Source: Omphalotus guepiniiformis (lineage: Eukaryota > Basidiomycota > Agaricomycetes > Agaricales > Omphalotaceae). From it: DNA of 64,000 bases. The notes beneath the pieces were generated by a model. The model was not told where the DNA came from. It made no database searches and was given only the letters and a program-made list of their open reading frames with translations. Where the stretch lies: positions 1 to 64,000 of the forward strand of contig JAQOOI010000048.1 in the NCBI GenBank assembly GCA_028554645.1, written 5' to 3'. The position numbers were made by a program, and so were the translations under genes. Of the stretch, positions 1 through 64,000 are shown piece after piece (within the stretch, counting starts at the first letter, position 1; each line of letters begins with the position of its first letter).

Positions 1-640
1 TGCGGTTGACTGAAATGAGTTGCTGTAAAGTAACAGGACGGCCATAAGGCCATCCAAAGACAACACGGCCTGTAAAAGAACTGTTAAACAAACACTAGAA
101 AAATGAAATAGAAGAGATACTTACCGGGTATCGCTTCAAAGTCCTCCTGCGCACAATTGTGAGTCGTTCGTCCATCTGAGCGCTACGGAAAGACCTTGTC
201 AGTAACTAAGATGCTGCAATAGAGAAAAAAAAGCCTTACTTGAAGATTTGGCGCCTCGTAACGAGTGCCCGGAGCAAGAGAAACAGAAGATGTCGAGAAG
301 TCAGCACGAGAAGCCCATAGAGGTGCCTCGAAGTCGACGTTAAGATTGACGGGGGCCTTAGCACCCTCAGTCTTGACCACTTTCTCATCTTCCTTCTTCT
401 CCTCTTCCTCGTCGCTAGATGCTGGGACGGTGACTGGAGTTGCCTTAGATCGCGTCTTTCGAGACGCTGGTTCATCGATTGGTTCCTCCACTCGTGTCTT
501 CCGGATCTTTGGTCTTGGCTTGACAACCTGTTTACCCTTGCCCTGTGTAAGAAAACATGAGAAAAGATTATATGATCTGCTGAAAAAACGTACATTCGAA
601 GCTGGCAATGCGGGATTCTTGGCCTCATGGCACCCGAGAT
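1..640 (-). CDS. Partial basic/acidic hypothetical protein, several exons, runs off the left edge
   Basis: I do not recognise a function. On the minus strand an exon at about 542-240 (101 codons) encodes a lysine/arginine-rich stretch (GKGKQVVKPRPKIRKTR), then a Ser/Asp/Glu-rich stretch (SSDEEEEKKEDEK). A ~50-bp GT-AG intron precedes it, joining to an upstream exon near 633-593. A ~62-bp intron follows, leading to a 17-codon exon (MDERLTIVRRRTLKRYP) that ends in a GTAAG donor near 125. All these junctions are in phase 0. The next exon, near 75-1, continues past the window edge. The alternating charged composition suggests a disordered nuclear protein, but that is inference. The start codon was not found; sequence up to about 1,100 contains further intron-like signals. 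Confidence 0.45.
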
Positions 641-659
641 TTTGTTAGCTGGTGGCTCC

Positions 660-1990
660 AAAAGCTCTCGGACTCGTAAAGCCGGTATCCTCGTCTTTGT
701 TTGTCAGGTCAGTGGATTCTGAAGTTGCTTCAATGTCAGAAATCTTGTGTTTCGTCGAAGACCAATAAGAATGAGAAATGAAAACGTCGAACAAAAGAGA
801 TAGGACTTACTAAACGACCCAGTAAGTGGCGTCAGAGAAACCTTGGCCTTTGGCTTTGGCTGGGGCTTTGGCTTAAATAGGAGCTGGGTGCCGAAATCTT
901 GAAGGACCTAGCACGAACACTTTAGCAGACGGAGGCAGAGATGCGCGGGAGGAAGTAATATCTTGTTGTCGTTGTTTTCTTCTTCCAGCTGTGAGGTCTG
1001 TTTGAGTCTTGGGAAATGGCGGAAGTGGCTCTCAGAGATTGCAAAGCTGTAAAGCAGTTAGCAAAAGAGAAGAAATGAATCCTTAAGGATACTTACTGTA
1101 GATTTGATATGGAAATTATCGAATTTTAAAAAACGTGATTTAGCCCCCAGGGCAGTAGAAAAATAAATAAGTTGGTTTAGCTTAGATAGAACCAAAGTGT
1201 AGATTGCATGCAAGAAAGAAAAGAACCGGTGACATAGTCAGAGAGATGAGTCTGTGACAACTTTGACATTCATTGAACTTAAGGTGACACGAGTCTGTAA
1301 AGATGAAGTTAGCCATAATAAAAGATGAGAAGAAAAACGGCGCCTGGCCAGACGATGTTCAAGTTGTTAAAGGCTGACATGATTTGTCTTCAACCTAAGA
1401 CCCTTTCCAAACTCTTTGAACGATTGGTCGCGTAAACGACGGTCCAAGTCGCCTAGTCTTGAAGTAATGGCGGAGAGCGATTTATAATCTTCTTTGTTCA
1501 TGGTGGAGGGCTGTGAGCAAGTGAAAAGAAAAGAGAGATGGCCGTCAAAACGAAACGTTTCTCGAATATATATGTGAACAAACTGTGATAAGCAGCACGT
1601 GAGAGAAAGGAATTAAAAAGGACCTACCTGGTACCTTTGGAAGGCTCCCTACTGAGAGTAATAGAGGAAGCTAGTTGCCTGGAAAAGTCATCCATCTGGC
1701 AACGAAGTTGAGATGTGAAGAGAAAACGAGACATCACTGTCTGTTTACTGTCAAAACTTCGACAGAAGTAGATTGCGGGTTTCGCTGACAGTCTGACATT
1801 GCTGACACATGCTGATGTAAATGTATTGAGCTGTCGAATCAATTGAGAAACTCTTTTGCCTAACGGCAGTCCATGAGACGTGATATTGTGAATATTGAAC
1901 AGTACGGAATGAGCTTCTATGACAAATCGCATATACATTGTGATAACTGGATCCAACTCAATTTTGGCCAATCTGGTACAATCAAGGACG
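660..1990. other. No gene recognised; intron-like signals and short broken frames
   Basis: The minus strand shows several GTAAGT-like and TTTNCAG-like signals, which could be upstream exons of the partial gene at the left edge. No continuous frame could be assembled. Nothing else is recognisable. Confidence 0.3.
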
Positions 1991-2000
1991 ATCTTATTTT

Positions 2001-2100
2001 ACTTTGGGGGAGATGTTGCGTCAAAAAGCCTTTCAGTACTGAAATCTATCATATTGAAGTAAAAATGGAATGTTCAAGCATTGGAAACTGAACATTAAGG
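2001..2100 (+). mobile_element. Possible gypsy polypurine tract and LTR start
   Basis: The run CTTTGGGGGAGA (2003-2013) is immediately followed by TGTTGCG, the layout of a polypurine tract and the 5' end of a 3' LTR in Ty3/gypsy elements. A similar tract occurs at about 29,936. No coding remnant or LTR end was identified, so this is tentative. Confidence 0.3.
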
Positions 2101-3860
2101 ACTAGAGTCACCCCCGACTGCTAGTTAAGACATGAAACATACTTGTACTCACAATGCCTAAGTGTAGTGTTTGCTACAGTACTAGATCTGGTGCTAAGCA
2201 ACTGTGACCAATGGGTTATACAAAGAGATACTAGTTATGCCTCTCCAGATGTGTTGGAATTCCAATGTTCCATACCAGATTGAGTTGGTCAGACCCACCC
2301 TCTAATAACTAGAGACTCTACCAAGTGTTGTTGACTGTAATCCAAGGGGTTGATGGATTTTCACTTCAATTGAACAACTATCTAAGTCCTTTGGACTGAT
2401 CAAAAAGTTCCAGCTGGTCTTGCTAACCAAGTTGGCATTATAAGATTGAATGCTGAGAATATGGGCAATCTTGAAGATTGTATTACCAGAGAAATATTTG
2501 TACATTGAGTACTATGTGAACATAATGTCACTAAGAGAAACTGCCAATCTGTGTAATAATGGAAGTAGATTCAAAGTTACATCTGCACAAATGAGTTAGA
2601 TACTCAATACTCATGATGGAAGGAGTTAGATACTGAAAATGAGTATCTCTCTGGGTCTGAGTATCTCTCTGAAATTCAGTTACCCTCTGAACTTGATGAA
2701 AGACAAAGGCACTCTAATTGGAGGTCTTAGATGAAACTATGGGATAGAATACTGTCCTAGGAGAAGCTGAGAGCTATCCTAAACAAGAAATATAACCTGA
2801 GTACAAATCTGACCAAAAAGAGAGGTATAGGGGTAAACTTGAAATAAACAGTTACTGTACCTTACTGTGGCTGATAGAAACGATGAAGCATGGTCTAGAT
2901 AAGCTCTAGAGCTTCTACACAACCCCTAATGCTGCCCTAGTAGAGGAGAATGTGCCAATTTTGGAGAAACTTATAGGGGACCAGATTTGCAATGCACTGA
3001 GGAGAATGTCACCTGTCAGGATACTGGTTGCTATTTACATGTTCTGGACCTTTATTTAGATACCCTGGGTACGCCCTAACACACCTAGAACGCGGACAAA
3101 GCGATATATTTCTGTTTTTATACCAATCTATACCCAAAGTTCCTACTTTTGACTATCTAACTGGAAAATTACCTAGAAAACTACCTAAAAAGAATCCAAT
3201 CTCTGCCCAATTGATACTTACTTACTTTTGACTCATTTACTGTTCAGATTACTCTTTTAATTTCGAGATATATGTTTGATTTTATGATTTAGTATATATA
3301 GCTTACAGAGTATCTATTTAGATTTTCTTAAGCAAGTACTGCCCAAAGCTACAAGCCAAAGCAGGAAACCCTTCTTAGATGAAATATAGCCTGGCTCTTT
3401 AGAGTTCAGTTCGAGAAATATCCAGTCGTGAAAACTTCTGTAAAGTCCCTTGTGGCAGATAAATTGAAAGAGATACTGAATCTTTGCTGAAACTGCTGTT
3501 CTGTCTGTGCTGAATCTGCCTGCTGAAACTGTCTGTGCTGCATCTGAAACTGTTCCCTGCATTGTCTGACCATTGGATCGAGTTTAAACATCGAGATTGA
3601 TTGTCCTGAATCTCTCCTGAACCCTGAAAACCACCCTTACCTTCTGTCTGAATCTTGTGTTTTGAGATACCCTCTGCCATTTTTCACCCAGATTGAGATA
3701 AAGACATCTGTAACCCTGCAGATTCGAAGTTCAATTGTTGTGTCTAACTGTGCGGAATCTCTGACAATGCCAGTCACACCTCACCCTACATCATTTTTGA
3801 TTTGAGTTGGATTGTGCTCATTTGAGTATCTCTCTCGTTCATTTCATAGTCACTACACCG
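2100..3860. other. AT-rich noncoding stretch, no gene recognised
   Basis: Only short broken frames are present. A Gln/Ser-rich minus-strand frame at about 3,680-3,400 resembles nothing I recognise. Short local repeats such as GAGTATCTCTCTG (2,640-2,680) occur. Confidence 0.3.
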
Positions 3861-3869
3861 TTGCCACCA

Positions 3870-5630
3870 AAACGAACTGCTCATCTGCTTGCCATGTCGT
3901 ATCTACATATTCATTACTATCTTTGATCTCAGGTGCGTACAGCAGTGTTTTGTGGCATGATTTCACGCTTCATTTCCTTGCATTTGTGCAGGCCTTGGTT
4001 GTAGCAACCTTCGACCTTCCCTCCTGTGTGCAGAGCTGTCCTTTTGTCCACGACGAGTACCGCAATTCAATATGAACCCCATCTTCATTGCGCTCAGGTG
4101 AGTACAGTAAGGTTCTACTACATTGTCATGACGGATTTTCTTGTTTTTTTGCAGGTCTATCCTTTCGTCCACGACAAACTGCCAACATAGTGGTTAATTG
4201 CTTGAGACTCATGTCCATCCATGTCAGGTGAGTAAGGTAAGGTTCTTCGCACATTTTCACGCCAGATTTCCTTGTCTTTTTGCCAGTCTATCCTTTCATC
4301 CAGGACGAATTACCATCAGGGCGTCTTAAACCACATATCTGCTATCTCTTTGATCTCAGGTGGGTACAGCAGCGTTTTGTGGCATGATTTCATGCTTCAT
4401 TTCCTGGCATTTGTGCAGGCCTTGGTTGTAGCAACCCTCAACCTTCCCTCCTGTGTGCAGAGCTATCCTTTCGTCCACGACGAGTACTGCAATTCAATAT
4501 GAACCCCATCTTTATTGCGCTCAGGTGAGTACAGTAAGGTTCTACTACATGGTCATGCTGGATTTTGTTTTTTTGCAGGTCTATCCTTTTCGTCCACGAC
4601 GAATTGCCAACATGGCAGTTGGTTGTTTAAGACCCATACCCATCCATCTCAGGTGAGTAAGGTAAGGTTCTTCGCACATTTTCACGCCGGATTTCCTTGT
4701 CTTTTTGCCAGTTTGTCCTTTCATCCAGCACAAATTGCCATCAGGGCGTCTTAACCACATAACCACATAACCACATATTTGCTATCTCTTTGATATCAGG
4801 TGAGTACAGCAACGTTCTTCCTATTTTCAAGCGGGATTTCCTTGTATTTGTGCAGGCCTTGGCTGTACGAATCTTCAACCTTCCCTCCTGTGTGGAGAGC
4901 TGTCCTTTCCTCCACGCCGAATTGCCATCACGGCGTCTTATCCACCTATTTGCCATATCTTTGGTTCAGAATGAGTATAGCAACGTTCTTCACGTATTTT
5001 CACGCGAGATTTCCTCGTATTTGTAGTACTTTATGGATTTTCACCTTGCATTTCCTTGTATTGTGCAGGTCTTGGTCCTATGAACCTTCAACCTTCCCTC
5101 CTCCATGTCCTGTCCTTTTGTTTAAAAGCAAGTACCGCCGCATTTGTACATGTTCCCCATTCATTGATCTCAGGTGAGTACAGTAAAATTCTCCATACAT
5201 TATCATGCCGCAATTTCCTTGTCTTTGTGCAGAACTATCCTTTCGTCTATGACGAGTTGCCATCACGGCGCCATACATACATGTTGATCTCAGGTGAGTA
5301 CAGCAATGTTCTTCATATATTTTCACGCTGTATTTCATTGTAATTATGCAGGCCTTTGTTGGAAGAGCCTTCAAACTCCCTCCTGCCTGCCGATCTATCT
5401 TTCTGACTCTATCACAGGATCATATGTGCATGCCCTATCTTCTTTGATCTCAGGTGTGTAAACAATATTTTCATTATATTGTCTTTTGTGCAGATCTCTG
5501 TCTTTTCTCCACAAGAAGTTGACATCATGGTGTCATATATACAGTGCTCGCTATCTTCTTTGATCAGGTGAGTGCAGTAATGTTCTTCATATTTTCACCC
5601 TGGATTTTCGTTGTATTTGTGCGGTTCTCA
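3870..5630 (+). repeat. Tandem array of intron/exon-like modules
   Basis: About a dozen imperfect units of roughly 100-165 bp follow one another. Each has a donor-like CTCAGGTGAGTACAG, a T-rich body (GTTCTTC..ATTTTCACGC..ATTTCCTTGT) and an acceptor-like TTTGTGCAG, then an exon-like stretch with a conserved core close to TCCTTTCGTCCACGACGA. Donor-like sites lie near 3,931, 4,098, 4,228, 4,359, 4,525, 4,653, 4,799, 5,174, 5,294, 5,455 and 5,569. The intron-like halves are nearly as conserved as the exon-like halves. Reading frames are not maintained from unit to unit, although peptides like CPFVHDELPS recur. It may be a multi-intron noncoding transcript or a decayed repeat-exon gene. Confidence 0.6.
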
Positions 5631-5639
5631 CGTTGGATT

Positions 5640-5780
5640 GCAGCTTGGGATTCTTCCTCTTCTTCTGAAGAAGACGAGGTGACTTTGTCGTTGTTGTCGG
5701 CAGCAGCACCGGAGGCGGAGGCAGAGATGTCGTCTATTGCGTTGCCCTTCAGCGGAACGAGAGGTGTAAACAAAACAAGA
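5640..5780 (+). other. Short Ser/Glu-rich coding-like stretch
   Basis: A plus-strand frame encodes a serine and acidic cluster followed by a Glu/Ala-rich stretch just after the last array module. It has no recognisable domain and may be an exon remnant or low-complexity noise. Confidence 0.2.
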
Positions 5781-5919
5781 TTATTCCCATCCTCATTATA
5801 CTTATCCCGCGCAAGCGATAGATGTAAATCATCGGCGAGCGTAGAGACTTTTTATCCTTTGCAGGAAAAACGTTCGGCATGTCAACGGTTCCTTTGATTT
5901 ACTCTCAACCCATTCCTTC

Positions 5920-7070
5920 ACTGCATGGAATATCTCTTTCTGTGTGGTGCTCAACACCGGCTTATTCCCGTTCCCGTTCCTCGGCTAATCCAGGTATTTG
6001 GCTTGTTTGCCTTTGAACCAATTCAAATCCCCATACTCTTTCTCAAACACCTCCACTTCCCATTGCGCAATCTCGTTCAACAAGACCTGAAGCCTAGGAA
6101 GATCAATTACCTAACAACATGCCCTTTTACACAGATTTCGGTCGTTGTTGTAATTCAACTTTTCCCAGTTGTTGAAAAGTATTGTACGCCCTAGAATAAC
6201 ACACCTCTTGTGCGCTCAGTCCGTTTCTTTGCTATGGTTCCAATTTTAATCGTGAATGTAGTATCGTACCGCCTCAGGCCGTTCTACTTTGCAAGGTTAG
6301 TTTGTTCATCAATTAATCGTGCGACCAATATGGTTCTGAATTGTGGACAACCATAGCATCCTGCGGTTCAAGAGCACGATTTCAAAAGCGTCAAGTTGAT
6401 ACTTTCGGTGCCGCGCATCTATCAGGAGAACTTGTTCAAAAAATCACACAGATATTTCCGGATGCTCATGTTGTCCATGAATACATGAATATGGTGCTTA
6501 CTACCATGGCATGCAATTAATCTCTTGCTCATCTATTTCCAGGATTTACAGAGACTGCCACTACTATCAGTATGTTCCCGCTGAATCAAAAGTGGGAGTC
6601 CTCGGTAGCGCGGGTCAAACTATACCAGGCAATTATTGCTCGAGTAGTCAAGGCAGATGGCACACTGGCTAATGAGGGTGAACAAGGAGGGTTGATTGTC
6701 AGGGCCGTCCATGGCTTTGTGCTACTACAATGAAAGATCGTGCGTTAACGCCATCTACCTTCACACTCCATCCCTTTCTCACTGTACAGCTATAGTACAA
6801 AGGAAACCTTCGTTGATGGCTGGGTGAGAACTGGTGACGAGGTCATTATCAAGGACGGCGAAATATTCGTCATAGATCATTTGAAATTCTATAGTACATT
6901 TGGCAATTTATACTCAAAGATGTTTAAGGAAATCATGAAAGTATGAGAATTTCAAGTGGCTCCAGCGGAACTTGAGGAACATCTTCTCGTTCACCCTGCC
7001 GTTGCTGATGCATGGGTCACAATTTCGTTGCCAAAGGTCAATAGTCTCTGAGCTTCACAATGCCTCGGGA
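5920..7070 (+). pseudogene. Decayed AMP-dependent acyl-CoA synthetase (4-coumarate-CoA ligase-like)
   Basis: Segments of an ANL-superfamily adenylate-forming enzyme appear in order on the plus strand but in different frames. They are a SIVRPRITHLL-like segment near 6,175-6,210, HPAVQEHDFKSVKLI near 6,356-6,405, GAAHLSGELVQKITQIF (6,410-6,460), GFTETATTISMFPLNQK (6,542-6,592), IIARVVKADGTL, ETFVDGWVRTGDEVIIKDG (6,808-6,864) and FQVAPAELEEHLLVHPAVADA (6,948-7,012). The motif order matches acyl-CoA synthetases (GAAPLSGE, YGxTE, GWxxTGD, xGxQVAPAELE). GT-AG introns near 6,490-6,540 and 6,740-6,790 survive. Several frameshifts, an in-frame stop before FQVAPAELE and loss of the N-terminal half make it nonfunctional. 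Confidence 0.72.
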
Positions 7071-7685
7071 TGATAAACAACCCTCATGTGTCCGTCGTAG
7101 ACGACTACATGGACTAGCTACTTCGCCTTGCTCACGCTACGCCAGTTGGTCCTTGAGAACTCGGGATCTTGGTGCGTCTCTCCTTCTATCACTAAACTTT
7201 GTCTGAAGTGACCTGGGTGTTGTTATATGTTTAGAAAAGCACTTACGAATTGGTTCATCTGAATAAGCCTGACTTAATTTCGACTTAGCTGTGCGTTCGG
7301 GAAATTAAGTGGTCATTGTTGTACATATGGATCTCAGATAAGTCTGGTTGATTGCTATTCTTATCATACACTCGCCTTCAACGCTCTTTTCTCTTTTCAG
7401 ATCGTGTTAGAGCGTTACTACCCTCTCTGTCCACCAATTTCAGCAGCACGCACGAGACGTCGTCTGAATCAACTTAAACGTTAACCACTCGAGTAAGTAC
7501 AATTGTACCTTCAGCTTTACCACTAACAATACTGTCTTCCGTACATTTTTAGTCGTTACAAGTCACTTGCGCATCATCTCTTATCGTATCAGGTGAGTAG
7601 TACGAAGTTTTCCTAGCTTCTTACTCTGAACTTTGTCCAGATTGTTACTGCATGCTTTTCATTCGTCACCTACACTCTTACCGAC
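7070..7685 (+). other. Leader region of the GIY-YIG gene
   Basis: No coding sequence is seen. GTGAGTAGT...TGTCCAG (about 7,592-7,640) looks like a 5'UTR intron, and another intron-like segment lies at about 7,493-7,550. This mirrors the intron-rich sequence downstream of the gene. Confidence 0.3.
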
Positions 7686-8170
7686 ATGTCTTTCTCTGAC
7701 TCGTGGAAGCGCGCTATACGAAGGCCTGTATCAGTGGCCGATAGGCCGGGCTGGATCTATTTCTTTTGGATCGGAACAAGTTCATGCTACAAAGTCGGAC
7801 CAACTTGCGATGTGAAACAGCGGAAGAAGGAGTGGCAAAGGCAGTGTGCGGGGCAGGTACAACATTGGCATGGTGCAATGCTGGTGCGCTACAGTATTTG
7901 TGCAGGTACGTACCAATTGTTTTATATGATTTTACCTTACAGAGGAGTCGTCCTTGGAAGAACGACTCGTTCATCTACTCTTGCACCGGATGTGTCTGCG
8001 GAGGCCACGAGACAAATGCCTACATTGTGAGTCATTTAGTATTTTCTTTCGATTTTTCCTGAGTTTCGTGAGGTGGACGACGACATCGCGAGATCTTCCA
8101 ATTTGGAGGAGATCGGAAGGATACAGTGATAGCGATCTGCCAGGCTATTAACTTTGTAGCGGGGCTTTAA
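7686..8170 (+). CDS. GIY-YIG / T5orf172-type nuclease-like protein, 133 aa, intact
   Basis: Three exons, 7686-7905, 7943-8026 and 8073-8170, join in frame (402 nt) through introns of 37 and 46 bp. The product has the hallmark GWIYFFWIG followed by YKVG (the GIY and YIG strands), then a basic segment KQRKKEW, a His-rich HWHGAML segment, RRPRDKCLHC and a terminal GRRHREIFQF, where the Glu is in the place of the family's metal-binding residue. T5orf172/GIY-YIG domains cut or bind DNA in phages, and fungi carry expanded families of unknown role. A paralogue lies at 54,839-55,282 with the same intron phases. Module arrays of intron-like repeats flank this gene on both sides. Domain assignment is fairly sure; nuclease activity is inference. 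Confidence 0.78.
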
Positions 8171-8490
8171 GGTACGTTCTATTTTGGTTCGACTCACTTG
8201 GAATGTCTAACATGCATTCAGAGTAGTTTTATTACTTCAACGTGAACGTTATGGACGGGGGACGAGTCTTGTTTGTGAATTTACTTCTCATGCTCGTGAC
8301 ACGCAATGTAAGGTATGAAAATATTCTATGTGCGACAATCGAGTGTTGTTGCTGGTGTTGGTGTTTGAGACTCATCATGGATCGTGCAGTTGAATGGCCC
8401 ATACACATGTATCGCCCTCCAGGATGCCAATCTACACCTGTGCAACGTTCAAGCCTAAAGTGTGGTAACGAGAGGTGAAGTACAAGTCAA
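8171..8490 (+). other. Downstream region of the GIY-YIG gene, intron-like signals only
   Basis: GGTACGTTC (8,171) and CATTCAGAGTAG (about 8,220) could bound a 3'UTR intron. A 78-codon open frame at 8,242-8,478 shows no recognisable domain. Confidence 0.25.
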
Positions 8491-8499
8491 TTCCTATTA

Positions 8500-9340
8500 T
8501 GTGCTGATTGACGACAATAGCGGACGACGATCCGTAAACGGTGTTTATTGTACAGCCTAGTAAGCTCACTCATTGCTATGTTTTTTCTAACTCACTGTTT
8601 TCATGTTGTAGACGCGTTCGTATGTTCTTAGGATTATGTTCTTATAGCAAACATATTCCAAATAATTGCTATAGTCACCGTGTTGGGACCACATTGTGAG
8701 TTACTCATTAATGTTTGGCACACCTAATTCATTGTTTCCTGTTGTAGATCGATGTGTATGTGCGTGTCTCGAACCCTTGCTATGTTCATGAATACAGAGT
8801 AAGTTCATTTGCATCGACACTCCTAACTCACACTATTTCCGTCGTAGACAGATAGATATTTGTTGCATAGCCTAACACCAATCACCTGTGCGTATACAGA
8901 CGATATTGTGAGTTCTCTTGCCTCTGCTCTGTTCACAAACACAAAGTTCACCGTTTATCACTCTACTTCCGTCGTAGACGGATGTGTATTTCTTATACAA
9001 CCTAGCACCTATGACACCGTGAGTTCACTGCTTGCTGTTGGTGATTGGCACACCTTATTCCTTGTTTTCCCGTTGTAGACGGATGTGCATCTTTTGTATA
9101 GCCTACATCTGTCGAACCCTTGCTATGTTCATGGATACAAAGTACGTTTACTTGCATCGACAATGCTATTTCACACTATTTCCCTCGTAGACAGATAGAT
9201 ATTCATTGTATAGCCTAGCGTGCGTATACAGGGGATAATGTGAATTCTCTTGCCCTTTCTACGTTCACGAATACAAAGGTCACTACAGTTCTAAGTCACT
9301 CGCCTTCTGTCGTAGACGGATATATATCTACTCTTATGCC
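8500..9340 (+). repeat. Second tandem array of intron/exon-like modules
   Basis: Seven or eight units alternate an intron-like part (GTGAGTT...GGCACACC...TTGTTTTCCCGTTGTAG) with a short exon-like part beginning ACGGATGTG or ACAGATAGA. Acceptor-like CGTAG/TGTAG sites lie near 8,612, 8,748, 8,848, 8,977, 9,078, 9,190 and 9,316. Some exon-like parts are multiples of three (51, 60, 63 nt) and would encode related peptides (IDVYVRVSNPCYVHEYR, TDRYLLHSLTPITCAYTDDI, TDVHLLYSLHLSNPCYVHGYK). Others contain stops or break phase. The unit sequence differs from the 3.87-5.63 kb array although the architecture is the same. Confidence 0.55.
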
Positions 9341-9439
9341 CGCAGCCGTTAGGGCTAACGGCCGCCTCCCAGCTTTTCATCCACATCCTTTCAGGACCTC
9401 CTCTGAGCACCTCAAACTATTGGCGAGAAATGTTCTCTA

Positions 9440-10005
9440 GCATGTTCTCTTGAGGATGATATATTTCTCGTCCCTCCAAGTGCATCCCCTCCCAGGATGT
9501 GGGCCAAATAGTCAGGCAGGTCTGAGTAGGCCCTCCTCCTCTATTGCACAGGCCACATCCTCACATCCCCTGCATAGATGTGGCCAAAAATGATATAGTG
9601 GGCCCATAGAGTCTGCATGCACCCCTCAGAGAAAGGGCTTGGCCAAGCTTGCACTGCGTGTTGTTACAGAACTCATTCTTTCTCTTAAGTGAGAGGCAAG
9701 CGCAGTGCCAGCAGTGCAACTGTCGGCTGAATCTAGACCCGGGGCTGTGATGGCACAGCCACTTCATGCTTTCCGGCTTAAGATTAGGTTCAGTAAGAAA
9801 TTAGTTAGAGATTGAGTGCTGGGTAGGCTTGCGCAGCAAGCCCTAGTTAGGGGTAAGGGGATAGGTTAGGTTAGGTTAGGTTAGGTTAGGTTAGGGGATC
9901 AGGATAGGTCAAGGGATCAGGAATATATAAAAGAGAACACTCCAATTAGGAGTCAGCTTGTATCAAAGATCAAACCTCTGTACATAGTACTTGTATTTAC
10001 TATGA
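9440..10005 (+). mobile_element. LTR-like region with TATA box, boundaries unclear
   Basis: A TATA element (GAATATATAAAAG, 9,921-9,933) is followed by a transcribed-leader-like segment ending near ACCTCTGTACATAGTA, typical of fungal retroelement LTRs. The part before it is GC-richer, with imperfect internal repeats (ACATCC, TGGGCC). No matching second LTR was seen. Confidence 0.3.
9863..9895 (+). repeat. Interstitial (GGTTA)n pentanucleotide run
   Basis: About six perfect GGTTA units, i.e. (TTAGG)n. Ordinary fungal telomeres are TTAGGG, so this is more likely a microsatellite inside the LTR-like region than a telomere relic. Confidence 0.7.
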
Positions 10006-10057
10006 AAAAATTAAAGCAAACGCATTATTGAAGCAACGCTCATAATGCGCATGCTAT

Positions 10058-10139
10058 TGACCCATACAGGACTCGAACCTGTGGGCAGATTGAGCGCTAT
10101 CAATCTAATCTGCACATAGACCACTTCTCTACAGGGCCA
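10058..10139 (-). repeat. 82-nt tRNA-like sequence, family 2, copy 1
   Basis: The minus strand has an A-box-like TAGAGAAGTGG and a perfect B-box GGTTCGAGTCC. A 5-bp T stem (ACAGG/CCTGT) is present, and the outer stem TGGCCC/GGGTCA closes except for one G-T pair. The middle part pairs GCAGATT with AATCTGC around a long loop, so it could hide an intron. It is not a clean tRNA. Three more 82-nt copies exist at 10,535, 32,152 and 32,361, consistent with a tRNA-derived SINE head. Confidence 0.5.
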
Positions 10140-10340
10140 CTTGCAATGAATGTTCGTCGATGAAGGATAGATAGTAAATCCCAAACCTTGTTGCAACAAT
10201 GAGTGTTCGTCGACGACAAAGCATGGATATGTTCTAACAAACCTTGTTGGAACAATGAGTGTTCGACAACGGACGAAGCATAGATATGTTCTCACAAACC
10301 TTGTTGGACCAATAAGTGAAGGATAGATAGTAAATCACAA
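10140..10340 (+). repeat. Imperfect repeats around AACAATGAGTGTTCGTCGA
   Basis: Three to four diverged units contain ACAAACCTTGTTGGAACAATGAGTGTTCGTCGACGACAAAG and GATAGATAGTAAATC. The same units recur at 33,240-33,560, also near tRNA-like family 2 copies. Confidence 0.55.
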
Positions 10341-10353
10341 ACCTTTTGTTGCA

Positions 10354-10616
10354 AAAATTTTTAGATTGCTACTGAAAGATCAGATAGAAGTTTACAATGA
10401 GACTCTTCTACTATCAATATATGTTGCACTTTGCACACTTTCACTTGAGTTTCAAAGAGATAGTATTTGTATTTACTATGAAAAAAATTAAAGCAAACAC
10501 ATTATTGAAGGAACCCTCATAATGCGCATGCGATTGACCCATACAGGACTCGAACCTGTGCACAGATTGAGTGCTATCAATCTAATCTGCACATAGACCA
10601 CTTCTCTACAGGGCCA
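10354..10616 (-). repeat. SINE-like repeat with tRNA-like head, copy 2
   Basis: The tRNA-like head spans 10,535-10,616 (minus strand, perfect B-box GGTTCGAGTCC). The adjoining body, 10,360-10,470 (AGATTGCTACTGAAAGATC to GATAGTATTTGTATTTAC), is repeated nearly unchanged at 31,958-32,070 next to another head. A multicopy unit of tRNA-like head plus constant body is SINE architecture; an A-rich tail or target duplication was not found. Confidence 0.45.
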
Positions 10617-10639
10617 CTTGCAATGAATGTTCGTCGTCG

Positions 10640-11600
10640 ATGGTCGATGAAGATGACTGGCCAATGAAGTATGACCAAATACTGATGTACTTGCAGTTGA
10701 ACCACATTGACTTTGTGCGTGCTTGATTGATACTTCACCCAGCGTTGACTCTAAGTCCACAGTGACCTAGGCAGAGGGCAACTTGTTTCAGTAACAGGTT
10801 GCTACAATCTCCTTACTTTGGAAGACTACCCTATCAGCTTCATCCCAAGAGGAGGAGGCCCTGAGCAGAGCTTGGTATCTACTGCTTCCTATCTGCTTCC
10901 TTGGTATCTACTGCTTCCTATCTGCTTCCTTGGTATCTACTGCTTCCTATCTGCTTCCTTGGTATCTACTGCTTCCTATCTGCTTCCTTGGTATCTACTG
11001 CTTCCTATCTGCTTCCTTGGTATCTACTGCTTCCTATCTACTGCTTCCTTGATACCCATGGGGCACCCTATCACGACTTCCCTCTGGTGGTGTCCCATGT
11101 GACACCATTCGCCTTCCTGATCAACACAATGCGCAATCTGAAGAACCATGACCAGCCAATGAAGTATGACCAAATACTGAACTGTACTCACGACAATGTT
11201 GACTTTGACCAGCTCAGAGACCTGGTACTCTGAGCCTTTTTGGGCTTGAGCACAGCGGAGGCCCTACTGGCCCATGTCTTGGGAAGAGAGTCCTCAATGA
11301 GTGAGCAGGAGGTTGAAGCCATTGCAGTAGCCAAGGCCTTCAAGGAGCTTGTGGATCAATACTCATTGCTGGAGAATACAGGGGTGGCAGGGATATGCGT
11401 GCACAGGAAAGCTGGGACCACCACTGGGTCCCCATCCAGCTCCAGTGAGCCAGCCCTTCAACCTGCAGGTGAAGCTGGAAGCCAGCCACCAACAATGTCC
11501 CAGGCTGGACCTCAGACACGGTCCAAATCTAGACTGCTGAGTTTTGGAGGCAAGACACGGCATGTTGTGGTGGGGCTCGCTCGCTTGACCAGTTGAGTGT
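10640..11600 (+). pseudogene. Remnant of an unclassified repeat-borne protein family
   Basis: I do not recognise the family. Plus-strand frames include VVSHVTPFAFLINTMRNL (about 11,092-11,145), related to WSHVTPFAILLNTMWSLE at 26,360-26,413 and WSHTSPFAVLLNALWTFE at 17,190-17,243. After one stop at 11,231 the frame continues for ~118 codons with a Ser/Pro-rich C-terminus (11,240-11,596). Its last part (MSQAGPQTRSKSRLLSFGG) recurs at 14,420-14,510. Recurrence in several places with decay suggests a transposable-element gene. Confidence 0.4.
10872..11052 (+). repeat. 29-bp minisatellite
   Basis: Six near-perfect copies of a 29-bp unit, TTGGTATCTACTGCTTCC followed by TATCTGCTTCC, start at 10,872, 10,901, 10,930, 10,959, 10,988 and 11,017. 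A shortened copy follows. It interrupts the unclassified coding remnant. Confidence 0.9.
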
Positions 11601-12475
11601 TGGTGCCAACACCAGCAACAAAGGTAAGCTGGCATACTGGCTCAACACTTTCAAAAAGGCCTGGTAGACCGACCTTCTATACTGCCTTTTTTACATATAC
11701 AGTCTATGATCATTCACCACTTCACATGTATATAGCACACAATGTAAAAATCTTCTGAGATCAAATTTAATTTTTTCTGTATTGATGACCCTAACCCCAG
11801 GCTGTTTGCTGCAGTGGGGTTCGCTTGGTCAAGCAGTTGAGTGTTGGTGCCAACTTCAGCAACCAGAGTTTGGAATCCAAATTCTCTACCAGATAATTCA
11901 GAAGAGCCTGTGAATGGCATTCACATTTAGCCTGGCTGGGCCTGCAGAAGCACATATGATTTCTTGTGGCATCATAAGTGCCCCAAGCACTCCAATAAAG
12001 AGGATTTGTATTCCACCACAGTACAATTTTTTTTGGAGTTCCACACACATCTGACAAACTTCTATGAGGTAAACCAGCCTGTTAACCGTTCAGGCTGAAA
12101 ATCAAAGCCAAAACAAGGGGCTGAATGAAGAGAAAATGGCTTTCCTTGCTTGCCAAAAAATTACCCATTTCTTTCCTCACCTTCTTTAATCCTAAACAGG
12201 TATTTCATGCCTTTCAAATTCCTAGGCAAAGGAGAAAGAAGGAATTGAAGTGCTTATTAGATGCTGACACAGTATTGAGGATACATCCCAGTTTGCAGCT
12301 AATACTGATGAGCACAGTCAGCATGTAGGTCATCTCTTTACTCTACTGTTAATAAGGTATTGATACCCTTCTTGGATGTGAAGAAGGTGAGGAAAGTGAA
12401 GAGGTTGAGGGATATGTGATGACACACTTCATCAATAGAGCACCTCCATTACACAAGTGTTCTATCAGGGGGCTG
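11570..12475. other. Noncoding; short duplicated segment only
   Basis: About 55 bp around TTGAGTGTTGGTGCCAAC occurs at 11,570-11,625 and again at 11,805-11,870. Nothing else is recognised. Confidence 0.35.
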
Positions 12476-12865
12476 TGTTGAATGAAGTGCTAGAACACTT
12501 GCAGATACTATACAAATACTGTACATATCATTAGAAAGTCCTTCAAGTACATATAATACTATACTAATGACTTTAATACCTATTGTAGATAGTTATACCA
12601 TGTATGTAGGGTCATTCTGGAGTGTTTAGAGCGCGCGCGAAAATGTGGACCCTCATTTTCACGCCTCATGCGCGGCCTGACACAACAGGACCAAACAATA
12701 TGTAAATCCTTACATGTCTGGAGAAATCTAAGACACTTGGAAAGCAATTCTTGTGCATTAAGCTACTATTACAACGCTTTAGTGATCTCAGTGAACTGTA
12801 ATTGAACTCTATTCATTGTGTCTGATCAGTGTATCACTGGTAGTGCATTGTCTTAGATTCTAACA
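12476..12865 (+). mobile_element. 390-bp solo LTR, family A, copy 1
   Basis: Begins TGTTGAATGAAG and ends GATTCTAACA (TG...CA). It is nearly identical to copies at 15,989, 21,583 (inverse) and 32,542. The flanking 5-mers GGCTG/GGATG differ at one base, consistent with a decayed target duplication. Strand is relative to this copy; the transcriptional sense of the LTR is not settled. Confidence 0.82.
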
Positions 12866-14385
12866 GGATGCTCTCATAGACAGCCCGCATGTTCACCCTC
12901 TCAGCACTGCCTACACCCAGGACGCTTTACTACTCTTTGCACACTCGATTCATCTTGGGCCTGTTTACTCCAAGGATGGTAAGCAGGAGTTGATTTATTT
13001 TATAAGCAGGAGTTGATTGATTTCAAAATCAGAGGCAATCCCTATCAATGCCACAAAAGCATCTAAGCTGTAGGGAGTTCCAGCCAGAGGCTGCAGGAAA
13101 GGCTTTGTATGTGCCCTCTGTTTCCCTGATGAAGAGGGTTATGATGACCTTATTCTTTATGATGTATTCAAATCCCCCTTTCTGTGTTCTTGGCTGCCAT
13201 ATGGCTGAATGGGAAAGATGGTGGCCTGACCAATGTCTTTGATATTTCCCCTATCCTATCAAAGATGCAGTCCTGCATTTGGCTTGCCAGCTTCCACCAG
13301 TGTTTTGAGGAGCTTTGCATCTGTGTTCAAGGCAGGATGCCTGTAGCTTTTCAGTGACTGAGAGTTTCCCAGTGACAGTGAGCTCAGGTGGCTGGCTTTA
13401 GGCTGTGAAACAAACAGAGGACAAGACCAAATTCAGATCAGCTGCTAGCCTGCATGTATCTGTGCTAATGCGCAGCACAGTCGATTCCAACATCTTCACA
13501 GGACATTCCTCCTAGACAATACTGTGAAACCCTCCTCAAATGTTTGACATCACCTGCACCAAGTCACAAAAATAGTCAAAAAAACAGCAAGACCTGTTCT
13601 CATGAGAGTGGCAGAAGAAGATGGTGCCATCAAGGTTTTTGGGAAAATACTCTGTTTCCAGGACATAGCCAGTGGTGAGGCTCTGACTGATTTGGAGATG
13701 TATGTTGTGCAAAGTCTTCTGTTCAATGAAAGTATCCGCATGCTGGCTACCTTATGGATCTTCATCTTTGAAACTATAAAGGATAGCGGAGATATGAGCA
13801 CTGCCAATTACGTGTCTTGACACAGGGGTGAATAGGGAATCTGCTGCCCTATATGACCTGTTTGTTGCTTGTCAACATCTGGGGGCTTTGAGAACTGGCA
13901 ACACCATTCATATGGGATGGAATAGGACACTGCACTTGAACACACCAAATTAACTTCATCACATGCTGGAATATGTATGTATCCAAACTTGGTAGACTGT
14001 TGATTGCATGAAGAAATGAAGTGTCTGATGCCCTTCAGTCCAATGGTGTTGGTTTTTTTAGTGACATCATATGAAGTCTAACTCAAACAGGAACTCAAAC
14101 ATTAGTGATAGTAGTGGGGGTTCTGTAGCTTGTAGATTAGTACTAGACTGCAGAATGTCATTTATTTGGAAAATGACTAGGAGAGGACAAGAAGGTAGGA
14201 GTTTGGTCTTCAAAAAAGTATCTAGGGATGTTGAGTTTAGAGTACTCAGTATGTATCTTCACTTAAAATTAATCTGCTTTCTGTAGCTGACAAAACATAA
14301 AGGCTTTCATAGATATATTTCCTGGCTAAGCCACCAACACTCTTATTGCTACAAATCTAGCTATGCACATGACTCAATTGCCTAA
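12866..14385. other. No gene recognised
   Basis: Short frames only; the longest plus-strand one (13,602-13,820, 72 codons) has no recognisable domain. The stretch is probably old repeat sequence. Confidence 0.3.
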
Positions 14386-14389
14386 AGTA

Positions 14390-14520
14390 GCCAGGCCCAC
14401 CAGAGAGCAGCTGACAATGCCCCAGGCTGGATCTCAGACACAGGCCAAAATTAAGCTGTTGCATTTTGGAGGCAAGATGTGGCATGCTGTGGTAGGGGCT
14501 CACTTAGGCATATTGGCTTA
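14390..14520 (+). repeat. Fragment related to 11,480-11,590
   Basis: Encodes MPQAGSQTQAKIKLLHFGG, matching the MSQAGPQTRSKSRLLSFGG end of the remnant at 11.2-11.6 kb. It is a second, truncated copy of that repeat. Confidence 0.45.
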
Positions 14521-14617
14521 GACCTCCATACAGTATTCCTGCACTGCGTTTTTACACATCATTTGTATACAATTAATGTCATGTAACCTGTATTATAGTG
14601 ATTGGAATCACAGTAAA

Positions 14618-14668
14618 TGTTGGGAATCAAGAGCTCCATGTGAAGAAGGCCAAATTAATGGCAGCAAC
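14618..14668 (-). mobile_element. Truncated TRIM LTR fragment
   Basis: TGTTGGGAATCAAGAGCTCC and the following ~30 bp match the terminus of the 264-bp LTRs at 29,160 and 29,480; the rest is missing. An AGCAGCT-rich patch follows immediately. Confidence 0.6.
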
Positions 14669-15060
14669 TCTGGCACCAGCTCACAGCATCTATGTACCAG
14701 CAGCTCACATCACATGGCAGCAGTCAGGATGACATCATACCTTGGTCTTTTTGTTCTCTTTGTTTAAAATAAAAGCATACATTCACTCTTGCCAACATAT
14801 TATCACTGGCACTCTGCCAATGGAATGCACTGATGAGTTGATTTCTCTTTCTCACTAATTGTCATCTGTCTCTGCATAGAACATCTTGCACTTTATCCTC
14901 ATTGGAATACTCCAACCAATCAAGAGCTGGGATCAAGCAAACAGGCACATATCTCCTGTGGTGTCAGACAACTTATTATAATGCACAACAGATGAAGTGA
15001 GGTCTCCAAGTCAGAGAACTCAGCTGCATCAGGACTAGCCCTGCTAACCCTACATTGATG
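14669..15060. other. Noncoding, small AGCTG-rich patch
   Basis: 14,680-14,720 carries a few CAGCTCACATC-type units like the large satellite at 57.9-59.3 kb. The rest shows nothing. Confidence 0.35.
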
Positions 15061-15069
15061 AAATCGGTG

Positions 15070-15965
15070 GGTCAATTCTGTTCTTATAAGATTACCTCCA
15101 TCTCCATCCCTTCACATCATCTGGATATCCAATCAAAATACACTTTTCCATATGAGAACCCAAGTGTTTCCTCTTATCCTTCTGAACATGCACATATGCA
15201 ACACAACTCCAAACCCTCAGATGATCCACCTTTGGTTTCCTCTTGTACCATCCTTCATAGGGAGTGCAGTTTGGTACAGCAGATGTAGGGCAACAATTCC
15301 ACACATGAACAAGTGCAGCCAGGCACTCTACCCAAAATGACTTTGGTAAACCAGACTCTTCGAGCATTGCAACAATCCTTTCTTCCATTACTCTGTTTGC
15401 TCTTTCAGCAACACCATTCTGTTGAGGCCTATTTCTGACAGTGTATTGATGCTCTATTCCACAGTTGTCCAGAAATGCAATGAACTCCTTTGATATGTAC
15501 TCTCCACCTGTATCCACTAGGAGAATGTACACCAACATCATGGAGATCAGAATGAATAAGGCCCAATACAGTATCAGCTCTGGTGTGTGAGGAATGGAAT
15601 GGATGTGCATGCATCTTGCCAGCCAGACAAGGTTCACAAATAGGATCTGGCTTTGCATTAGAGTCTAGTTTCAAGCTGAGAAGTGGCCCCCGTGTCTGTA
15701 TTCCAATCAAGTATGTCAGAAGATGAAGTATCATTAGAAGAGAATGTACTTGCACTGCCAGCACTTTCAACAACATCTTCCTCTTTCACTTCAGCCTTTA
15801 TTGGCCTGATTTCTCCCATTTCCACTCTTTCCTTCATTCCTTGCTTTCAAGGTGGGCGGGTATTCAGCCTTCCAATGCCCTTCCTTCTTGCAATAATGAC
15901 AGAACCCCTTCTTGTGCTTTGGCAGCAGCATTGGGAGCAAAGATGTGCACCAGACTTGGATAGAT
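15070..15965 (-). pseudogene. Ty1/Copia gag-pol fragment
   Basis: Read on the minus strand: a CCHC-like zinc knuckle (CHYCKKEGHWKAEYP) whose last Cys is Tyr (about 15,880-15,925), a GAG-pre-integrase segment (ICEPCLAGKMHAHPFHSSHT) and an integrase core with DTGGEYISKEF and NGVAERANRVMEERIVAML. The integrase tail RVWSCVAYVHV...KCILIGYPDDVKGWRW ends near 15,100. Pieces lie in different frames, with gag's N-terminus and the whole RT/RNase H absent. The break falls inside the same segment with which the plus-strand fragment at 22,790 begins. Confidence 0.85.
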
Positions 15966-15988
15966 AGCTTGTTTTGTGACCAATAAAT

Positions 15989-16374
15989 TGTTGAATGAAG
16001 TGCTAGAACACTTGTAAATATTATACAAATACTGTACATATCATTAGAAAGTCCCTCAAGTACATATAATACCATAGTAATGAATTTAATACCTATTGTA
16101 GATAGTTATACCATGTATGTAGGGTCATTCTGGGGTGTTTAGAGCGCGTGCGAAAATGTGGACCCTCATTTTCACGCCTCATGCGCGGCCTGACACAACA
16201 GGACCAAACAATATGTAAATCCTTACATGTCTGGAGAAATCTAAGACACTTGGAAAGCAATTCTTGTGCATTAAGCTACTATTACAACGCTTTAGTGATC
16301 TCAGTGAACTGTAATTGAACTCTATTCATTGTGTCTGATCAGTGTATCACTGGTAGTGCATTGTCTTATCCTAA
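15989..16374 (+). mobile_element. LTR family A, copy 2, degraded 3' end
   Basis: Starts precisely at TGTTGAATGAAG beside the Copia gag fragment. The terminal AGATTCTAACA is altered to TCCTAAC. No target duplication was found. The abutting gag sequence is mid-gene rather than a leader, so this is either a separate insertion or a deletion junction. Confidence 0.78.
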
Positions 16375-16397
16375 CTACCAACGTATCTACTTCAATC

Positions 16398-16680
16398 ATG
16401 GCACAATCAGCGGCGACTTCTGCTAAACGAATTCCATTGTTTGATGCAGAGGCGCAACTTCCCAAACGGTTACAGAAACGTCTGGACGGCTGGGCTAGGA
16501 AGGCCCCAAAGTACCAATTCCAACAATACGGACCACTCAACGGATATTTTGGTAAAAAGTTTCCCGTTAGTGACTTTCTTATCAAGCCACAGGCGTTGAT
16601 CCGCCAACAACAACTTAACAGTGAGTCATAAATTCATGAAGTCTGCAAAAGCAATTTATATTAACTAGAAATAGAGTTTG
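16398..16680 (+). pseudogene. 5' fragment of a fungal hypothetical protein family
   Basis: An ATG 24 bp after the LTR opens a 74-codon exon (AQLPKRLQKRLDGWARKAPKYQFQQYGPLNGYF...FLIKPQALIR). It resembles, from memory, a common Agaricomycete hypothetical family. A GTGAGTC donor follows at 16,621 and TTAACTAG at about 16,667, but every join I tried meets a stop within a few codons. The gene is cut off downstream. The nearby LTR could supply a promoter; that is speculation. Confidence 0.45.
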
Positions 16681-16689
16681 AAAATAACC

Positions 16690-17100
16690 CAGAGGACACT
16701 TGAACAAGTGGTACGTGGCATTCTAATTGAAGAATGTGGAAAAATGAACAGGGTTGTGCAGGTTTGGGGTGTTGGACGTATCTTAGGCGGGGAGCTTTGT
16801 GTCCACCCCCAGCTGTTCTTGATGTACTGTAAGAGTAGATTATTATTATTTGTATTTGCGCTGACCTAAGCATACAGTGAAAACTGACGTACATCAAATG
16901 CTCGATGCCTATAGAATATTTTTTCTGCCACCAACAGACATCATCCTGCTCTGCACGAGGTATTTGCAAGTGGAAGCAATGTTCAACTGATGGGCACGAC
17001 TGCAAGCAGGAGACCTGCGTGGATATGAGCAACTGGTACGTTTATTATGTATTTAAATACAATTATTGCTAGGCAGGCAATTCAAATACCAACTCATTTC
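16690..17100. other. No gene recognised
   Basis: Short frames without recognisable motifs. Confidence 0.25.
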
Positions 17101-17129
17101 ATCTCCCCACTTCACCAACCAGCCTCCCC

Positions 17130-17340
17130 TCCACCGTTCTAACATGGCTTTATACCTTAAGCCTTACCATGGGTTCCTGGATATGTGGAGTCACACATCA
17201 CCCTTTGCAGTGCTCCTAAATGCACTGTGGACTTTTGAGAAAACGGCTAACTTCACAATGGAAGCTATCTTTAAGGATTGAAGAGCAACATATCTTATGG
17301 AACTTCTTGTCCTTGTCCAAGCATGGAGGATCCTCTCCCT
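17130..17340 (+). pseudogene. Fragment of the unclassified SHVTPFA family
   Basis: The frame GFLDMWSHTSPFAVLLNALW with FEKTANFTMEAIF is clearly related to the remnants at 11.1 kb and 26.36 kb. A stop follows at 17,279-17,281, then a further ~60 open codons. Confidence 0.4.
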
Positions 17341-17349
17341 GATTCCATA

Positions 17350-18580
17350 CCACCCGATGACATCTCGTGCTCACCCAGGTGAAACCACAGAAGCAGTCTT
17401 GACAAGGTCATATACCTCTGCCTCCTTGTCATCTACAAGCACTCTAGCATTTTCAGCAGCTTGCAGTGCATTCTCCTAGATTGATATAAAGATTAGTATT
17501 GATAAGTTTAGATCTGTTCCAGAGGTAGGAAACACTGCAAGCTCACCAGTGTGGTGGAACCGTGAGCTCTCTGTCATTTTCTAGTCAAGATCCTACAGTC
17601 TTAGCAGCTTTTTTTTTTGTTTTTTGTTTTTTTTTGTAAAATAGTTGCTAGCATTGTACCATCTAACAATAGAGATCCTTTTTCTTCTTTTGACTTAACA
17701 GTGGAGTGGGAGTTCACATTTCAAGTTCAAGTTGGTGTTGGTGTTGGATTTCTGATTCGTTTAATGGTTTCCACCAGAGTTCTTAATCTGAAGGGCTGGC
17801 ATGGGGCAGGAGCAGTGTCAATTTTCTTTAATCTTAATTGGAAGCAAGGTTCAAAGTGTATATATAACACTGCTCTGCTCCTGTGGCCACCAACTTGAAT
17901 GGCCAGACACCTTTTCTTGAAAGAAGAGCAAAGAAAAACAAGAAAAAAAAGGAAACAATAGAATGAATGAAGGAATAAACAGACAGAAAGCAAAATGGAA
18001 AGGGAATGGGTCATTCAATCTTAGACAAGGACATATCCAGCTTGCACTAAAGTATGAAGGAGTAGGTTAACCTGTGTCTATCTTGCTGTACCAGACTGGA
18101 CTTCATCTGAAACTTGCTCTATATCCAGATTGTTCCCAACACAACATTAAATTCCACCAGCTGCCTGGATCTGCAGCTCTAGCACGTCACGGTCAGTGCC
18201 AGGGTGGGTGAGGGGACAGTGACAGGAAAGAAATATTGATAGGAAGGAGTAGATAAGTGACTGTAAGTGATTCTAAATGCCAACTTGGAGTTTATCCTAA
18301 TCAAAAGCTTCTAAAGAGCCAAGTGCACCACACATAGACATACACATCCACATACCCTCATTCAACACCAAGAAGATACATGCATAGGCATATAATTCTC
18401 TTACATACACTCTATCTAATTCAACACCAAATTGGCCAGCATCAACACATGTGATGGCTGAAATTAAACCTCCAACAGATGGCAGTGAGCGCCAAATAAT
18501 GCCGTCTGACTAAGCTCAGACAGCCCCGATAAGGCCTATTGACTGTCCTACCGTTTTACAATAGGCCTTGTGAGGAACAT
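17350..18580. other. Noncoding, low-complexity tracts
   Basis: A T-rich run lies at 17,609-17,636 and purine-rich tracts at 17,920-17,960. No coding or structural feature is recognised. Confidence 0.3.
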
Positions 18581-18583
18581 CGT

Positions 18584-19402
18584 TTATTTTTTAAAAAAAG
18601 CCCACCAAATCTGGTGCACTGGGATTAGGTGATGGCCTTGGGCATGAAGCTGAGTGGTGCTGAAGGGCTTAAAGAATGAGATGGCAAAGTACAGACCAAC
18701 AGCAACAATCCATTTGATTGTTTGGTTTTCCAGTAAAGCACCATTCTTGATGGCTGCTTTCACCTGGTCCATTGCCTGAACTTCTACCAGATTAAAACTT
18801 GTTACCACCCAAACATCTTCGCAAATGCTTTCTGGTGGTGGAAGGTTGTCCATGACCGCAGGCACTGGCGGTTTGTGCTCCATGCCCCCTTGAAGCGATA
18901 AGGCTTCCCCTGCTCCCAAGCAGCCGATGCCAAGATCTGGAATGCTGTGCCTTTTATCTCTGGCCCTCCGCAGAGACCAAGAAAACTGCATTTGCGGCCA
19001 TATTGCAAATTGGCGGAACCGGAGCACATGTTTGTGGAAGTGCAGTTCTTCCAGAAGAAGTCCGTAACTATAGCATTCTGCATGGTTCACATTGTCATGA
19101 GTTACCAGAAACGACAACTCATGCAGGTAAGTCAGCTGGACCTGAACATTTTTGCAAATGCTATCCAGTGGTGGAAGGTCATCCATGACTGTAGGCACTG
19201 GCGGTTTGTGCTCTGTGCCCCCTTCTATCTCCGGCAGCCTGCAGAGCCAAGAAAACTGCACTTGCAGCCATGTTGCAAATTGGTGGAACTCAAGCAAATG
19301 CTTGTGGAAGTGCAGTTTTTCAAGAAGAAGTCCATAAGTATAACATTCTGCACTGTTCACATTGGCATGAGCTGGGATTGAACCAGCGACTCTAACCAAC
19401 AC
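18584..19402 (-). other. 272-codon open frame with internal duplication, probably repeat-derived
   Basis: The frame contains two diverged copies of one block: NAECYxYGLLLEELHFHKH...FRQFA and EHKPPVPxVMDxLPPxxSIC occur twice. The DNA repeats at about 18,830-19,110 and 19,150-19,375. The first 16 codons are translation of a tRNA-like B-box fragment (GSIPAHANV), so the apparent start is an artefact of TRIM LTR sequence. A 144-codon frame is open on the opposite strand over the same duplication. I see no domain; more likely a duplicated repeat than a gene. Confidence 0.3.
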
Positions 19403-19440
19403 TATGAGTTAACACCAGGTCTTCTATTGCTCATACCAAA
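19372..19440 (-). mobile_element. Internally deleted TRIM LTR fragment
   Basis: GGCATGAGCTGGGATTGAAC (tRNA-like B-box, minus sense) jumps directly to the LTR end AACACCAGGTCTTCTATTGC. The anticodon and A-box part is missing relative to 29,160-29,423. Confidence 0.55.
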
Positions 19441-19446
19441 GAGCAT

Positions 19447-19565
19447 TAATGTACTTGCACTGCCAGCACTTTCAACAACATCTTCCTCTTTTACTTCAGC
19501 CTTATTGGCCTGATATCTCCCATTCCCACTCTTTCCTTCATTCCTTGCTTTCAAGGTGGGACATT
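19447..19565 (-). pseudogene. Copia gag fragment
   Basis: About 115 bp (ATGTACTTGCACTGCCAGCA to TTGCTTTCAAGGTGGG) is nearly identical to 15,742-15,856 of the Copia fragment, the segment after the zinc knuckle. Confidence 0.65.
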
Positions 19566-19809
19566 CATTCTAATAGCAGCTACAAGCAGCTCACACATGG
19601 TAGCAGCTAGGAGCAGCTAGCAGGTGGGAACATGTTCATTGAGCAGATATCATGAATTCAGAAGGATGGATCTTCAAATACACGATCTGTGGGTATTCTG
19701 TTGTTTGGGGGAAAGTTTTTGTGTCAATGTAAGTGGTTTAATGATACTCTTCAACAATTTCCTCCAGGTGAATTGTGCTCCACATTGTGAATATTGTTTC
19801 TTCTATAGA

Positions 19810-21075
19810 CTTAAGAATGAGCATTAGGTGGGTGGCATGTTGTGCAAGAATAGCAAAATGTCTGTATACATTGTGCATCATCTACTTGTCTAAAATACCA
19901 ATCTCCTCTTGAGGTCTTTCTGGGCATTCCTTCAGGTCCAATTTTATACAAATCAAGAGGCTTGATGTAAGAACTTGTGCTATTGCAATTACTGCACTGG
20001 AGAGCAAAGAAACTGGCTGGATTTTTCAAAAACATACTTGGGCAACTCCCATGTGATAAAGCCTCCACACTCTTGGCACTGAAGGGTTGACAGATCTCCA
20101 AAGTTGGATGACACCAGAAATAGAGGAGAAGCTCAATTTCATTCTGAGCCCAGCACATATGGGCCAACCCAGTATGGCTGCCCATCTCTGCAAAGTCAGG
20201 AAGAATTTTGATCTGAGTAGATCCATATGCAAAAAAAGGGAAGACATCCAGTTCAGCTGAAGATGACCTTCAGTGAATCCTATCACTTGTGAGAAAACTA
20301 GACTGAGAATCACTTAGTATTTTGGAAATCCATTCAACGTAACTAACCACCTCTCCATGAGGCAAGCAATTTCCCCAGCTACATCCTTCTTGGTCCAAAA
20401 CTGGCCACAAGCAATAAGAAGAGATAAGAAAGTTTGAGAACCTCTACTCTGTATCTGCTCAGCAGTTCAGTCTCAATGGCTCAGTCCTGCAGCTAAACCT
20501 CTAAAATGCAATGAGAAACATATTGAGTGCAAAAAGAATACTTACGGTATAGATAACTGCTTCACTCTTTTTTCTATCTAAAGCAAATTCAAATATGCTA
20601 TTGAGCTCAGCCTCAGTCCGCATTGACGAGATTGTCTTCCTCCTTCTTTCCCAATAATGCCCTTGTAATCAAGTTCACCAGGCAATCCAGTTCCGGTGCC
20701 GGTCGTCAATGAAATATTGTCTTGTGCAAAGACTGATTATATCTTTCCAGAGACCACATCATGTTGAGAAGAATTGCAAACAGGGTGACATGAGACCAAA
20801 CTGGCGGAAATTGAAGGAACAGCTGGAACACAGTAACAGTCTTGTCATGTCAGTAGGTGAGGTCATAGGTGAAATCTTTTGCGTGGGGTGACTGCAACAG
20901 CTTATAGGGAAACTGCCTCAACTCAGCTACAAAAAAGTCATTGGCCTCCACAGATCCAGGAACGCACCAGAATCCAACCTGATTCATCTCAACCTGGCTC
21001 TCTCTGGCATCCAGACGGTTACAGTGCAACTCTGGGCTCCATGGTCTCCAGCAGCAATCCTGCATTCTCTTCATT
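19810..21075 (-). repeat. Unclassified element, copy inverted relative to 26.13-27.34 kb
   Basis: On the minus strand, a frame with repeated Cys (ALQCSNCNS, CIQTFCYSCTTC; 20,185-19,811), a FAEMGSHTGLAHMCWAQNE segment and, near 21,000-20,850, VGFWCVPGSVEANDFFVAEL match the plus strand at 26.15-27.30 kb at DNA level. Both copies are decayed. The CxxC-type pattern hints at a zinc-binding protein, but no family was recognised. Confidence 0.45.
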
Positions 21076-21079
21076 CCTG

Positions 21080-21580
21080 ATGAACCTAGCCTCTCGGAAA
21101 AGGGGAAGGGAGAGCAGGAGTCCGGTAGTAGGGGACATGTCCAAAGTTTTGTAGGGGTGGGTAGAAAGAAGGAGTTGATGGGGGTGTCAGTCGGCAGCCA
21201 TTCTCACCTTGGGAGCCGGTTGATATGTTGGATGCCTTGAGCTTGCTGGACAAGACCCCCAATCTGATTCCAATCCTGGCTTGCCTGTTGTAGTGGCGCC
21301 TCCTCCTCACCCAGCCATTTCAGCCTGAGGGGGGAGATCAAAACAAGTCAGCTTGTGACACATAATGGAAGTCTTGCTTATGAGCACTTAGGGTTATATA
21401 AGACACTTAGGGTCTCAATAGAGAAACACAGTAGGGGATGGATAGGAAGCTACAGTAGGGGAGATGGACTCTGGATGAATTGCTCACTTGGACACAAAAA
21501 TGCAAATTACAAAAGAATGTATATACATATACAACTTCATTGAAAAAAGGATACTTTGATATGCTGCTATAAAGATTGAT
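21080..21580. other. No gene recognised
   Basis: A short pyrimidine/purine-rich stretch and small frames only. Confidence 0.25.
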
Positions 21581-21582
21581 AT

Positions 21583-21975
21583 TGTTAGAATTTAAAACAA
21601 TGCACTACCAGTGATACACTGATCAGACACAATGAATAGAGTTCAATTACAGTTCACTGAGATCACTAAAGTGTTGTAATAGTAGCTTAATGCACAAAAA
21701 TTGCTTTCCAAGTGTCTTAGATTTCTCCAGACATGTAAAGATTTACATATTGTTTGGTCCTATTGTGTCAGGCCGCGCATGAGGCGTGAAAATGAGTGTC
21801 CACATTTTCGCGCGCGCTCTAAACACTCCAGAATGACCCTACATACATGGTATAACTATCTACAATTGGTATTAAAGTCATTACTATGGTATATTATATG
21901 TACTTGAGGGGACTTTCTAATGATATGTACAGTATTTGTATACTATCTACAAGTGTTCTAGCACTTCATTCAACA
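21583..21975 (-). mobile_element. LTR family A, copy 3, inverse orientation
   Basis: TGTTAGAATTTAAAACA ... CACTTCATTCAACA is the reverse complement of the copy at 12,476, with scattered substitutions. Flanking 5-mers (GATAT and ACTTC) do not match, so the insertion context has been rearranged. Confidence 0.8.
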
Positions 21976-21984
21976 ACTTCACTC

Positions 21985-22217
21985 TGAATCAGCCCCCCAC
22001 TCCCAATGTCTACTACCTGGACTGTGAGAAATGGCTCAACATCACAGAATTAGCGGAAAGTGAAAACCGGGTATTTACAGGTTTGGAAGTTGAGAGGTTT
22101 CTGCAAGGGCCAGGTCTAAGGGGGCAGGTGTGGAAGCCCACAGGTCCGTACGGTCCTGATATCTTGATGGATGAGCTGCCAGATGGGTCAGCCTGGCCAG
22201 TCTTCCTTAAACATTGA
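21985..22217 (+). pseudogene. Hypothetical protein fragment after the LTR
   Basis: A coherent frame (TPNVYYLDCEKWLNITELAE ... ILMDELPDGSAWPVFLKH) ends in TGA at 22,217. Its style matches the unclassified family fragments nearby but I cannot align it to them. The N-terminus is missing. Confidence 0.3.
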
Positions 22218-22219
22218 TT

Positions 22220-22785
22220 TGTGGAGATCACCTGAACAGTGGTGTTGGTGGATAGTAATAACTGTATAGCAATGTCAGTGTGAATCATACTTATAGTTCA
22301 TTTAGATTACCTCTATGTCAGACTGGTATCATTTACCAAAACCCAGTTGCAATATGGGTCATAGTTGATGGGATTCTGTTTTGAACCCATAGCAGAACTG
22401 ATCCCATTGACTAATCTTTTTATTTAGTTACTGACCCCTCCTCAAAGTAATGTGATATCAGTCAGTAGTTACCCTGTTTTCAATTCAGTAGAGCCTTTCC
22501 ATAGCTCAGGATTGGCTTTTGCTAGCTTTAATCCAGCTCAGTAGGAGGAAGGTGGACATCTTTTTAACAGAAGATGTTGGAAACTTATCCATTGATTCCC
22601 AAGGTAAGTAATAACCTCATGACAAGTACACTGGTTAAATCTGAATTGTCATCTTAAGGTGTACTGGTGGATTTTGATGTCAAAAAGTACCCAGATTTCA
22701 CAATCTGTCACAGATGATGATTATAGGTGGTGCACCCGCATAGATACACAATGGTGAGGTAGTTGGCAGATTATATCTTGTTGGT
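22220..22785. other. No gene recognised
   Basis: Short frames without motif. Confidence 0.25.
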
Positions 22786-23042
22786 GTTAGAATCACTTGG
22801 GTTCTCATATGGAAAAGTGTATCTTCATTGGGTATCCAGATGGTGTGAAGGGATGGAGGTTCTGGAATCCTGTCACCAAGAAGGTTGTGACCAGTGAGAG
22901 AGCTGACTTTGATGAGAGGTACACTTATAAAGTTGGATCTTCACAACCACCTTCCAAACCTTCACCTTCCAAACCTTCAACTAATACACCACTGAATACT
23001 TCCTATGCTCTTGATGATAATCCTCATTCTGACTCTGACTCT

Positions 23043-23306
23043 TGTTGGATGAGCAATAGAAGACCTGGTGCTAACCCCACCATTGAGTGTTAACACCACT
23101 CATAGCGAGATGGACTAACCTCCATACTCTACCAACGGCATGATAGCTCAGTTGGTTAGAGCACCAGTTATGTGTGCTGGGAGTCGCTGGTTCAATCCCA
23201 GCTCATGCCAATACATTTCCCCTACTTTGTTATGTGGTCACTTGACCGTAAGCAAGTTGCTGCCATTAATTTGGCCTTGTTTACATGGAGCTCTTGATTT
23301 CCAACA
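23043..23306 (+). mobile_element. Solo LTR of the tRNA-bearing TRIM
   Basis: 264 bp, TGTTGGATGAGC ... TTGATTTCCAACA, flanked by a perfect 5-bp duplication ACTCT (23,038-23,042 and 23,307-23,311). It is the same length as the LTRs at 29,160 and 29,480, with a few differences. It contains the tRNA-like segment at 23,137-23,209. Confidence 0.92.
23137..23209 (+). tRNA. tRNA-like cloverleaf inside the TRIM LTR (not a confident tRNA gene)
   Basis: 73 nt fold as a full cloverleaf. The acceptor stem GGCATGA/TCATGCC is perfect, as are D stem GCTC/GAGC and T stem GCTGG/CCAGC with loop TTCAATC. The anticodon stem CCAGT/GCTGG has one G-T pair. The anticodon position reads TGT (Thr), but base 33 is A instead of the near-invariant T. 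A box TAGCTCAGTTGGTTAGAGC is consensus; the B box GGTTCAATCCC is near consensus. No T-run terminator follows. It probably serves as a pol III promoter or is a captured tRNA. Confidence 0.6.
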
Positions 23307-23711
23307 ACTCTGAGTCAGATAATCCTGCATTACCTGAACCTGACCATGACTCTACAGAACAAGACAATACTGGCCCTGAGCAGAATAATGAATCTGCTGA
23401 TGACAATGATAGTTCTGTATACACCTACCAGTACTAGGATTAGCTCTAATAGAATGCAAGGACAATTAGCAGTATGCAATACTAGTCTAGGAAATGCTTA
23501 CATTTTGACGGTCCACCTTGTTTGCTATCAACAATATTACATGTTCATTTCATTGCTATTAGATACACGGCTTCACTTCGTGCGATACACATTTCATTTA
23601 CATTGCAAATCTTACTATTACACAAGTGGACTATGTACTAAAGGGAACGTGTAAGTGAAAAGAAAATGTGCAAGTAACATCCGCGCATACCTATGAAAGT
23701 GTCCTTCAACA

Positions 23712-24088
23712 GAGAAGAGGGGGGATGTAGAAATGCTAATATGTGCTGAAAGGGACGCTTAGAATCTGTAATATAAGCAGGTACTCAGAGCGCGGTGTGA
23801 TAGGTGTAAGTGTCTTATATTACCTGTAATATTACCTGTAATATAAGCAGATACTAGCACATAATAAGTACCTTATAGGTAAGGGAATAAATAAGAGAAC
23901 TGTAAGTGTCTGAGGTGTCTCGAGTGATCGGAAACTGTAAGTAGTGAACAAGATAGGGGTATATAGCCTGCGGGCTGTATAGATAAAATAGGAAATCGAA
24001 GAGAAATATATATTGTATGCGTGTATACTACTAGTGTCCGTGTTTGTAAATAAAGAGTCCATTGATACCCTAGAAATGACCATTCAAC
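23712..24088 (+). mobile_element. Gypsy-type polypurine tract and LTR-like block
   Basis: AGAGAAGAGGGGGGA (23,711-23,725) abuts TGTAGAAATGC, the typical tract/LTR junction. Downstream come short repeats of TAATATAAGCAG, a TATATAG box and AATAAAGAG (24,049) as a poly(A)-like signal. The end is uncertain: CCCTAG (24,072) or CATTCAACA (24,089). It is probably a 3' LTR whose coding part has been lost. Confidence 0.45.
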
Positions 24089-24429
24089 AGGGTATCCAAG
24101 TGCTGATCTGTGGGAGATATTCTTTAGCAATAAAAAAGCACCAGGATGAGGCTGTTGTCGGTTTTAGCCATATGGAAGATAAATTTCTGCAAATACTCCC
24201 AAATTTTCGGGCTTTTGGCGTAAACCTTGCCATCCGGCCAGGTTATGGTGGAGAGATTGACTTAGAAATAGTGGAAGTAGTTTGTTGAGCGAGCATTGTA
24301 GAGTGGTTGATAGTGAACTTTTCTCTCGGTCTTAAGTATTCTTACATTGATCCCCAGTACCAGATTACTCTCACTGGTCCAGGTTTTAGAGTTCATACTT
24401 AAAGTTCATACTTAAAGTTCAGGCAGTTC

Positions 24430-24960
24430 AAGATTGAATGGTTGATCTATACTTACAAGCCGACTGTTCTATACTGGATGCTGTTACTTGCAAGCTAGGT
24501 GCTGTATACCTTTGAATGGTTGAACTATACTTACAAGCTAGGTGCTGTGCAACAACTCTATACTTACAAGCTGGTGACAGTACTGGGTCCTGTGTAACAA
24601 CTCTATACACTCTCGGCTTACAAGCTGGCGGCAGTTCTATAATGGGTGCTGTGTAACCACTCTATACACTCTATACTTACAAGCTGGTGATGATTCTATA
24701 CTGGGCGCTGTGTAACAACTCTATACTTACAAACTGGGGACAGTCCTATACAGGGTGCTGTGTAACAACTCTATACACTCTATACTTACAAGGGACAGTT
24801 CTAACTGGGTGCTGTGTAACAACTCTATACACTCTATACTTACAAGCTGGTGATGGTTCTATACTGGGTGTGTAACAACTCTATACTTACAAGCTGGTAA
24901 CAGCTCTATACTGGCTGCTGTGTAAGGACTCTATACTTACAAGCTAGGTGCAACAGTTAT
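24430..24960 (+). repeat. Degenerate ~60-bp tandem repeat
   Basis: Eight to ten units of CAACTCTATACTTACAAGCTGGTGAC(A/G)GTTCTATACTGGGTGCTGTGTAA, varying by duplication of the ACTCTATAC block. Confidence 0.8.
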
Positions 24961-24999
24961 AACAAAGTATGAAAACTCACACCAGGTTTAAATTTGGCC

Positions 25000-25245
25000 A
25001 AAACAATAGGGAGTAAATAGCAAGTGGGAACCTCATTGATCAATTGCACAATGCAAAAGCGTTTACTAAGGTAGATTTGTGCAATGATTACAATAATGTT
25101 CACATAGAATGGAAGACCGTGTTTCATACACGCTATGGTTCAAGTTCTTTCGAATATCAGGTAACACCAGTGGCCTCACCAATGTGCCATCGGTGTTCCA
25201 ATTGTTCATGAACGAGATTTTTCAAGGTACGGTCAGACACATTGG
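25000..25245 (+). pseudogene. Ty3/gypsy reverse-transcriptase fragment
   Basis: LIDQLHNAKAFTKVDLCNDY NNVHIEWKTVFHTRYG...FEYQV, then in another frame GLTNVPSVFQLFMNEIF, matches the gypsy RT block (LxxAKxFTKLDLxxAY ... FxxRYGxFEYxVMPFGLTNAPATFQ). A frameshift splits it and the YxDD region is missing. Confidence 0.8.
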
Positions 25246-25319
25246 ACAAGGACAAGATTCTTCAGTACTTCATTGCTGAAAAACAAAATCTGAAGAGACA
25301 GGCAGGGCAGGTGAACAAG

Positions 25320-25560
25320 GCCAATGCTGCCAGCTGCTCCTAGCTGGTGCCAGCTAATAATGTGAGCTGCTGTCATGTCATGTGAGCTAATGCCATCTGC
25401 TCCTAGCTGACACCAGCTGATGCCAGCTACTGCTAGATAATGTGAGCTGCTGATAGATGCTGTGAGCTGAAGTCAGCTGCTTGAAGCTGCTGCTAGCTGA
25501 TGTCAACAGCTGCTGCCATCTGATGTGAGCTGCTGGTAAATGTTGTGAGCTGCAACTTTT
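25320..25560 (-). repeat. AGCTG-type satellite patch
   Basis: Degenerate 10-12-bp units (GCTGCCAGCTGCTCCTAGCT, GTGAGCTGCTG) are the reverse complement of the satellite at 57.9-59.3 kb. Confidence 0.7.
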
Positions 25561-25734
25561 GAATATTATCCTAGAGCTATGCAGACTAATATTCAATACT
25601 TCACAATACTTCACTTCTTGAATTATGCTCACACTATGTCTGCAGAAGGTGGAGTAGAAGGAGAAAGCGAAGGGGAAAGGGAAGGAGGAAGAGGAGGAGA
25701 AGCACTGGACGTTCTGGGTTCTGGGTCGTGTGAG

Positions 25735-26470
25735 TGCTCATAAGCAAGAGTTCCATTGTGTGGCAAAGCAAGCTGACATGTTTTGATGATCTTCCCCGTG
25801 ATGAGAAGGCTCCCCAGTTGTTGAATGAGCTGATCTCCAAGTCCGCAGGGAGGGCCAACTGCTTCGTCTGGAAGATTAGTCCTCTGGAGGGAAGCAGATA
25901 CCTTACTTTGAAGGGAATGTTGGATGAGGAGGGACACCACCTCATAAGTGTGGTGGGCACCTAATCCCTGAAGGTGCTCGAGGCCTGGAAGAGTAAGGGG
26001 TGGCTGATGATCCAGACAACAGACCAGCAGCCAGCAATGATAATGATGGACTTGGCTGGCAGGGACCAGACCATAGCTGGATGTGCCATCACAATTCCAG
26101 CTGAGAAATTATGGCACTAGGAGGCTTAGCCTTTTTTTGTATTTGCAAAATTTTTGAGGTGAACCAGGTTGGATTCTGGTGCATTCTTGGATCTGTGGAG
26201 GCCAATGACTTTTTTGTAGCTGAGTTGAGGCAGTTTCCCTATAAGCTGTTGCAGTTACCCCATGCAAAAGATTTCACCTATGACCTCACCTACTGACATG
26301 ATGACAAGACTGTTACTATGTTCCAGGAACCATTCCTTCAATTTCCGCCAGTTTGGTCTCATGTCACCCCGTTCGCAATTCTTCTCAACACGATGTGGTC
26401 TCTGGAGAGGTATAATCAGTCTTTGGACAAAACAATATTTCATTGACGACTGGCACCGGAACTGGATTGC
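25735..26470 (+). pseudogene. Unclassified repeat-family protein, best preserved copy
   Basis: Plus-strand frames in order: CFDDLPRDEKAPQLLNELIS with FVWKISPLEGSRYLTLKG (25,795-25,920), a stop, GWLMIQTTDQQPAMIMMDLA (26,000-26,060), then VNQVGFWCILGSVEANDFFV (26,160-26,220) and VWSHVTPFAILLNTMWSLER (26,355-26,415). The mosaic reads like one decayed protein of more than 200 aa. Family unknown; recurrence at 11, 17 and 21 kb suggests it is carried by a transposon. Confidence 0.45.
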
Positions 26471-27340
26471 CTGGTCTTAGTTGCTTTAGAAAAAAAAGAG
26501 TGAAGCAGTTTTCTATACTGTAAGTATTCTTTTTGCACTCAATATGTTTCTCATTGAATTTTAGGGGTTTAGCTGCAGGGCTGAGCCATTGAGACTGAAG
26601 CTGCTGTATTGCTTCTGGTCTACCATCTGGAAGACATGGACATATCTACAGCAGAGTGCTGGCTCCCAAAAGGCATTATTTATATGATATCCCTCTTCTG
26701 AATGTCAAGCACTCAGCCCATTGTTTACACCAGATATCAAGCCTTGCCAGTGCTCTTGATCCTGATGGGCTTTTAAAAATGTAAGTTGTTCATGTTCTTC
26801 ATTCACTATTTTACAATTGACAATTTGGAACCAAGGTGGGAAAAAATATTTACCATAATCATCACCTATACAGCTCCCACAACCAGAGACTTCCACATTG
26901 CTCATAAGGGGACTGGAACCAACTCTTTCAAGCAGGTCATCCAATATTTCTACCTTTTTACTCTATATATTCACTCTGCCTCAGCAATGCTCTGTTTTCT
27001 CCTGCTCTTTGTGTTCTCAAACCTCATGAAGAGGTAGTCATTATGTATGTTGAATGGATTTCCAAGATACTAAGTGATTTTCAGTCTAGTTTTTTCTCAA
27101 GTGATAGGATTTACTGAAGGTCATCTTCAGCTGAACTAGATGTCTTCCCTTTTTTTCACATATGGATCTACACAGATGCTTCCCAAAATTCTGTCTGACT
27201 TTGCAGAGATGGGGAGCCATTATGTGCTGGGCTCAGAATGAAATTGAGCTTCTCCTCTATTTTGGGTGCCATCCAATGGCCAGAAAGACCTCAGGAGGAG
27301 ATATTTTAGACAAGTAGATTTAGCCAAGCTCGAGGCACAT
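26130..27340 (+). repeat. Unclassified element, copy matching 19.81-21.07 kb inverted
   Basis: The 26,150-26,600 and 27,050-27,340 blocks match the minus strand of 19.8-21.0 kb. Roughly 400 bp between them (26,640-27,040) has no clear match in the other copy and may be an insertion here or a deletion there. Confidence 0.45.
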
Positions 27341-27344
27341 CCTT

Positions 27345-29150
27345 TGGCTGAGAAAATAAAACATTTTCTTGCTAGAAATGAGGCTATCTTCCATCCAGAT
27401 TGCCAATAGTCATCAGACCATGCTGACTTCCTCAGCCACCCAACTACTGCCTTCTCTTGTAGAGCCAGAATTTAAGGAGCTCATCAATCTTATTAGGCAC
27501 TTCAAGAAGACCAAAAATTTTGTGCTACAGAAATGCTTGGCTTGCCCCCCTCTGGTCACTCAGTGGCTGATGTTGTATAGATACAATACCTGGTTCAAGG
27601 AGCTTGGCTCACAGGCCAAGAGAATATTTAAATCCACACAGCTTCAGGAGGTAATGTCAAATCAAACTGCAGAGGTAGGAGCCATTAAATCTGTACAGTT
27701 GCAAAATGCTTACCTTTTGCTAGATACTGGCATCTATCCTTGAAAATTCAAATGAGACCCTGCTGTCCATTTGTTCCTACATTCCAAACTGGATTCTGAA
27801 AACACCAAAGATCTCTCTTCCTATTCTGACTCAAAGATGTCCCAGACTTTAACAAGCTATGGATACCTATCACAGTGTACTGGCGAGGTGCTGCCTCTGC
27901 TCTTTCTCAGCTTGGCTATACATGTTCCCAAGCATGGCTCCTCGCATGCGACCTGCCCTATAGGACAGTACCTGGGTTGCTTTCAAAGATAGAAGCAATC
28001 GCAGGGATGCCAAGGTTGCCTAAACTCACCCCTGCGCTGTGCTTGCACTTTAAGCATTATCCAAGGGCGTGATTAGATGAGCGACTCGGAAGCTAGGGTT
28101 GTTGTCTTTTTCAAAGAGGCAGATATAAACATCTGAGACATGGCGCTGAATTGCAACCTATAGCCTCTTGAAGCGCAATGTGCTGCACGCGAGGAAGAGA
28201 AACCAGTGAAAACATGGGGGGGGAGCTTTCTTATGAGGAGCTATAGTGGAGGTTCCTGCGGAAGTCGTTTGCCCAGAGTTGCATTTCTTCTTGCTATCAG
28301 AGGTAGCAAACAAAGCAGGGAGAAAATACAACCAACAAAGAAGAAGGATAGAACAATTGAAAGCAGTAGAACAAAGGTCAGAAGGGAGAGAACCAAGTTC
28401 CTGCTCATTCTGTAAATTCTGAGAGTCGGAGGGATAGGAATCATACAAAGAAAGAAAAAGCGAGGTTGAACCCATATACAGTTAATTAGTTCACATGGAA
28501 TAATATGACATGGAATATCCGTGCTATGGAATCCAAAATGTGTGGTCACCAGCTTGGGAGGCGGAGGTATTCCATGAAGTGGTGCTCCGGAATAAGGAAT
28601 CAGCCTCTGATGTCCTATATTCCACAGCATGGTCATTATTTATTATATAATTTGCTATAATACTTGTGTAAAGCACTCAAAATTGGGATATCTAGATATC
28701 TTACTGCTAAGCTTATTTGTAACCCTACTTTTCATGGTGAAACTTGAAGCAATCACTCAATAGTATCAAAAAATATGCCTAAACCAGAAAGTTTCCACTT
28801 TATTGCAACCTTGCAAACCCCACCAAAGTAACAGTGGACACTCCAAGAACCACTGCCAAACCACTCCATCAGCCAAAGGAAGATCTAACTCTCCCAACTC
28901 TCCCTTAAATGGTTGGAAATCATTAACTACTATATTGAAGATCACCCTGGTCTCAAACAAAGACAAGTTGGACATAGAAGTAGAGATACAAGTTGGGTGT
29001 CACTTTTCAACAGTTTACACACTCTGGAATATCTGTTGTATGGAATACCAATATCAGGGAACAGACCATATTCCATATGAGGTATTCAACTGTATAATGA
29101 AGTGACGAGAGTGAAAAGGAAAAAGATGTGAATAAGCGAATAACAACGTA
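27345..29150. other. No gene recognised
   Basis: One 124-codon plus-strand frame (27,369-27,743) and one 131-codon minus-strand frame (28,636-28,241) lack recognisable domains. Repeated TATGGAAT words occur around 28,490-28,620 and 29,030-29,080. Confidence 0.3.
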
Positions 29151-29256
29151 TAAGGTAATTGTTGGGAATCAAGAGCTCCAAGTAAACAAGGCCAGATTAA
29201 TTGCAGCAACTTGCTTACGGTCAAGTGACCACATAACAAAGTAGGGGAAATGTATT

Positions 29257-29329
29257 GGCATGAGCTGGGATTGAACCAGCGACACCCAGCACACATAACT
29301 GGTGCTCTAACCAACTGAGCTATCATGCC
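29257..29329 (-). tRNA. tRNA-like cloverleaf in the TRIM 3' LTR
   Basis: Same 73-nt structure as 23,137-23,209, with GTGTC instead of GAGTC in the variable loop. All stems are preserved and base 33 is again A. Not counted as a functional tRNA. Confidence 0.6.
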
Positions 29330-29423
29330 GTTGGTAGAGTATGGAGGTTAGTCCATCTCGCTATGAGTGGTGTTAATACTCAATGGTGGGGTTAGCACCA
29401 GGTCTTCTATTGCTCATCCAACA

Positions 29424-29437
29424 CAGCCCCCCAATTG
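29424..29437 (-). promoter_or_regulatory. TRIM polypurine tract
   Basis: Minus-strand CAATTGGGGGGCTG directly precedes the 3' LTR start TGTTGG, the position where plus-strand DNA synthesis is primed in LTR elements. Confidence 0.75.
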
Positions 29438-29470
29438 AAGACCGGGTCAGGGAACTTCAATTACAAATTA

Positions 29471-29479
29471 CTGCTACCA
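29471..29479 (-). promoter_or_regulatory. TRIM primer-binding site
   Basis: Minus-strand TGGTAGCAG begins at the first base after the 5' LTR. TGGTAG is the complement of the CTACCA 3' end of methionine tRNAs, the usual primer of many fungal LTR elements. Confidence 0.75.
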
Positions 29480-29576
29480 TGTTGGGAATCAAGAGCTCCA
29501 AGTAAACAAGGCCAGATTAATTGCAGCAACTTGCTTACGGTCAAGTGACCACATAACAAAGTAGGGGAAATGTATT

Positions 29577-29649
29577 GGCATGAGCTGGGATTGAACCAGC
29601 GACACCCAGCACACATAACTGGTGCTCTAACCAACTGAGCTATCATGCC
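29577..29649 (-). tRNA. tRNA-like cloverleaf in the TRIM 5' LTR
   Basis: Identical to the copy at 29,257-29,329. In the 5' LTR its A and B boxes would direct pol III transcription toward the element interior. Confidence 0.6.
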
Positions 29650-29935
29650 GTTGGTAGAGTATGGAGGTTAGTCCATCTCGCTATGAGTGGTGTTAATACT
29701 CAATGGTGGGGTTAGCACCAGGTCTTCTATTGCTCATCCAACAGTAATAATGACTGTTTGGCAAAAAGTCACGTGATCATGCCATAGCAGCTTTCAATCC
29801 GATGTTTGAATAATGTAATATTGACCGGGTGAATAATGTTGAAGGAAAATTTTATTGAACTCTTAACAACTGCTGTACTATAAAATAAAGTCAGTAGATT
29901 GGCTGAAGAATTGACCGGGGACAGTCAAGATTTTA

Positions 29936-31187
29936 GTTTGGGGGAGATGATGCGCCAATTTTTGGCACCTGCATTAAAAGCCAGGTGATTAATCACTTTA
30001 GGCATTTGCAGTGAGGAATATAGAGGGTTGAAAGGTGCCTGCCTTGTCATAAAGCATGTTCTATTACCTACAATACAACATGTGTATCAAGGTTCTAGGC
30101 TAGTCAGTATAGTTGTGATGTAGAGAATTGTTCAATAGCCATCCACTGTTGAATCAGACTCACCCAATCTCATAACTCTGACATCACAACATCAATTGCA
30201 TCATATGATTATTAGGGGAATATCTTCCTCTGGTCAATAAAGATTAAAAATCCAGCAGAAACTAAAAATGGATGGAACACGAAATAGAGTCGGAATAATG
30301 GATCTAGAATAGTTCCGGGGTATTTACTCATTAATTAATTGCCAGGAACAAAAGTTGATCAAGGAAGTTTGCTTCGATTAATTGTCCAGTGAAAATTGCT
30401 CGACAAGAAACTGGTTAGGAGGTGTAAAAACTCGATCAGTAAAATTTCTCGGAATACTATTGAATTGAAGGAGTCTCTTTGACAGAACAATGTGATACTT
30501 TGAGGGGTATAATTTCTATCAGGTGATTAATCCTATGGAACCTGGATGCCCGAGAAATGTCAAGGAAATCCGTAAAAATAAAATGAAGGGGCTGAATATT
30601 GCTCACAATAAAAATAATGGAATTAAAAACACATTTTTGAGGTTTGCCTCATAAAATAGATCTATAACAAGTAATAATGGACATACTTGACACAGATACT
30701 TACAACCTACGTACACGGATATAGGTATATATATATAACAGGACAGTTTAGCTATAATTTCTGTTTTTTTAATTTTGGACTGGCAGTATGTATAAAAGGG
30801 CAGTAACTTGGAGAGAGAAAATCCAGGAGAGTACCATAGAGTCACAGGGTCACTGGGGACCGTCTTTATAATGTGAATTGTGCCTGTGAAGGGAAAACCT
30901 ACCAAAAACATAAAGTTGCCCTGGTCTGTTTATAGTCCAGTGTTTATTGCAATATTGTATAAAGATCATTGTTGGTTGAATTGAACTGGTTGTGTTATTG
31001 GAATTGGTTGTTTGATCTTGTGGTCATATGGTTGTGATTGTGCAGTGAACACCTGTCTTGTTCAAAACCGTCTTGTGCTACTTTTTGCCTTAGTGCATTT
31101 TAAAAGCTCAACTATAAAGTTCTTGTGATAAAGACAAAGTTCTAATAAAGAAGCCATAAGTTTGGTCGTGCAGAACCTTCGACAACG
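29936..31187 (+). mobile_element. Polypurine tract plus long (~1.2 kb) LTR, gypsy-type, solo or 3' end
   Basis: GTTTGGGGGAGA (29,936-29,947) abuts TGATGCGCC at 29,948. Within the block a TATAAAAGGG box (about 30,790) and AATAAAG (31,144) look like LTR promoter and poly(A) signals. The 3' boundary near TTCGACA (31,187) is a guess. No coding remnant with a recognisable domain precedes it. Confidence 0.45.
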
Positions 31188-31189
31188 CC

Positions 31190-31950
31190 CCCTCAGACTC
31201 ACACCTTTTGAGTGCCTTGGTTGTTTTGGTTTTTTTTGGGTTTTTGTTCATTAGCCCATTAGCAGTTCATTTCCCTGTCTCATTCTCATCACCGCAAAAG
31301 TGGATTTGCTTCGTGCCGCTCTCAGCGCTGCTTGAGAGATCTTCTTCTCAGCGCTGCTTGAGAGGAGATTTTTGATCTTCGTAGGGCTCTACTTTATAAC
31401 CGTGGGATAGCAGATAAGATCCACGCCGATGATGTTGCTTCCAGTCAAACCGACGACGACCAAGACATTGAGAAGGAGCTCCCTACTGGTGATCATGTTG
31501 TGGATGTGCTGCACTTAGGGTTATTAGAGACTAGTAGGGTCTGACATAGGGTCTGAAAGGTAGGGCCAGTAGGGTCAGACAGACTAGGGTGAGTAGGATG
31601 GGTAGGGTCAGGCAGAATAGAGTGGGTAGGGTCAGGCAGATTAAGGTGAGAAGAGTCAGGCAGCTGAAGTTGAGCAGAACTTGGATGATGAGACAGACTG
31701 ACTGGTTTGAGTAGCATGTGCAAATTTGTGTGGATCAGGTTATATTGCATTTGCATCTCCTTGTTTGGCTGCTCATAAGGAGTGATCTGTTTTTTCTGAG
31801 CTCTACAATTGAACAATGCTATCTGGTCAAGCACATCTTTTATGGAATCATATAGTGGAATATACAGTCTAAGTTCATTGAATTGTATGGACTTCTTTCA
31901 GGCTACTTGGAAGACTTTATATTAAGATCACTCATGTTCACAATGTAAAA
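31190..31950 (+). other. Mostly noncoding, short coding-like stretch and minisatellite
   Basis: At 31,385-31,505 a frame with ALYNRGIADKIHADDVASSQ and DDDQDIEKELPTGDHVVDVL is open and charged, possibly a retroelement gag start. At 31,530-31,670 a ~23-bp unit GTGGGTAGGGTCAGGCAGA repeats three to four times imperfectly. Confidence 0.35.
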
Positions 31951-31954
31951 ATTT

Positions 31955-32233
31955 TGATTGCTACTGAAAGATCACAGATAGAAATTTACAATGAGACTCT
32001 TCTACTATTAATATATGTTGCACTTTGCACACTTTCACTTGAGTTTCAAAGAGATAGTATTTGTATTTACCAGAGACTGAATATATGTATGAAAAAATGG
32101 TAGCTTCATAACATGCGTGTTATAAAGCTACCCTCATAATACGCATACTATTGACCCACACAGGACTCAAACTTGTATGCAGATTGAGCGCTATCAATCT
32201 AATCTGCGCATAGACCACTTCTCTACAGGGCCA
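31955..32233 (-). repeat. SINE-like repeat with tRNA-like head, copy 3
   Basis: The body (31,958-32,070) matches 10,360-10,470; the 82-nt head lies at 32,152-32,233. The B box has decayed to AGTTTGAGTCC. Confidence 0.45.
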
Positions 32234-32360
32234 CTTGCACTATTATGGAGAGTTGTTGGAAATCTTGCTGGAACATTGAGTGTTCATCGATGACAGATAC
32301 ATGTATGAAAAAATTATACCGCACATGTTCTTGAGGGTACCCTCATAAAACACATGCTAT

Positions 32361-32442
32361 TGACCCATACAGGACTCAAACCTGTGCGCAGATTGAGTGC
32401 TATTGATCTAATCTGCACATAGACCACTTCTCTACAGGGCCA
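32361..32442 (-). repeat. 82-nt tRNA-like sequence, family 2, copy 4
   Basis: Same head as 10,058-10,139 with B box GGTTTGAGTCC. It follows copy 3 by about 130 bp in the same orientation, like the pair at 10.06/10.54 kb. Confidence 0.45.
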
Positions 32443-32541
32443 CTTGCTACCAACCAACACATATATATGTTATGAAGAACTTTGGAAATGCATATCAAAT
32501 GGAGCAGCGAGAAAGTGAAACTTCGTCTTAGACGAAGCGTT

Positions 32542-32931
32542 TGTTGAATGAAGTGCTAGAACACTTGTAGATACTATACAAATACTGTACATATCATTAG
32601 AAAGTCCTTCAAGTACATATAATACTATACTAATGACTTTAATACCTATTGTAGATAGTTATACCATGTATGTAGGGTCATTCTGGAGTGTTTAGAGCGC
32701 GCGCGAAAATGTGGACACTCATTTTCACGCCTCATGCGCGGCCTGACACAACAGGACCAAACAATATGTAAATCCTTACATGTCTGGAGAAATCTAAGAC
32801 ACTTGGAAAGCAATTCTTGTGCATTAAGCTACTATTACAACGCTTTAGTGATCTCAGTGAACTGTAATTGAACTCTATTCATTGTGTCTGATCAGTGTAT
32901 CACTGGTAGTGCATTGTCTTAGATTCTAACA
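32542..32931 (+). mobile_element. Solo LTR family A, copy 4, with perfect target duplication
   Basis: 390 bp, TGTTGAATGAAG ... GATTCTAACA, flanked by GCGTT at 32,537-32,541 and 32,932-32,936. This proves the LTR boundaries of the family and shows an LTR-LTR recombination remnant. Confidence 0.92.
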
Positions 32932-33239
32932 GCGTTCAGCACTAGTACATATCAAACATGCACCTTACAAAGCAGATAAAGAAATGATACTCATTCACAA
33001 CAGAATGGGAATGTGAATGAAGAGAAAGGAGGAAAAATTCACCTGCGTTCCAGGAGAAAGTGAGCTACAAATACATGAAAACTTTGTTATCTAACAGTAA
33101 CAGTATGAAACTTTGTCCCGCACAAAGTGTTCTGCAACCAATCTAACATAAGGTTTGTCCATCACGGACACTGTGTTGCAAAGGTTGAGTACCTTACAAA
33201 GCAGATAAAAAGGTCATTCATGAGATAGTATTATGGGTG

Positions 33240-33565
33240 TTTGTCAACGATGGATGGATAGATATGTTTTCACAAACCTTGTTGGAACAATGAGTGTTCG
33301 TCGTCGATGAAGGATAGATAATAAATCCCAAACCTTGTTGGAACAATGAGTTTTCGTCGACGACAAACCCTATGATAGATATGTTCTAACAAACCTTGTT
33401 GGACCAATGAGTGTTCGTTGATGACGAAGGATAGATAGTAAATCACAAACCTTTTGTTGCAACAATGAGTGTTCATGGTTGACAAAGCATAGAAAGTAAA
33501 TCCCAAACCTTGTTAGAACAATGAGTGTTGATTGTTGATGAACAATAGATAGTAAATCACAAATG
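33240..33565 (+). repeat. Tandem-like repeat CAAACCTTGTTGGAACAATGAGTG
   Basis: Five to six units of about 55-70 bp joining GATGAAGGATAGATAGTAAATC to ACAAACCTTGTTGGAACAATG. The same units lie at 10,140-10,340. Confidence 0.7.
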
Positions 33566-33774
33566 TTGTTTGGGTTTTGTTGATTGCGAAAGACCATGAA
33601 CACTTACAAACCTTGCCTCTGTTTTTGTTGATTGCGAGTGTTCGTCCAGGATGGGTAGAGGTGGACAGGTAGATAGTAAATATTGTCTTCAACATCATGA
33701 CGAAAACTACATGGGCATTATGTTCCAGAAAGTATCATGTTCATTGAAATATAAACTACTAAACAGGGGGGTTT

Positions 33775-34433
33775 TCATCTACTTCCCATTGCAGGGTAAC
33801 CTTACAGAGAATACGCGGTGCAGGCCCCTTAGGAAAGTGGCTGTCAAACTTGCCCTTCTGGGAAGTGGCCCACATCTTGTCCTGGCCAGCATGTGGTATC
33901 CATGCAAGGCGTTGAATCTTCGCTTCGATGGCCTTTCGAGCAGCGTTAAAGGCCCCAGGGCTTGCTGTTTTGGCAAATCACTTCCACTTCATATAGTACA
34001 GACATTGGGTATAGTTCTGAATGGCTCCCGTAGTCTCATGGTCCTGCTCAGGGAACATGTGGCTTAAGGCAAGCTGATAGTCCTGGTGATTTGCCTTTTT
34101 TCATCGACAAGCACACCAGAAGTCGGAAAGACAGGGGTTGAGATAATGTTCCTCCTTCACTGCAAGCCGCTCTTGCTCTGTGAGCTTACAATATGATGCA
34201 GCAGCAGTGCCCCGGGAATTAGGGGTCTTCATGGCCACGTCCACCAGGAACTGGCGGTAAATCTCTGAGATCACGGCATCCAGACCTTGGTCATATCCTC
34301 CATCACCTCCCTCTGAGAACTCCTCGTTGTCAGACCTACTATCAACCAGAGGAGGGGGCAGAGCATGGCCAGCTACTTCCAGATTAAACAGATTCTGGTG
34401 AGTTTCATCCATGAGCAGAGCAAGTGCTGCCAC
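33775..34433 (-). pseudogene. Decayed hypothetical protein
   Basis: Minus-strand frame MAALALLMDETHQNLFNLEV with an acidic/Gly segment and FLVDVAMKTPNSRGTAAASY (34,433-34,101). After a stop it continues as ALSHMFPEQDHETTGAIQNY, a stop, and FAKTASPGAFNAARKAIEAK ending in LPKGPAPRIL-like sequence at 33,780. Consistent coding sense across stops points to a pseudogene. Family not recognised. Confidence 0.4.
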
Positions 34434-34439
34434 AGAGAG

Positions 34440-36115
34440 TGTTCACTGAGTTTTGTTGGCGACAATTCTACGCCTTGCTATGGCCTCCTTAGATAGAATT
34501 CCCACCGTAAGGTACTTGTCTCAAATAGCCTCTTCGGAAGCGTTGAACAGGAACTCGAATGCAGAGGAGGATAGGTATGGCCACCCTTCCTCATGTGGGG
34601 AACATCAACATCAACAACCACATGGTGCAAGAACACAACACTGTTGCACTGAAAATACATACACACCTGAAATGCCTGGAATTAAACGATTTCTACTGTG
34701 AATATGATGGGAATAAAGGACTAGACTATGTCCCATAGTGCTAGCTAAAACATAGAACAAGAATAGTTAAAGGCTCAAAGTGAAAGGACTACAATGTACG
34801 AGTATGCATCAAGACCTTATGGCTGATATGCCTATAGACCTTCGGCGAAGTAACTACCTACTGTGAGACTGTACAGTATGGTCAGATCCACCCTGCCTGG
34901 CAAAGAGCCCTTCATCTGGAAGTCTCTATTCAAGTATCTGTGTAATCCATGGGACTTAGGAAGGAAGAAACTACACACACACAGGCGTAATAGCCTCATG
35001 AGCCTGAATAACGTTGAAAGGACAAAGCTAGAGGTATCGCCGAGCCATCAAGATGGTTTGTTCGAACTTAGCCGACCTCCTAGAAACTGCAGATTGATGA
35101 TATACTGGAGATAACGCTTTATGATCGGAAATATATGATCGATGATTCCGTTCCAAGATACCAGATGGTCAAAGCTATGAAAACGATCGGTCTTGATGAC
35201 TGTATAACAACTTGTGAGTAAAGTAACGACAGAATTGGCCTTTGAGCGCTGGATATTTGCATATCTAAGAGGTGCTATGGGGTCTAGATGTCGGAATAGG
35301 AGAATATACGGAAGCCCAATGGGATATATGACTGGAAAATGCCCTTGGCGCCCCTATAAGTACACTTTAAAACAGTTACAAAGATGAATAATAACGAAAT
35401 GCATAGGAGTAGTCCATTTAGAATGGCTCGAGCGCATGATAAGAAGGGTCTAGATGTCCCAAAAACATCACTAAAACATAATACTTACACATATATACCC
35501 AAAAACTGCACATAATTACCCTCTAATGCCTACTTACCCAACTCAGTCATATTGTTTCTGTTTACATCCATTTTATACTCGATTTTATCCTTCAGTGTCT
35601 TTTAATTACTCCACTCAGTTTTCTATCTATTTATGGAATACTTACAAGCAGTAGAGTACATATACTGTCATGTATAGGGTCGAGCACCCCAGGTTACGAC
35701 TGCCTGCCAAATTGGAGAACTTTACGTATCTTCTAGAGTGTTAAATCACAGAAGGCCTCTTGATTGTGAACGTCAGGCCCCAGTTCTTCGAGCTGGTAGA
35801 GGCAGACTATTAGGAATTGCAGTGCTTTAATAGAGTGCTAAATATCTGAACATCTGTTGTGTTTGATCTGTCTGTCTGTCTATCTGTCTGTCTGTGTCTG
35901 TCTGTCTGTGTCTGTCTGTCTGTGTCTGTCTGTTTTGCAGTTTCTGGTACTCGTCGAAGGGTCTAGACGGTGGTCTTTCAGTTCAGTTAGTCTTTCCTAC
36001 ACTCTAGCTCAACTTTAGTCAGTTTTCTGCATGCAGAATCTTTGCCAACACCACACTACACTCGCTTTTAAAAGGGCAATCTTTGAGTCTAGACAAGTTC
36101 TTACGTCTTAGAGTG
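34440..36115. other. No gene recognised; one microsatellite
   Basis: (TCTG)n with TGTC interruptions lies at 35,866-35,935. The rest shows only short frames. Confidence 0.35.
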
Positions 36116-36120
36116 CTCAA

Positions 36121-36935
36121 TTAGCTGCTATTAACGCCATAGGGATTGTAGGGGATATAGTCCTTGAAACGGGGTCGGGGTCGGGGTCGGCCATCCTCAT
36201 TATTCTCACTCTCCTCACTGTGGTCTCTACGGCCTCGTCCAGGAAACAGGAGGGTGTCAGGGTCAGGATCTTCTGAATTGGTCAAGGGTAGTACAGCCCT
36301 TATCAGGCTATGTGCTGCTGAACCATCGTCAGGTCGTGAGTGAAGCCCATTGACCAGCCAAACACATGCAGCTGTCATAAGAAGAGCTGCAGGGCGAACA
36401 CGCAATTCAGGTGCCCCAGATCCTTGCCGAGAAAGGACATGGCTGATGGCGGAAACACAGTATGCACGAAAATTCCTGTATCAGGGGCCATATCAGCTCA
36501 CTAATCTATGGGCTTTACAATGAGACTTACCACCACACACTGTGTCTGAAAGCCAACAGACACCGTCAAACTAGACTGCTGCTGAAGGTTGTGAGCACTG
36601 CTGAAGCTCGCCCAATTGGCATCCGTACCTCAATGCAGGCATTTGAAGGACTCCGCCAGGGATTCAGTGTAGAGACTAAACAGTCCCTCCAGGAAAGGGG
36701 GTGGTTGGACCTTCCCCATTGTGGCATTAATGGTGATAGCCTTCCCATGAAATTGCCCCTCCAGATTGTAGGTCGCAGACTTGTCTGTAGAGTACATCTG
36801 CAGGTAACATGCCTCAAAAGGACCCTCTGCGCGAGCTCCAGGCTCGATCCTGCATCCCAAAACACCCATGAGATGACTGACGATGTCCCGGGAGTATTTG
36901 AAGCTGCCCAAATGAGGTAAATTTTAACCAGTTCT
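36121..36935 (-). pseudogene. Decayed hypothetical protein, disrupted near the island edge
   Basis: Minus-strand frames: MGSFKYSRDIVSHLMGVLGC...GPFEACYLQMYSTDKSATYN...TMGKVQPPPFLEGLFSLYTE (36,911-36,630), stop, then after a gap [20 protein letters not shown]...[13 protein letters not shown]...[12 protein letters not shown] (36,405-36,121). No family recognised. Its 5' end lies where the GAACTC array of the KDZ island begins, so the island may have inserted into or next to it. Confidence 0.4.
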
Positions 36936-36937
36936 AT

Positions 36938-37650
36938 TCTGAACTCGGCGGTCATCACCTAACTTGATCTGGCTTCAAATGAACTTGCTTGATTACATAA
37001 TGGTAGACTACAACAAAAGCCTGCGTGAATGTACTGGTAACCTAATGAAATATAACTTGGCTACTTATGAACTTCACCTGCGTATTGAACTTGAGCTGGG
37101 TCTGTAATGAATCCCATGCCACTAATGAACTTCAGCCTTGGAGTAATGAACTTCACCTTCTTGTTCAACCAGAGCCAGGTATGACCATCATTCCATCGTC
37201 AGTAATGAACTCGGGACTTCGTCAATAATGAACTCCAAACTAAAAAATGAACTCTGCCTTTGCTAATGAATTTGCGCCAGGTCCGTAATGAACTCTGTCA
37301 CCACTAATGAACTCGGACTTCGTCAGTAACGAACTTGAGACTAAAAAATGAACTCCACCTTTGCTAATGAATTTGCGCCAGGTCCGTAATGAACTCCGTC
37401 ACCACTAATGAACTCGGACTTCGTCAATAATGAACTTGAGACTACAAAATGAACTCCACCCCTACCAATGAACTTGAGCTTTGTCAGTAATGAACTTCAT
37501 ACCAGACTAATGAACTCCACCTTTGCTAATGAACTTGAACTCAGCACCAATGAACTCCACCCCCACCAATGAACTTGACATTGCACTGATGAAGTCGCAC
37601 CATTAGTAGTGAACTTGACCACGTTAGTAAAAACTTCGGGCACGCACACA
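36938..37650 (-). repeat. Left GAGTTCA array of the KDZ island
   Basis: About 27 copies of AATGAACTC/AATGAACTTG (minus strand GAGTTCATT, CAAGTTCATT) spaced mostly 15-30 bp. A ~115-bp higher-order unit (GAACTCGGACTTCGTCA ... TTTGCGCCAGGTCCGTAATG) is repeated two to three times at 37,190-37,430. The motif reads outward, away from the gene island. The array at 55.4-55.8 kb carries the same RAGTTCA core, also reading outward. Confidence 0.85.
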
Positions 37651-37660
37651 AAGACGAGTT

Positions 37661-40076
37661 TTACTTGGTAGTCCGTGTCGGTCGGTCATAGTAGCGAACA
37701 TTGTCAAATTCGTCGCGATGAATCACTTTTTGAGTGTGCTCATCAACCTCTACAAATCCAAGGCCAGGGACCCAAGACATTGGTTGTCCATCATCCGTCA
37801 ACATCGCATAACCCCTCCATCCCGATGGTGCCCCCGCTCCCCAAAGCTGCTTCTCAGTCCACTCCTTTGGCTGTTCAGGTCGTGGGACACCATTCATGAA
37901 AAGGCTGGGAGTGGCGTCCAAAGGAGCAGGTGCACTGAGACCTCTTGCTCCCAATCGCACTGACGCTCGAGCTGCCGACCGAGCCCGTGGAGAACTCACA
38001 GCCGCCCTCTTCTTCCGTGTTGGTCTTGTTGTACCCATTTCACTGGAACCGATTTCGTGATGCATGATCTCCGAACGCCCGACGTCGATCGCTTTCTCCT
38101 CGCCTGGTGACTCCACTGAGCCCTTGGCAATGCCTTGCCATTCATCTCCCTCTTCTTCCTGGGCAATACCCTGCCATTCTTCTTCGTCTTCTTCCTCGTC
38201 CCCTGGCGTCTTGTCCGACTGTGTAATGCCCTGCCACACCGCTTCGTCATCCTCCCCAGCACCTTCCTCACCCAAAGGAATGTCACCCATCACCATCGGT
38301 GACGATGACTTGACATCGTCCTCAATGCCCTGCCACACCGCTTCGTCATCCTCTCCAGCAGATTCCTCACCCAAGGGAATGTCACCCATGACCATCGGTG
38401 ACAACGATTTGCCATCGACCTCTTCACCCTCACACCATGATTCCTGAACCGACGTTTTATGTGAATGCAGGTTTTGCTGGATAACAGCTTTCGGGTAGAA
38501 CACGAATGGGCACGCCGCCTCGACTCCCGAGTGTTTTCTCATTGAACTATTCACGCTCATGATGTCGCTCAGCTCAAGTAAGTCTGCTGCTACAAGTGGT
38601 CTGGGCATCGTATGCGTTTGTGTATCGTAGAATAGATTTGGAGTCTCCGCAATATCAGCCCATGGGATTGCTGGCATAGTGGTGTCAAAAGGCCAGCTGT
38701 GTTCTGAATGATCAGGTCAGATTCATTGCCCTGCGCAAGGTGTAGAATAAACGAACGTACCCCAAACTCTACTGAAATAAGCGTTATACAACGCACTCTG
38801 TTCCTCACCTGTCATCTTCCACAGATCGACCTCGGGAAAGACCGGAACACCCTCCTTATTCGAGGGTATCTCGTGTTGGCGCTGTCCGTTATCCTGTGTG
38901 TGCACTGCGCATGTTTCGAATGTCAATCAATATCAACTCGAGGCGGCACCAGTTACTCAACGTACCAGCTGAAAGAAATTGTCCGGCCCAAGACGCGTAT
39001 CGGTCAACGTACTCGGTATCGTCCTCCCATTCCTCGCCCTCAGGCTTCCATACAGGGTCAATTGGTAACCTTGAACCGCAAAAATGTAAGTTGATTAGTT
39101 GACAGCGTCAAAGGAACAACTCACATAGTCGCACGTGGACCACTCTCACTCATGTACGCCAGCATCAACTGCATGCCGACTTGTCCTAAGCGTCCAGTAT
39201 CTCGTATGGCAGAGAGTGTGCTGTGAGCCGCTCCTAAGAACTTTGCGCGATTCCTATTCCGAGGCTCAGCTGTATAATTTCAATGAGGAGGGGGGTTTAA
39301 CTTACTCCTTTTCGTTGACGTTTAGTTCACTTGCCCTCTGCTCGTATCGCTCCTTCTCCTCACACTCGCGATAACAGATTGCGAGCGCGCGCGCAAACAA
39401 ACCCGCATTGTTGTTTTGTCGTCCTTCAGCATCATTCGACAGCTGTAGCTCCTTTGCTTTTTTTCTGATTTCCTCTAGTCTCTCCTCCTTGAAGATGTCC
39501 TTGCCGGAAACCCTCGACTGGAACGAGAAAAAGACCGCCGAAGCTTTCGAAGGGTTACTGAAGACCACGCGATCATGGCTTTTGCCTGCGTCGGGGGGAA
39601 CGGGTGACTGTACCGTGTTTGACTCCTCGCTATATTGACGAAAGCGGTAGTTCTTGAAGGCGGAAACAATGTTCTACAGGCGGAAAGTTGTCAGAACCAA
39701 ACCAAACATCTTTCAACTCTCAAGGCCCACCTTAATCAACGCTCTCTGCTCTCTAACTGCCGCAAACTCGGGCGATTCGTCCAGCAGCCTCACTGCTACC
39801 GCCTGCAGCCACGCCAACACCTCAGGCGGGTTTTTGGACCGATACGGCTTCTTTGCCACACGGTTCGCCTCCAAGACGGCAGTCCATGACGGCATCAGCA
39901 TATCCACTCTTGCTTTCTGCTCCGCGGTCAGAACTCCTGTAGGACCTTTTCTTCGTTTATTAGAACGCGCTAAATGACGCGTCAGTGCCTCAGTTGCATC
40001 TACGAAAACCTCTGGGTAGCGTACCTCCATAGTCCACAGGCGCGGTCAGCAGGTCCGAGATTTCCGATGTGTCCAT
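37661..40076 (-). CDS. 692-aa hypothetical protein, seven exons, acidic WQGI repeats
   Basis: Exons 40076-40025, 39969-39731, 39673-39306, 39253-39125, 39069-38966, 38904-38761 and 38703-37661 join to 2,079 nt without a stop, all with GT-AG introns. Residues ~20-220 are basic/helical with RSNKRRKGPTG, EAN(R)VAKKPYRSKNPPEVL and CEEKERYEQRASELNVNEKE, the last recalling the end of an HMG-box helix. Residues ~430-540 are very acidic with four WQGI motifs and a duplicated SSPMVMGDIPLGEE. A basic patch TRPTRKKRAAVSSPRARSAA follows, then a C-terminal GWRGYAML...VPGLGFVEVDEHTQKVIHRD domain. Nuclear role inferred. It is divergent from the 275-aa gene (443 bp between starts). No known family identified. 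Confidence 0.75.
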
Positions 40077-40518
40077 CCGGAAGTTTTCGAACTACGACGG
40101 GTCAGAGGCGGGGGGAGAACTCAGTGTGGGCTGACCAGATGTCAGCTCGCAAACACGACTTGACGTCGTGTGCTCTGGCGACCTGAAAGTCGCGCAAGGT
40201 TGGGTATGGAGAGACGATCAAATTTCCCCCTCGGTTGGCACAGTAAACTTTGTTTGTTGTTTTTCTTGCCTTCTACTTGTTTATTTGGATACCTAGAGAA
40301 AATGATTTTACGGCCTGAGAATTCCAGACTTCAGATCTCCAGATCTGAACACTCGTTAACTTGAAACCAGACAACCAGCAAGTCTACGAAAAATTGACCC
40401 GGCACTGCCGAACAGTCCCTATGTGTACGTGAACATATCTGACTGTACTGACCTCCTCGTAGGGCTCAGGTCATAAAAGCTGATACTTGCTTCCCCTCCC
40501 CTTCTTGTCCTTCCTTTC
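40077..40518. promoter_or_regulatory. Shared divergent promoter region
   Basis: The ~440 bp between two divergent start codons hold no coding sequence of their own. A bidirectional promoter is inferred from the layout; no TATA box was obvious. Confidence 0.35.
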
Positions 40519-41473
40519 ATGCGTCCAGAAGGGTACGTCGAACGATACGGTGAGGTCGCTCTCGTCTATCAAGGCGACAAGCAGACTATGATGCGTGCGA
40601 TCGAGCGTGATCTTGTCAAGCACTTGCGCCGGTTGATCCCTCCACCTCGTGGTGCTCGTGGTCTTCACCTCGACACAGGTGACCGCCACCTCTCTAACAT
40701 CGGTCGCTGGTACGAGGAGGTGAGCCAATATGTCTCAGTGATGACCCAGCCTGACCATTTGCATCACAGCAATTCGTGGAAGCACGCGCTTCCTATTTCT
40801 TTCGTGACCGCCACTACGTTACCCATATCAACTTGCGAGAGTCACATCCCGAAGTCTTCGAAGAGGGTTTCATCGCCGATAGGCTACGCTATCGCGAAGA
40901 TTTGCGTCGCCCCTCTCGGGCTACCACTGGTGCATTACGTGCCACGAGGGCCACTCGCGCGACTGAGCCGTATACCCCGTTCCGAGCGAATCTGTCGTCT
41001 CCTGTTAGCACGTTATCTGCAAGCTCCGCTTCGACCCCGAGGACGCCCCAACGTCAGTACCGCGCAAACGCTTCAAACAGGCCTCGTAGCCTCTCTCCCG
41101 CTACACCCGCTGTAGACTCCCCTTGCCCCACTGGAAAGGTAACTTTGCGCTTCTGGCTTCAGGTACATTTTTCCTGCTCTCACATGCGCGCAAATAGAGC
41201 TAATTTTCATTCCAGGATGGACTCCCCGCTCGCAGGGTAGTCATTTTACTCCACGGCGATTTTCGTCTCTCACTCGATTCCAACAAGATTCGACTGGGCC
41301 AATCTGGCATCGAGACCGGCGACCGCTTCGAGATTTCCAAAAAACGAGCGGTTCGATGGGCCCCAATTAATTGGGACACTGATCTCCGAGTCCAGCCTGG
41401 TGATTTGTTGCTCTTTCGCAAGGTGGGAATCACCAACACTCCAGGGTGGGATCTTTTAGTGAAACAATTTTGA
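40519..41473 (+). CDS. 275-aa hypothetical protein of the KDZ island
   Basis: Exons 40519-40719, 40770-41138 and 41216-41473 (828 nt, phase-0 introns of 50 and 77 bp). The N-terminal third is helical and charged (DKQTMMRAIERDLVKHLRRL, IGRWYEE). The middle has SYFFRDRHYVTHINLRESHP and a Thr/Arg/Ser-rich low-complexity linker (residues ~110-190). The C-terminus looks like a folded beta-rich domain (RVVILLHGDFRLSLDSNKIR ... VQPGDLLLFRKVG). No catalytic motif recognised. The first intron falls after a WYEE codon run, much as in the 236-aa gene (after LQE), so the two may be distant paralogues. Confidence 0.7.
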
Positions 41474-42180
41474 TTACCGCTCGAAGTACATTTGAAAAAC
41501 CAAAAACTGAGAAAAAAGTAGTAGTATTCTGTAGCGATGTGTTTAGATTAGTGGGTCTGTGAAAAATTCATGCAATTGACTTACCGCAAAAATAAAATTC
41601 TTGAAAGTTGCTGCATTCTTCGCTAAGAAACTCAAGAAATAATATTAGAAACTTTGTGTCACAGAACAATCGGGATCTATCAGGGTCGTTACTCAAATCG
41701 ATTTTCAGTTATGTGACCTACCTTCGGGGCAATGCTAACACTTCTAGTTAATCCATCTGACGCGCAACTGCCGATTGGATTCAACGTTCTCCCTTCCCAA
41801 CCAACCCTTCCGGTCAATCTTGATAGCACCACCTGCACGACTGGCGCCCGAAGTTGAGCCTGCACTTCTCGGTCTAGCCATACTGAGATTCAGCACAACT
41901 CAAAAGGATTTCAATGATGACGCCTACCTTCGGAGCAAAGCTCTGAAATTCGATCATTGGTTTTTCCTTCCTTTCTGACCAACACTTCCCGCCAATCTTG
42001 TAAGATCGAACCAGGTGCACGAAAGTGCACCCGCTCCCCACAACCCTCTCGCTCTAGCTATAAGGAGACTGACTGAGCTCTGAGTGCGCCGGCGAGCCCT
42101 GGCCAACAAAAACAAAACTAAATGCGTTTCAGATGAACCGCATGCCTGGGCAGTCCGGCAATACTCATCTTCATTGTGTC
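41474..42180 (+). other. Intergenic, contains a diverged tandem duplication
   Basis: About 110 bp around CCTTCC..ACCAACxCTTCC..CCAATCTTG at 41,790-41,900 recurs at 41,965-42,075. No gene seen. Confidence 0.4.
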
Positions 42181-42735
42181 AGTGACCTATGGTCAATTTC
42201 TCTAACGACGCGACGGTCGGTATGCTCTCTCAACCACAAGTGGAGGTCTTATCCGCCGGACCAAAAAGATATATTTGAAAAAAGGCAATGACCTATGGTC
42301 AAATTGCACTAAACGACACACTGGTCGCCATGCTTGCTGGACCACAAGGAAAGTGGCCACCGCTGGACGAGGCGAACGATAAATTTTGTACGACAGTAGG
42401 GTCTTCCGGTATCAATTTAGGTTCAACAAATATATATTCGTAAGTGGTTATGACCTATGGTCAGATTGCACTGACGACACACCGGTCGCCATGCTTGATG
42501 GACCACAATGAAGTGGCCAACGCCGGACGAGGTGAAGGATAACTTAAGTACGATAGTAGGTAGGTCTTCAGGTAACAACTAGTTGAAGGTACCGGGTCTT
42601 ATCCCGCGGGTCAACAAAGATATATTCGAAAAAATGGTAGTGACCTATGGTCAGACTGCACTAACGACACACCGGTCGCCATGCTTGATGGACCACAATG
42701 AAGTGGCCAACGCCGGACGAGGTGAAGGTTAAGAA
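42181..42735 (+). repeat. Diverged tandem repeat with TGACC-TAT-GGTCA palindromes
   Basis: Three long units (about 160-190 bp) and a partial one share TGACCTATGGTCA..TTGCACTAACGACACACCGGTCGCCATGCTTG.TGGACCACAA and GTGGCC..GCCGGACGAGG. Each unit carries the 13-bp dyad TGACCTATGGTCA (about 42,185, 42,289, 42,451 and 42,640). The array is about 0.5 kb upstream of the 236-aa gene. Confidence 0.8.
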
Positions 42736-42837
42736 AAGAGTGACGATTACTTGGGCTCATGTGAGCCTCGTGGTCCTTTGCTTGCGCGTGATCGTGGAAT
42801 TATTCATCCGATTCACGTGACTTAGCTCCACAACGAC

Positions 42838-43125
42838 AAATGCATATCAACTCTCTTCCAGTACAACTCTGCATTGGGCCTTTTTTTCGTTTTGACGACC
42901 CTTGCGTCGTTCTGTGCGGCGCGCGACTCCAGGTCGCTCGCCGGGCGGCTTCTGCCGTAACAACAAGCGCGTATCAACTCTCTTCCAGTACAACTCAGCA
43001 CTGGGTCTTTTTTCCTTTTTTTTTTTCCTTTTTTTATTTTATTTTGCTTTTTGCTTTGACGACCCTTGCGTCGTTCTGTGTGGCGAGCGACCTGGAGTCG
43101 CGCGCCGGGCGGCTCCTGCCGTAAC
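42838..43125 (+). repeat. ~130-bp tandem duplication near the promoter of the 236-aa gene
   Basis: TATCAACTCTCTTCCAGTAC to GACGACCCTTGCGTCGTTCT and GCCGGGCGGC..CTGCCGTAAC occur twice (42,843 and 42,971); the second copy has a T-rich expansion at 43,008-43,050. A TATATAA box lies downstream at 43,223. Confidence 0.75.
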
Positions 43126-43256
43126 ACCTTCTCCTATCAGAGTGCTGCATGTCCGTAGTTTCGGGTCACCCCAACAGGTATACGCGTCAACCACTGCCTA
43201 CCTGTGATTGGGTGCTGAAGCGTATATAACAGTTCCAACTTGATGCATTGCTCAAC

Positions 43257-44090
43257 ATGGACGTGGACATTCAAAGCGTTGAACCTCACAATGACCCCCT
43301 CAACACGGACGTCCAGAACCTGCTGGGTGTTCTTTCGTCTGTCCCACCTATTGTCTCACCTGCTCGTGCGCTCGAATACATGCTCAAGCATGTCATCTAC
43401 GGCATCGTGCAGCCCGTAGTGAACAACCCCAGGTTCCCTTCGTGTGAACTGGCCCGCTGGATTGATTACGGTCGTAATGACTTCTCACGAATGGGGCAAA
43501 CTCTACAAGAGGTCAGTCAATATGTCCTTACCACGCGCCTCGCTAACAGAATTTACCATTTTACATCTATAGTGTGTGGCCGAAGGGCATGAACATAGGG
43601 AGTGCGCCAACGAGCAGCCCCAACATATGAGGACCAGCTTTCTCCAGCGCTGTGTCCTCGGCACAATGGTTGTCCTTTACGAGCGTGCCGATCGGACAGT
43701 GTGGTCTAGGACCCATGGCCCGACAGACGCGATGAGACGAGCAGTTCCTTGCGGCCCTCTTTGCGACCCGAGGAAACCCTTAGCTTTCAGCACCTCTATT
43801 CGAGGATACGTTCGGGTTGCGTTCAGTGAATTCGTTCGCACTGTTGGGAGGCCTGAAGTATTTAGGCACCGTCTTCACTATAACCCCCATTGGTACACTC
43901 CGCATAACATCGTTGAGGTTCCTGCACCCCGCGCAGCCACTCCAGACTGTCAGTTGTGCCACCCATACTTCCCTGTCATTGATAGCTAACATCGTCTTTC
44001 CCCTCTTCAGCTGATGGAGATACAGCAATGGGATTCTCCTCCCCCGAGCGCGAAGTTATTGATTTGACCTTCCTTGGTTCTAGTCCGTGA
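43257..44090 (+). CDS. 236-aa hypothetical protein of the KDZ island
   Basis: Exons 43257-43511, 43573-43948 and 44011-44090 (711 nt). The start is the first in-frame ATG after the TATATAA box at 43,223. Without the second splice the frame would end at 43,989; splicing at GACT|GTCAGT to CTTCAG adds an acidic tail DSDGDTAMGFSSPEREVIDL, which looks deliberate. The protein has a helical N-terminal half (ALEYMLKHVIYGIVQPVV, LARWIDYGRNDFSRMGQTLQ), a His/Cys-containing middle (CVAEGHEHRECANE) and YVRVAFSEFVRTVGRPEVFR. Function unknown. Confidence 0.7.
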
Positions 44091-44290
44091 TGTATCGTAG
44101 TTTACGAGTTCTGAATAGATTGCTATTGGTTGCATAGAGATCATCACCCCTGCGATCAGAATCCTTTTTTGTCGGTCGTTGAAAAATCATTTGACCTGCA
44201 AAAGAAAATTATGTGGCCGTGATGGATGCCTCGCGGATCCTGCTGGTTTAGATGGTCACACCAGTGTGACTGTCCTCTTATCCTTCATCC

Positions 44291-45155
44291 ATGAGCAACC
44301 CCAGTGATAATGATTTTAGTGGCGACCCTCGCCGAGGTTGCAAGCCCCCATTGTACTGCCTGAAAAGCCCTGTCTATAACAGTGTCACCCCGTCTTATTA
44401 TGTGCTATTCGACGGAGCGAAAGCTGGTATTTATGAGGACTGGTGAGTCCGTGACCTTTTCTTCGAAACAGATATTCTAATGCTCTGCAGGAATCGTGCC
44501 AGCCTTCAAGCGAAAAAGGTGCAGGCCATAACCCGGAAATTCAGCTCGCAGGACTCGGCCTTGAAATGGTGGAGGTTTGCATGCCTTGAAAGTCACGATC
44601 ACCGCGATGGCGAGGACGATTCATTCGTGAATCCTTGGACAGGCACACTGCAACCTTTCGTGGGGTCTCCCTTTTCGCCTTCAGTTCCAGCCTCTGAACC
44701 TTTGCCGTCATCGCCTACCGCTGCAAACCCCTCCACTCATCGCGTCAATCCTCAGCCTGCATCAGTCGCTCAGGGTGCATCAGTGGTGGAGCTCACACAG
44801 CGCTTTCGTCTCTTATCCTCCCCTTCAGGCCCTGCTACACCTACTCGACCTCGTATTCCGGACCCTGCCGATCCTTTTCAGTACATGGGAACTGATCCTC
44901 CGTGCACGTTCTCGCCTGCGAGCCCCAAGAAGAAACGGCAGCAAGCGAAGGGAAAAGTAGTGGATGGTCAGAGTCTGCGGCATGTGGTACAATGGAAGGA
45001 ACAGTGTCGAGTCTTTGAGGATCTGTAAGTGTTCCCCCCTTTACTGTCGCTAAAGACGTTGTAACGCTTGGCGAAACAGAGACGACGCCGTCGGGTTTTA
45101 CAAGGAACTATGTGCTGAGGGAGTGGAAGCTGCACTTCATCCGATGTTTCAATGA
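44291..45155 (+). CDS. 253-aa protein with RNase H1 N-terminal / Cauli_VI-type domain
   Basis: Exons 44291-44442, 44491-45024 and 45080-45155 (762 nt) with introns of 48 and 55 bp. Residues ~35-85 (YYVLFDGAKAGIYEDW, NRASLQAKKV, FSSQDSALKWW) match the hybrid-binding domain found at the N-terminus of eukaryotic RNase H1 and in caulimovirus protein VI, with its YYVVxxGxxxGIYxxW core. A Ser/Pro-rich linker (residues ~105-190) and a basic SPKKKRQQAKGK stretch follow; there is no RNase H catalytic domain. The domain binds RNA:DNA hybrids or dsRNA, so a nucleic-acid-binding accessory role in the island is a reasonable inference. Confidence 0.72.
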
Positions 45156-45642
45156 GTCGTGAATAGCGTTAGTTACATTAACGATAAATATATATTTGGC
45201 TTATAACCACACAACGTCACATTTTATGAGAGTTTTGATGTCAAGTAAGTAGTGCCTGATATATTGATAAGTGGTTAAATAAGTGGTGCCCTGATAGATG
45301 GGGCTGCGTGTGGCGCAGCGCTGTGGCCTGAGCGCTGAGCGCTTAACGAGCCAGTTGATGTGGCGCCGCGGCGCTTAACTTAATATTCTTCCTCCTTCCT
45401 CTACTTCCTCACACAGCTTTGAACGCTATCTCTTGAACACAGGCACTTCATTGTGCTTCTGCAAAACACTAGCACATCTCGTGCTAGTCTAGATCGCGGC
45501 GCCATTTTGGCGTCTGTCACTGTTCCATCGGTTCCATTTGGTGTTTTACTGGTTGCATTGCATAAAGGACTGAGCCGTGCGTTTCCAGTTTCCTTCATGG
45601 CTTGTAATAATTCTCAATACTTCTCATTCCATGTGTAGCATA
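45156..45642 (+). other. Intergenic with a GC-rich palindromic patch
   Basis: 45,300-45,380 contains clustered AGCGCT/GGCGCC-type palindromes (GGCGCAGCGCTGTGGCC, TGAGCGCTGAGCGCTTAA, GGCGCCGCGGCGC). They could form cruciforms; no gene is seen. Confidence 0.45.
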
Positions 45643-47822
45643 ATGTCAGCAACGCACTCAATCAATCTTACCCGCAACAAGGTCGAAGAAGGTGTCGAAA
45701 TCACGTACTCTGACGGCGTAACAGGAGCACTCCTGCCGAAAATCCAGGCGTTCATCACCTCCCCCAACATGATTAGCATTCCAGAACCTCCCTATGGATC
45801 CACTCGAGATATATATCGTCGGTCCGACGCTCGCTATGGTCCGGATGACCCTTGTCGCTGGCCGCAACCTTTCCATCCAACGTATCCTTATCTTGCATGC
45901 ATACCAGTGCGACCTGAAGATGAACTTTGGCCTTTTTGGGATTATCGAGTCATGTGGAGCGATATTAAAGACTGTTACCTCCATTTTTTCCCGGACAGTC
46001 CGACACGACAGGCAATTGTAGGCGGTACCACTGGTTACGCCAATGATTTCAAGGAGGACCTCCAACGAGCCGTGAAAGAGATGGAGGATCGAACACAAAA
46101 GTTCTTCTTGACCTCGTCTGATGGCCGTGACAGAGCTTTGGTAGGGGAACTGCGTCAAACAATGGAGATCTGTTTCATCCACATCACTACCATTGCCTCC
46201 CCTATCCGTGATCTTCAACGAGGGTTGGTGGAATTACAAAGGGCGTGGCTGACTTTGCAGGCCATGTTTGACTATGTCGACACATTCTCTGCGCTGATGA
46301 GGGGTGAAGGACAGGCAGCCACAGTAACGTGCGCCACACGTCTTGGTGCGTTTGTGTGGGACGATGCCCAGGCTTCGTTGCTATTTCGCGCCGGACTCCC
46401 TGTGTACTTTGTGCGACCCTACTCAAGCTTCCGCTGCCAGGTCATTCAGAAGGAGGTGCAGTTAATACAACCTGCCCCACCAAAGATCTGCGTAGCCCAG
46501 GCCAAGCCCCCATACCTTCCTATCGCCACTACACAGGCTGGGTCTGAGACGAAGTTCGCAGCCATTCGTATTTCCGGCATCAATTGTTTCTTAGATGTTA
46601 GCCCTTTCCAAAACAGCCACCATCCGGGGGACTACCAGTCGTCCCATCGGGTTGGGGTCGATCGTATCATTTCCCCTGTGTACTCGCACTCTGCCGCTGC
46701 CCAACCTGCCGAAACGTCGACCGGAGTTATTAGGAATGACCGCATCAATCACGCCGCTGCTGTGAGCCCATACGCCGCTGCTGTGAGCCCATACAGCCAG
46801 TCCAAGAGGGGCACTTCCGCCAAACCTCGGTTTGGAAAGGGCGTGGGGCGTCAGTTTTCAATATCTACTCACACTGAGGCACTCTTACTGATATTCTACC
46901 TTTCAATGTAGCACCACCCGAGGAACGCAATCCTTTCGACGACTATGATTCAACGGATGCAATGGCACCAGCGACGATTCCATCATGGGAGCGAGTCAAT
47001 CTCACCATACAAACTCAGGGCATCACTCAGCAAAAGAAGTTTTTCGTTGTGCCAGATCCCGGTTTGTTCTTTGGCGTCCGAACCGACGGGCGACAGGACA
47101 ACCTTCTCCATCAATGGGAGCATTTCCGTCCAGCGTGGTTGGCGAGATGCCGAGATTTGCAGACGCCTGTGGAGCCACAAAGCACCGAGACGTGGAGAAA
47201 GGTTCTGAACATGCCAACACTGAATACTGATCCTGGTCGGGCGATTGAGACAAAAAAGCAGGCAATAAAGAGTCATGCGTTTCATTTGGTGCGAGACACT
47301 ATGGACCGATTCGGTGGGAAGGCGTCGCCTGTGACTTCGCGAACAGGTCCGTTCGACCGCAGGCGGGGTCAAGTACTTATATGGGAGCTGGCAATGATCA
47401 ACTTCAGACACGAATTGCTTGCAGTTGATCGTCAATTGGACTCTTCGAAACCACGACCGTCAGTCAATGAGAGCGCAGCCCAACTTGCAGTTGCGGAAGC
47501 TCAGCACCGTCGAGCCCGAGAAGCCTTGGTCGACAAAATATTTCAAACAGGGACCACCTTTCAGCCATTCCCTGACGCGAATGTAGGCCTTATTGCAGAG
47601 GATTGGGTGGAACGATATCACGCTCTGAGGCATTTTTGGCGGTTACTGGACACTTGGTCGGGTTCGAAGCCTGTTATCTGGCGACGCGGGATTGATGCAG
47701 ACCTGAACCTGTTACCGTCACGCGGGAAAGAATGGGAGCATAACATTGTTAAATTTTACGTTCAGTCAGCCTTCGTCGTACTCAAACGCCCGCCTGTTCT
47801 ACCTCGTCGCCTGCCTGCTTGA
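45643..47822 (+). CDS. 705-aa hypothetical protein of the KDZ island, two exons
   Basis: Exons 45643-46849 and 46912-47822 (2,118 nt; 62-bp intron GTCAGT...TGTAG). The protein has an N-terminal beta-rich part (NLTRNKVEEGVEITYSDGVT), WPFWDYRVMWSDIKDCYLHF, a helical segment with LQRAVKEMEDRTQKF, a linker with a doubled AAAVSPY, then after the intron a second folded part. That part has KKFFVVPDPGLFFGVRTDGR, a helical AQLAVAEAQHRRAREALVDK and WVERYHALRHFWRLLDTW. I do not recognise a family or active site. Length, intactness and same-strand order with the neighbouring genes suggest it belongs to the KDZ element. Confidence 0.72.
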
Positions 47823-48194
47823 CTATTGCTTTTCTGTTTTTTTTAAAATGTAGTTCAACATGTAGCACTAATCTCCAACATCATCATCACTGTGTTTTTT
47901 GTTGCCAAGCTCAATATTGAATTGTTGTGACCAACATGTGGGGAAGGGGACACTAAGGTGAAAACGCGAGCTGTTTTTTTGGGAAAGGTCGTGCGCGTAC
48001 CGGGATCAGCACGTGGCAGGCAGGCAAATGCAAATGAGGCAATATAGATGAAAGATATGTCGTTCAATACAGACATAACATACTGATCCATCTTCCACCT
48101 TCACCACCTTCACCACCTTCACAAGTTTCACGATTGGCAGTCATATAAGTAAGTACTACATTCTCTGATTGACCACCTCCTCCCCGTTTCCACC
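47823..48194 (+). other. Intergenic, no feature recognised
   Basis: A T-rich run follows the stop codon at 47,835-47,846. CTTCACCACC repeats occur at 48,100-48,125. Confidence 0.3.
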
Positions 48195-48937
48195 ATGTTG
48201 ATAAAGGAAGTAAACTGCAACACTGTCGCATCAGACGAACAGCAAGTGAGAGCAGAAACGAGGTACGTCTCAGGACGTTGTTAGACGCGCAGACAGCCAA
48301 CCACCCCACACCAGTCGAAGGACCGAGCCCGAAACCTCGTCGAACGCGTTGACCTGGAACGAAGTCGCGTTGCGTGGCTTGAAGCACCTCATCACCCCGG
48401 TTACAGCTGAAGATGAGACAAAGTGAGGTTTCGGTTACGCATTCTTACTAGTCTCAGGAGCTGACGAGAAACCCCGAGATCAACGTTGAACGACGCGTCA
48501 ATTCGGAACGCAGTCGCATCTAGAGGAACGAAGCAGCAAGTGACTGCCAAAGAAGGAAAGAGTGGCGCAGAGGCCGCAACATCGTTGAACACGTTGAGTT
48601 GGAACGAAGTTGCATTGCGTGGATTGAAGCATCTTGTTAGGGAGCATACAGCTGAAGAAGAGCCGAGGTGAGTTTCGTGCCGGCTTCGCTTCAGTGTTAG
48701 AAACTGACAACCCCTTTCCAGGCAAAGGCCTGAGAGCGCCACGGAGCAAAAAACGGAAGAGCGGGAAGAGAAAAACAGCTTGAACATGGTATGTTTGAGG
48801 TAACTGAGTGTTGAATGACAGTGCCTCACTGAGATATATAGGGTGTGGACACGTACATCGACAGCTCGTCGTGGTTCAACAATGTCAATGTAGCTACAAC
48901 ATCAGGACTTCAAAACGACGCGGCTCGCAGGAAATGA
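48195..48937 (+). CDS. Putative 185-aa protein with a duplicated exon
   Basis: A model with exons 48195-48262, 48285-48422, 48479-48667, 48722-48788 and 48842-48937 gives 558 nt without stops. Two exons encode the same block: SNALTWNEVALRGLKHLITP and LNTLSWNEVALRGLKHLVRE. The C-terminus is DTYIDSSSWFNNVNVATTSG. The first intron would be only 22 bp, implausibly short, so the 5' part may be misread or the gene damaged there. The duplicated block and the following three introns (56, 54 and 53 bp) are convincing. Function unknown. Confidence 0.45.
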
Positions 48938-48939
48938 TA

Positions 48940-49525
48940 TCAGTCCGGTGCAATGTATAACAGCGTGTTTGTAATACTTTTCATATTTTACAATATTATC
49001 CGTATCGACCCTTATGGACAGCGAAAGCATTGAAATCATATTGCATAAACGATATAGTAAGTACAGATACACGAGCTAGTCCAGACCAGAATTCGAAGAG
49101 GTTATATAGGGGGTGAGTAAGGGCACGAACTAGGGTTAGGTGTTTATTTATCGACAAAATCTCGTGACTCTGAAAACCGTCCGTTGATTGCTACCTTGTT
49201 CCGGTCTTTTCCTCTCTTGTCGCCCGCTCGGGATTACTCCCCTCAAAAAAAGGCCTTTTCCACTTCTCGTGGGACAACCCTCGCGCGACTTTCACGTCGT
49301 GCGCCCACCGACTATCTTGTTGGTTCTATATATTTCCAGATATTAGAGCCACGTCTGGTGGTTACTGGGTAGGCGACTGCAAGTCGTCTCCCTACCGATT
49401 TTCGGTCGGTCCTTGTGTTCCCTGCCTGTCCACGGGCTCACCAAGGAAGGGAAAGAAAGCAACAAAGTTCAAGGTCAGTTAGGACTCACTACCTTCACGA
49501 GTCAACAGTTAACCGCAGGCTGCAG
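48940..49525 (+). other. Upstream region of the KDZ transposase gene
   Basis: GGTTATATAGGGGG at 49,100-49,113 is a possible TATA element. GGGAAAGAAAGC precedes an open 5' region. No other gene. Confidence 0.35.
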
Positions 49526-52500
49526 ATGGCACCGAACCGGAGACGTCCCACCAAACCGGATATTCTCGCTCAAATCTTAGTGGACCGTCCGGCAAAGAAA
49601 CTGCAGAACGCTATTCGTCCTAGTCTACAGGGAGATGGTGCGAATGACATGTCACAGGGAGAGGCTTCGAATTTGAACGTCAACGAGGCGGAAGTGAAGA
49701 CACGAGTACGTTGCTTGCTTGGTACGATGTGTAGGTGCGACAGGCTAAGGATATTCAGTGCAGCGTGCCAATCTTTTGGAGCAGTATGGGATGAGATCCG
49801 AAGCGTTACTTCGTTCTTACATCTCAAAGGACGCAGATCCACGTATAGGACAGCCTTGTTCTTGTGCGGAACGCATTCGGACTACGCGATGCAGGGATTG
49901 CTTCCAGTTAGCGCCACTGTGCAATCAGTGTTTCCTGGCATGCCACACACATTTACCTTTTCATTGGGCGGAGTTTTGGGGACCTGAAGATAGTTACTTT
50001 AGGCGTCACGACCTGTCTGCGCTGAGTCCGCAATGGTCTATCCATCTGGGACACGAAGGAGACCCTTGCCCTTACGGCGAGGATGCTCTGTTGTTGAATG
50101 TCATAGACAGTAATGGTGCACATGCAACTCGAGTTTCGTACTGTCACTGCATGGGTAGACCTGAGAAATGGGACCAACTGTTCGCTGCGAACCTGTTCCC
50201 TGGGTCAGTGGTAGAGCCGAAAACTGCGTACACTTTCAAAGTGCTCAGAGAATTTCAGCTACATTCGGAATCGTCCAAAAAGCACGCGTATGATTACTGT
50301 CGAGCGCTTGCTCAGCTTACCGACTACAACTTTTCGCACACCGCGCCAGAGTTCTACGCCAATTTCCTCGCCATTACGCGCTTATGGGCATTCATGCGAG
50401 CGAACAAATGGTCAGGGCAAGGCCACGGCATTGACAGCGTGCTGACCCATCGCCCCTGTGGAAACCTCGCCGTCTTTTGCCCGAGCTGTCCAGAAGAGAA
50501 CGTGAATATGGAGGATGGTTGGGAGAGTGTACCAAATGATCTCAGGCATCTCCATTCCTGTCGTCGAACACTTGATGGGAATTTTCAGCTCAATCACTTC
50601 AGCAAAAATCACGATGGGACAGACGTCTCATTATACGAAGGACGCTCAATATTTCCGCATCATGAAGAAGAAAAGAAGTATATTGACGAGGTACCACAGC
50701 TTCAGAAGGACGCAGCACATAATAAGCAGGGCATCACGACGGAAAATGGTGAATTGCAGCAATCGAAGGAGGAGAAGGCCAATTGCACCTATTTGAACGC
50801 TATCTCCAGGCAAAACAAGAAAAAGTTCAGGGGAATGGACATTACTGGGGTGGTCAATGTGATGTGTGACCATGGGATACCACAAGGAATCGTGGACCTG
50901 CAGGTTGGCGAACGTTTTGCGAATACGGATTTGGCGTTGGCGCATGCACTGCGTCGGACCAAATTCACAGAGGGTCGTGTTCCAGATCAAGTGCTGAGCT
51001 ACGATAGCCAGTGTAATTATTCTGTACATCTGTTGCAACGATTCTCCGCATGGTTTCCAGATTTGGCCTACGTCATTCGCGACATGCGCTTCACCATTCC
51101 TGCCATGCATGTTCGCAATCATCTCGACATGTGCATGTATCTGTTTGCCTCAGCCTACAAAGAATGCACAGGCCACTTCTACGGAGAGAGTGCGGAGGGA
51201 ATTTGGGGGGAAACAAATGCTCTTGGTCCTGCGGTGAGACAAATGAGCAACGGCCATCGGCAAGATGTGATCATTGAAATGATTATGGCTTGGTCTTCTC
51301 GGAAAGTCTTGAACATGGGTAAGTGCACATAATATCGAAAACAGGGGCCAGCTCACCAACAAAAAGATGCAGGTCAGCAGCTGTATAAGGAGCTCACATA
51401 TGCAGTGAATCGGCACATTCAAGCTCGAGACAATTTTCGTGCTTTATGCGTCATTCACCAGAACGAGCTCGAGGCTTGGAACCAGCAAGATCGTTCTCCG
51501 ACCATCGACAAGAAAAAAAAACGGCTGGTTCATTCGGTCTATGCTCAGGCTTCAAGTAAAGGTGAGAATACGGTCAAGGTCAATGTAATGTAATCTGATG
51601 GATTTTATTGACATGCTGTCTCTCCAGCGCTATCGTTCACGCAGTTGATGCAGAAAATGCTCAAGTCCACTGCAGTCATATCATGCGGCGTCGACGCTGT
51701 GGTACAGGAGACATTGATCGGTCGGTTCCTGAAAGAAGCACTTTCAATTCAGGAAGCTCAGTGCGTTCAATCTGAATCACACTTTTTATCCCGTACTTTA
51801 CTCATATCTCAGCTAGAGCGATCATCAAACACAAGGGGAAGGATGTTCGGGCAACAGGGAGGAGATCAGACGATAAAGCTCAGCAAGAAATAGAAGAACG
51901 AAGAGTGAAGCTCTCGCGAAGGATTGAGAAATTACGCATTCAACAGCCTATAGTAATGCCGAGCATAGAGGACTTGGTGTGTACAGCGAAGCCTTGTGAT
52001 GTGGAGGACGAGGTTCTATGGATCCCTTCAGACGTGCCGGTCGATCAATACCTCGAGCTAGGGCTGGGCGAACTGGCTCAAAAGGAGATTGACCTGCGAA
52101 AGGCATTAGCATGGGATTTGATCCTCGAGTTACAGGCGACCGTTCGCATGCTGACTGCAGCCGGAGACTACAAGGCTGTCCACCATCGTGGTCAGGACCA
52201 GAACACTCGCAGCACAACTGTCATCAACAATTATATTGCAAGGCGAAAGGAACAGTTATATCACTACAATCGTCATCGTCGAGCTCTCGTGAACCTGGGC
52301 GCCATCCAACAGGATTCAGAAGAGTGGCAAGAGCTTCGAGAGGAGGATACATGGCGGCAACAGACTACAGTCAAACGGGGTCCTGGGGCATCGCGGCACA
52401 TGGATGGAGCTTTATGGAGAGCAGGTGCTGCTGCTAGTATATCTATCGAAACTGATCAGGCCAGGAATGGGATGAAGTGGGAGAGGACCGAAAAAGATTC

Positions 52501-53256
52501 ATCATCCACGCAAGAGTCACGAGGAGCAACGGAAATGACAAGACGAAAAGGCAAGTTAGCAACATGTTTGGTCAAGGTCATTATATCTAATTCATTTTTC
52601 TATAGCACCGAAGCGACAGGCATCGCCCACAAAAGGTAGGTATTACGATTATGGTTTTTTCAAGAACCACCTCATGCTAGTCGATTGTAGCCCCGCCAGC
52701 GAAGAAGGCCAAAGATGAGCACACCAGTAGCGAGGACGGATGGATTTGGCGGCGAGGTTTAGATTCTGCCAAGGTGGATGAATGGGCAGAGGAGCGTGAG
52801 TGACGTACAAAAGTGGCTGAACAACATACTGACAGCAAAGTATCTATAGAGGAGAGAGTGAAGTTCTTCCGAGATGAAGCGAACTTCGAGCGATGGGAAG
52901 AACAAGTAGAAATCAAGCATGCCGAATTCATGCGATGTATTCGAGCATTTGCCAAAATGTATGAGGTGTGGTCAAGCCTGGCATCAAAACAATCCACCCC
53001 CGGACACGTGGCTTATGCAAAACAGCAAGCAATCTTGTACAAAAATCTGGAGAAGGAGTGTCGAGACCTCTTCAAGAAGTGCGGGATAGACATACTTCGG
53101 GAAGTACCCCCTGGCTCGACGCTAGCCGACCAGGTGCGCAAGTGGCGGGCCGAGCAGCGGCGCACGTTCCCTATCGTCAAGAGGTTTGTTTCAATGTTCC
53201 CTCTTACGAAGCGCGACACTCATTGGATTTGCCAGTGCACGTCCACCATTTGTTGA
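49526..53256 (+). CDS. KDZ-family transposase, ~1,110 aa, intact
   Basis: Eight exons (49526-49705, 49764-51318, 51373-51561, 51628-51760, 51817-52550, 52606-52635, 52691-52795, 52850-53256) sum to 3,333 nt in one frame. An N-terminal zinc cluster (CSC ... CRDC ... CNQC..ACH, then PFHWAEFW; residues ~85-130) is the CxC module of Kyakuja-Dileera-Zisupton transposases. Putative catalytic residues are Asp in TLDGNF (~331), Asp in SYDSQCNYSVHL (~474) and Glu in SAEGIWGETNALG (~538), with MDITGVVNVMCDHGIPQG between and NGHRQDVIIEMIMAW after. The long C-terminal part is helical (WIWRRGLDSAKVDEW, RVKFFRDEANFERWEEQ, AYAKQQAILYKNLEKECRDL) and typical of the family. Intron 5 uses a GC donor (GGCAAGT). 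KDZ transposases move DNA by a DDE mechanism in the nucleus. Confidence 0.88.
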
Positions 53257-53339
53257 TCCTACGCTGTCCATATAACCAACGGTAATAGGGATGGAGTGCG
53301 AATGTAATATCACGATTGTAAAACCTGTTACTTCAGTTT

Positions 53340-54058
53340 CTCTACCTTCTGTCTGTACCCAGCCAAGATGAATGTCCCCCTGCTTTCCCCACTGTCACTT
53401 CCTCTGTGGACGGATGATAAAGCATACACGAATAACAAGCCTTCCTTTGACATTTTAGCTAACAAAAGCGATATGAATCAATGAAAGGGGCAACAGAAAG
53501 AATAAAATCCAGCAAACCTCTACTCTTTGCCTCTCCCATTCCTTCTCTGACTTTACCGGTCCCGACATCAATCATACCCAAACCCTTCGTTTCGTCAAAC
53601 GCGCCCACTTCCTCCTCTGCTTCGCCAAAACACCATACGATTCTGTAACTTGCGCAGCTCCGTTTGTGCGTAAGCTTCCTTTGCTTTCCGTGCACTAAAG
53701 TCATGCGCGATGAGTAAACCGTACTACCTTTGATGGAGGGGGAGCAGCAAGACGATCTATTTGCTTTTCGACCTTATCTCGTAGTAATTCTCCATAGCTA
53801 CCTATATGATGGCGCATCGTCAAAGGAACGAGAGTAGGTAGAGCACAGAGGAACAAGCCTACCATCCCTTTGTTGGCGGTCCAAATCCATTCGTGCTGCA
53901 AGAACAGCCTTGGCTCCTATTGTTCGTTGAATCTTTATCTGGTATTCTGGCGGTGTCTGTGTGACCAGTTCAGACTGGAAAACGAAACCGGGCTGCCGTC
54001 TCTGGGTCACAGAGGAAAATCCGGCTGCTATCTTTTTCTGAGCGCCCAGAAGCTGTTA
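53340..54058 (-). pseudogene. PRP31: 3' fragment of pre-mRNA splicing factor PRP31
   Basis: Minus-strand exons encode the end of the Nop domain and the C-terminal region of the U4/U6 snRNP protein Prp31: [66 protein letters not shown], then [20 protein letters not shown] and [20 protein letters not shown]. The segment between PPPSK and ARKAKEA is shortened with loss of phase, and an extra T in GTGTTTTGGC shifts the frame after NRMVF. The copy stops inside an intron at about 54,060, so the N-terminal ~60 % is absent. A functional PRP31 must exist elsewhere. It sits tail-to-tail with the KDZ gene, under 100 bp away. Confidence 0.8.
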
Positions 54059-54124
54059 GTAAAAAGAATATGATTAGCGAGTATCCAGCTCATAAACGGT
54101 ACAACCACGATCTCACATGAAAAG

Positions 54125-54604
54125 TGCGCCGCAATAGCGCTAGCACTGCAGCTTTACCCTGGGGCTTTGCACAAGCTGGATCTTCCTGGCTTGCGTAGCA
54201 CTGCTTTGACTTGTCGCTCGTTTCGTTGGCTTACTCATTCCTACTTGTATCGCAATCTCACTATTGTCTGTGAGTACTCCTGGGAGACCGTCAAATACTC
54301 TTTTCAGACTTTCCAGCACAAGGGGCTTGCCCAAGCCTTTGAACGCCTCCAGTTCTTTGCTTCCCCACACATTGCCCCGCTCGTGCGCACATGCTCAATT
54401 CGGTTTCAACGGTGGCCTGATCCCGAGTTTGTACCGATTCTGGACGTGTTCTATCTCTCAGAATCTTTCTTTATTTCAGAACCTACAGACATTGTCCTTC
54501 TACAGTGTCCTCATCACTGCAGAGCGAGCAAGATACGTACCGAGGCACTCTCCATATCAAATTCCCACGGCCGCCAGCAACAAACCGTTTCGGTGAGCTC
54601 GTAA
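54125..54604 (+). pseudogene. F-box-type protein fragment
   Basis: LHKLDLPGLRSTALTCRSFR WLTHSYLYRNLTI has the shape of the second half of a fungal F-box (LPxLRSxALTxRSFxxxxxSxLFRNxxI). It is followed by FASPHIAPLVRTCSI and, after a shift to another frame near 54,400, LSLFQNLQTLSFYSVLI. The F-box N-terminus is missing and the frame is broken, so this is a remnant. It starts ~70 bp from the broken end of the PRP31 fragment, both probably cut by the same rearrangement. Confidence 0.55.
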
Positions 54605-54838
54605 GACTTCCTCTAAAACAGCTAAGGTTGGTCTTTCATATATTCTTCAAAATCAGGTGACGTTGTATTCACCGTGAATCTCGTAGTTAACATCTCATCA
54701 CTAATAGCTTGAGACGATTCATTCAACCACGACGACTTTTGTGGCAACAAACAACTTCGATCTCTCGCTCTCACTTTCGCAATTCACTCTCTCGTCGCAA
54801 ACAACTCTCTTCTCGCGCACCCTTCACACTTTACGGAG

Positions 54839-55282
54839 ATGATAGCGGACAGACCGGGATACCTCTACGTGTTCCATATCGTCGGCACCGATCACTACAA
54901 AATAGGTCGCACGACCAACCTCCGACGACGTAAACAAGAGTGGGCTGCACAGTGTAGAGGGCAACAACAGCACTGGTGCCTCGCGGTACCTGTACGAGAA
55001 TACGTTCGAGCCGGTAAGTTCGTTTTTTTTTGCTGGTTGTCACTCATTCCTTCTTTGCTGTTCAGAAAAACTCTGCCACGCCATGCTGGAAACGTTATGC
55101 GTACGACGCCCGCGAGATACTTGTATTCATTGTGCGTATTTCGTTCGTGTTTTTGTGTGATTCCTCGTAACAGGTTCATAGGCCATCGACGACATTGCGA
55201 GCTTTTCGAGTTTCAGGGAACTCCGGACGTAGTAATTTCGAACATCGTTGCTCCGGTCTTTGTACTCATTTCTTTGCTGTGA
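54839..55282 (+). CDS. GIY-YIG / T5orf172-type nuclease-like protein, 113 aa, second copy
   Basis: Exons 54839-55013, 55066-55131 and 55182-55282 (342 nt), with introns in the same phases as the 7,686 gene. GYLYVFHIVG...HYKIGRTTNLRRRKQEW carries the GIY and YIG strands and a typical Arg-rich helix. HWCLAVPVREYVRAE, RRPRDTCIHC and HRRHCELFEF complete the domain, the last with the expected Glu. It lacks the ~15-residue N-terminal extension of the first copy. Further intron-like segments lie in the 3' untranslated part (about 55,290-55,336 and 55,371-55,405) before the RAGTTCA array. It is the rightmost gene of the island; a role in element mobility is speculation. Confidence 0.76.
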   Translation: MIADRPGYLYVFHIVGTDHYKIGRTTNLRRRKQEWAAQCRGQQQHWCLAVPVREYVRAGKFVFFCWLSLIPSLLFRKTLPRHAGNVMRTTPARYLYSLCVFRSCFCVIPRNRFIGHRRHCELFEFQGTPDVVISNIVAPVFVLISLL

Positions 55283-55404
55283 TTGGAAGGTAAGTTTTAT
55301 TTTATTTTGTGTTCATCTAATCTGACCTGCGTCTGAAAGAATCGTTGATTGTACTTGTACAATACCTGCGTACGATATGTTTATTTTGTTTTTTCTTTTG
55401 TCAG

Positions 55405-55812
55405 TATAAAGCCGAGTTCGTCGAGTTCAAAAGCCTCAAGTTCAATTCAAAAACCTCGAGTTCCATTCAAAAACCGGCGAGTTCAATTCAACAAAAACCG
55501 GCGAGTTCAATTCAAAACCTTCAAGTTCAATTCAAAAGTCGTTGAGTTCAAAACCTTCAAGTTCAATTCAAAAGTCGTTCGAGTTCAAATGTTTCGAGTT
55601 CAAAACCTTCAAGTTCAATTCAAAAGTCGTCGAGTTCAAATGTTTCGAGTGCAAGTTCATTTCCAGGCCAAAATGCTCAAGTTCAAATCCACTCAACGCA
55701 AGTTCAATACATTCCTCAAGTTCAAATCCCAACGGCGAGTTCATTGAATCACGACCGAGTTCAAACCAAGTTCATTTCTACACGACGGGAGTTCAAACGG
55801 GTGCATATTAAT
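55405..55812 (+). repeat. Right GAGTTCA array of the KDZ island
   Basis: About 20 copies of CAAGTTCAATTC, GAGTTCAAA and GAGTTCATT alternate with short spacers (AAAACCTTC, AAAGTCGTC). The motif reads outward on the plus strand, the mirror image of the left array at 36.94-37.65 kb. Open frames here are low-complexity artefacts of the repeat. Confidence 0.85.
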
Positions 55813-57870
55813 ATTATTGTTATTTACTACTGTACTGTACATTCCGTTGTAATGTATTTACAACACTGGGCCCGATAAAGCATAGTTCCCATGGCATTAT
55901 GTGAGAAATATGCTGATAATATTTTGAGAATTATTAATGTAAGTCTTGAGATTTATCAAAAACTTATTTAAAAAAAAATTTCTTAGAGTTATAATATATC
56001 TACCATACTTCTACAGTAAGTTCCAGAGGGTAGTATGGTATCTTGAGAGTGTGACAAATTGTCACAATGTAAGTCTTCCATTAGTCCACCAAGAATTATG
56101 GAAGTCTTATTTAAAAAAAATATTATTATAAATTTCTTTGGCTATATACTGGATTTACACTATACATATGGGAGTATATATCTCTTGCACTGCATATGCC
56201 TTACAGTCAAGATATCTCCAGGAACAATCTAATAGAATAATAAAAAACACATGTAATTCTATACTGATCTAAACAATAAATATCATTTCAGTTTCTAGGG
56301 AAGTATTGAAAATTCATTTGCATAGTTTCAGGAATCTATATATAAGTAATATACATAGTATCATCATATTCTCATGAAATTCTCATGAAAGTATTGATAT
56401 TAGATTATAATACTTTCAGAGAAATATTGAATGTTAGTTTGCATAATTCCACAGATACATTGAAAAGTGGTTTACATGGTATCAACATAAATCTGAAGAA
56501 GTATTGATTTGTAATTCACATACTGTTATCATACCTCTAGAGAGAAGTATTTAATGATGGTTTACATAGTTCCAGAAATATATTCAAATTTAATCCATAG
56601 AATTACTATGAATTTAGAAAAGTATTAATAATAATTGGCATTATGATTGTTTTAGAGAAATATTGAAAGTTGATTTGTACAGTTTAAGTGATCCATTCAA
56701 AGGTTGTATTATACATAGTATTAGTATTTCCAGAAAGATCTTGATACTGGATTATGATAGTTTTAGAGAAGAATTGAATGTTAGTATGATAACTCTAGAG
56801 ATACATATAAAAGTAGCATAGAATAAAAATAAATCTAGAGAAGTACTGAAGTATATTCCATATACTGCCACTATACTTCCAGAGAAGTAGTATTATTGAA
56901 TTATCATATTTTCAGAGAGGTATTAGATGATAGTTTACATAGTCCTAGTGGTTTCCATAGATTTACAATAATTTTAGGGAAGTATTCAAATAAAATCAGC
57001 ATTGTTTCAGAGAAATATTGAAGGTTGATTTGTATAGTTTCAGTTACTCAAAGGTTGAATTATACATAGTATTAGTATTTTCAGAAAAATCTTGATACTG
57101 GATTATGATAATTTTAGAAAAGAATTGAATGTTAATTTGATAACTCCAGAGATACATATAGAAGTGGTTTACACAGTATCAACATAAATCTGGAGAAGTG
57201 TTAGTATGTGATTCTTCCATTTTCACACTTTCAGAGAAGTATTAATTATTAGTTTGCATAATTCCACAGAAGTATTAATATGTGGTCTACATAATGTCAT
57301 CATGTCTTAATATCACAGTTCAGAGAAGTATATTAGTTTGCCTAGTTCCAGAGATATACTCACAAGTAAAACCATAGTATTATCATAATTTCAGAGAAAT
57401 ATTGATAATAAATTGTAATGGTTTCAAGAAAGAATAATAGTTTGCATAGTTTCAGATATATATTCAAAAGTGATTTCTGTAAAATCACCATAATTTTAGG
57501 GAAGTATTAATATTGGATTTTCACAAGTCCAGAATAATATTCAATATCAGTTTGCATAACATCACAGAAGTATTAATATGCAGTCTACATAGTACCAGCA
57601 TAAGTCAATAAAGATATTGATATTGAATTACCATAGTTCCAGTGAAGTATTGAATATTAGATTGCATAATTTTAAGATACTATTTGAAAGTTGTTTCCAT
57701 AGTATTACTATACTTTCAGAAAAGTATTAACATTGAATGATAATAGTGTCAGAGAAGTAGTGAAATGTGATCTACATAGTGTTACCATAGTTCAAGAAAA
57801 TTATGGATATGTTATTTACATAGTGTTATTGTAGTGTCAGAGAAGTATTGATATTGAATTATCACAATTC
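55813..57870 (+). repeat. AT-rich degenerate satellite
   Basis: From about 56,280 short related phrases recur: TTTCAGAGAAGTATTGA, TTAGTTTGCATAGTTCCAGAGATA and TTTACATAGTATCA. A longer block of ~170 bp at 56,645-56,815 recurs at 57,010-57,180, indicating a ~370-bp higher-order repeat. 55,813-56,270 is AT-rich with TTTAAAAAAAAAT tracts. No gene. Confidence 0.65.
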
Positions 57871-57871
57871 C

Positions 57872-59325
57872 AGGGAGGTAGCATCATCTAGCAATATCTA
57901 GCATCAGCTGGCATCAGCTAGCACCACCTATCAGTAGCTGGCATCAGCTAGCACCACCTATCAGTAGCTGGCATTAGCTAGCAGCAGCTATCAGCATCTG
58001 TCAGGAGCTGACATCAGCTGACACCAGCTGGCAGGACCTGGGAGCAGCTAGCATTAGCTGATACCAGCTGGCACCAACTAGCACCAGCAGCTGACATCAG
58101 TGGACATCAGCTAGCATTAGCTGGCATCAGGTGAGAGCAGCTAGCAGCAGCTCAAATCATCTAGCAGCAGCTGACATTGGCTGAGACTGGCTAGGAGCAA
58201 CAAGCAGCAGCTGGCATGAGCTAGCAGCAGCTAACAGTATCTATTAGCAGCTCATATCATATAGCAGCAGCTAACAGTATCTATCAGCAGCTCATATCAT
58301 ATAGCACCAGCTGACATTAGATGACATCAGCTGACATCAGCTCAAATTGTCTGGCAGCAGCTGGCCTCAGCTGACATCAGGTAGCAGAAGCTAGGAGCAG
58401 TGCACATCAGCTAATGTCATGTGGCAGCAGGTGGCATTAGCTAGCAGCAGCTAACATCAGCTCAAATCATCTAGCAGCAGCTGACATTAGCTGACACCTG
58501 CAAGCAGAAGCTACAAGCTGTGCATATCAGCTGGCATCAACTGATACCTGCTAGCAGGAGCTAGGAGCAGTGCACATTAGCTGGCACCAGCTGACACTAG
58601 CTAGCAAGAGCTAGGAGCAGTGCACCTCAGCTGATGTGGTCTGGCAGCAGCTGGCATCAGCTAGTAGCAGCTAACATCAGCTCAAATCATCTGGCAGCAG
58701 CTGACATCAGCTTAAATCACCTGGCAGCAGCTGGCAGTAGCTGTCATCAGCTAGCTGTAGTTGACAGTAGTTCTCATCAGCTAGCAGTAGTTGGCAGTAG
58801 CTCTCACCAGCTAGGAGTAGCTGGCTCATCAGCTGACACCACCTAGCAGCAGCTCAAATCATCTTGTATTAGCTGGGAGCAGCTGAGAGTAGCTATGGCA
58901 TCAGAGAGCAGCTGGCATCAGCTAGCCACAGGTCAAATCATCTGGCAGCAGCTGACAATAGCTAGCAGCAGCTGGGAGCAGCTGGCACCAGCTAATATCA
59001 GCTGGGAGTAGTTGTAACACTAGCTGGGAGCAGCTGACACTAGCTGGGATGGCATCAGCTTGCATCAGCAGCTAGCATTAGCTAGCATCAGCTGACACCA
59101 GCTTGCATCAGCTGGGAGCAGCTACCATTAGCTAGCATCAGCTGGGAGCAGCTAGCATCAGCTTGCAGCAGCTAATATCAGCTGGGAGTAGTTGTGACAC
59201 TAGCTGGGAGCAGCTGGTATCAGCTAGGACCAGCTCAAATCATCTGGCAGCAGCTAATATCAGCTGACACCAACTTGCATCAGCTGGGAGCAGCTAGCAT
59301 TAGCTGGCATCAGCTGGGAGCAGCT
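57872..59325 (+). repeat. AGCTG satellite
   Basis: About 1.45 kb of degenerate 10-11-bp units of the form AGCAGCTGGCATC / AGCTAGCAGC / TCAGCTGACATC, with occasional larger duplications (CAGCTCAAATCATCTGGCAG). The same satellite appears in small patches at 14.68, 19.58 and 25.3 kb. The gypsy 3' LTR is inserted at its right end. Confidence 0.9.
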
Positions 59326-59540
59326 TGTAAGCGTTCAGCGGAGGTCTTACTTTATCACTCAGCCCGTAGGCACGACGTAGTTAGCCAAATCTATCGGATT
59401 TGAGTACGAAGGTGAAAAATAGAAAGACAAAACTCATAGCTACATGTGACGAGGTACATAAAGGCCCGAAGCCGAAGCAAAACAATTATATACAAGGATA
59501 AGATAAGGGATGTGTCCGGCAAGCAGACGGATCCCTTACA
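59326..59540 (-). mobile_element. 3' LTR of the Ty3/gypsy element, 215 bp
   Basis: Minus strand TGTAAGGGATCC ... GAACGCTTACA, with inverted TGTAAG/CTTACA ends. TATATAATTG within it is a candidate TATA box. It lies directly against the AGCTG satellite; the last five satellite bases before it are CAGCT, the expected target duplication. Confidence 0.82.
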
Positions 59541-59552
59541 CTCTCCCCTGTA
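59541..59552 (-). promoter_or_regulatory. Gypsy polypurine tract
   Basis: Minus strand TACAGGGGAGAG ends one base before the LTR's TGTAAG. Confidence 0.75.
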
Positions 59553-59644
59553 AAATCGAGGGTACACGATGATTTTCTTCATAACAAGATACAGGCGGTA
59601 TGTTTGAGTAAAAGAAATGTAATCAGCATAGATGAGTGATGCAG

Positions 59645-61699
59645 TCATTTCGACAACGAATCAACGTCCATTCCGGTGGTAATATTAGCCGAAGAAGCGG
59701 TAGCGATAGGAGAGACGACAGCAGGTAAGGCACCCGACGCGGTAGTAGTAAGATTAGGTGAGGTAGGCGCGGCATTGGATTCCCCAGTAGACAGTGATAC
59801 CGTGGGGGCACTTGATGAGACAACTGTAAGAGGCAGTGTTACCATGTGAGGAGGCTCAGCTCCTGACCCCGAGGATTTATCCCGTTTGGCCAACATCGCA
59901 CGACGCGTGACTCCAGATGTCGCAATCTTGATCATCCGCTCGTTGAGACACGCAGCTAAGTCCCAGTCACTGGGAGGTGTCCATGTTGAGACAGAATCGA
60001 AGACTCCTTGTGGTATTCCAAATTGCAATATGTGTCGGGCCATAGAGACCCTACACCCTTGCCAGTCATGCGAAGCCTCAGGATGAACGATTAGTGCATC
60101 TTCCAACCACTGGAGAGACCACAAAAACATTATCCTGGACATGGCGACAGTGAACCCAATGCCCGCTAACCGTTGTACGACTTCGTCTTCAGTCAGATTC
60201 TGAGTGGCGATGATCACTTGGGGTGAATATTTAGGGGCTACTGCTAGTCCAAGTGTCTGCAGTCGGTGTTTGTATTGGAAGGGACGAGAGAACAAGCCCA
60301 CACAGCAGTAATGAAACCGTCTCCTAATTTGCGACTCATGTTTTGGAGAAATCTCTCGGTACCACTGTGTGCCCTGTACTGATGCTAAGTCCACTACTAA
60401 GTTTCGTGATACTGCAATCCCCGTATATGCCCAAGGGTCCGCGTGTAACGATAGCCATTGCGCGTGTTCATGTAGATCAAGAACTTCGCGTCGCGGTTGT
60501 TTGACCCTAGGCACCTTCGCCTTAACGGTTGGAGGATAGCTCGTTTCTCCCGTGTACGCTTTACGATATTCGTCACGAGATATAACCCATGTAGGGCGCC
60601 TCCATTCCTGAAGCATATATCTTCCTCCTTCAGATAGCGAACCATACTCTGCCGCGTATCTTTGGACCACATGTACGAGGGACATCATGACTTGAGCTCT
60701 ACGATACTCTCGCCAATTATCACTCTCATTAACGCAGGCAATGAAGTTCTTCGCTTCGAGCACTGTAGCGGGAATAGTGATGGTTACTCCAGTTGCTGCA
60801 TTAGAGGATACCGCCATGGTAGAAGGTCCAGGGACCGTCATGGGGGGTAATTTGGCACGATTAATGTCCTTAATTTTAGGAGGTTTGAGAATCCTTCGCA
60901 ACTCCCTTTGCTCCTCCTTTTTCCTCTTGTCCGATTCAGACACAGAGTAATCGCTTTCCGAGTCCGAAAACGTCAGGTTGACCATCTTTCCTTTGCCTTT
61001 ACCCGCTACCTCTAACGATCCCATCATCGGGTCATCCTCGTCTACCGATGCTACGGACGGAACCGAAGAGATAGAAGGGGCCACTGACGGCGGTGCTGAC
61101 GGAGCCAATGACGGCGCAGGAGTACTCCAATTACTCATGGGTTCTCGGTAGAATTCAGAACGTGGAGGATACATGGGTCGCGACGGGGACGGGTATCGAC
61201 CACGAGACGGCGGGCGAGATTCGAAGCGCGATGGAGGACGAGAGTCCACATAGCGCCCTCGCTTTGGCGTAGGATCATAACGATCCCTATCCCGACTATC
61301 ATCCTCACGCCTAACTCGATCCGAAGATTGGGATTTAATAGATCGAAGTTCCGACAGATGGGCATCCAGGTCTCGAACATGTTTTTTCAAACCGTCCGCA
61401 TATTCCTGTTCGCTCTCCAACCGGTTCTCCACCTCCCTCTTCTCAAGTTCCAGCTGATGTATTCTTTGCTTGAGCTCAGCGACTTTAATTTGCCACTGAG
61501 CATCAGTTTGCGCTCCTTGGAACTTAAGCATCTTCGATAGTCCTTGTTCACGCTCTTCCTTGGCTTTAGCAATGGCTGCTACGCTTTCCTTTTCTACCGT
61601 AGCGACAACGTAGTGCTTTGCGTATTCTTGACACGTCACACACTCGTCGTCGTGCAGAATTGCGCCCGTTACTTCATTGTATACCCACTTGTGCGACAT
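59645..61699 (-). CDS. 684-aa extra ORF downstream of pol in the gypsy element
   Basis: A single uninterrupted frame between the pol end and the 3' LTR. Residues 1-35 contain CVTCQEYAKHY. Residues ~45-120 form a coiled coil (ELKQRIHQLELEKREVENRL). Residues ~130-250 are Arg/Ser/Pro-rich and disordered. From ~290 a globular, Trp-rich domain follows (WREYRRAQVMMSLVHVVQRY, YMLQEWRRPTWVISRDEYRK, HAQWLSLHADPWAYTG), with a Ser/Thr-rich tail. No transmembrane segment or signal peptide was seen, so it is not an obvious envelope. It could be a displaced Gag-like or accessory protein. The whole frame is intact although pol contains a stop. Confidence 0.72.
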   Translation of the reverse strand: MSHKWVYNEVTGAILHDDECVTCQEYAKHYVVATVEKESVAAIAKAKEEREQGLSKMLKFQGAQTDAQWQIKVAELKQRIHQLELEKREVENRLESEQEYADGLKKHVRDLDAHLSELRSIKSQSSDRVRREDDSRDRDRYDPTPKRGRYVDSRPPSRFESRPPSRGRYPSPSRPMYPPRSEFYREPMSNWSTPAPSLAPSAPPSVAPSISSVPSVASVDEDDPMMGSLEVAGKGKGKMVNLTFSDSESDYSVSESDKRKKEEQRELRRILKPPKIKDINRAKLPPMTVPGPSTMAVSSNAATGVTITIPATVLEAKNFIACVNESDNWREYRRAQVMMSLVHVVQRYAAEYGSLSEGGRYMLQEWRRPTWVISRDEYRKAYTGETSYPPTVKAKVPRVKQPRREVLDLHEHAQWLSLHADPWAYTGIAVSRNLVVDLASVQGTQWYREISPKHESQIRRRFHYCCVGLFSRPFQYKHRLQTLGLAVAPKYSPQVIIATQNLTEDEVVQRLAGIGFTVAMSRIMFLWSLQWLEDALIVHPEASHDWQGCRVSMARHILQFGIPQGVFDSVSTWTPPSDWDLAACLNERMIKIATSGVTRRAMLAKRDKSSGSGAEPPHMVTLPLTVVSSSAPTVSLSTGESNAAPTSPNLTTTASGALPAVVSPIATASSANITTGMDVDSLSK

Positions 61700-61935
61700 C
61701 GTGCTTTATCCAATAGAAAGTTATGCAAAATTGTAGTTCCTTGTATTTCTCCCCTGGATAAAGAACAATGTTGTTGAGTCCTTATACCTAGTCGTTAGAC
61801 CTGGTGTATGCGAAATGTCTAGTATCGGCTTCTCGATACCAGGCGATTGAAATGACTTGAAAGAAAGAGAGAAGGAGAGACGTATCGATCGATATCTGAA
61901 GAGTTTCAAAGTCCGCTTCAGATTCCGACATTATC
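61700..61935 (-). other. Spacer between pol and the extra ORF
   Basis: About 235 bp without an open frame. Sequence just upstream of the ORF's start may serve as a leader or internal promoter; no clear signal was seen. Confidence 0.35.
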
Positions 61936-64000
61936 TTATCTCCTAGATGAGCGATTTCGCGTACTCTTCCGTGCCGTAGAGATCGGACGAGGGAGGTCCT
62001 GCCATTTCGCTACTCCAACGAGTTTGAGGTAGTCATCCAGGGCTTTCAGTGGTAGTACCGTCTCCAGTGGTTCCCAAGTTAGATCACCTAGGGCCCACCT
62101 AATGGCAAATTTGATCTGTTTCGCAGCAGTCCATTTGTGACCTTCAATGGATTCCACGAAGAACTCTGCATTGTCGGGTGCTCCAAAATCGTATGGCTCT
62201 GGTTTGGAACGATCGGGAAACAGTAGTCAATCGCTTTCCTCATATGGTCGTAGTAATTTGACGTGGAAAGTGGGATGGATCCTACGTTTCCTAAGCTCCT
62301 CTGGTAAATCCAAAGTATATGACGACGTCTCAGGGACAGCCTTCACTATTTTATATGGACCCACAAATCGAGGTAATAGCTTAGTAGCACGTCCTTTGGG
62401 TAGGTTAAGATTCTTCGTCAAGAGATATACTTTATCGCCTTCTTTCAATGACACTTCGCCACTTCTCGCACGATTAGCGTGATGAGTTTGGTGAATCCGC
62501 AAGGCAATGATTGCGTCATGTGCGTCAAATAAATTCTGCATGGCCTGAATAGCGAATGCTCTGACTCCAGGGGGTGCTTTCTCAGCAGAACGCACCTCCC
62601 GCATCATTACAGGCATGTATCCATGATCCAGCTCAAAGGGCGCAAATCCCGTGGTAGCATTCATGCTCGAATTAATAGCGAACTCCACAATGGGGTACTT
62701 TACGAACCAATCCCGTTGGTTAGGGCTAATTGTCGCTCGAAATATCTGATTAATATTTCGGTTAGCTCGCTCAGTAGCACCATCGGTTTCTGGATGAAAC
62801 GATGTCGACATGGCCAGTTTGGTGCCGAGTATTCTATGAACCTCTCTCCACCAGGTAGCAGTAAATTTTGGATCTCGGTCGCTTACTATAGACTTAGGTA
62901 GTCCATGCAATCGCACGTAATCCCTTACATAGATATGTGAAAGATCCACGGCCGTATACGACGTGTGAACAGGAATCAACAATACCCTCGAAATGAGTCG
63001 ACATATAATCACCCAAAGGTAATTGTATCCCTTCACTTCGGGGAACGGACCAATAAAGTCCATTCCGATAGATTCCCAAGGACGCGTAGGAATGTCCAAT
63101 GGGTGGAGTTTCCCAGCAGATAATTGATAGGTTGACTTCGAGCGATTACAGACCTCGCAAGTACGACAGAATCTATCACACATTCCGTGTATTTTGGGCC
63201 ACCAGTACCAGCGACGGATATAGTCAGCTGTGCGCTGAGGTCCAAAATGTCCTATAGTTTGATGCCCTTGTTCTAAGATAGCTCCACGAAATGAGCGTAT
63301 CCCTTTAGGCGCTACAGGAACACATAGCACACACTCCCCTGTTAGATTGCGCTTCCAAATTAAGCCCTCCTCTACTTCGAAAAGCGGATGCTCATCTGCA
63401 TGTTCCAGCACTTTAGAAAAATCTGCGTCATGCTGATACGATGCCTTCATTTCATTAAGAAAGGAAGCATCTTGTTCATGTACTTGCACTCGTAGGTCAG
63501 GCCCAGCATTTCTCGACTCCAAAATAGTAGGATTAAATCCTACAGGAACTTCTACAGCTTCAGGAGTATCGGGTTCCCGATTTGCCTCCATTTCAGCCGC
63601 AACTTCCTTCCTAGGTTCTCGGACGTCTTTGACTTTTTGCGCTCGAGTGATCGCGTTAAGTCGTTCTCTGAACTCCTTAAGTTCATGAATACGGTCCATG
63701 GGTAAGTCTTCCCCTTCTTGGTCTAGACGTACATCGGCCGTAACATATTTCAATGGGGAATGAATTTCTCCAGGCCTATCAGACTCGTAATATCGAGATA
63801 AACAGTCTGCCACTTTGTTCATCACGCCTTTGACGTAGGTAATATTGAAGTCGAATCGTGATAGGTATTCCATCCACCGCATTTGACGGTTAGATAGTCT
63901 ACGCTGAGTCTTGAAGAATTCCAGAGCGCGGTGGTCGGTTATAATATGGATGCGATATCCTATAAGTTTGTCCTCCCACTTAAGCAGAGCTTCAAGTATC
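61936..64000 (-). CDS. Ty3/gypsy pol: RNase H end, integrase, chromodomain-like tail (partial, one in-frame stop)
   Basis: The minus frame is open from the right edge. RNase H end (RIHIITDHRALEFFKTQRRL ... MRWMEYLSRFDFNITYVKG ... ADCLSRY) is followed by the integrase zinc finger (HQTIGH ... CRTCEVC) and a DDE core: Asp in GMDFIGPFPE, Asp in IVSDRDPKF, Glu in TDGATERANR. The GPY/F-like region LLPRFVGPYKIV and HPTFHVKLLRPYEESD come next. A TGA at 62,229-62,227 interrupts the frame, which resumes as LLFPDRSKPEPYDFGAPDNAE. The tail (EFFVESIEGHKWTAAKQIKF, WALGDLTWEPLETV) ends near 61,943 and resembles a chromodomain. RT, protease, gag and the 5' LTR lie beyond the window. Confidence 0.9.

Follow-up and report, generated by a model that had tools for sequence, protein, structure and literature searches.

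The 64,000-nucleotide window of Omphalotus guepiniiformis DNA that we analysed holds a KDZ transposase gene and seven further genes or ORFs, enclosed by two arrays of the motif RAGTTCA (Table 1). The transposase contains a KDZ domain (PF18758, 5.6e-44 over 6-216/217) and a CxC2 cysteine cluster (PF18803, 5.2e-26). No stop interrupts its open frame or the three exons that follow, and the exons at its 5' and 3' ends are partly modelled. Internal stops are likewise lacking from the spliced models of genes A, B, C1, C2 and D. The initial annotation described an intact KDZ gene with eight other gene models, most of them intact; intactness is confirmed for these five, and the count beside the KDZ gene is seven. 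For gene A, 7,995 candidates were scored and none qualified as a homologue at E≤0.001. Gene D, for which the structural model is weak (mean pLDDT 63.1), gave nothing at E≤0.001 in a Foldseek comparison with the PDB (best E 0.9), and its homologues (six of ten matches, with named hosts) fall in Lentinula, Stygiomarasmius, Gymnopus, Marasmius (two) and Collybiopsis. Gene C2 matched PDB entries only weakly, to RNase H1 (E 0.24-0.56), and the GIY ORF, with its T5orf172 domain, a GIY-YIG-type nuclease domain, gave no match to PDB sequences at E≤1.

Table 1. Features of the window element and of related elements in the same genome. Positions are those of the window unless a contig is named.
Feature	Position	Strand	Remarks
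Left TSD AAATGAG	36910..36916	.	right TSD copy in contig C31; uninterrupted site in 4 loci
KDZ element, window part	36917..55863	+	18,947 bp; end points common to C36 and C79 copies
Left imperfect TIR, GTAAATTTTAACCAGTTC...	36917..36960	+	one TGAACTC motif inside; aligned to right end of C36 copy
Left subterminal array, 24 RAGTTCA	36940..37616	-	most steps 18-23 or 40-41 bp
Gene A, 6 exons, ~694 aa	37661..40030	-	kept in C38 and, in its C-terminal part, in C41; no Pfam match
Gene B, 3 exons, 283 aa	40519..41473	+	kept in C38 and C41; no Pfam match above cut-off
Gene C1, 223 aa	43257..43989	+	kept in C38, C41 and C72; no Pfam match
Gene C2, 229 aa	44291..45028	+	Cauli_VI / RNase H1 N-terminal domain (PF01693, 4.4e-6)
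Gene D, 2 exons, ~705 aa	45643..47822	+	no domain or fold detected
KDZ transposase, CxC2 and KDZ domains	49749..53253	+	C-terminal exons conserved; partly modelled at 5' exon(s) and last junctions
ORF, weak F-box-like match	54074..54601	+	E 0.027, below cut-off
ORF with T5orf172 domain, GIY	54713..55279	+	1.9e-5; homologue at corresponding place in C38
Right subterminal array, 19 RAGTTCA	55423..55795	+	steps 11-26 bp, one of 41
Start of nested insertion, CACTGGGCCC...	55864..57360	+	ends CACTG..CAGTG, TSD CAA; separates final 87 bp of element
Other full copies of window element	C36:157736-176754 and C79:63327-82355
C38 KDZ element, 14.4 kb	C38:88781-103155		TSD GAAAACG
C41 KDZ element, 21.4 kb	C41:161493-182855		TSD CGCTACT, ~70-bp TIR, ends CA..AG
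Short non-autonomous element, ~1.1 kb	C36:184737-185856		TSD CAGTCGT, ends CA..AG

Three copies of the window element were found on three contigs; they measure 19.02-19.03 kb, share both end points and differ from one another by 0.2-0.3% (41-62 substitutions per ~18.9 kb). The last 87 bp of the window copy were detached by the nested insertion at 55863/55864 and lie at C31:129458-129544, adjoined by 1,497 bp of the nested insertion that recur there at 99.9%. The end points given initially (36938..55812) fell short on both sides, the true start lying 21 bp further left and the end 51 bp further right, plus the 87 bp in C31. A conserved PrpF/DUF453 gene adjoins the C36 copy; over at least 120 matches its top identity is 60% (Lentinula, Gymnopus), and many further agaricomycetes follow closely.

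Termini, TIRs and a TSD, none of which had been found by eye in the initial annotation, were all present when looked for, as were uninterrupted paralogous sites. The window-family TIR is imperfect and ~43 bp long, with ends GT..GG (GTAAA). Exact, copy-specific TSDs of 7 bp flank all six insertions for which both ends were read, across four element families; at the C36 copy the bases adjoining the repeat differ on both sides, and at the C79 copy a G follows the repeat on both sides, yet the common element start sets the TSD at 7 bp. The search for empty sites covered two of the six insertions, those of the window and C38. The joined window flanks match four loci end to end (99, 96, 96 and 96%), with seven further matches spanning the junction over 169 bp at 75%, and, of 101 candidates for the joined C38 flanks, 40 were scored, giving 35 loci that match at 94-100% and three at 76-77%. 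The window segment is a KDZ-superfamily DNA transposon that was inserted by transposition. The initial reading of a KDZ-type element with inverted motif arrays is supported, as one transposon and not a cargo composite; "composite" is inapt because the element has a single pair of ends, and its gene set is largely conserved.

The two arrays are strand-pure, with 24 RAGTTCA on the minus strand and none on the plus strand in 36917-37640, and 19 on the plus strand and none on the minus strand in 55401-55863; the densest cluster that 100 dinucleotide shuffles of the window produced held 4 per 700 bp and 3 per 450 bp. The opposite, outward orientation reported initially is correct, at these counts in place of ~27 and ~20. 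Genome-wide, a triple-motif pattern gave 222 matches, against 13 for a reversed control. Among the matches listed, which reach contigs up to C49, merging gave 21 places, of which eight are KDZ element ends, five match the short non-autonomous element (one, on C14, at just 73%) and eight are tied to neither, two of these being a plain 13-bp tandem repeat. The initial expectation that the arrays would be tied to transposase genes is thus borne out only in part.

The same arrangement recurs in related elements of this genome. Outward to inward counts of GTTCA in the terminal 500 bp are 14:1 and 19:0 in the window element, 19:1 and 22:2 in C38, 22:0 and 20:0 in C41, and 23:0 at the right end of C72, an end set by the terminal motif alone. 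The short element, whose TIR resembles the end of a KDZ element, has 16:1 on the right (500 bp) and 4:0 on the left (250 bp), and is too small for the gene set; the interiors of three elements contain 0.5-1.0 GTTCA per 500 bp per strand. All nine ends counted, in five related elements whose TIRs differ, therefore carry outward arrays in which the GTTCA core is kept and the spacers and flanking bases differ. Strand purity is lower in a more diverged element on C42 with 16 TGTTCA motifs (GTTCA 17 plus and 7 minus over 1 kb). The sequence read comprises the C41 element apart from 162.5-165.0 kb, the C72 element apart from its left end, the C42-type element between its termini, and the C75 copy as far left as its locus extends. 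Arrays together with a 7-bp TSD are a family trait, common to the window, C38, C41 and short elements. By the initial annotation, copies of the KDZ gene lacking these arrays or neighbouring genes would have told against its reading; both other full copies carry them, as do the diverged C38 and C41 elements.

Six blocks (A-B-C1-D-KDZ-GIY) are syntenic in the window element and C38, where A, B, C1 and D keep their order and strand beside a KDZ gene merely ~65-67% identical. C41 retains the C-terminal part of A, followed by B, C1, C2 and D. Gene C2 is matched in C41 and partly in C72, with no match in C38. A GIY homologue is absent from C41 and C72, and matches to A and B are absent from the part of C72 covered; the F-box-like ORF is matched in none of C38, C41 and C72. 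Gene D lies no more than 20 kb from a KDZ match at 13 of 21 genomic places, with ~1.1 expected by chance, where the 13 are partly dependent in that they include three window-family copies and the chance figure disregards repeat clustering. These places were obtained by merging 98 rows to 55 for KDZ and 30 rows to 21 for gene D, and a gene D place on C12, 20.8 kb from KDZ, was scored as not near. Genes D, KDZ and GIY, the three tested, show purifying selection, with pN of 0.18-0.38 and saturated pS (0.77-0.88) in all nine exon comparisons. Most genes beside KDZ are thus not random cargo.

The element has the traits of the KDZ superfamily, namely a transposase domain with an N-terminal CxC cluster in a mobile unit with TIRs and a TSD. 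A 7-bp TSD has been published for Kyakuja of Agaricomycotina (Kojima 2025, PMC12730594), which the window element resembles in its KDZ transposase, agaric host and TSD length. Two Laccaria Kyakuja families are described as carrying a TET/JBP gene and as having 5'-CA..TG-3' ends without TIRs (PMC12730594), whereas the window family has GT..GG ends, TIRs of ~43-70 bp across relatives, arrays, and no Pfam match to TET/JBP in 20 element ORFs plus the spliced models of A, B, C1 and C2, a difference that also holds against the TET+ transposon. KDZ1-KDZ3 of Cryptococcus neoformans (PMC12810828), reported as 9-11 kb long with TIRs of 139-241 bp, TSDs of 8 bp (KDZ1) or 4-8 bp and CxC1, are likewise mobile, large and equipped with TIRs and TSDs, and differ in having CxC1 where the window element has CxC2. 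The word "subterminal" is absent from the main text of both papers. Giant KDZ elements of up to 30.3 kb in Ectocarpus and 31.7 kb in Chlamydomonas are similar in size and accessory genes but have algal hosts, and the passages on them mention neither arrays nor a syntenic set (PMC12477816). KDZ is also abundant in Marasmius oreades, a possibly related mushroom in which Plavaka occurs too and TIR motifs were characterised (PMC8290104). Giant multigene KDZ elements and the 7-bp TSD of Kyakuja are already published. As to the initial remark that no described KDZ element is known to have such arrays and cargo, we found no description of the arrays, the window gene set or a ~1.1-kb KDZ derivative in the open-licence literature searched.

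The 7-bp TSD also separates the window element from Zisupton (8-bp TSD). CACTA/EnSpm elements have CACTA ends, a 3-bp TSD, subterminal motif arrays inverted between the ends, and TNPA, which joins the element ends via these motifs. The inverted arrays of the window element offer a working likeness only, as it belongs to another superfamily and has GTAAA ends and a 7-bp TSD. The reading we favour, with a probability of roughly 0.8, is a joint explanation in which the element is an autonomous-type, recently active KDZ transposon, with the arrays as docking sites and the syntenic genes as companions. The KDZ transposase, with its domain free of stops, would cut at the TIRs. The arrays are predicted to form multimeric docking sites for its CxC2 cysteine-cluster part or else for a companion (D, or C2 or A), and the bound protein may, like TNPA, pair the two distant ends so that they are correctly oriented. 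The other conserved genes may have roles in transposition, repair or escape from silencing, with the F-box-like ORF a probable passenger specific to the window family. More tentatively, and less likely than not, this KDZ lineage may possess a CACTA-like two-component system, in which a companion (D, A or C2) coats the arrays and is required beside the KDZ enzyme for moving both the 14-21 kb units and the short elements.

Several other explanations bear on parts of this scheme. The arrays might be functionless, neutral minisatellites grown by slippage from the TIR motif, given that the motif is present in the left TIR, that Tandem Repeats Finder reports tandem-repeat structure at the arrays and that array lengths vary among the three window-family copies; against these points stand the outward orientation at 9/9 ends of elements with differing TIRs, a GTTCA core kept despite changed spacers and the retention of arrays by the short element, and we regard this origin as unlikely. 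Capture of host genes as passengers, with no role in transposition, is quite improbable for the non-KDZ genes. Starships, to which such cargo would be compared, have a tyrosine-recombinase captain gene at one end, and no such Pfam match was found among the element ORFs scanned. The unmatched F-box-like ORF, the GIY match in C38 only, the lack of C2 in C38 and the 8/21 gene D places with no KDZ match detected inside 20 kb (one at the 20.8 kb noted above) would fit passengers, but the order and strand kept in C38, the run from A to D in C41, the excess of gene D near KDZ and the purifying selection on D do not.

Segmental duplication or an assembly artefact in place of transposition, toward which the division of the window copy between contigs C49 and C31 might point, has next to no probability in view of the copy-specific TSDs at 6/6 insertions, the sharp common ends with different flanks and the uninterrupted sites for both insertions searched. 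The composite or segmental-duplication reading was rejected because of these TSDs and empty sites.

KDZ is among the least understood of the DNA transposon superfamilies, to our knowledge also as regards the DNA that its transposase recognises. Natural variation in this genome offers a testable answer, in that the array motif is kept at element ends despite differing TIRs, and a natural substrate of ~1.1 kb coexists with autonomous-type elements of 14-21 kb. The conserved companion genes provide a concrete list of what a giant transposon may need beyond its transposase. If the two-component reading were true, this set, with its several conserved but unclassified genes, could, as a guess, be the most gene-rich DNA-transposon machinery of mushrooms.

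The initial annotation had placed a KDZ transposase unit between two inverted motif arrays, which was right, and its limits (36938..55812) were nearly so: the element occupies 36917-55863 of the window and a further 87 bp in C31, another contig of the same assembly (42.5 Mb in 80 contigs, fungal to judge from its genes; the window is C49:1-64000). The arrays are subterminal clusters of RAGTTCA, with 24 copies on the minus strand and none on the plus strand at the left end, and 19 on the plus strand and none on the minus strand at the right. In 100 dinucleotide shuffles the largest clusters held 4 and 3 copies in the left and right comparisons, respectively. Spacing between copies is mostly 18-23 bp or 40-41 bp in the left array, and 11-26 bp with a single 41-bp step in the right. 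Elsewhere in the window, positions 29160-29743 hold a perfect 320-bp tandem repeat of 1.8 copies.

Coordinates and ends of the elements and arrays (TSD, target-site duplication; TIR, terminal inverted repeat)
Feature	Position	Length	Ends
Stretch holding the left array, window	36917-37640		
Stretch holding the right array, window	55401-55863		
Window-element copy, C36		TSD 7 bp	TSD GCTCCCG, read at both sides
Window-element copy, C79		TSD 7 bp	TSD CCACGCA, read at both sides
Nested element	window 55864-57360 and onward; C31 from 129548		TSD CAA, 3 bp
KDZ element, C38	88781-103155	14.4 kb	TSD GAAAACG; outward arrays; ~55-bp imperfect TIR
KDZ element, C41	161493-182855	21.4 kb	TSD CGCTACT; ~70-bp TIR
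KDZ element, C72			right-end array and terminal motif present
Short non-autonomous element	C36:184737-185856	1.1 kb	TSD CAGTCGT; arrays; TIRs
TGTTCA array, C42	176789-177179		

The window array regions match the genome at three places for the left and four for the right, and the whole unit aligns with copies in C36 (99.5% identity) and C79 (99.4%). At the left boundary the three sequences part abruptly at one common base; the right end in C36 and C79 reads ...CTAGTTATTTTACGG, after which the 7 bp found just before the left end are repeated. The window copy breaks off at 55863, 87 bp before the right end of the element. The absent 87 bp lie in C31 with AAATGAG directly after them, the heptamer that also stands just before 36917 in the window; the other border of this 87-bp segment is sequence that also begins at window position 55864. 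A search with the joined window flanks gave 13 rows, two of them the halves themselves; four loci align end to end (99, 96, 96 and 96%), and seven more rows span the junction over 169 bp at 75%. The unit is thus a transposon, inserted recently with a 7-bp target duplication and with conserved ends and genes. Judged by their sequences, all three copies are recent, since over about 18.9 kb the window differs from C36 by 41 substitutions and 7 indels and from C79 by 42 and 5, and C36 differs from C79 by 62 and 6. C75 holds a further relative, 94.7% identical across the final 1.6 kb, for which no left end was found.

The junctions inside the window copy read TACAA followed by CACTGGGCCC, and GGGCCCAGTG followed by CAATG; therefore a later CACTG..CAGTG element inserted into the KDZ element, and the assembly is broken within it. 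Its inverted ends are at least 1.5 kb long and 99.9% identical. Because this nested element spans both contigs, C49 and C31 are opposite sides of a single insertion. Long tandem repeats rich in GCTGCT/GCATCAGCT lie within or adjoining it (window 57743-59325).

Six-frame ORFs and splice-site modelling (introns of 48-66 bp) gave intact models for companion genes A (minus strand), B, C1, C2 and D, the KDZ transposase (incomplete at its ends), an F-box-like ORF and a GIY-type ORF near the right end. Pfam identified KDZ (5.6e-44) and CxC2 (5.2e-26) domains in the transposase, a Cauli_VI/RNase H1 N-terminal domain in C2 (4.4e-6) and T5orf172 in the GIY-type ORF (1.9e-5); the F-box-like match (0.027) fell under the cut-off, and A, B, C1 and D had no match above it. 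By tblastn, the C38 element retains A, B, C1, D, KDZ and GIY in unchanged order and strand, with no C2 match; C41 retains A (C-terminal part), B, C1, C2, D and KDZ; and the fetched part of C72 retains C1, part of C2, D and KDZ, with no GIY match in either of the last two. In 9/9 comparisons, covering exons of KDZ, D and GIY, nonsynonymous differences were 0.18-0.38 per site and synonymous differences were saturated at 0.77-0.88. Of the 21 genomic places with gene D, 13 have a KDZ match no more than 20 kb away, where chance would give about 1.1; the three copies of the window family are among these 13. Homologues of D with a named source were found in Lentinula, Stygiomarasmius, Gymnopus, Marasmius and Collybiopsis, and the fold predicted for D (mean pLDDT 63) had no PDB match at E<=0.001. 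The C72 KDZ gene is broken by a 1.5-kb insertion (148740-150246) that is 92.6% like window 34642-36136.

The related elements share this design. Of 40 scored rows for the joined C38 flanks, 35 are loci without the insertion at 94-100%, three are such loci at 76-77%, and two are the C38 halves. The short element lies 8 kb from the C36 copy, and its TIR matches the right end of the C41 element at 85-86%. Pairs of inverted ends of this kind, separated by about 1.0-1.2 kb, were found at five sites (C36, C16 twice, C22 and C65). At nine ends the ratio of outward to inward GTTCA was 14:1, 19:0, 19:1, 22:2, 22:0, 20:0, 23:0, 4:0 and 16:1, with a background inside three elements of 0.5-1.0 per 500 bp per strand. 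The right ends of the C38, C41, C72 and short elements and of the window family (C36, C79) carry the terminal motif GTAA-N2-5-AACYAGT, as does the left end of the window family; one stray match lies away from element ends (C41:189952). The features common to the families are this motif and the array core. C42 holds a more distantly related element with KDZ and D, which carries TGTTCA x16 about 2.3 kb past its KDZ match, with a weaker GTTCA strand bias (17:7); this array suggests that arrays with a GTTCA core predate the window family. At C7, C19 and C78:327-344k, gene D and KDZ are on opposite strands with about 16 kb between them, an arrangement suggesting a second element architecture.

Genome-wide, AGTTCA-N6-30-AGTTCA-N6-30-AGTTCA gave 222 matches, against 13 for the reversed control. 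After we merged rows, the matches listed comprised 21 array places: eight are ends of four KDZ elements, five correspond to the short element (the one in C14 at just 73%), and eight are tied to neither (C13, C17, C20, C30, C31, C35 twice and window 24390), those at C35:211557 and window 24390 being one 13-bp tandem repeat. The last eight speak in part against arrays being strictly tied to KDZ.

In the mechanism that we propose, the KDZ enzyme would cut and join at the TIRs, while the outward arrays at both ends would dock multiple copies of a DNA-binding protein that the element encodes and that would pair the two ends. A docking role is proposed because the arrays face outward at nine ends, the motif core is kept while the TIRs differ, and the short derivative retains the arrays. 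Candidates for the putative array-binding protein are the CxC2 cluster, D, A and C2.

Kojima (2025) gives TSD lengths of 7 bp in Kyakuja and 8 bp in Zisupton; the TSD length of the window element points to Kyakuja, but its ends and TIRs are unlike those described there. Cryptococcus KDZ1-3 are 9-11 kb with TIRs of 139-241 bp. For the KDZ elements of Marasmius oreades, TIR motifs are described in a supplement, so that parts of the present findings may already be in print. Among the papers listed from the open-licence literature, no title or opening of an abstract points to arrays of this kind or to this set of genes, and the phrase 'subterminal repeats' was absent from those checked for it. What makes these elements interesting is that the arrays are a trait of the family and that the companion genes are conserved.
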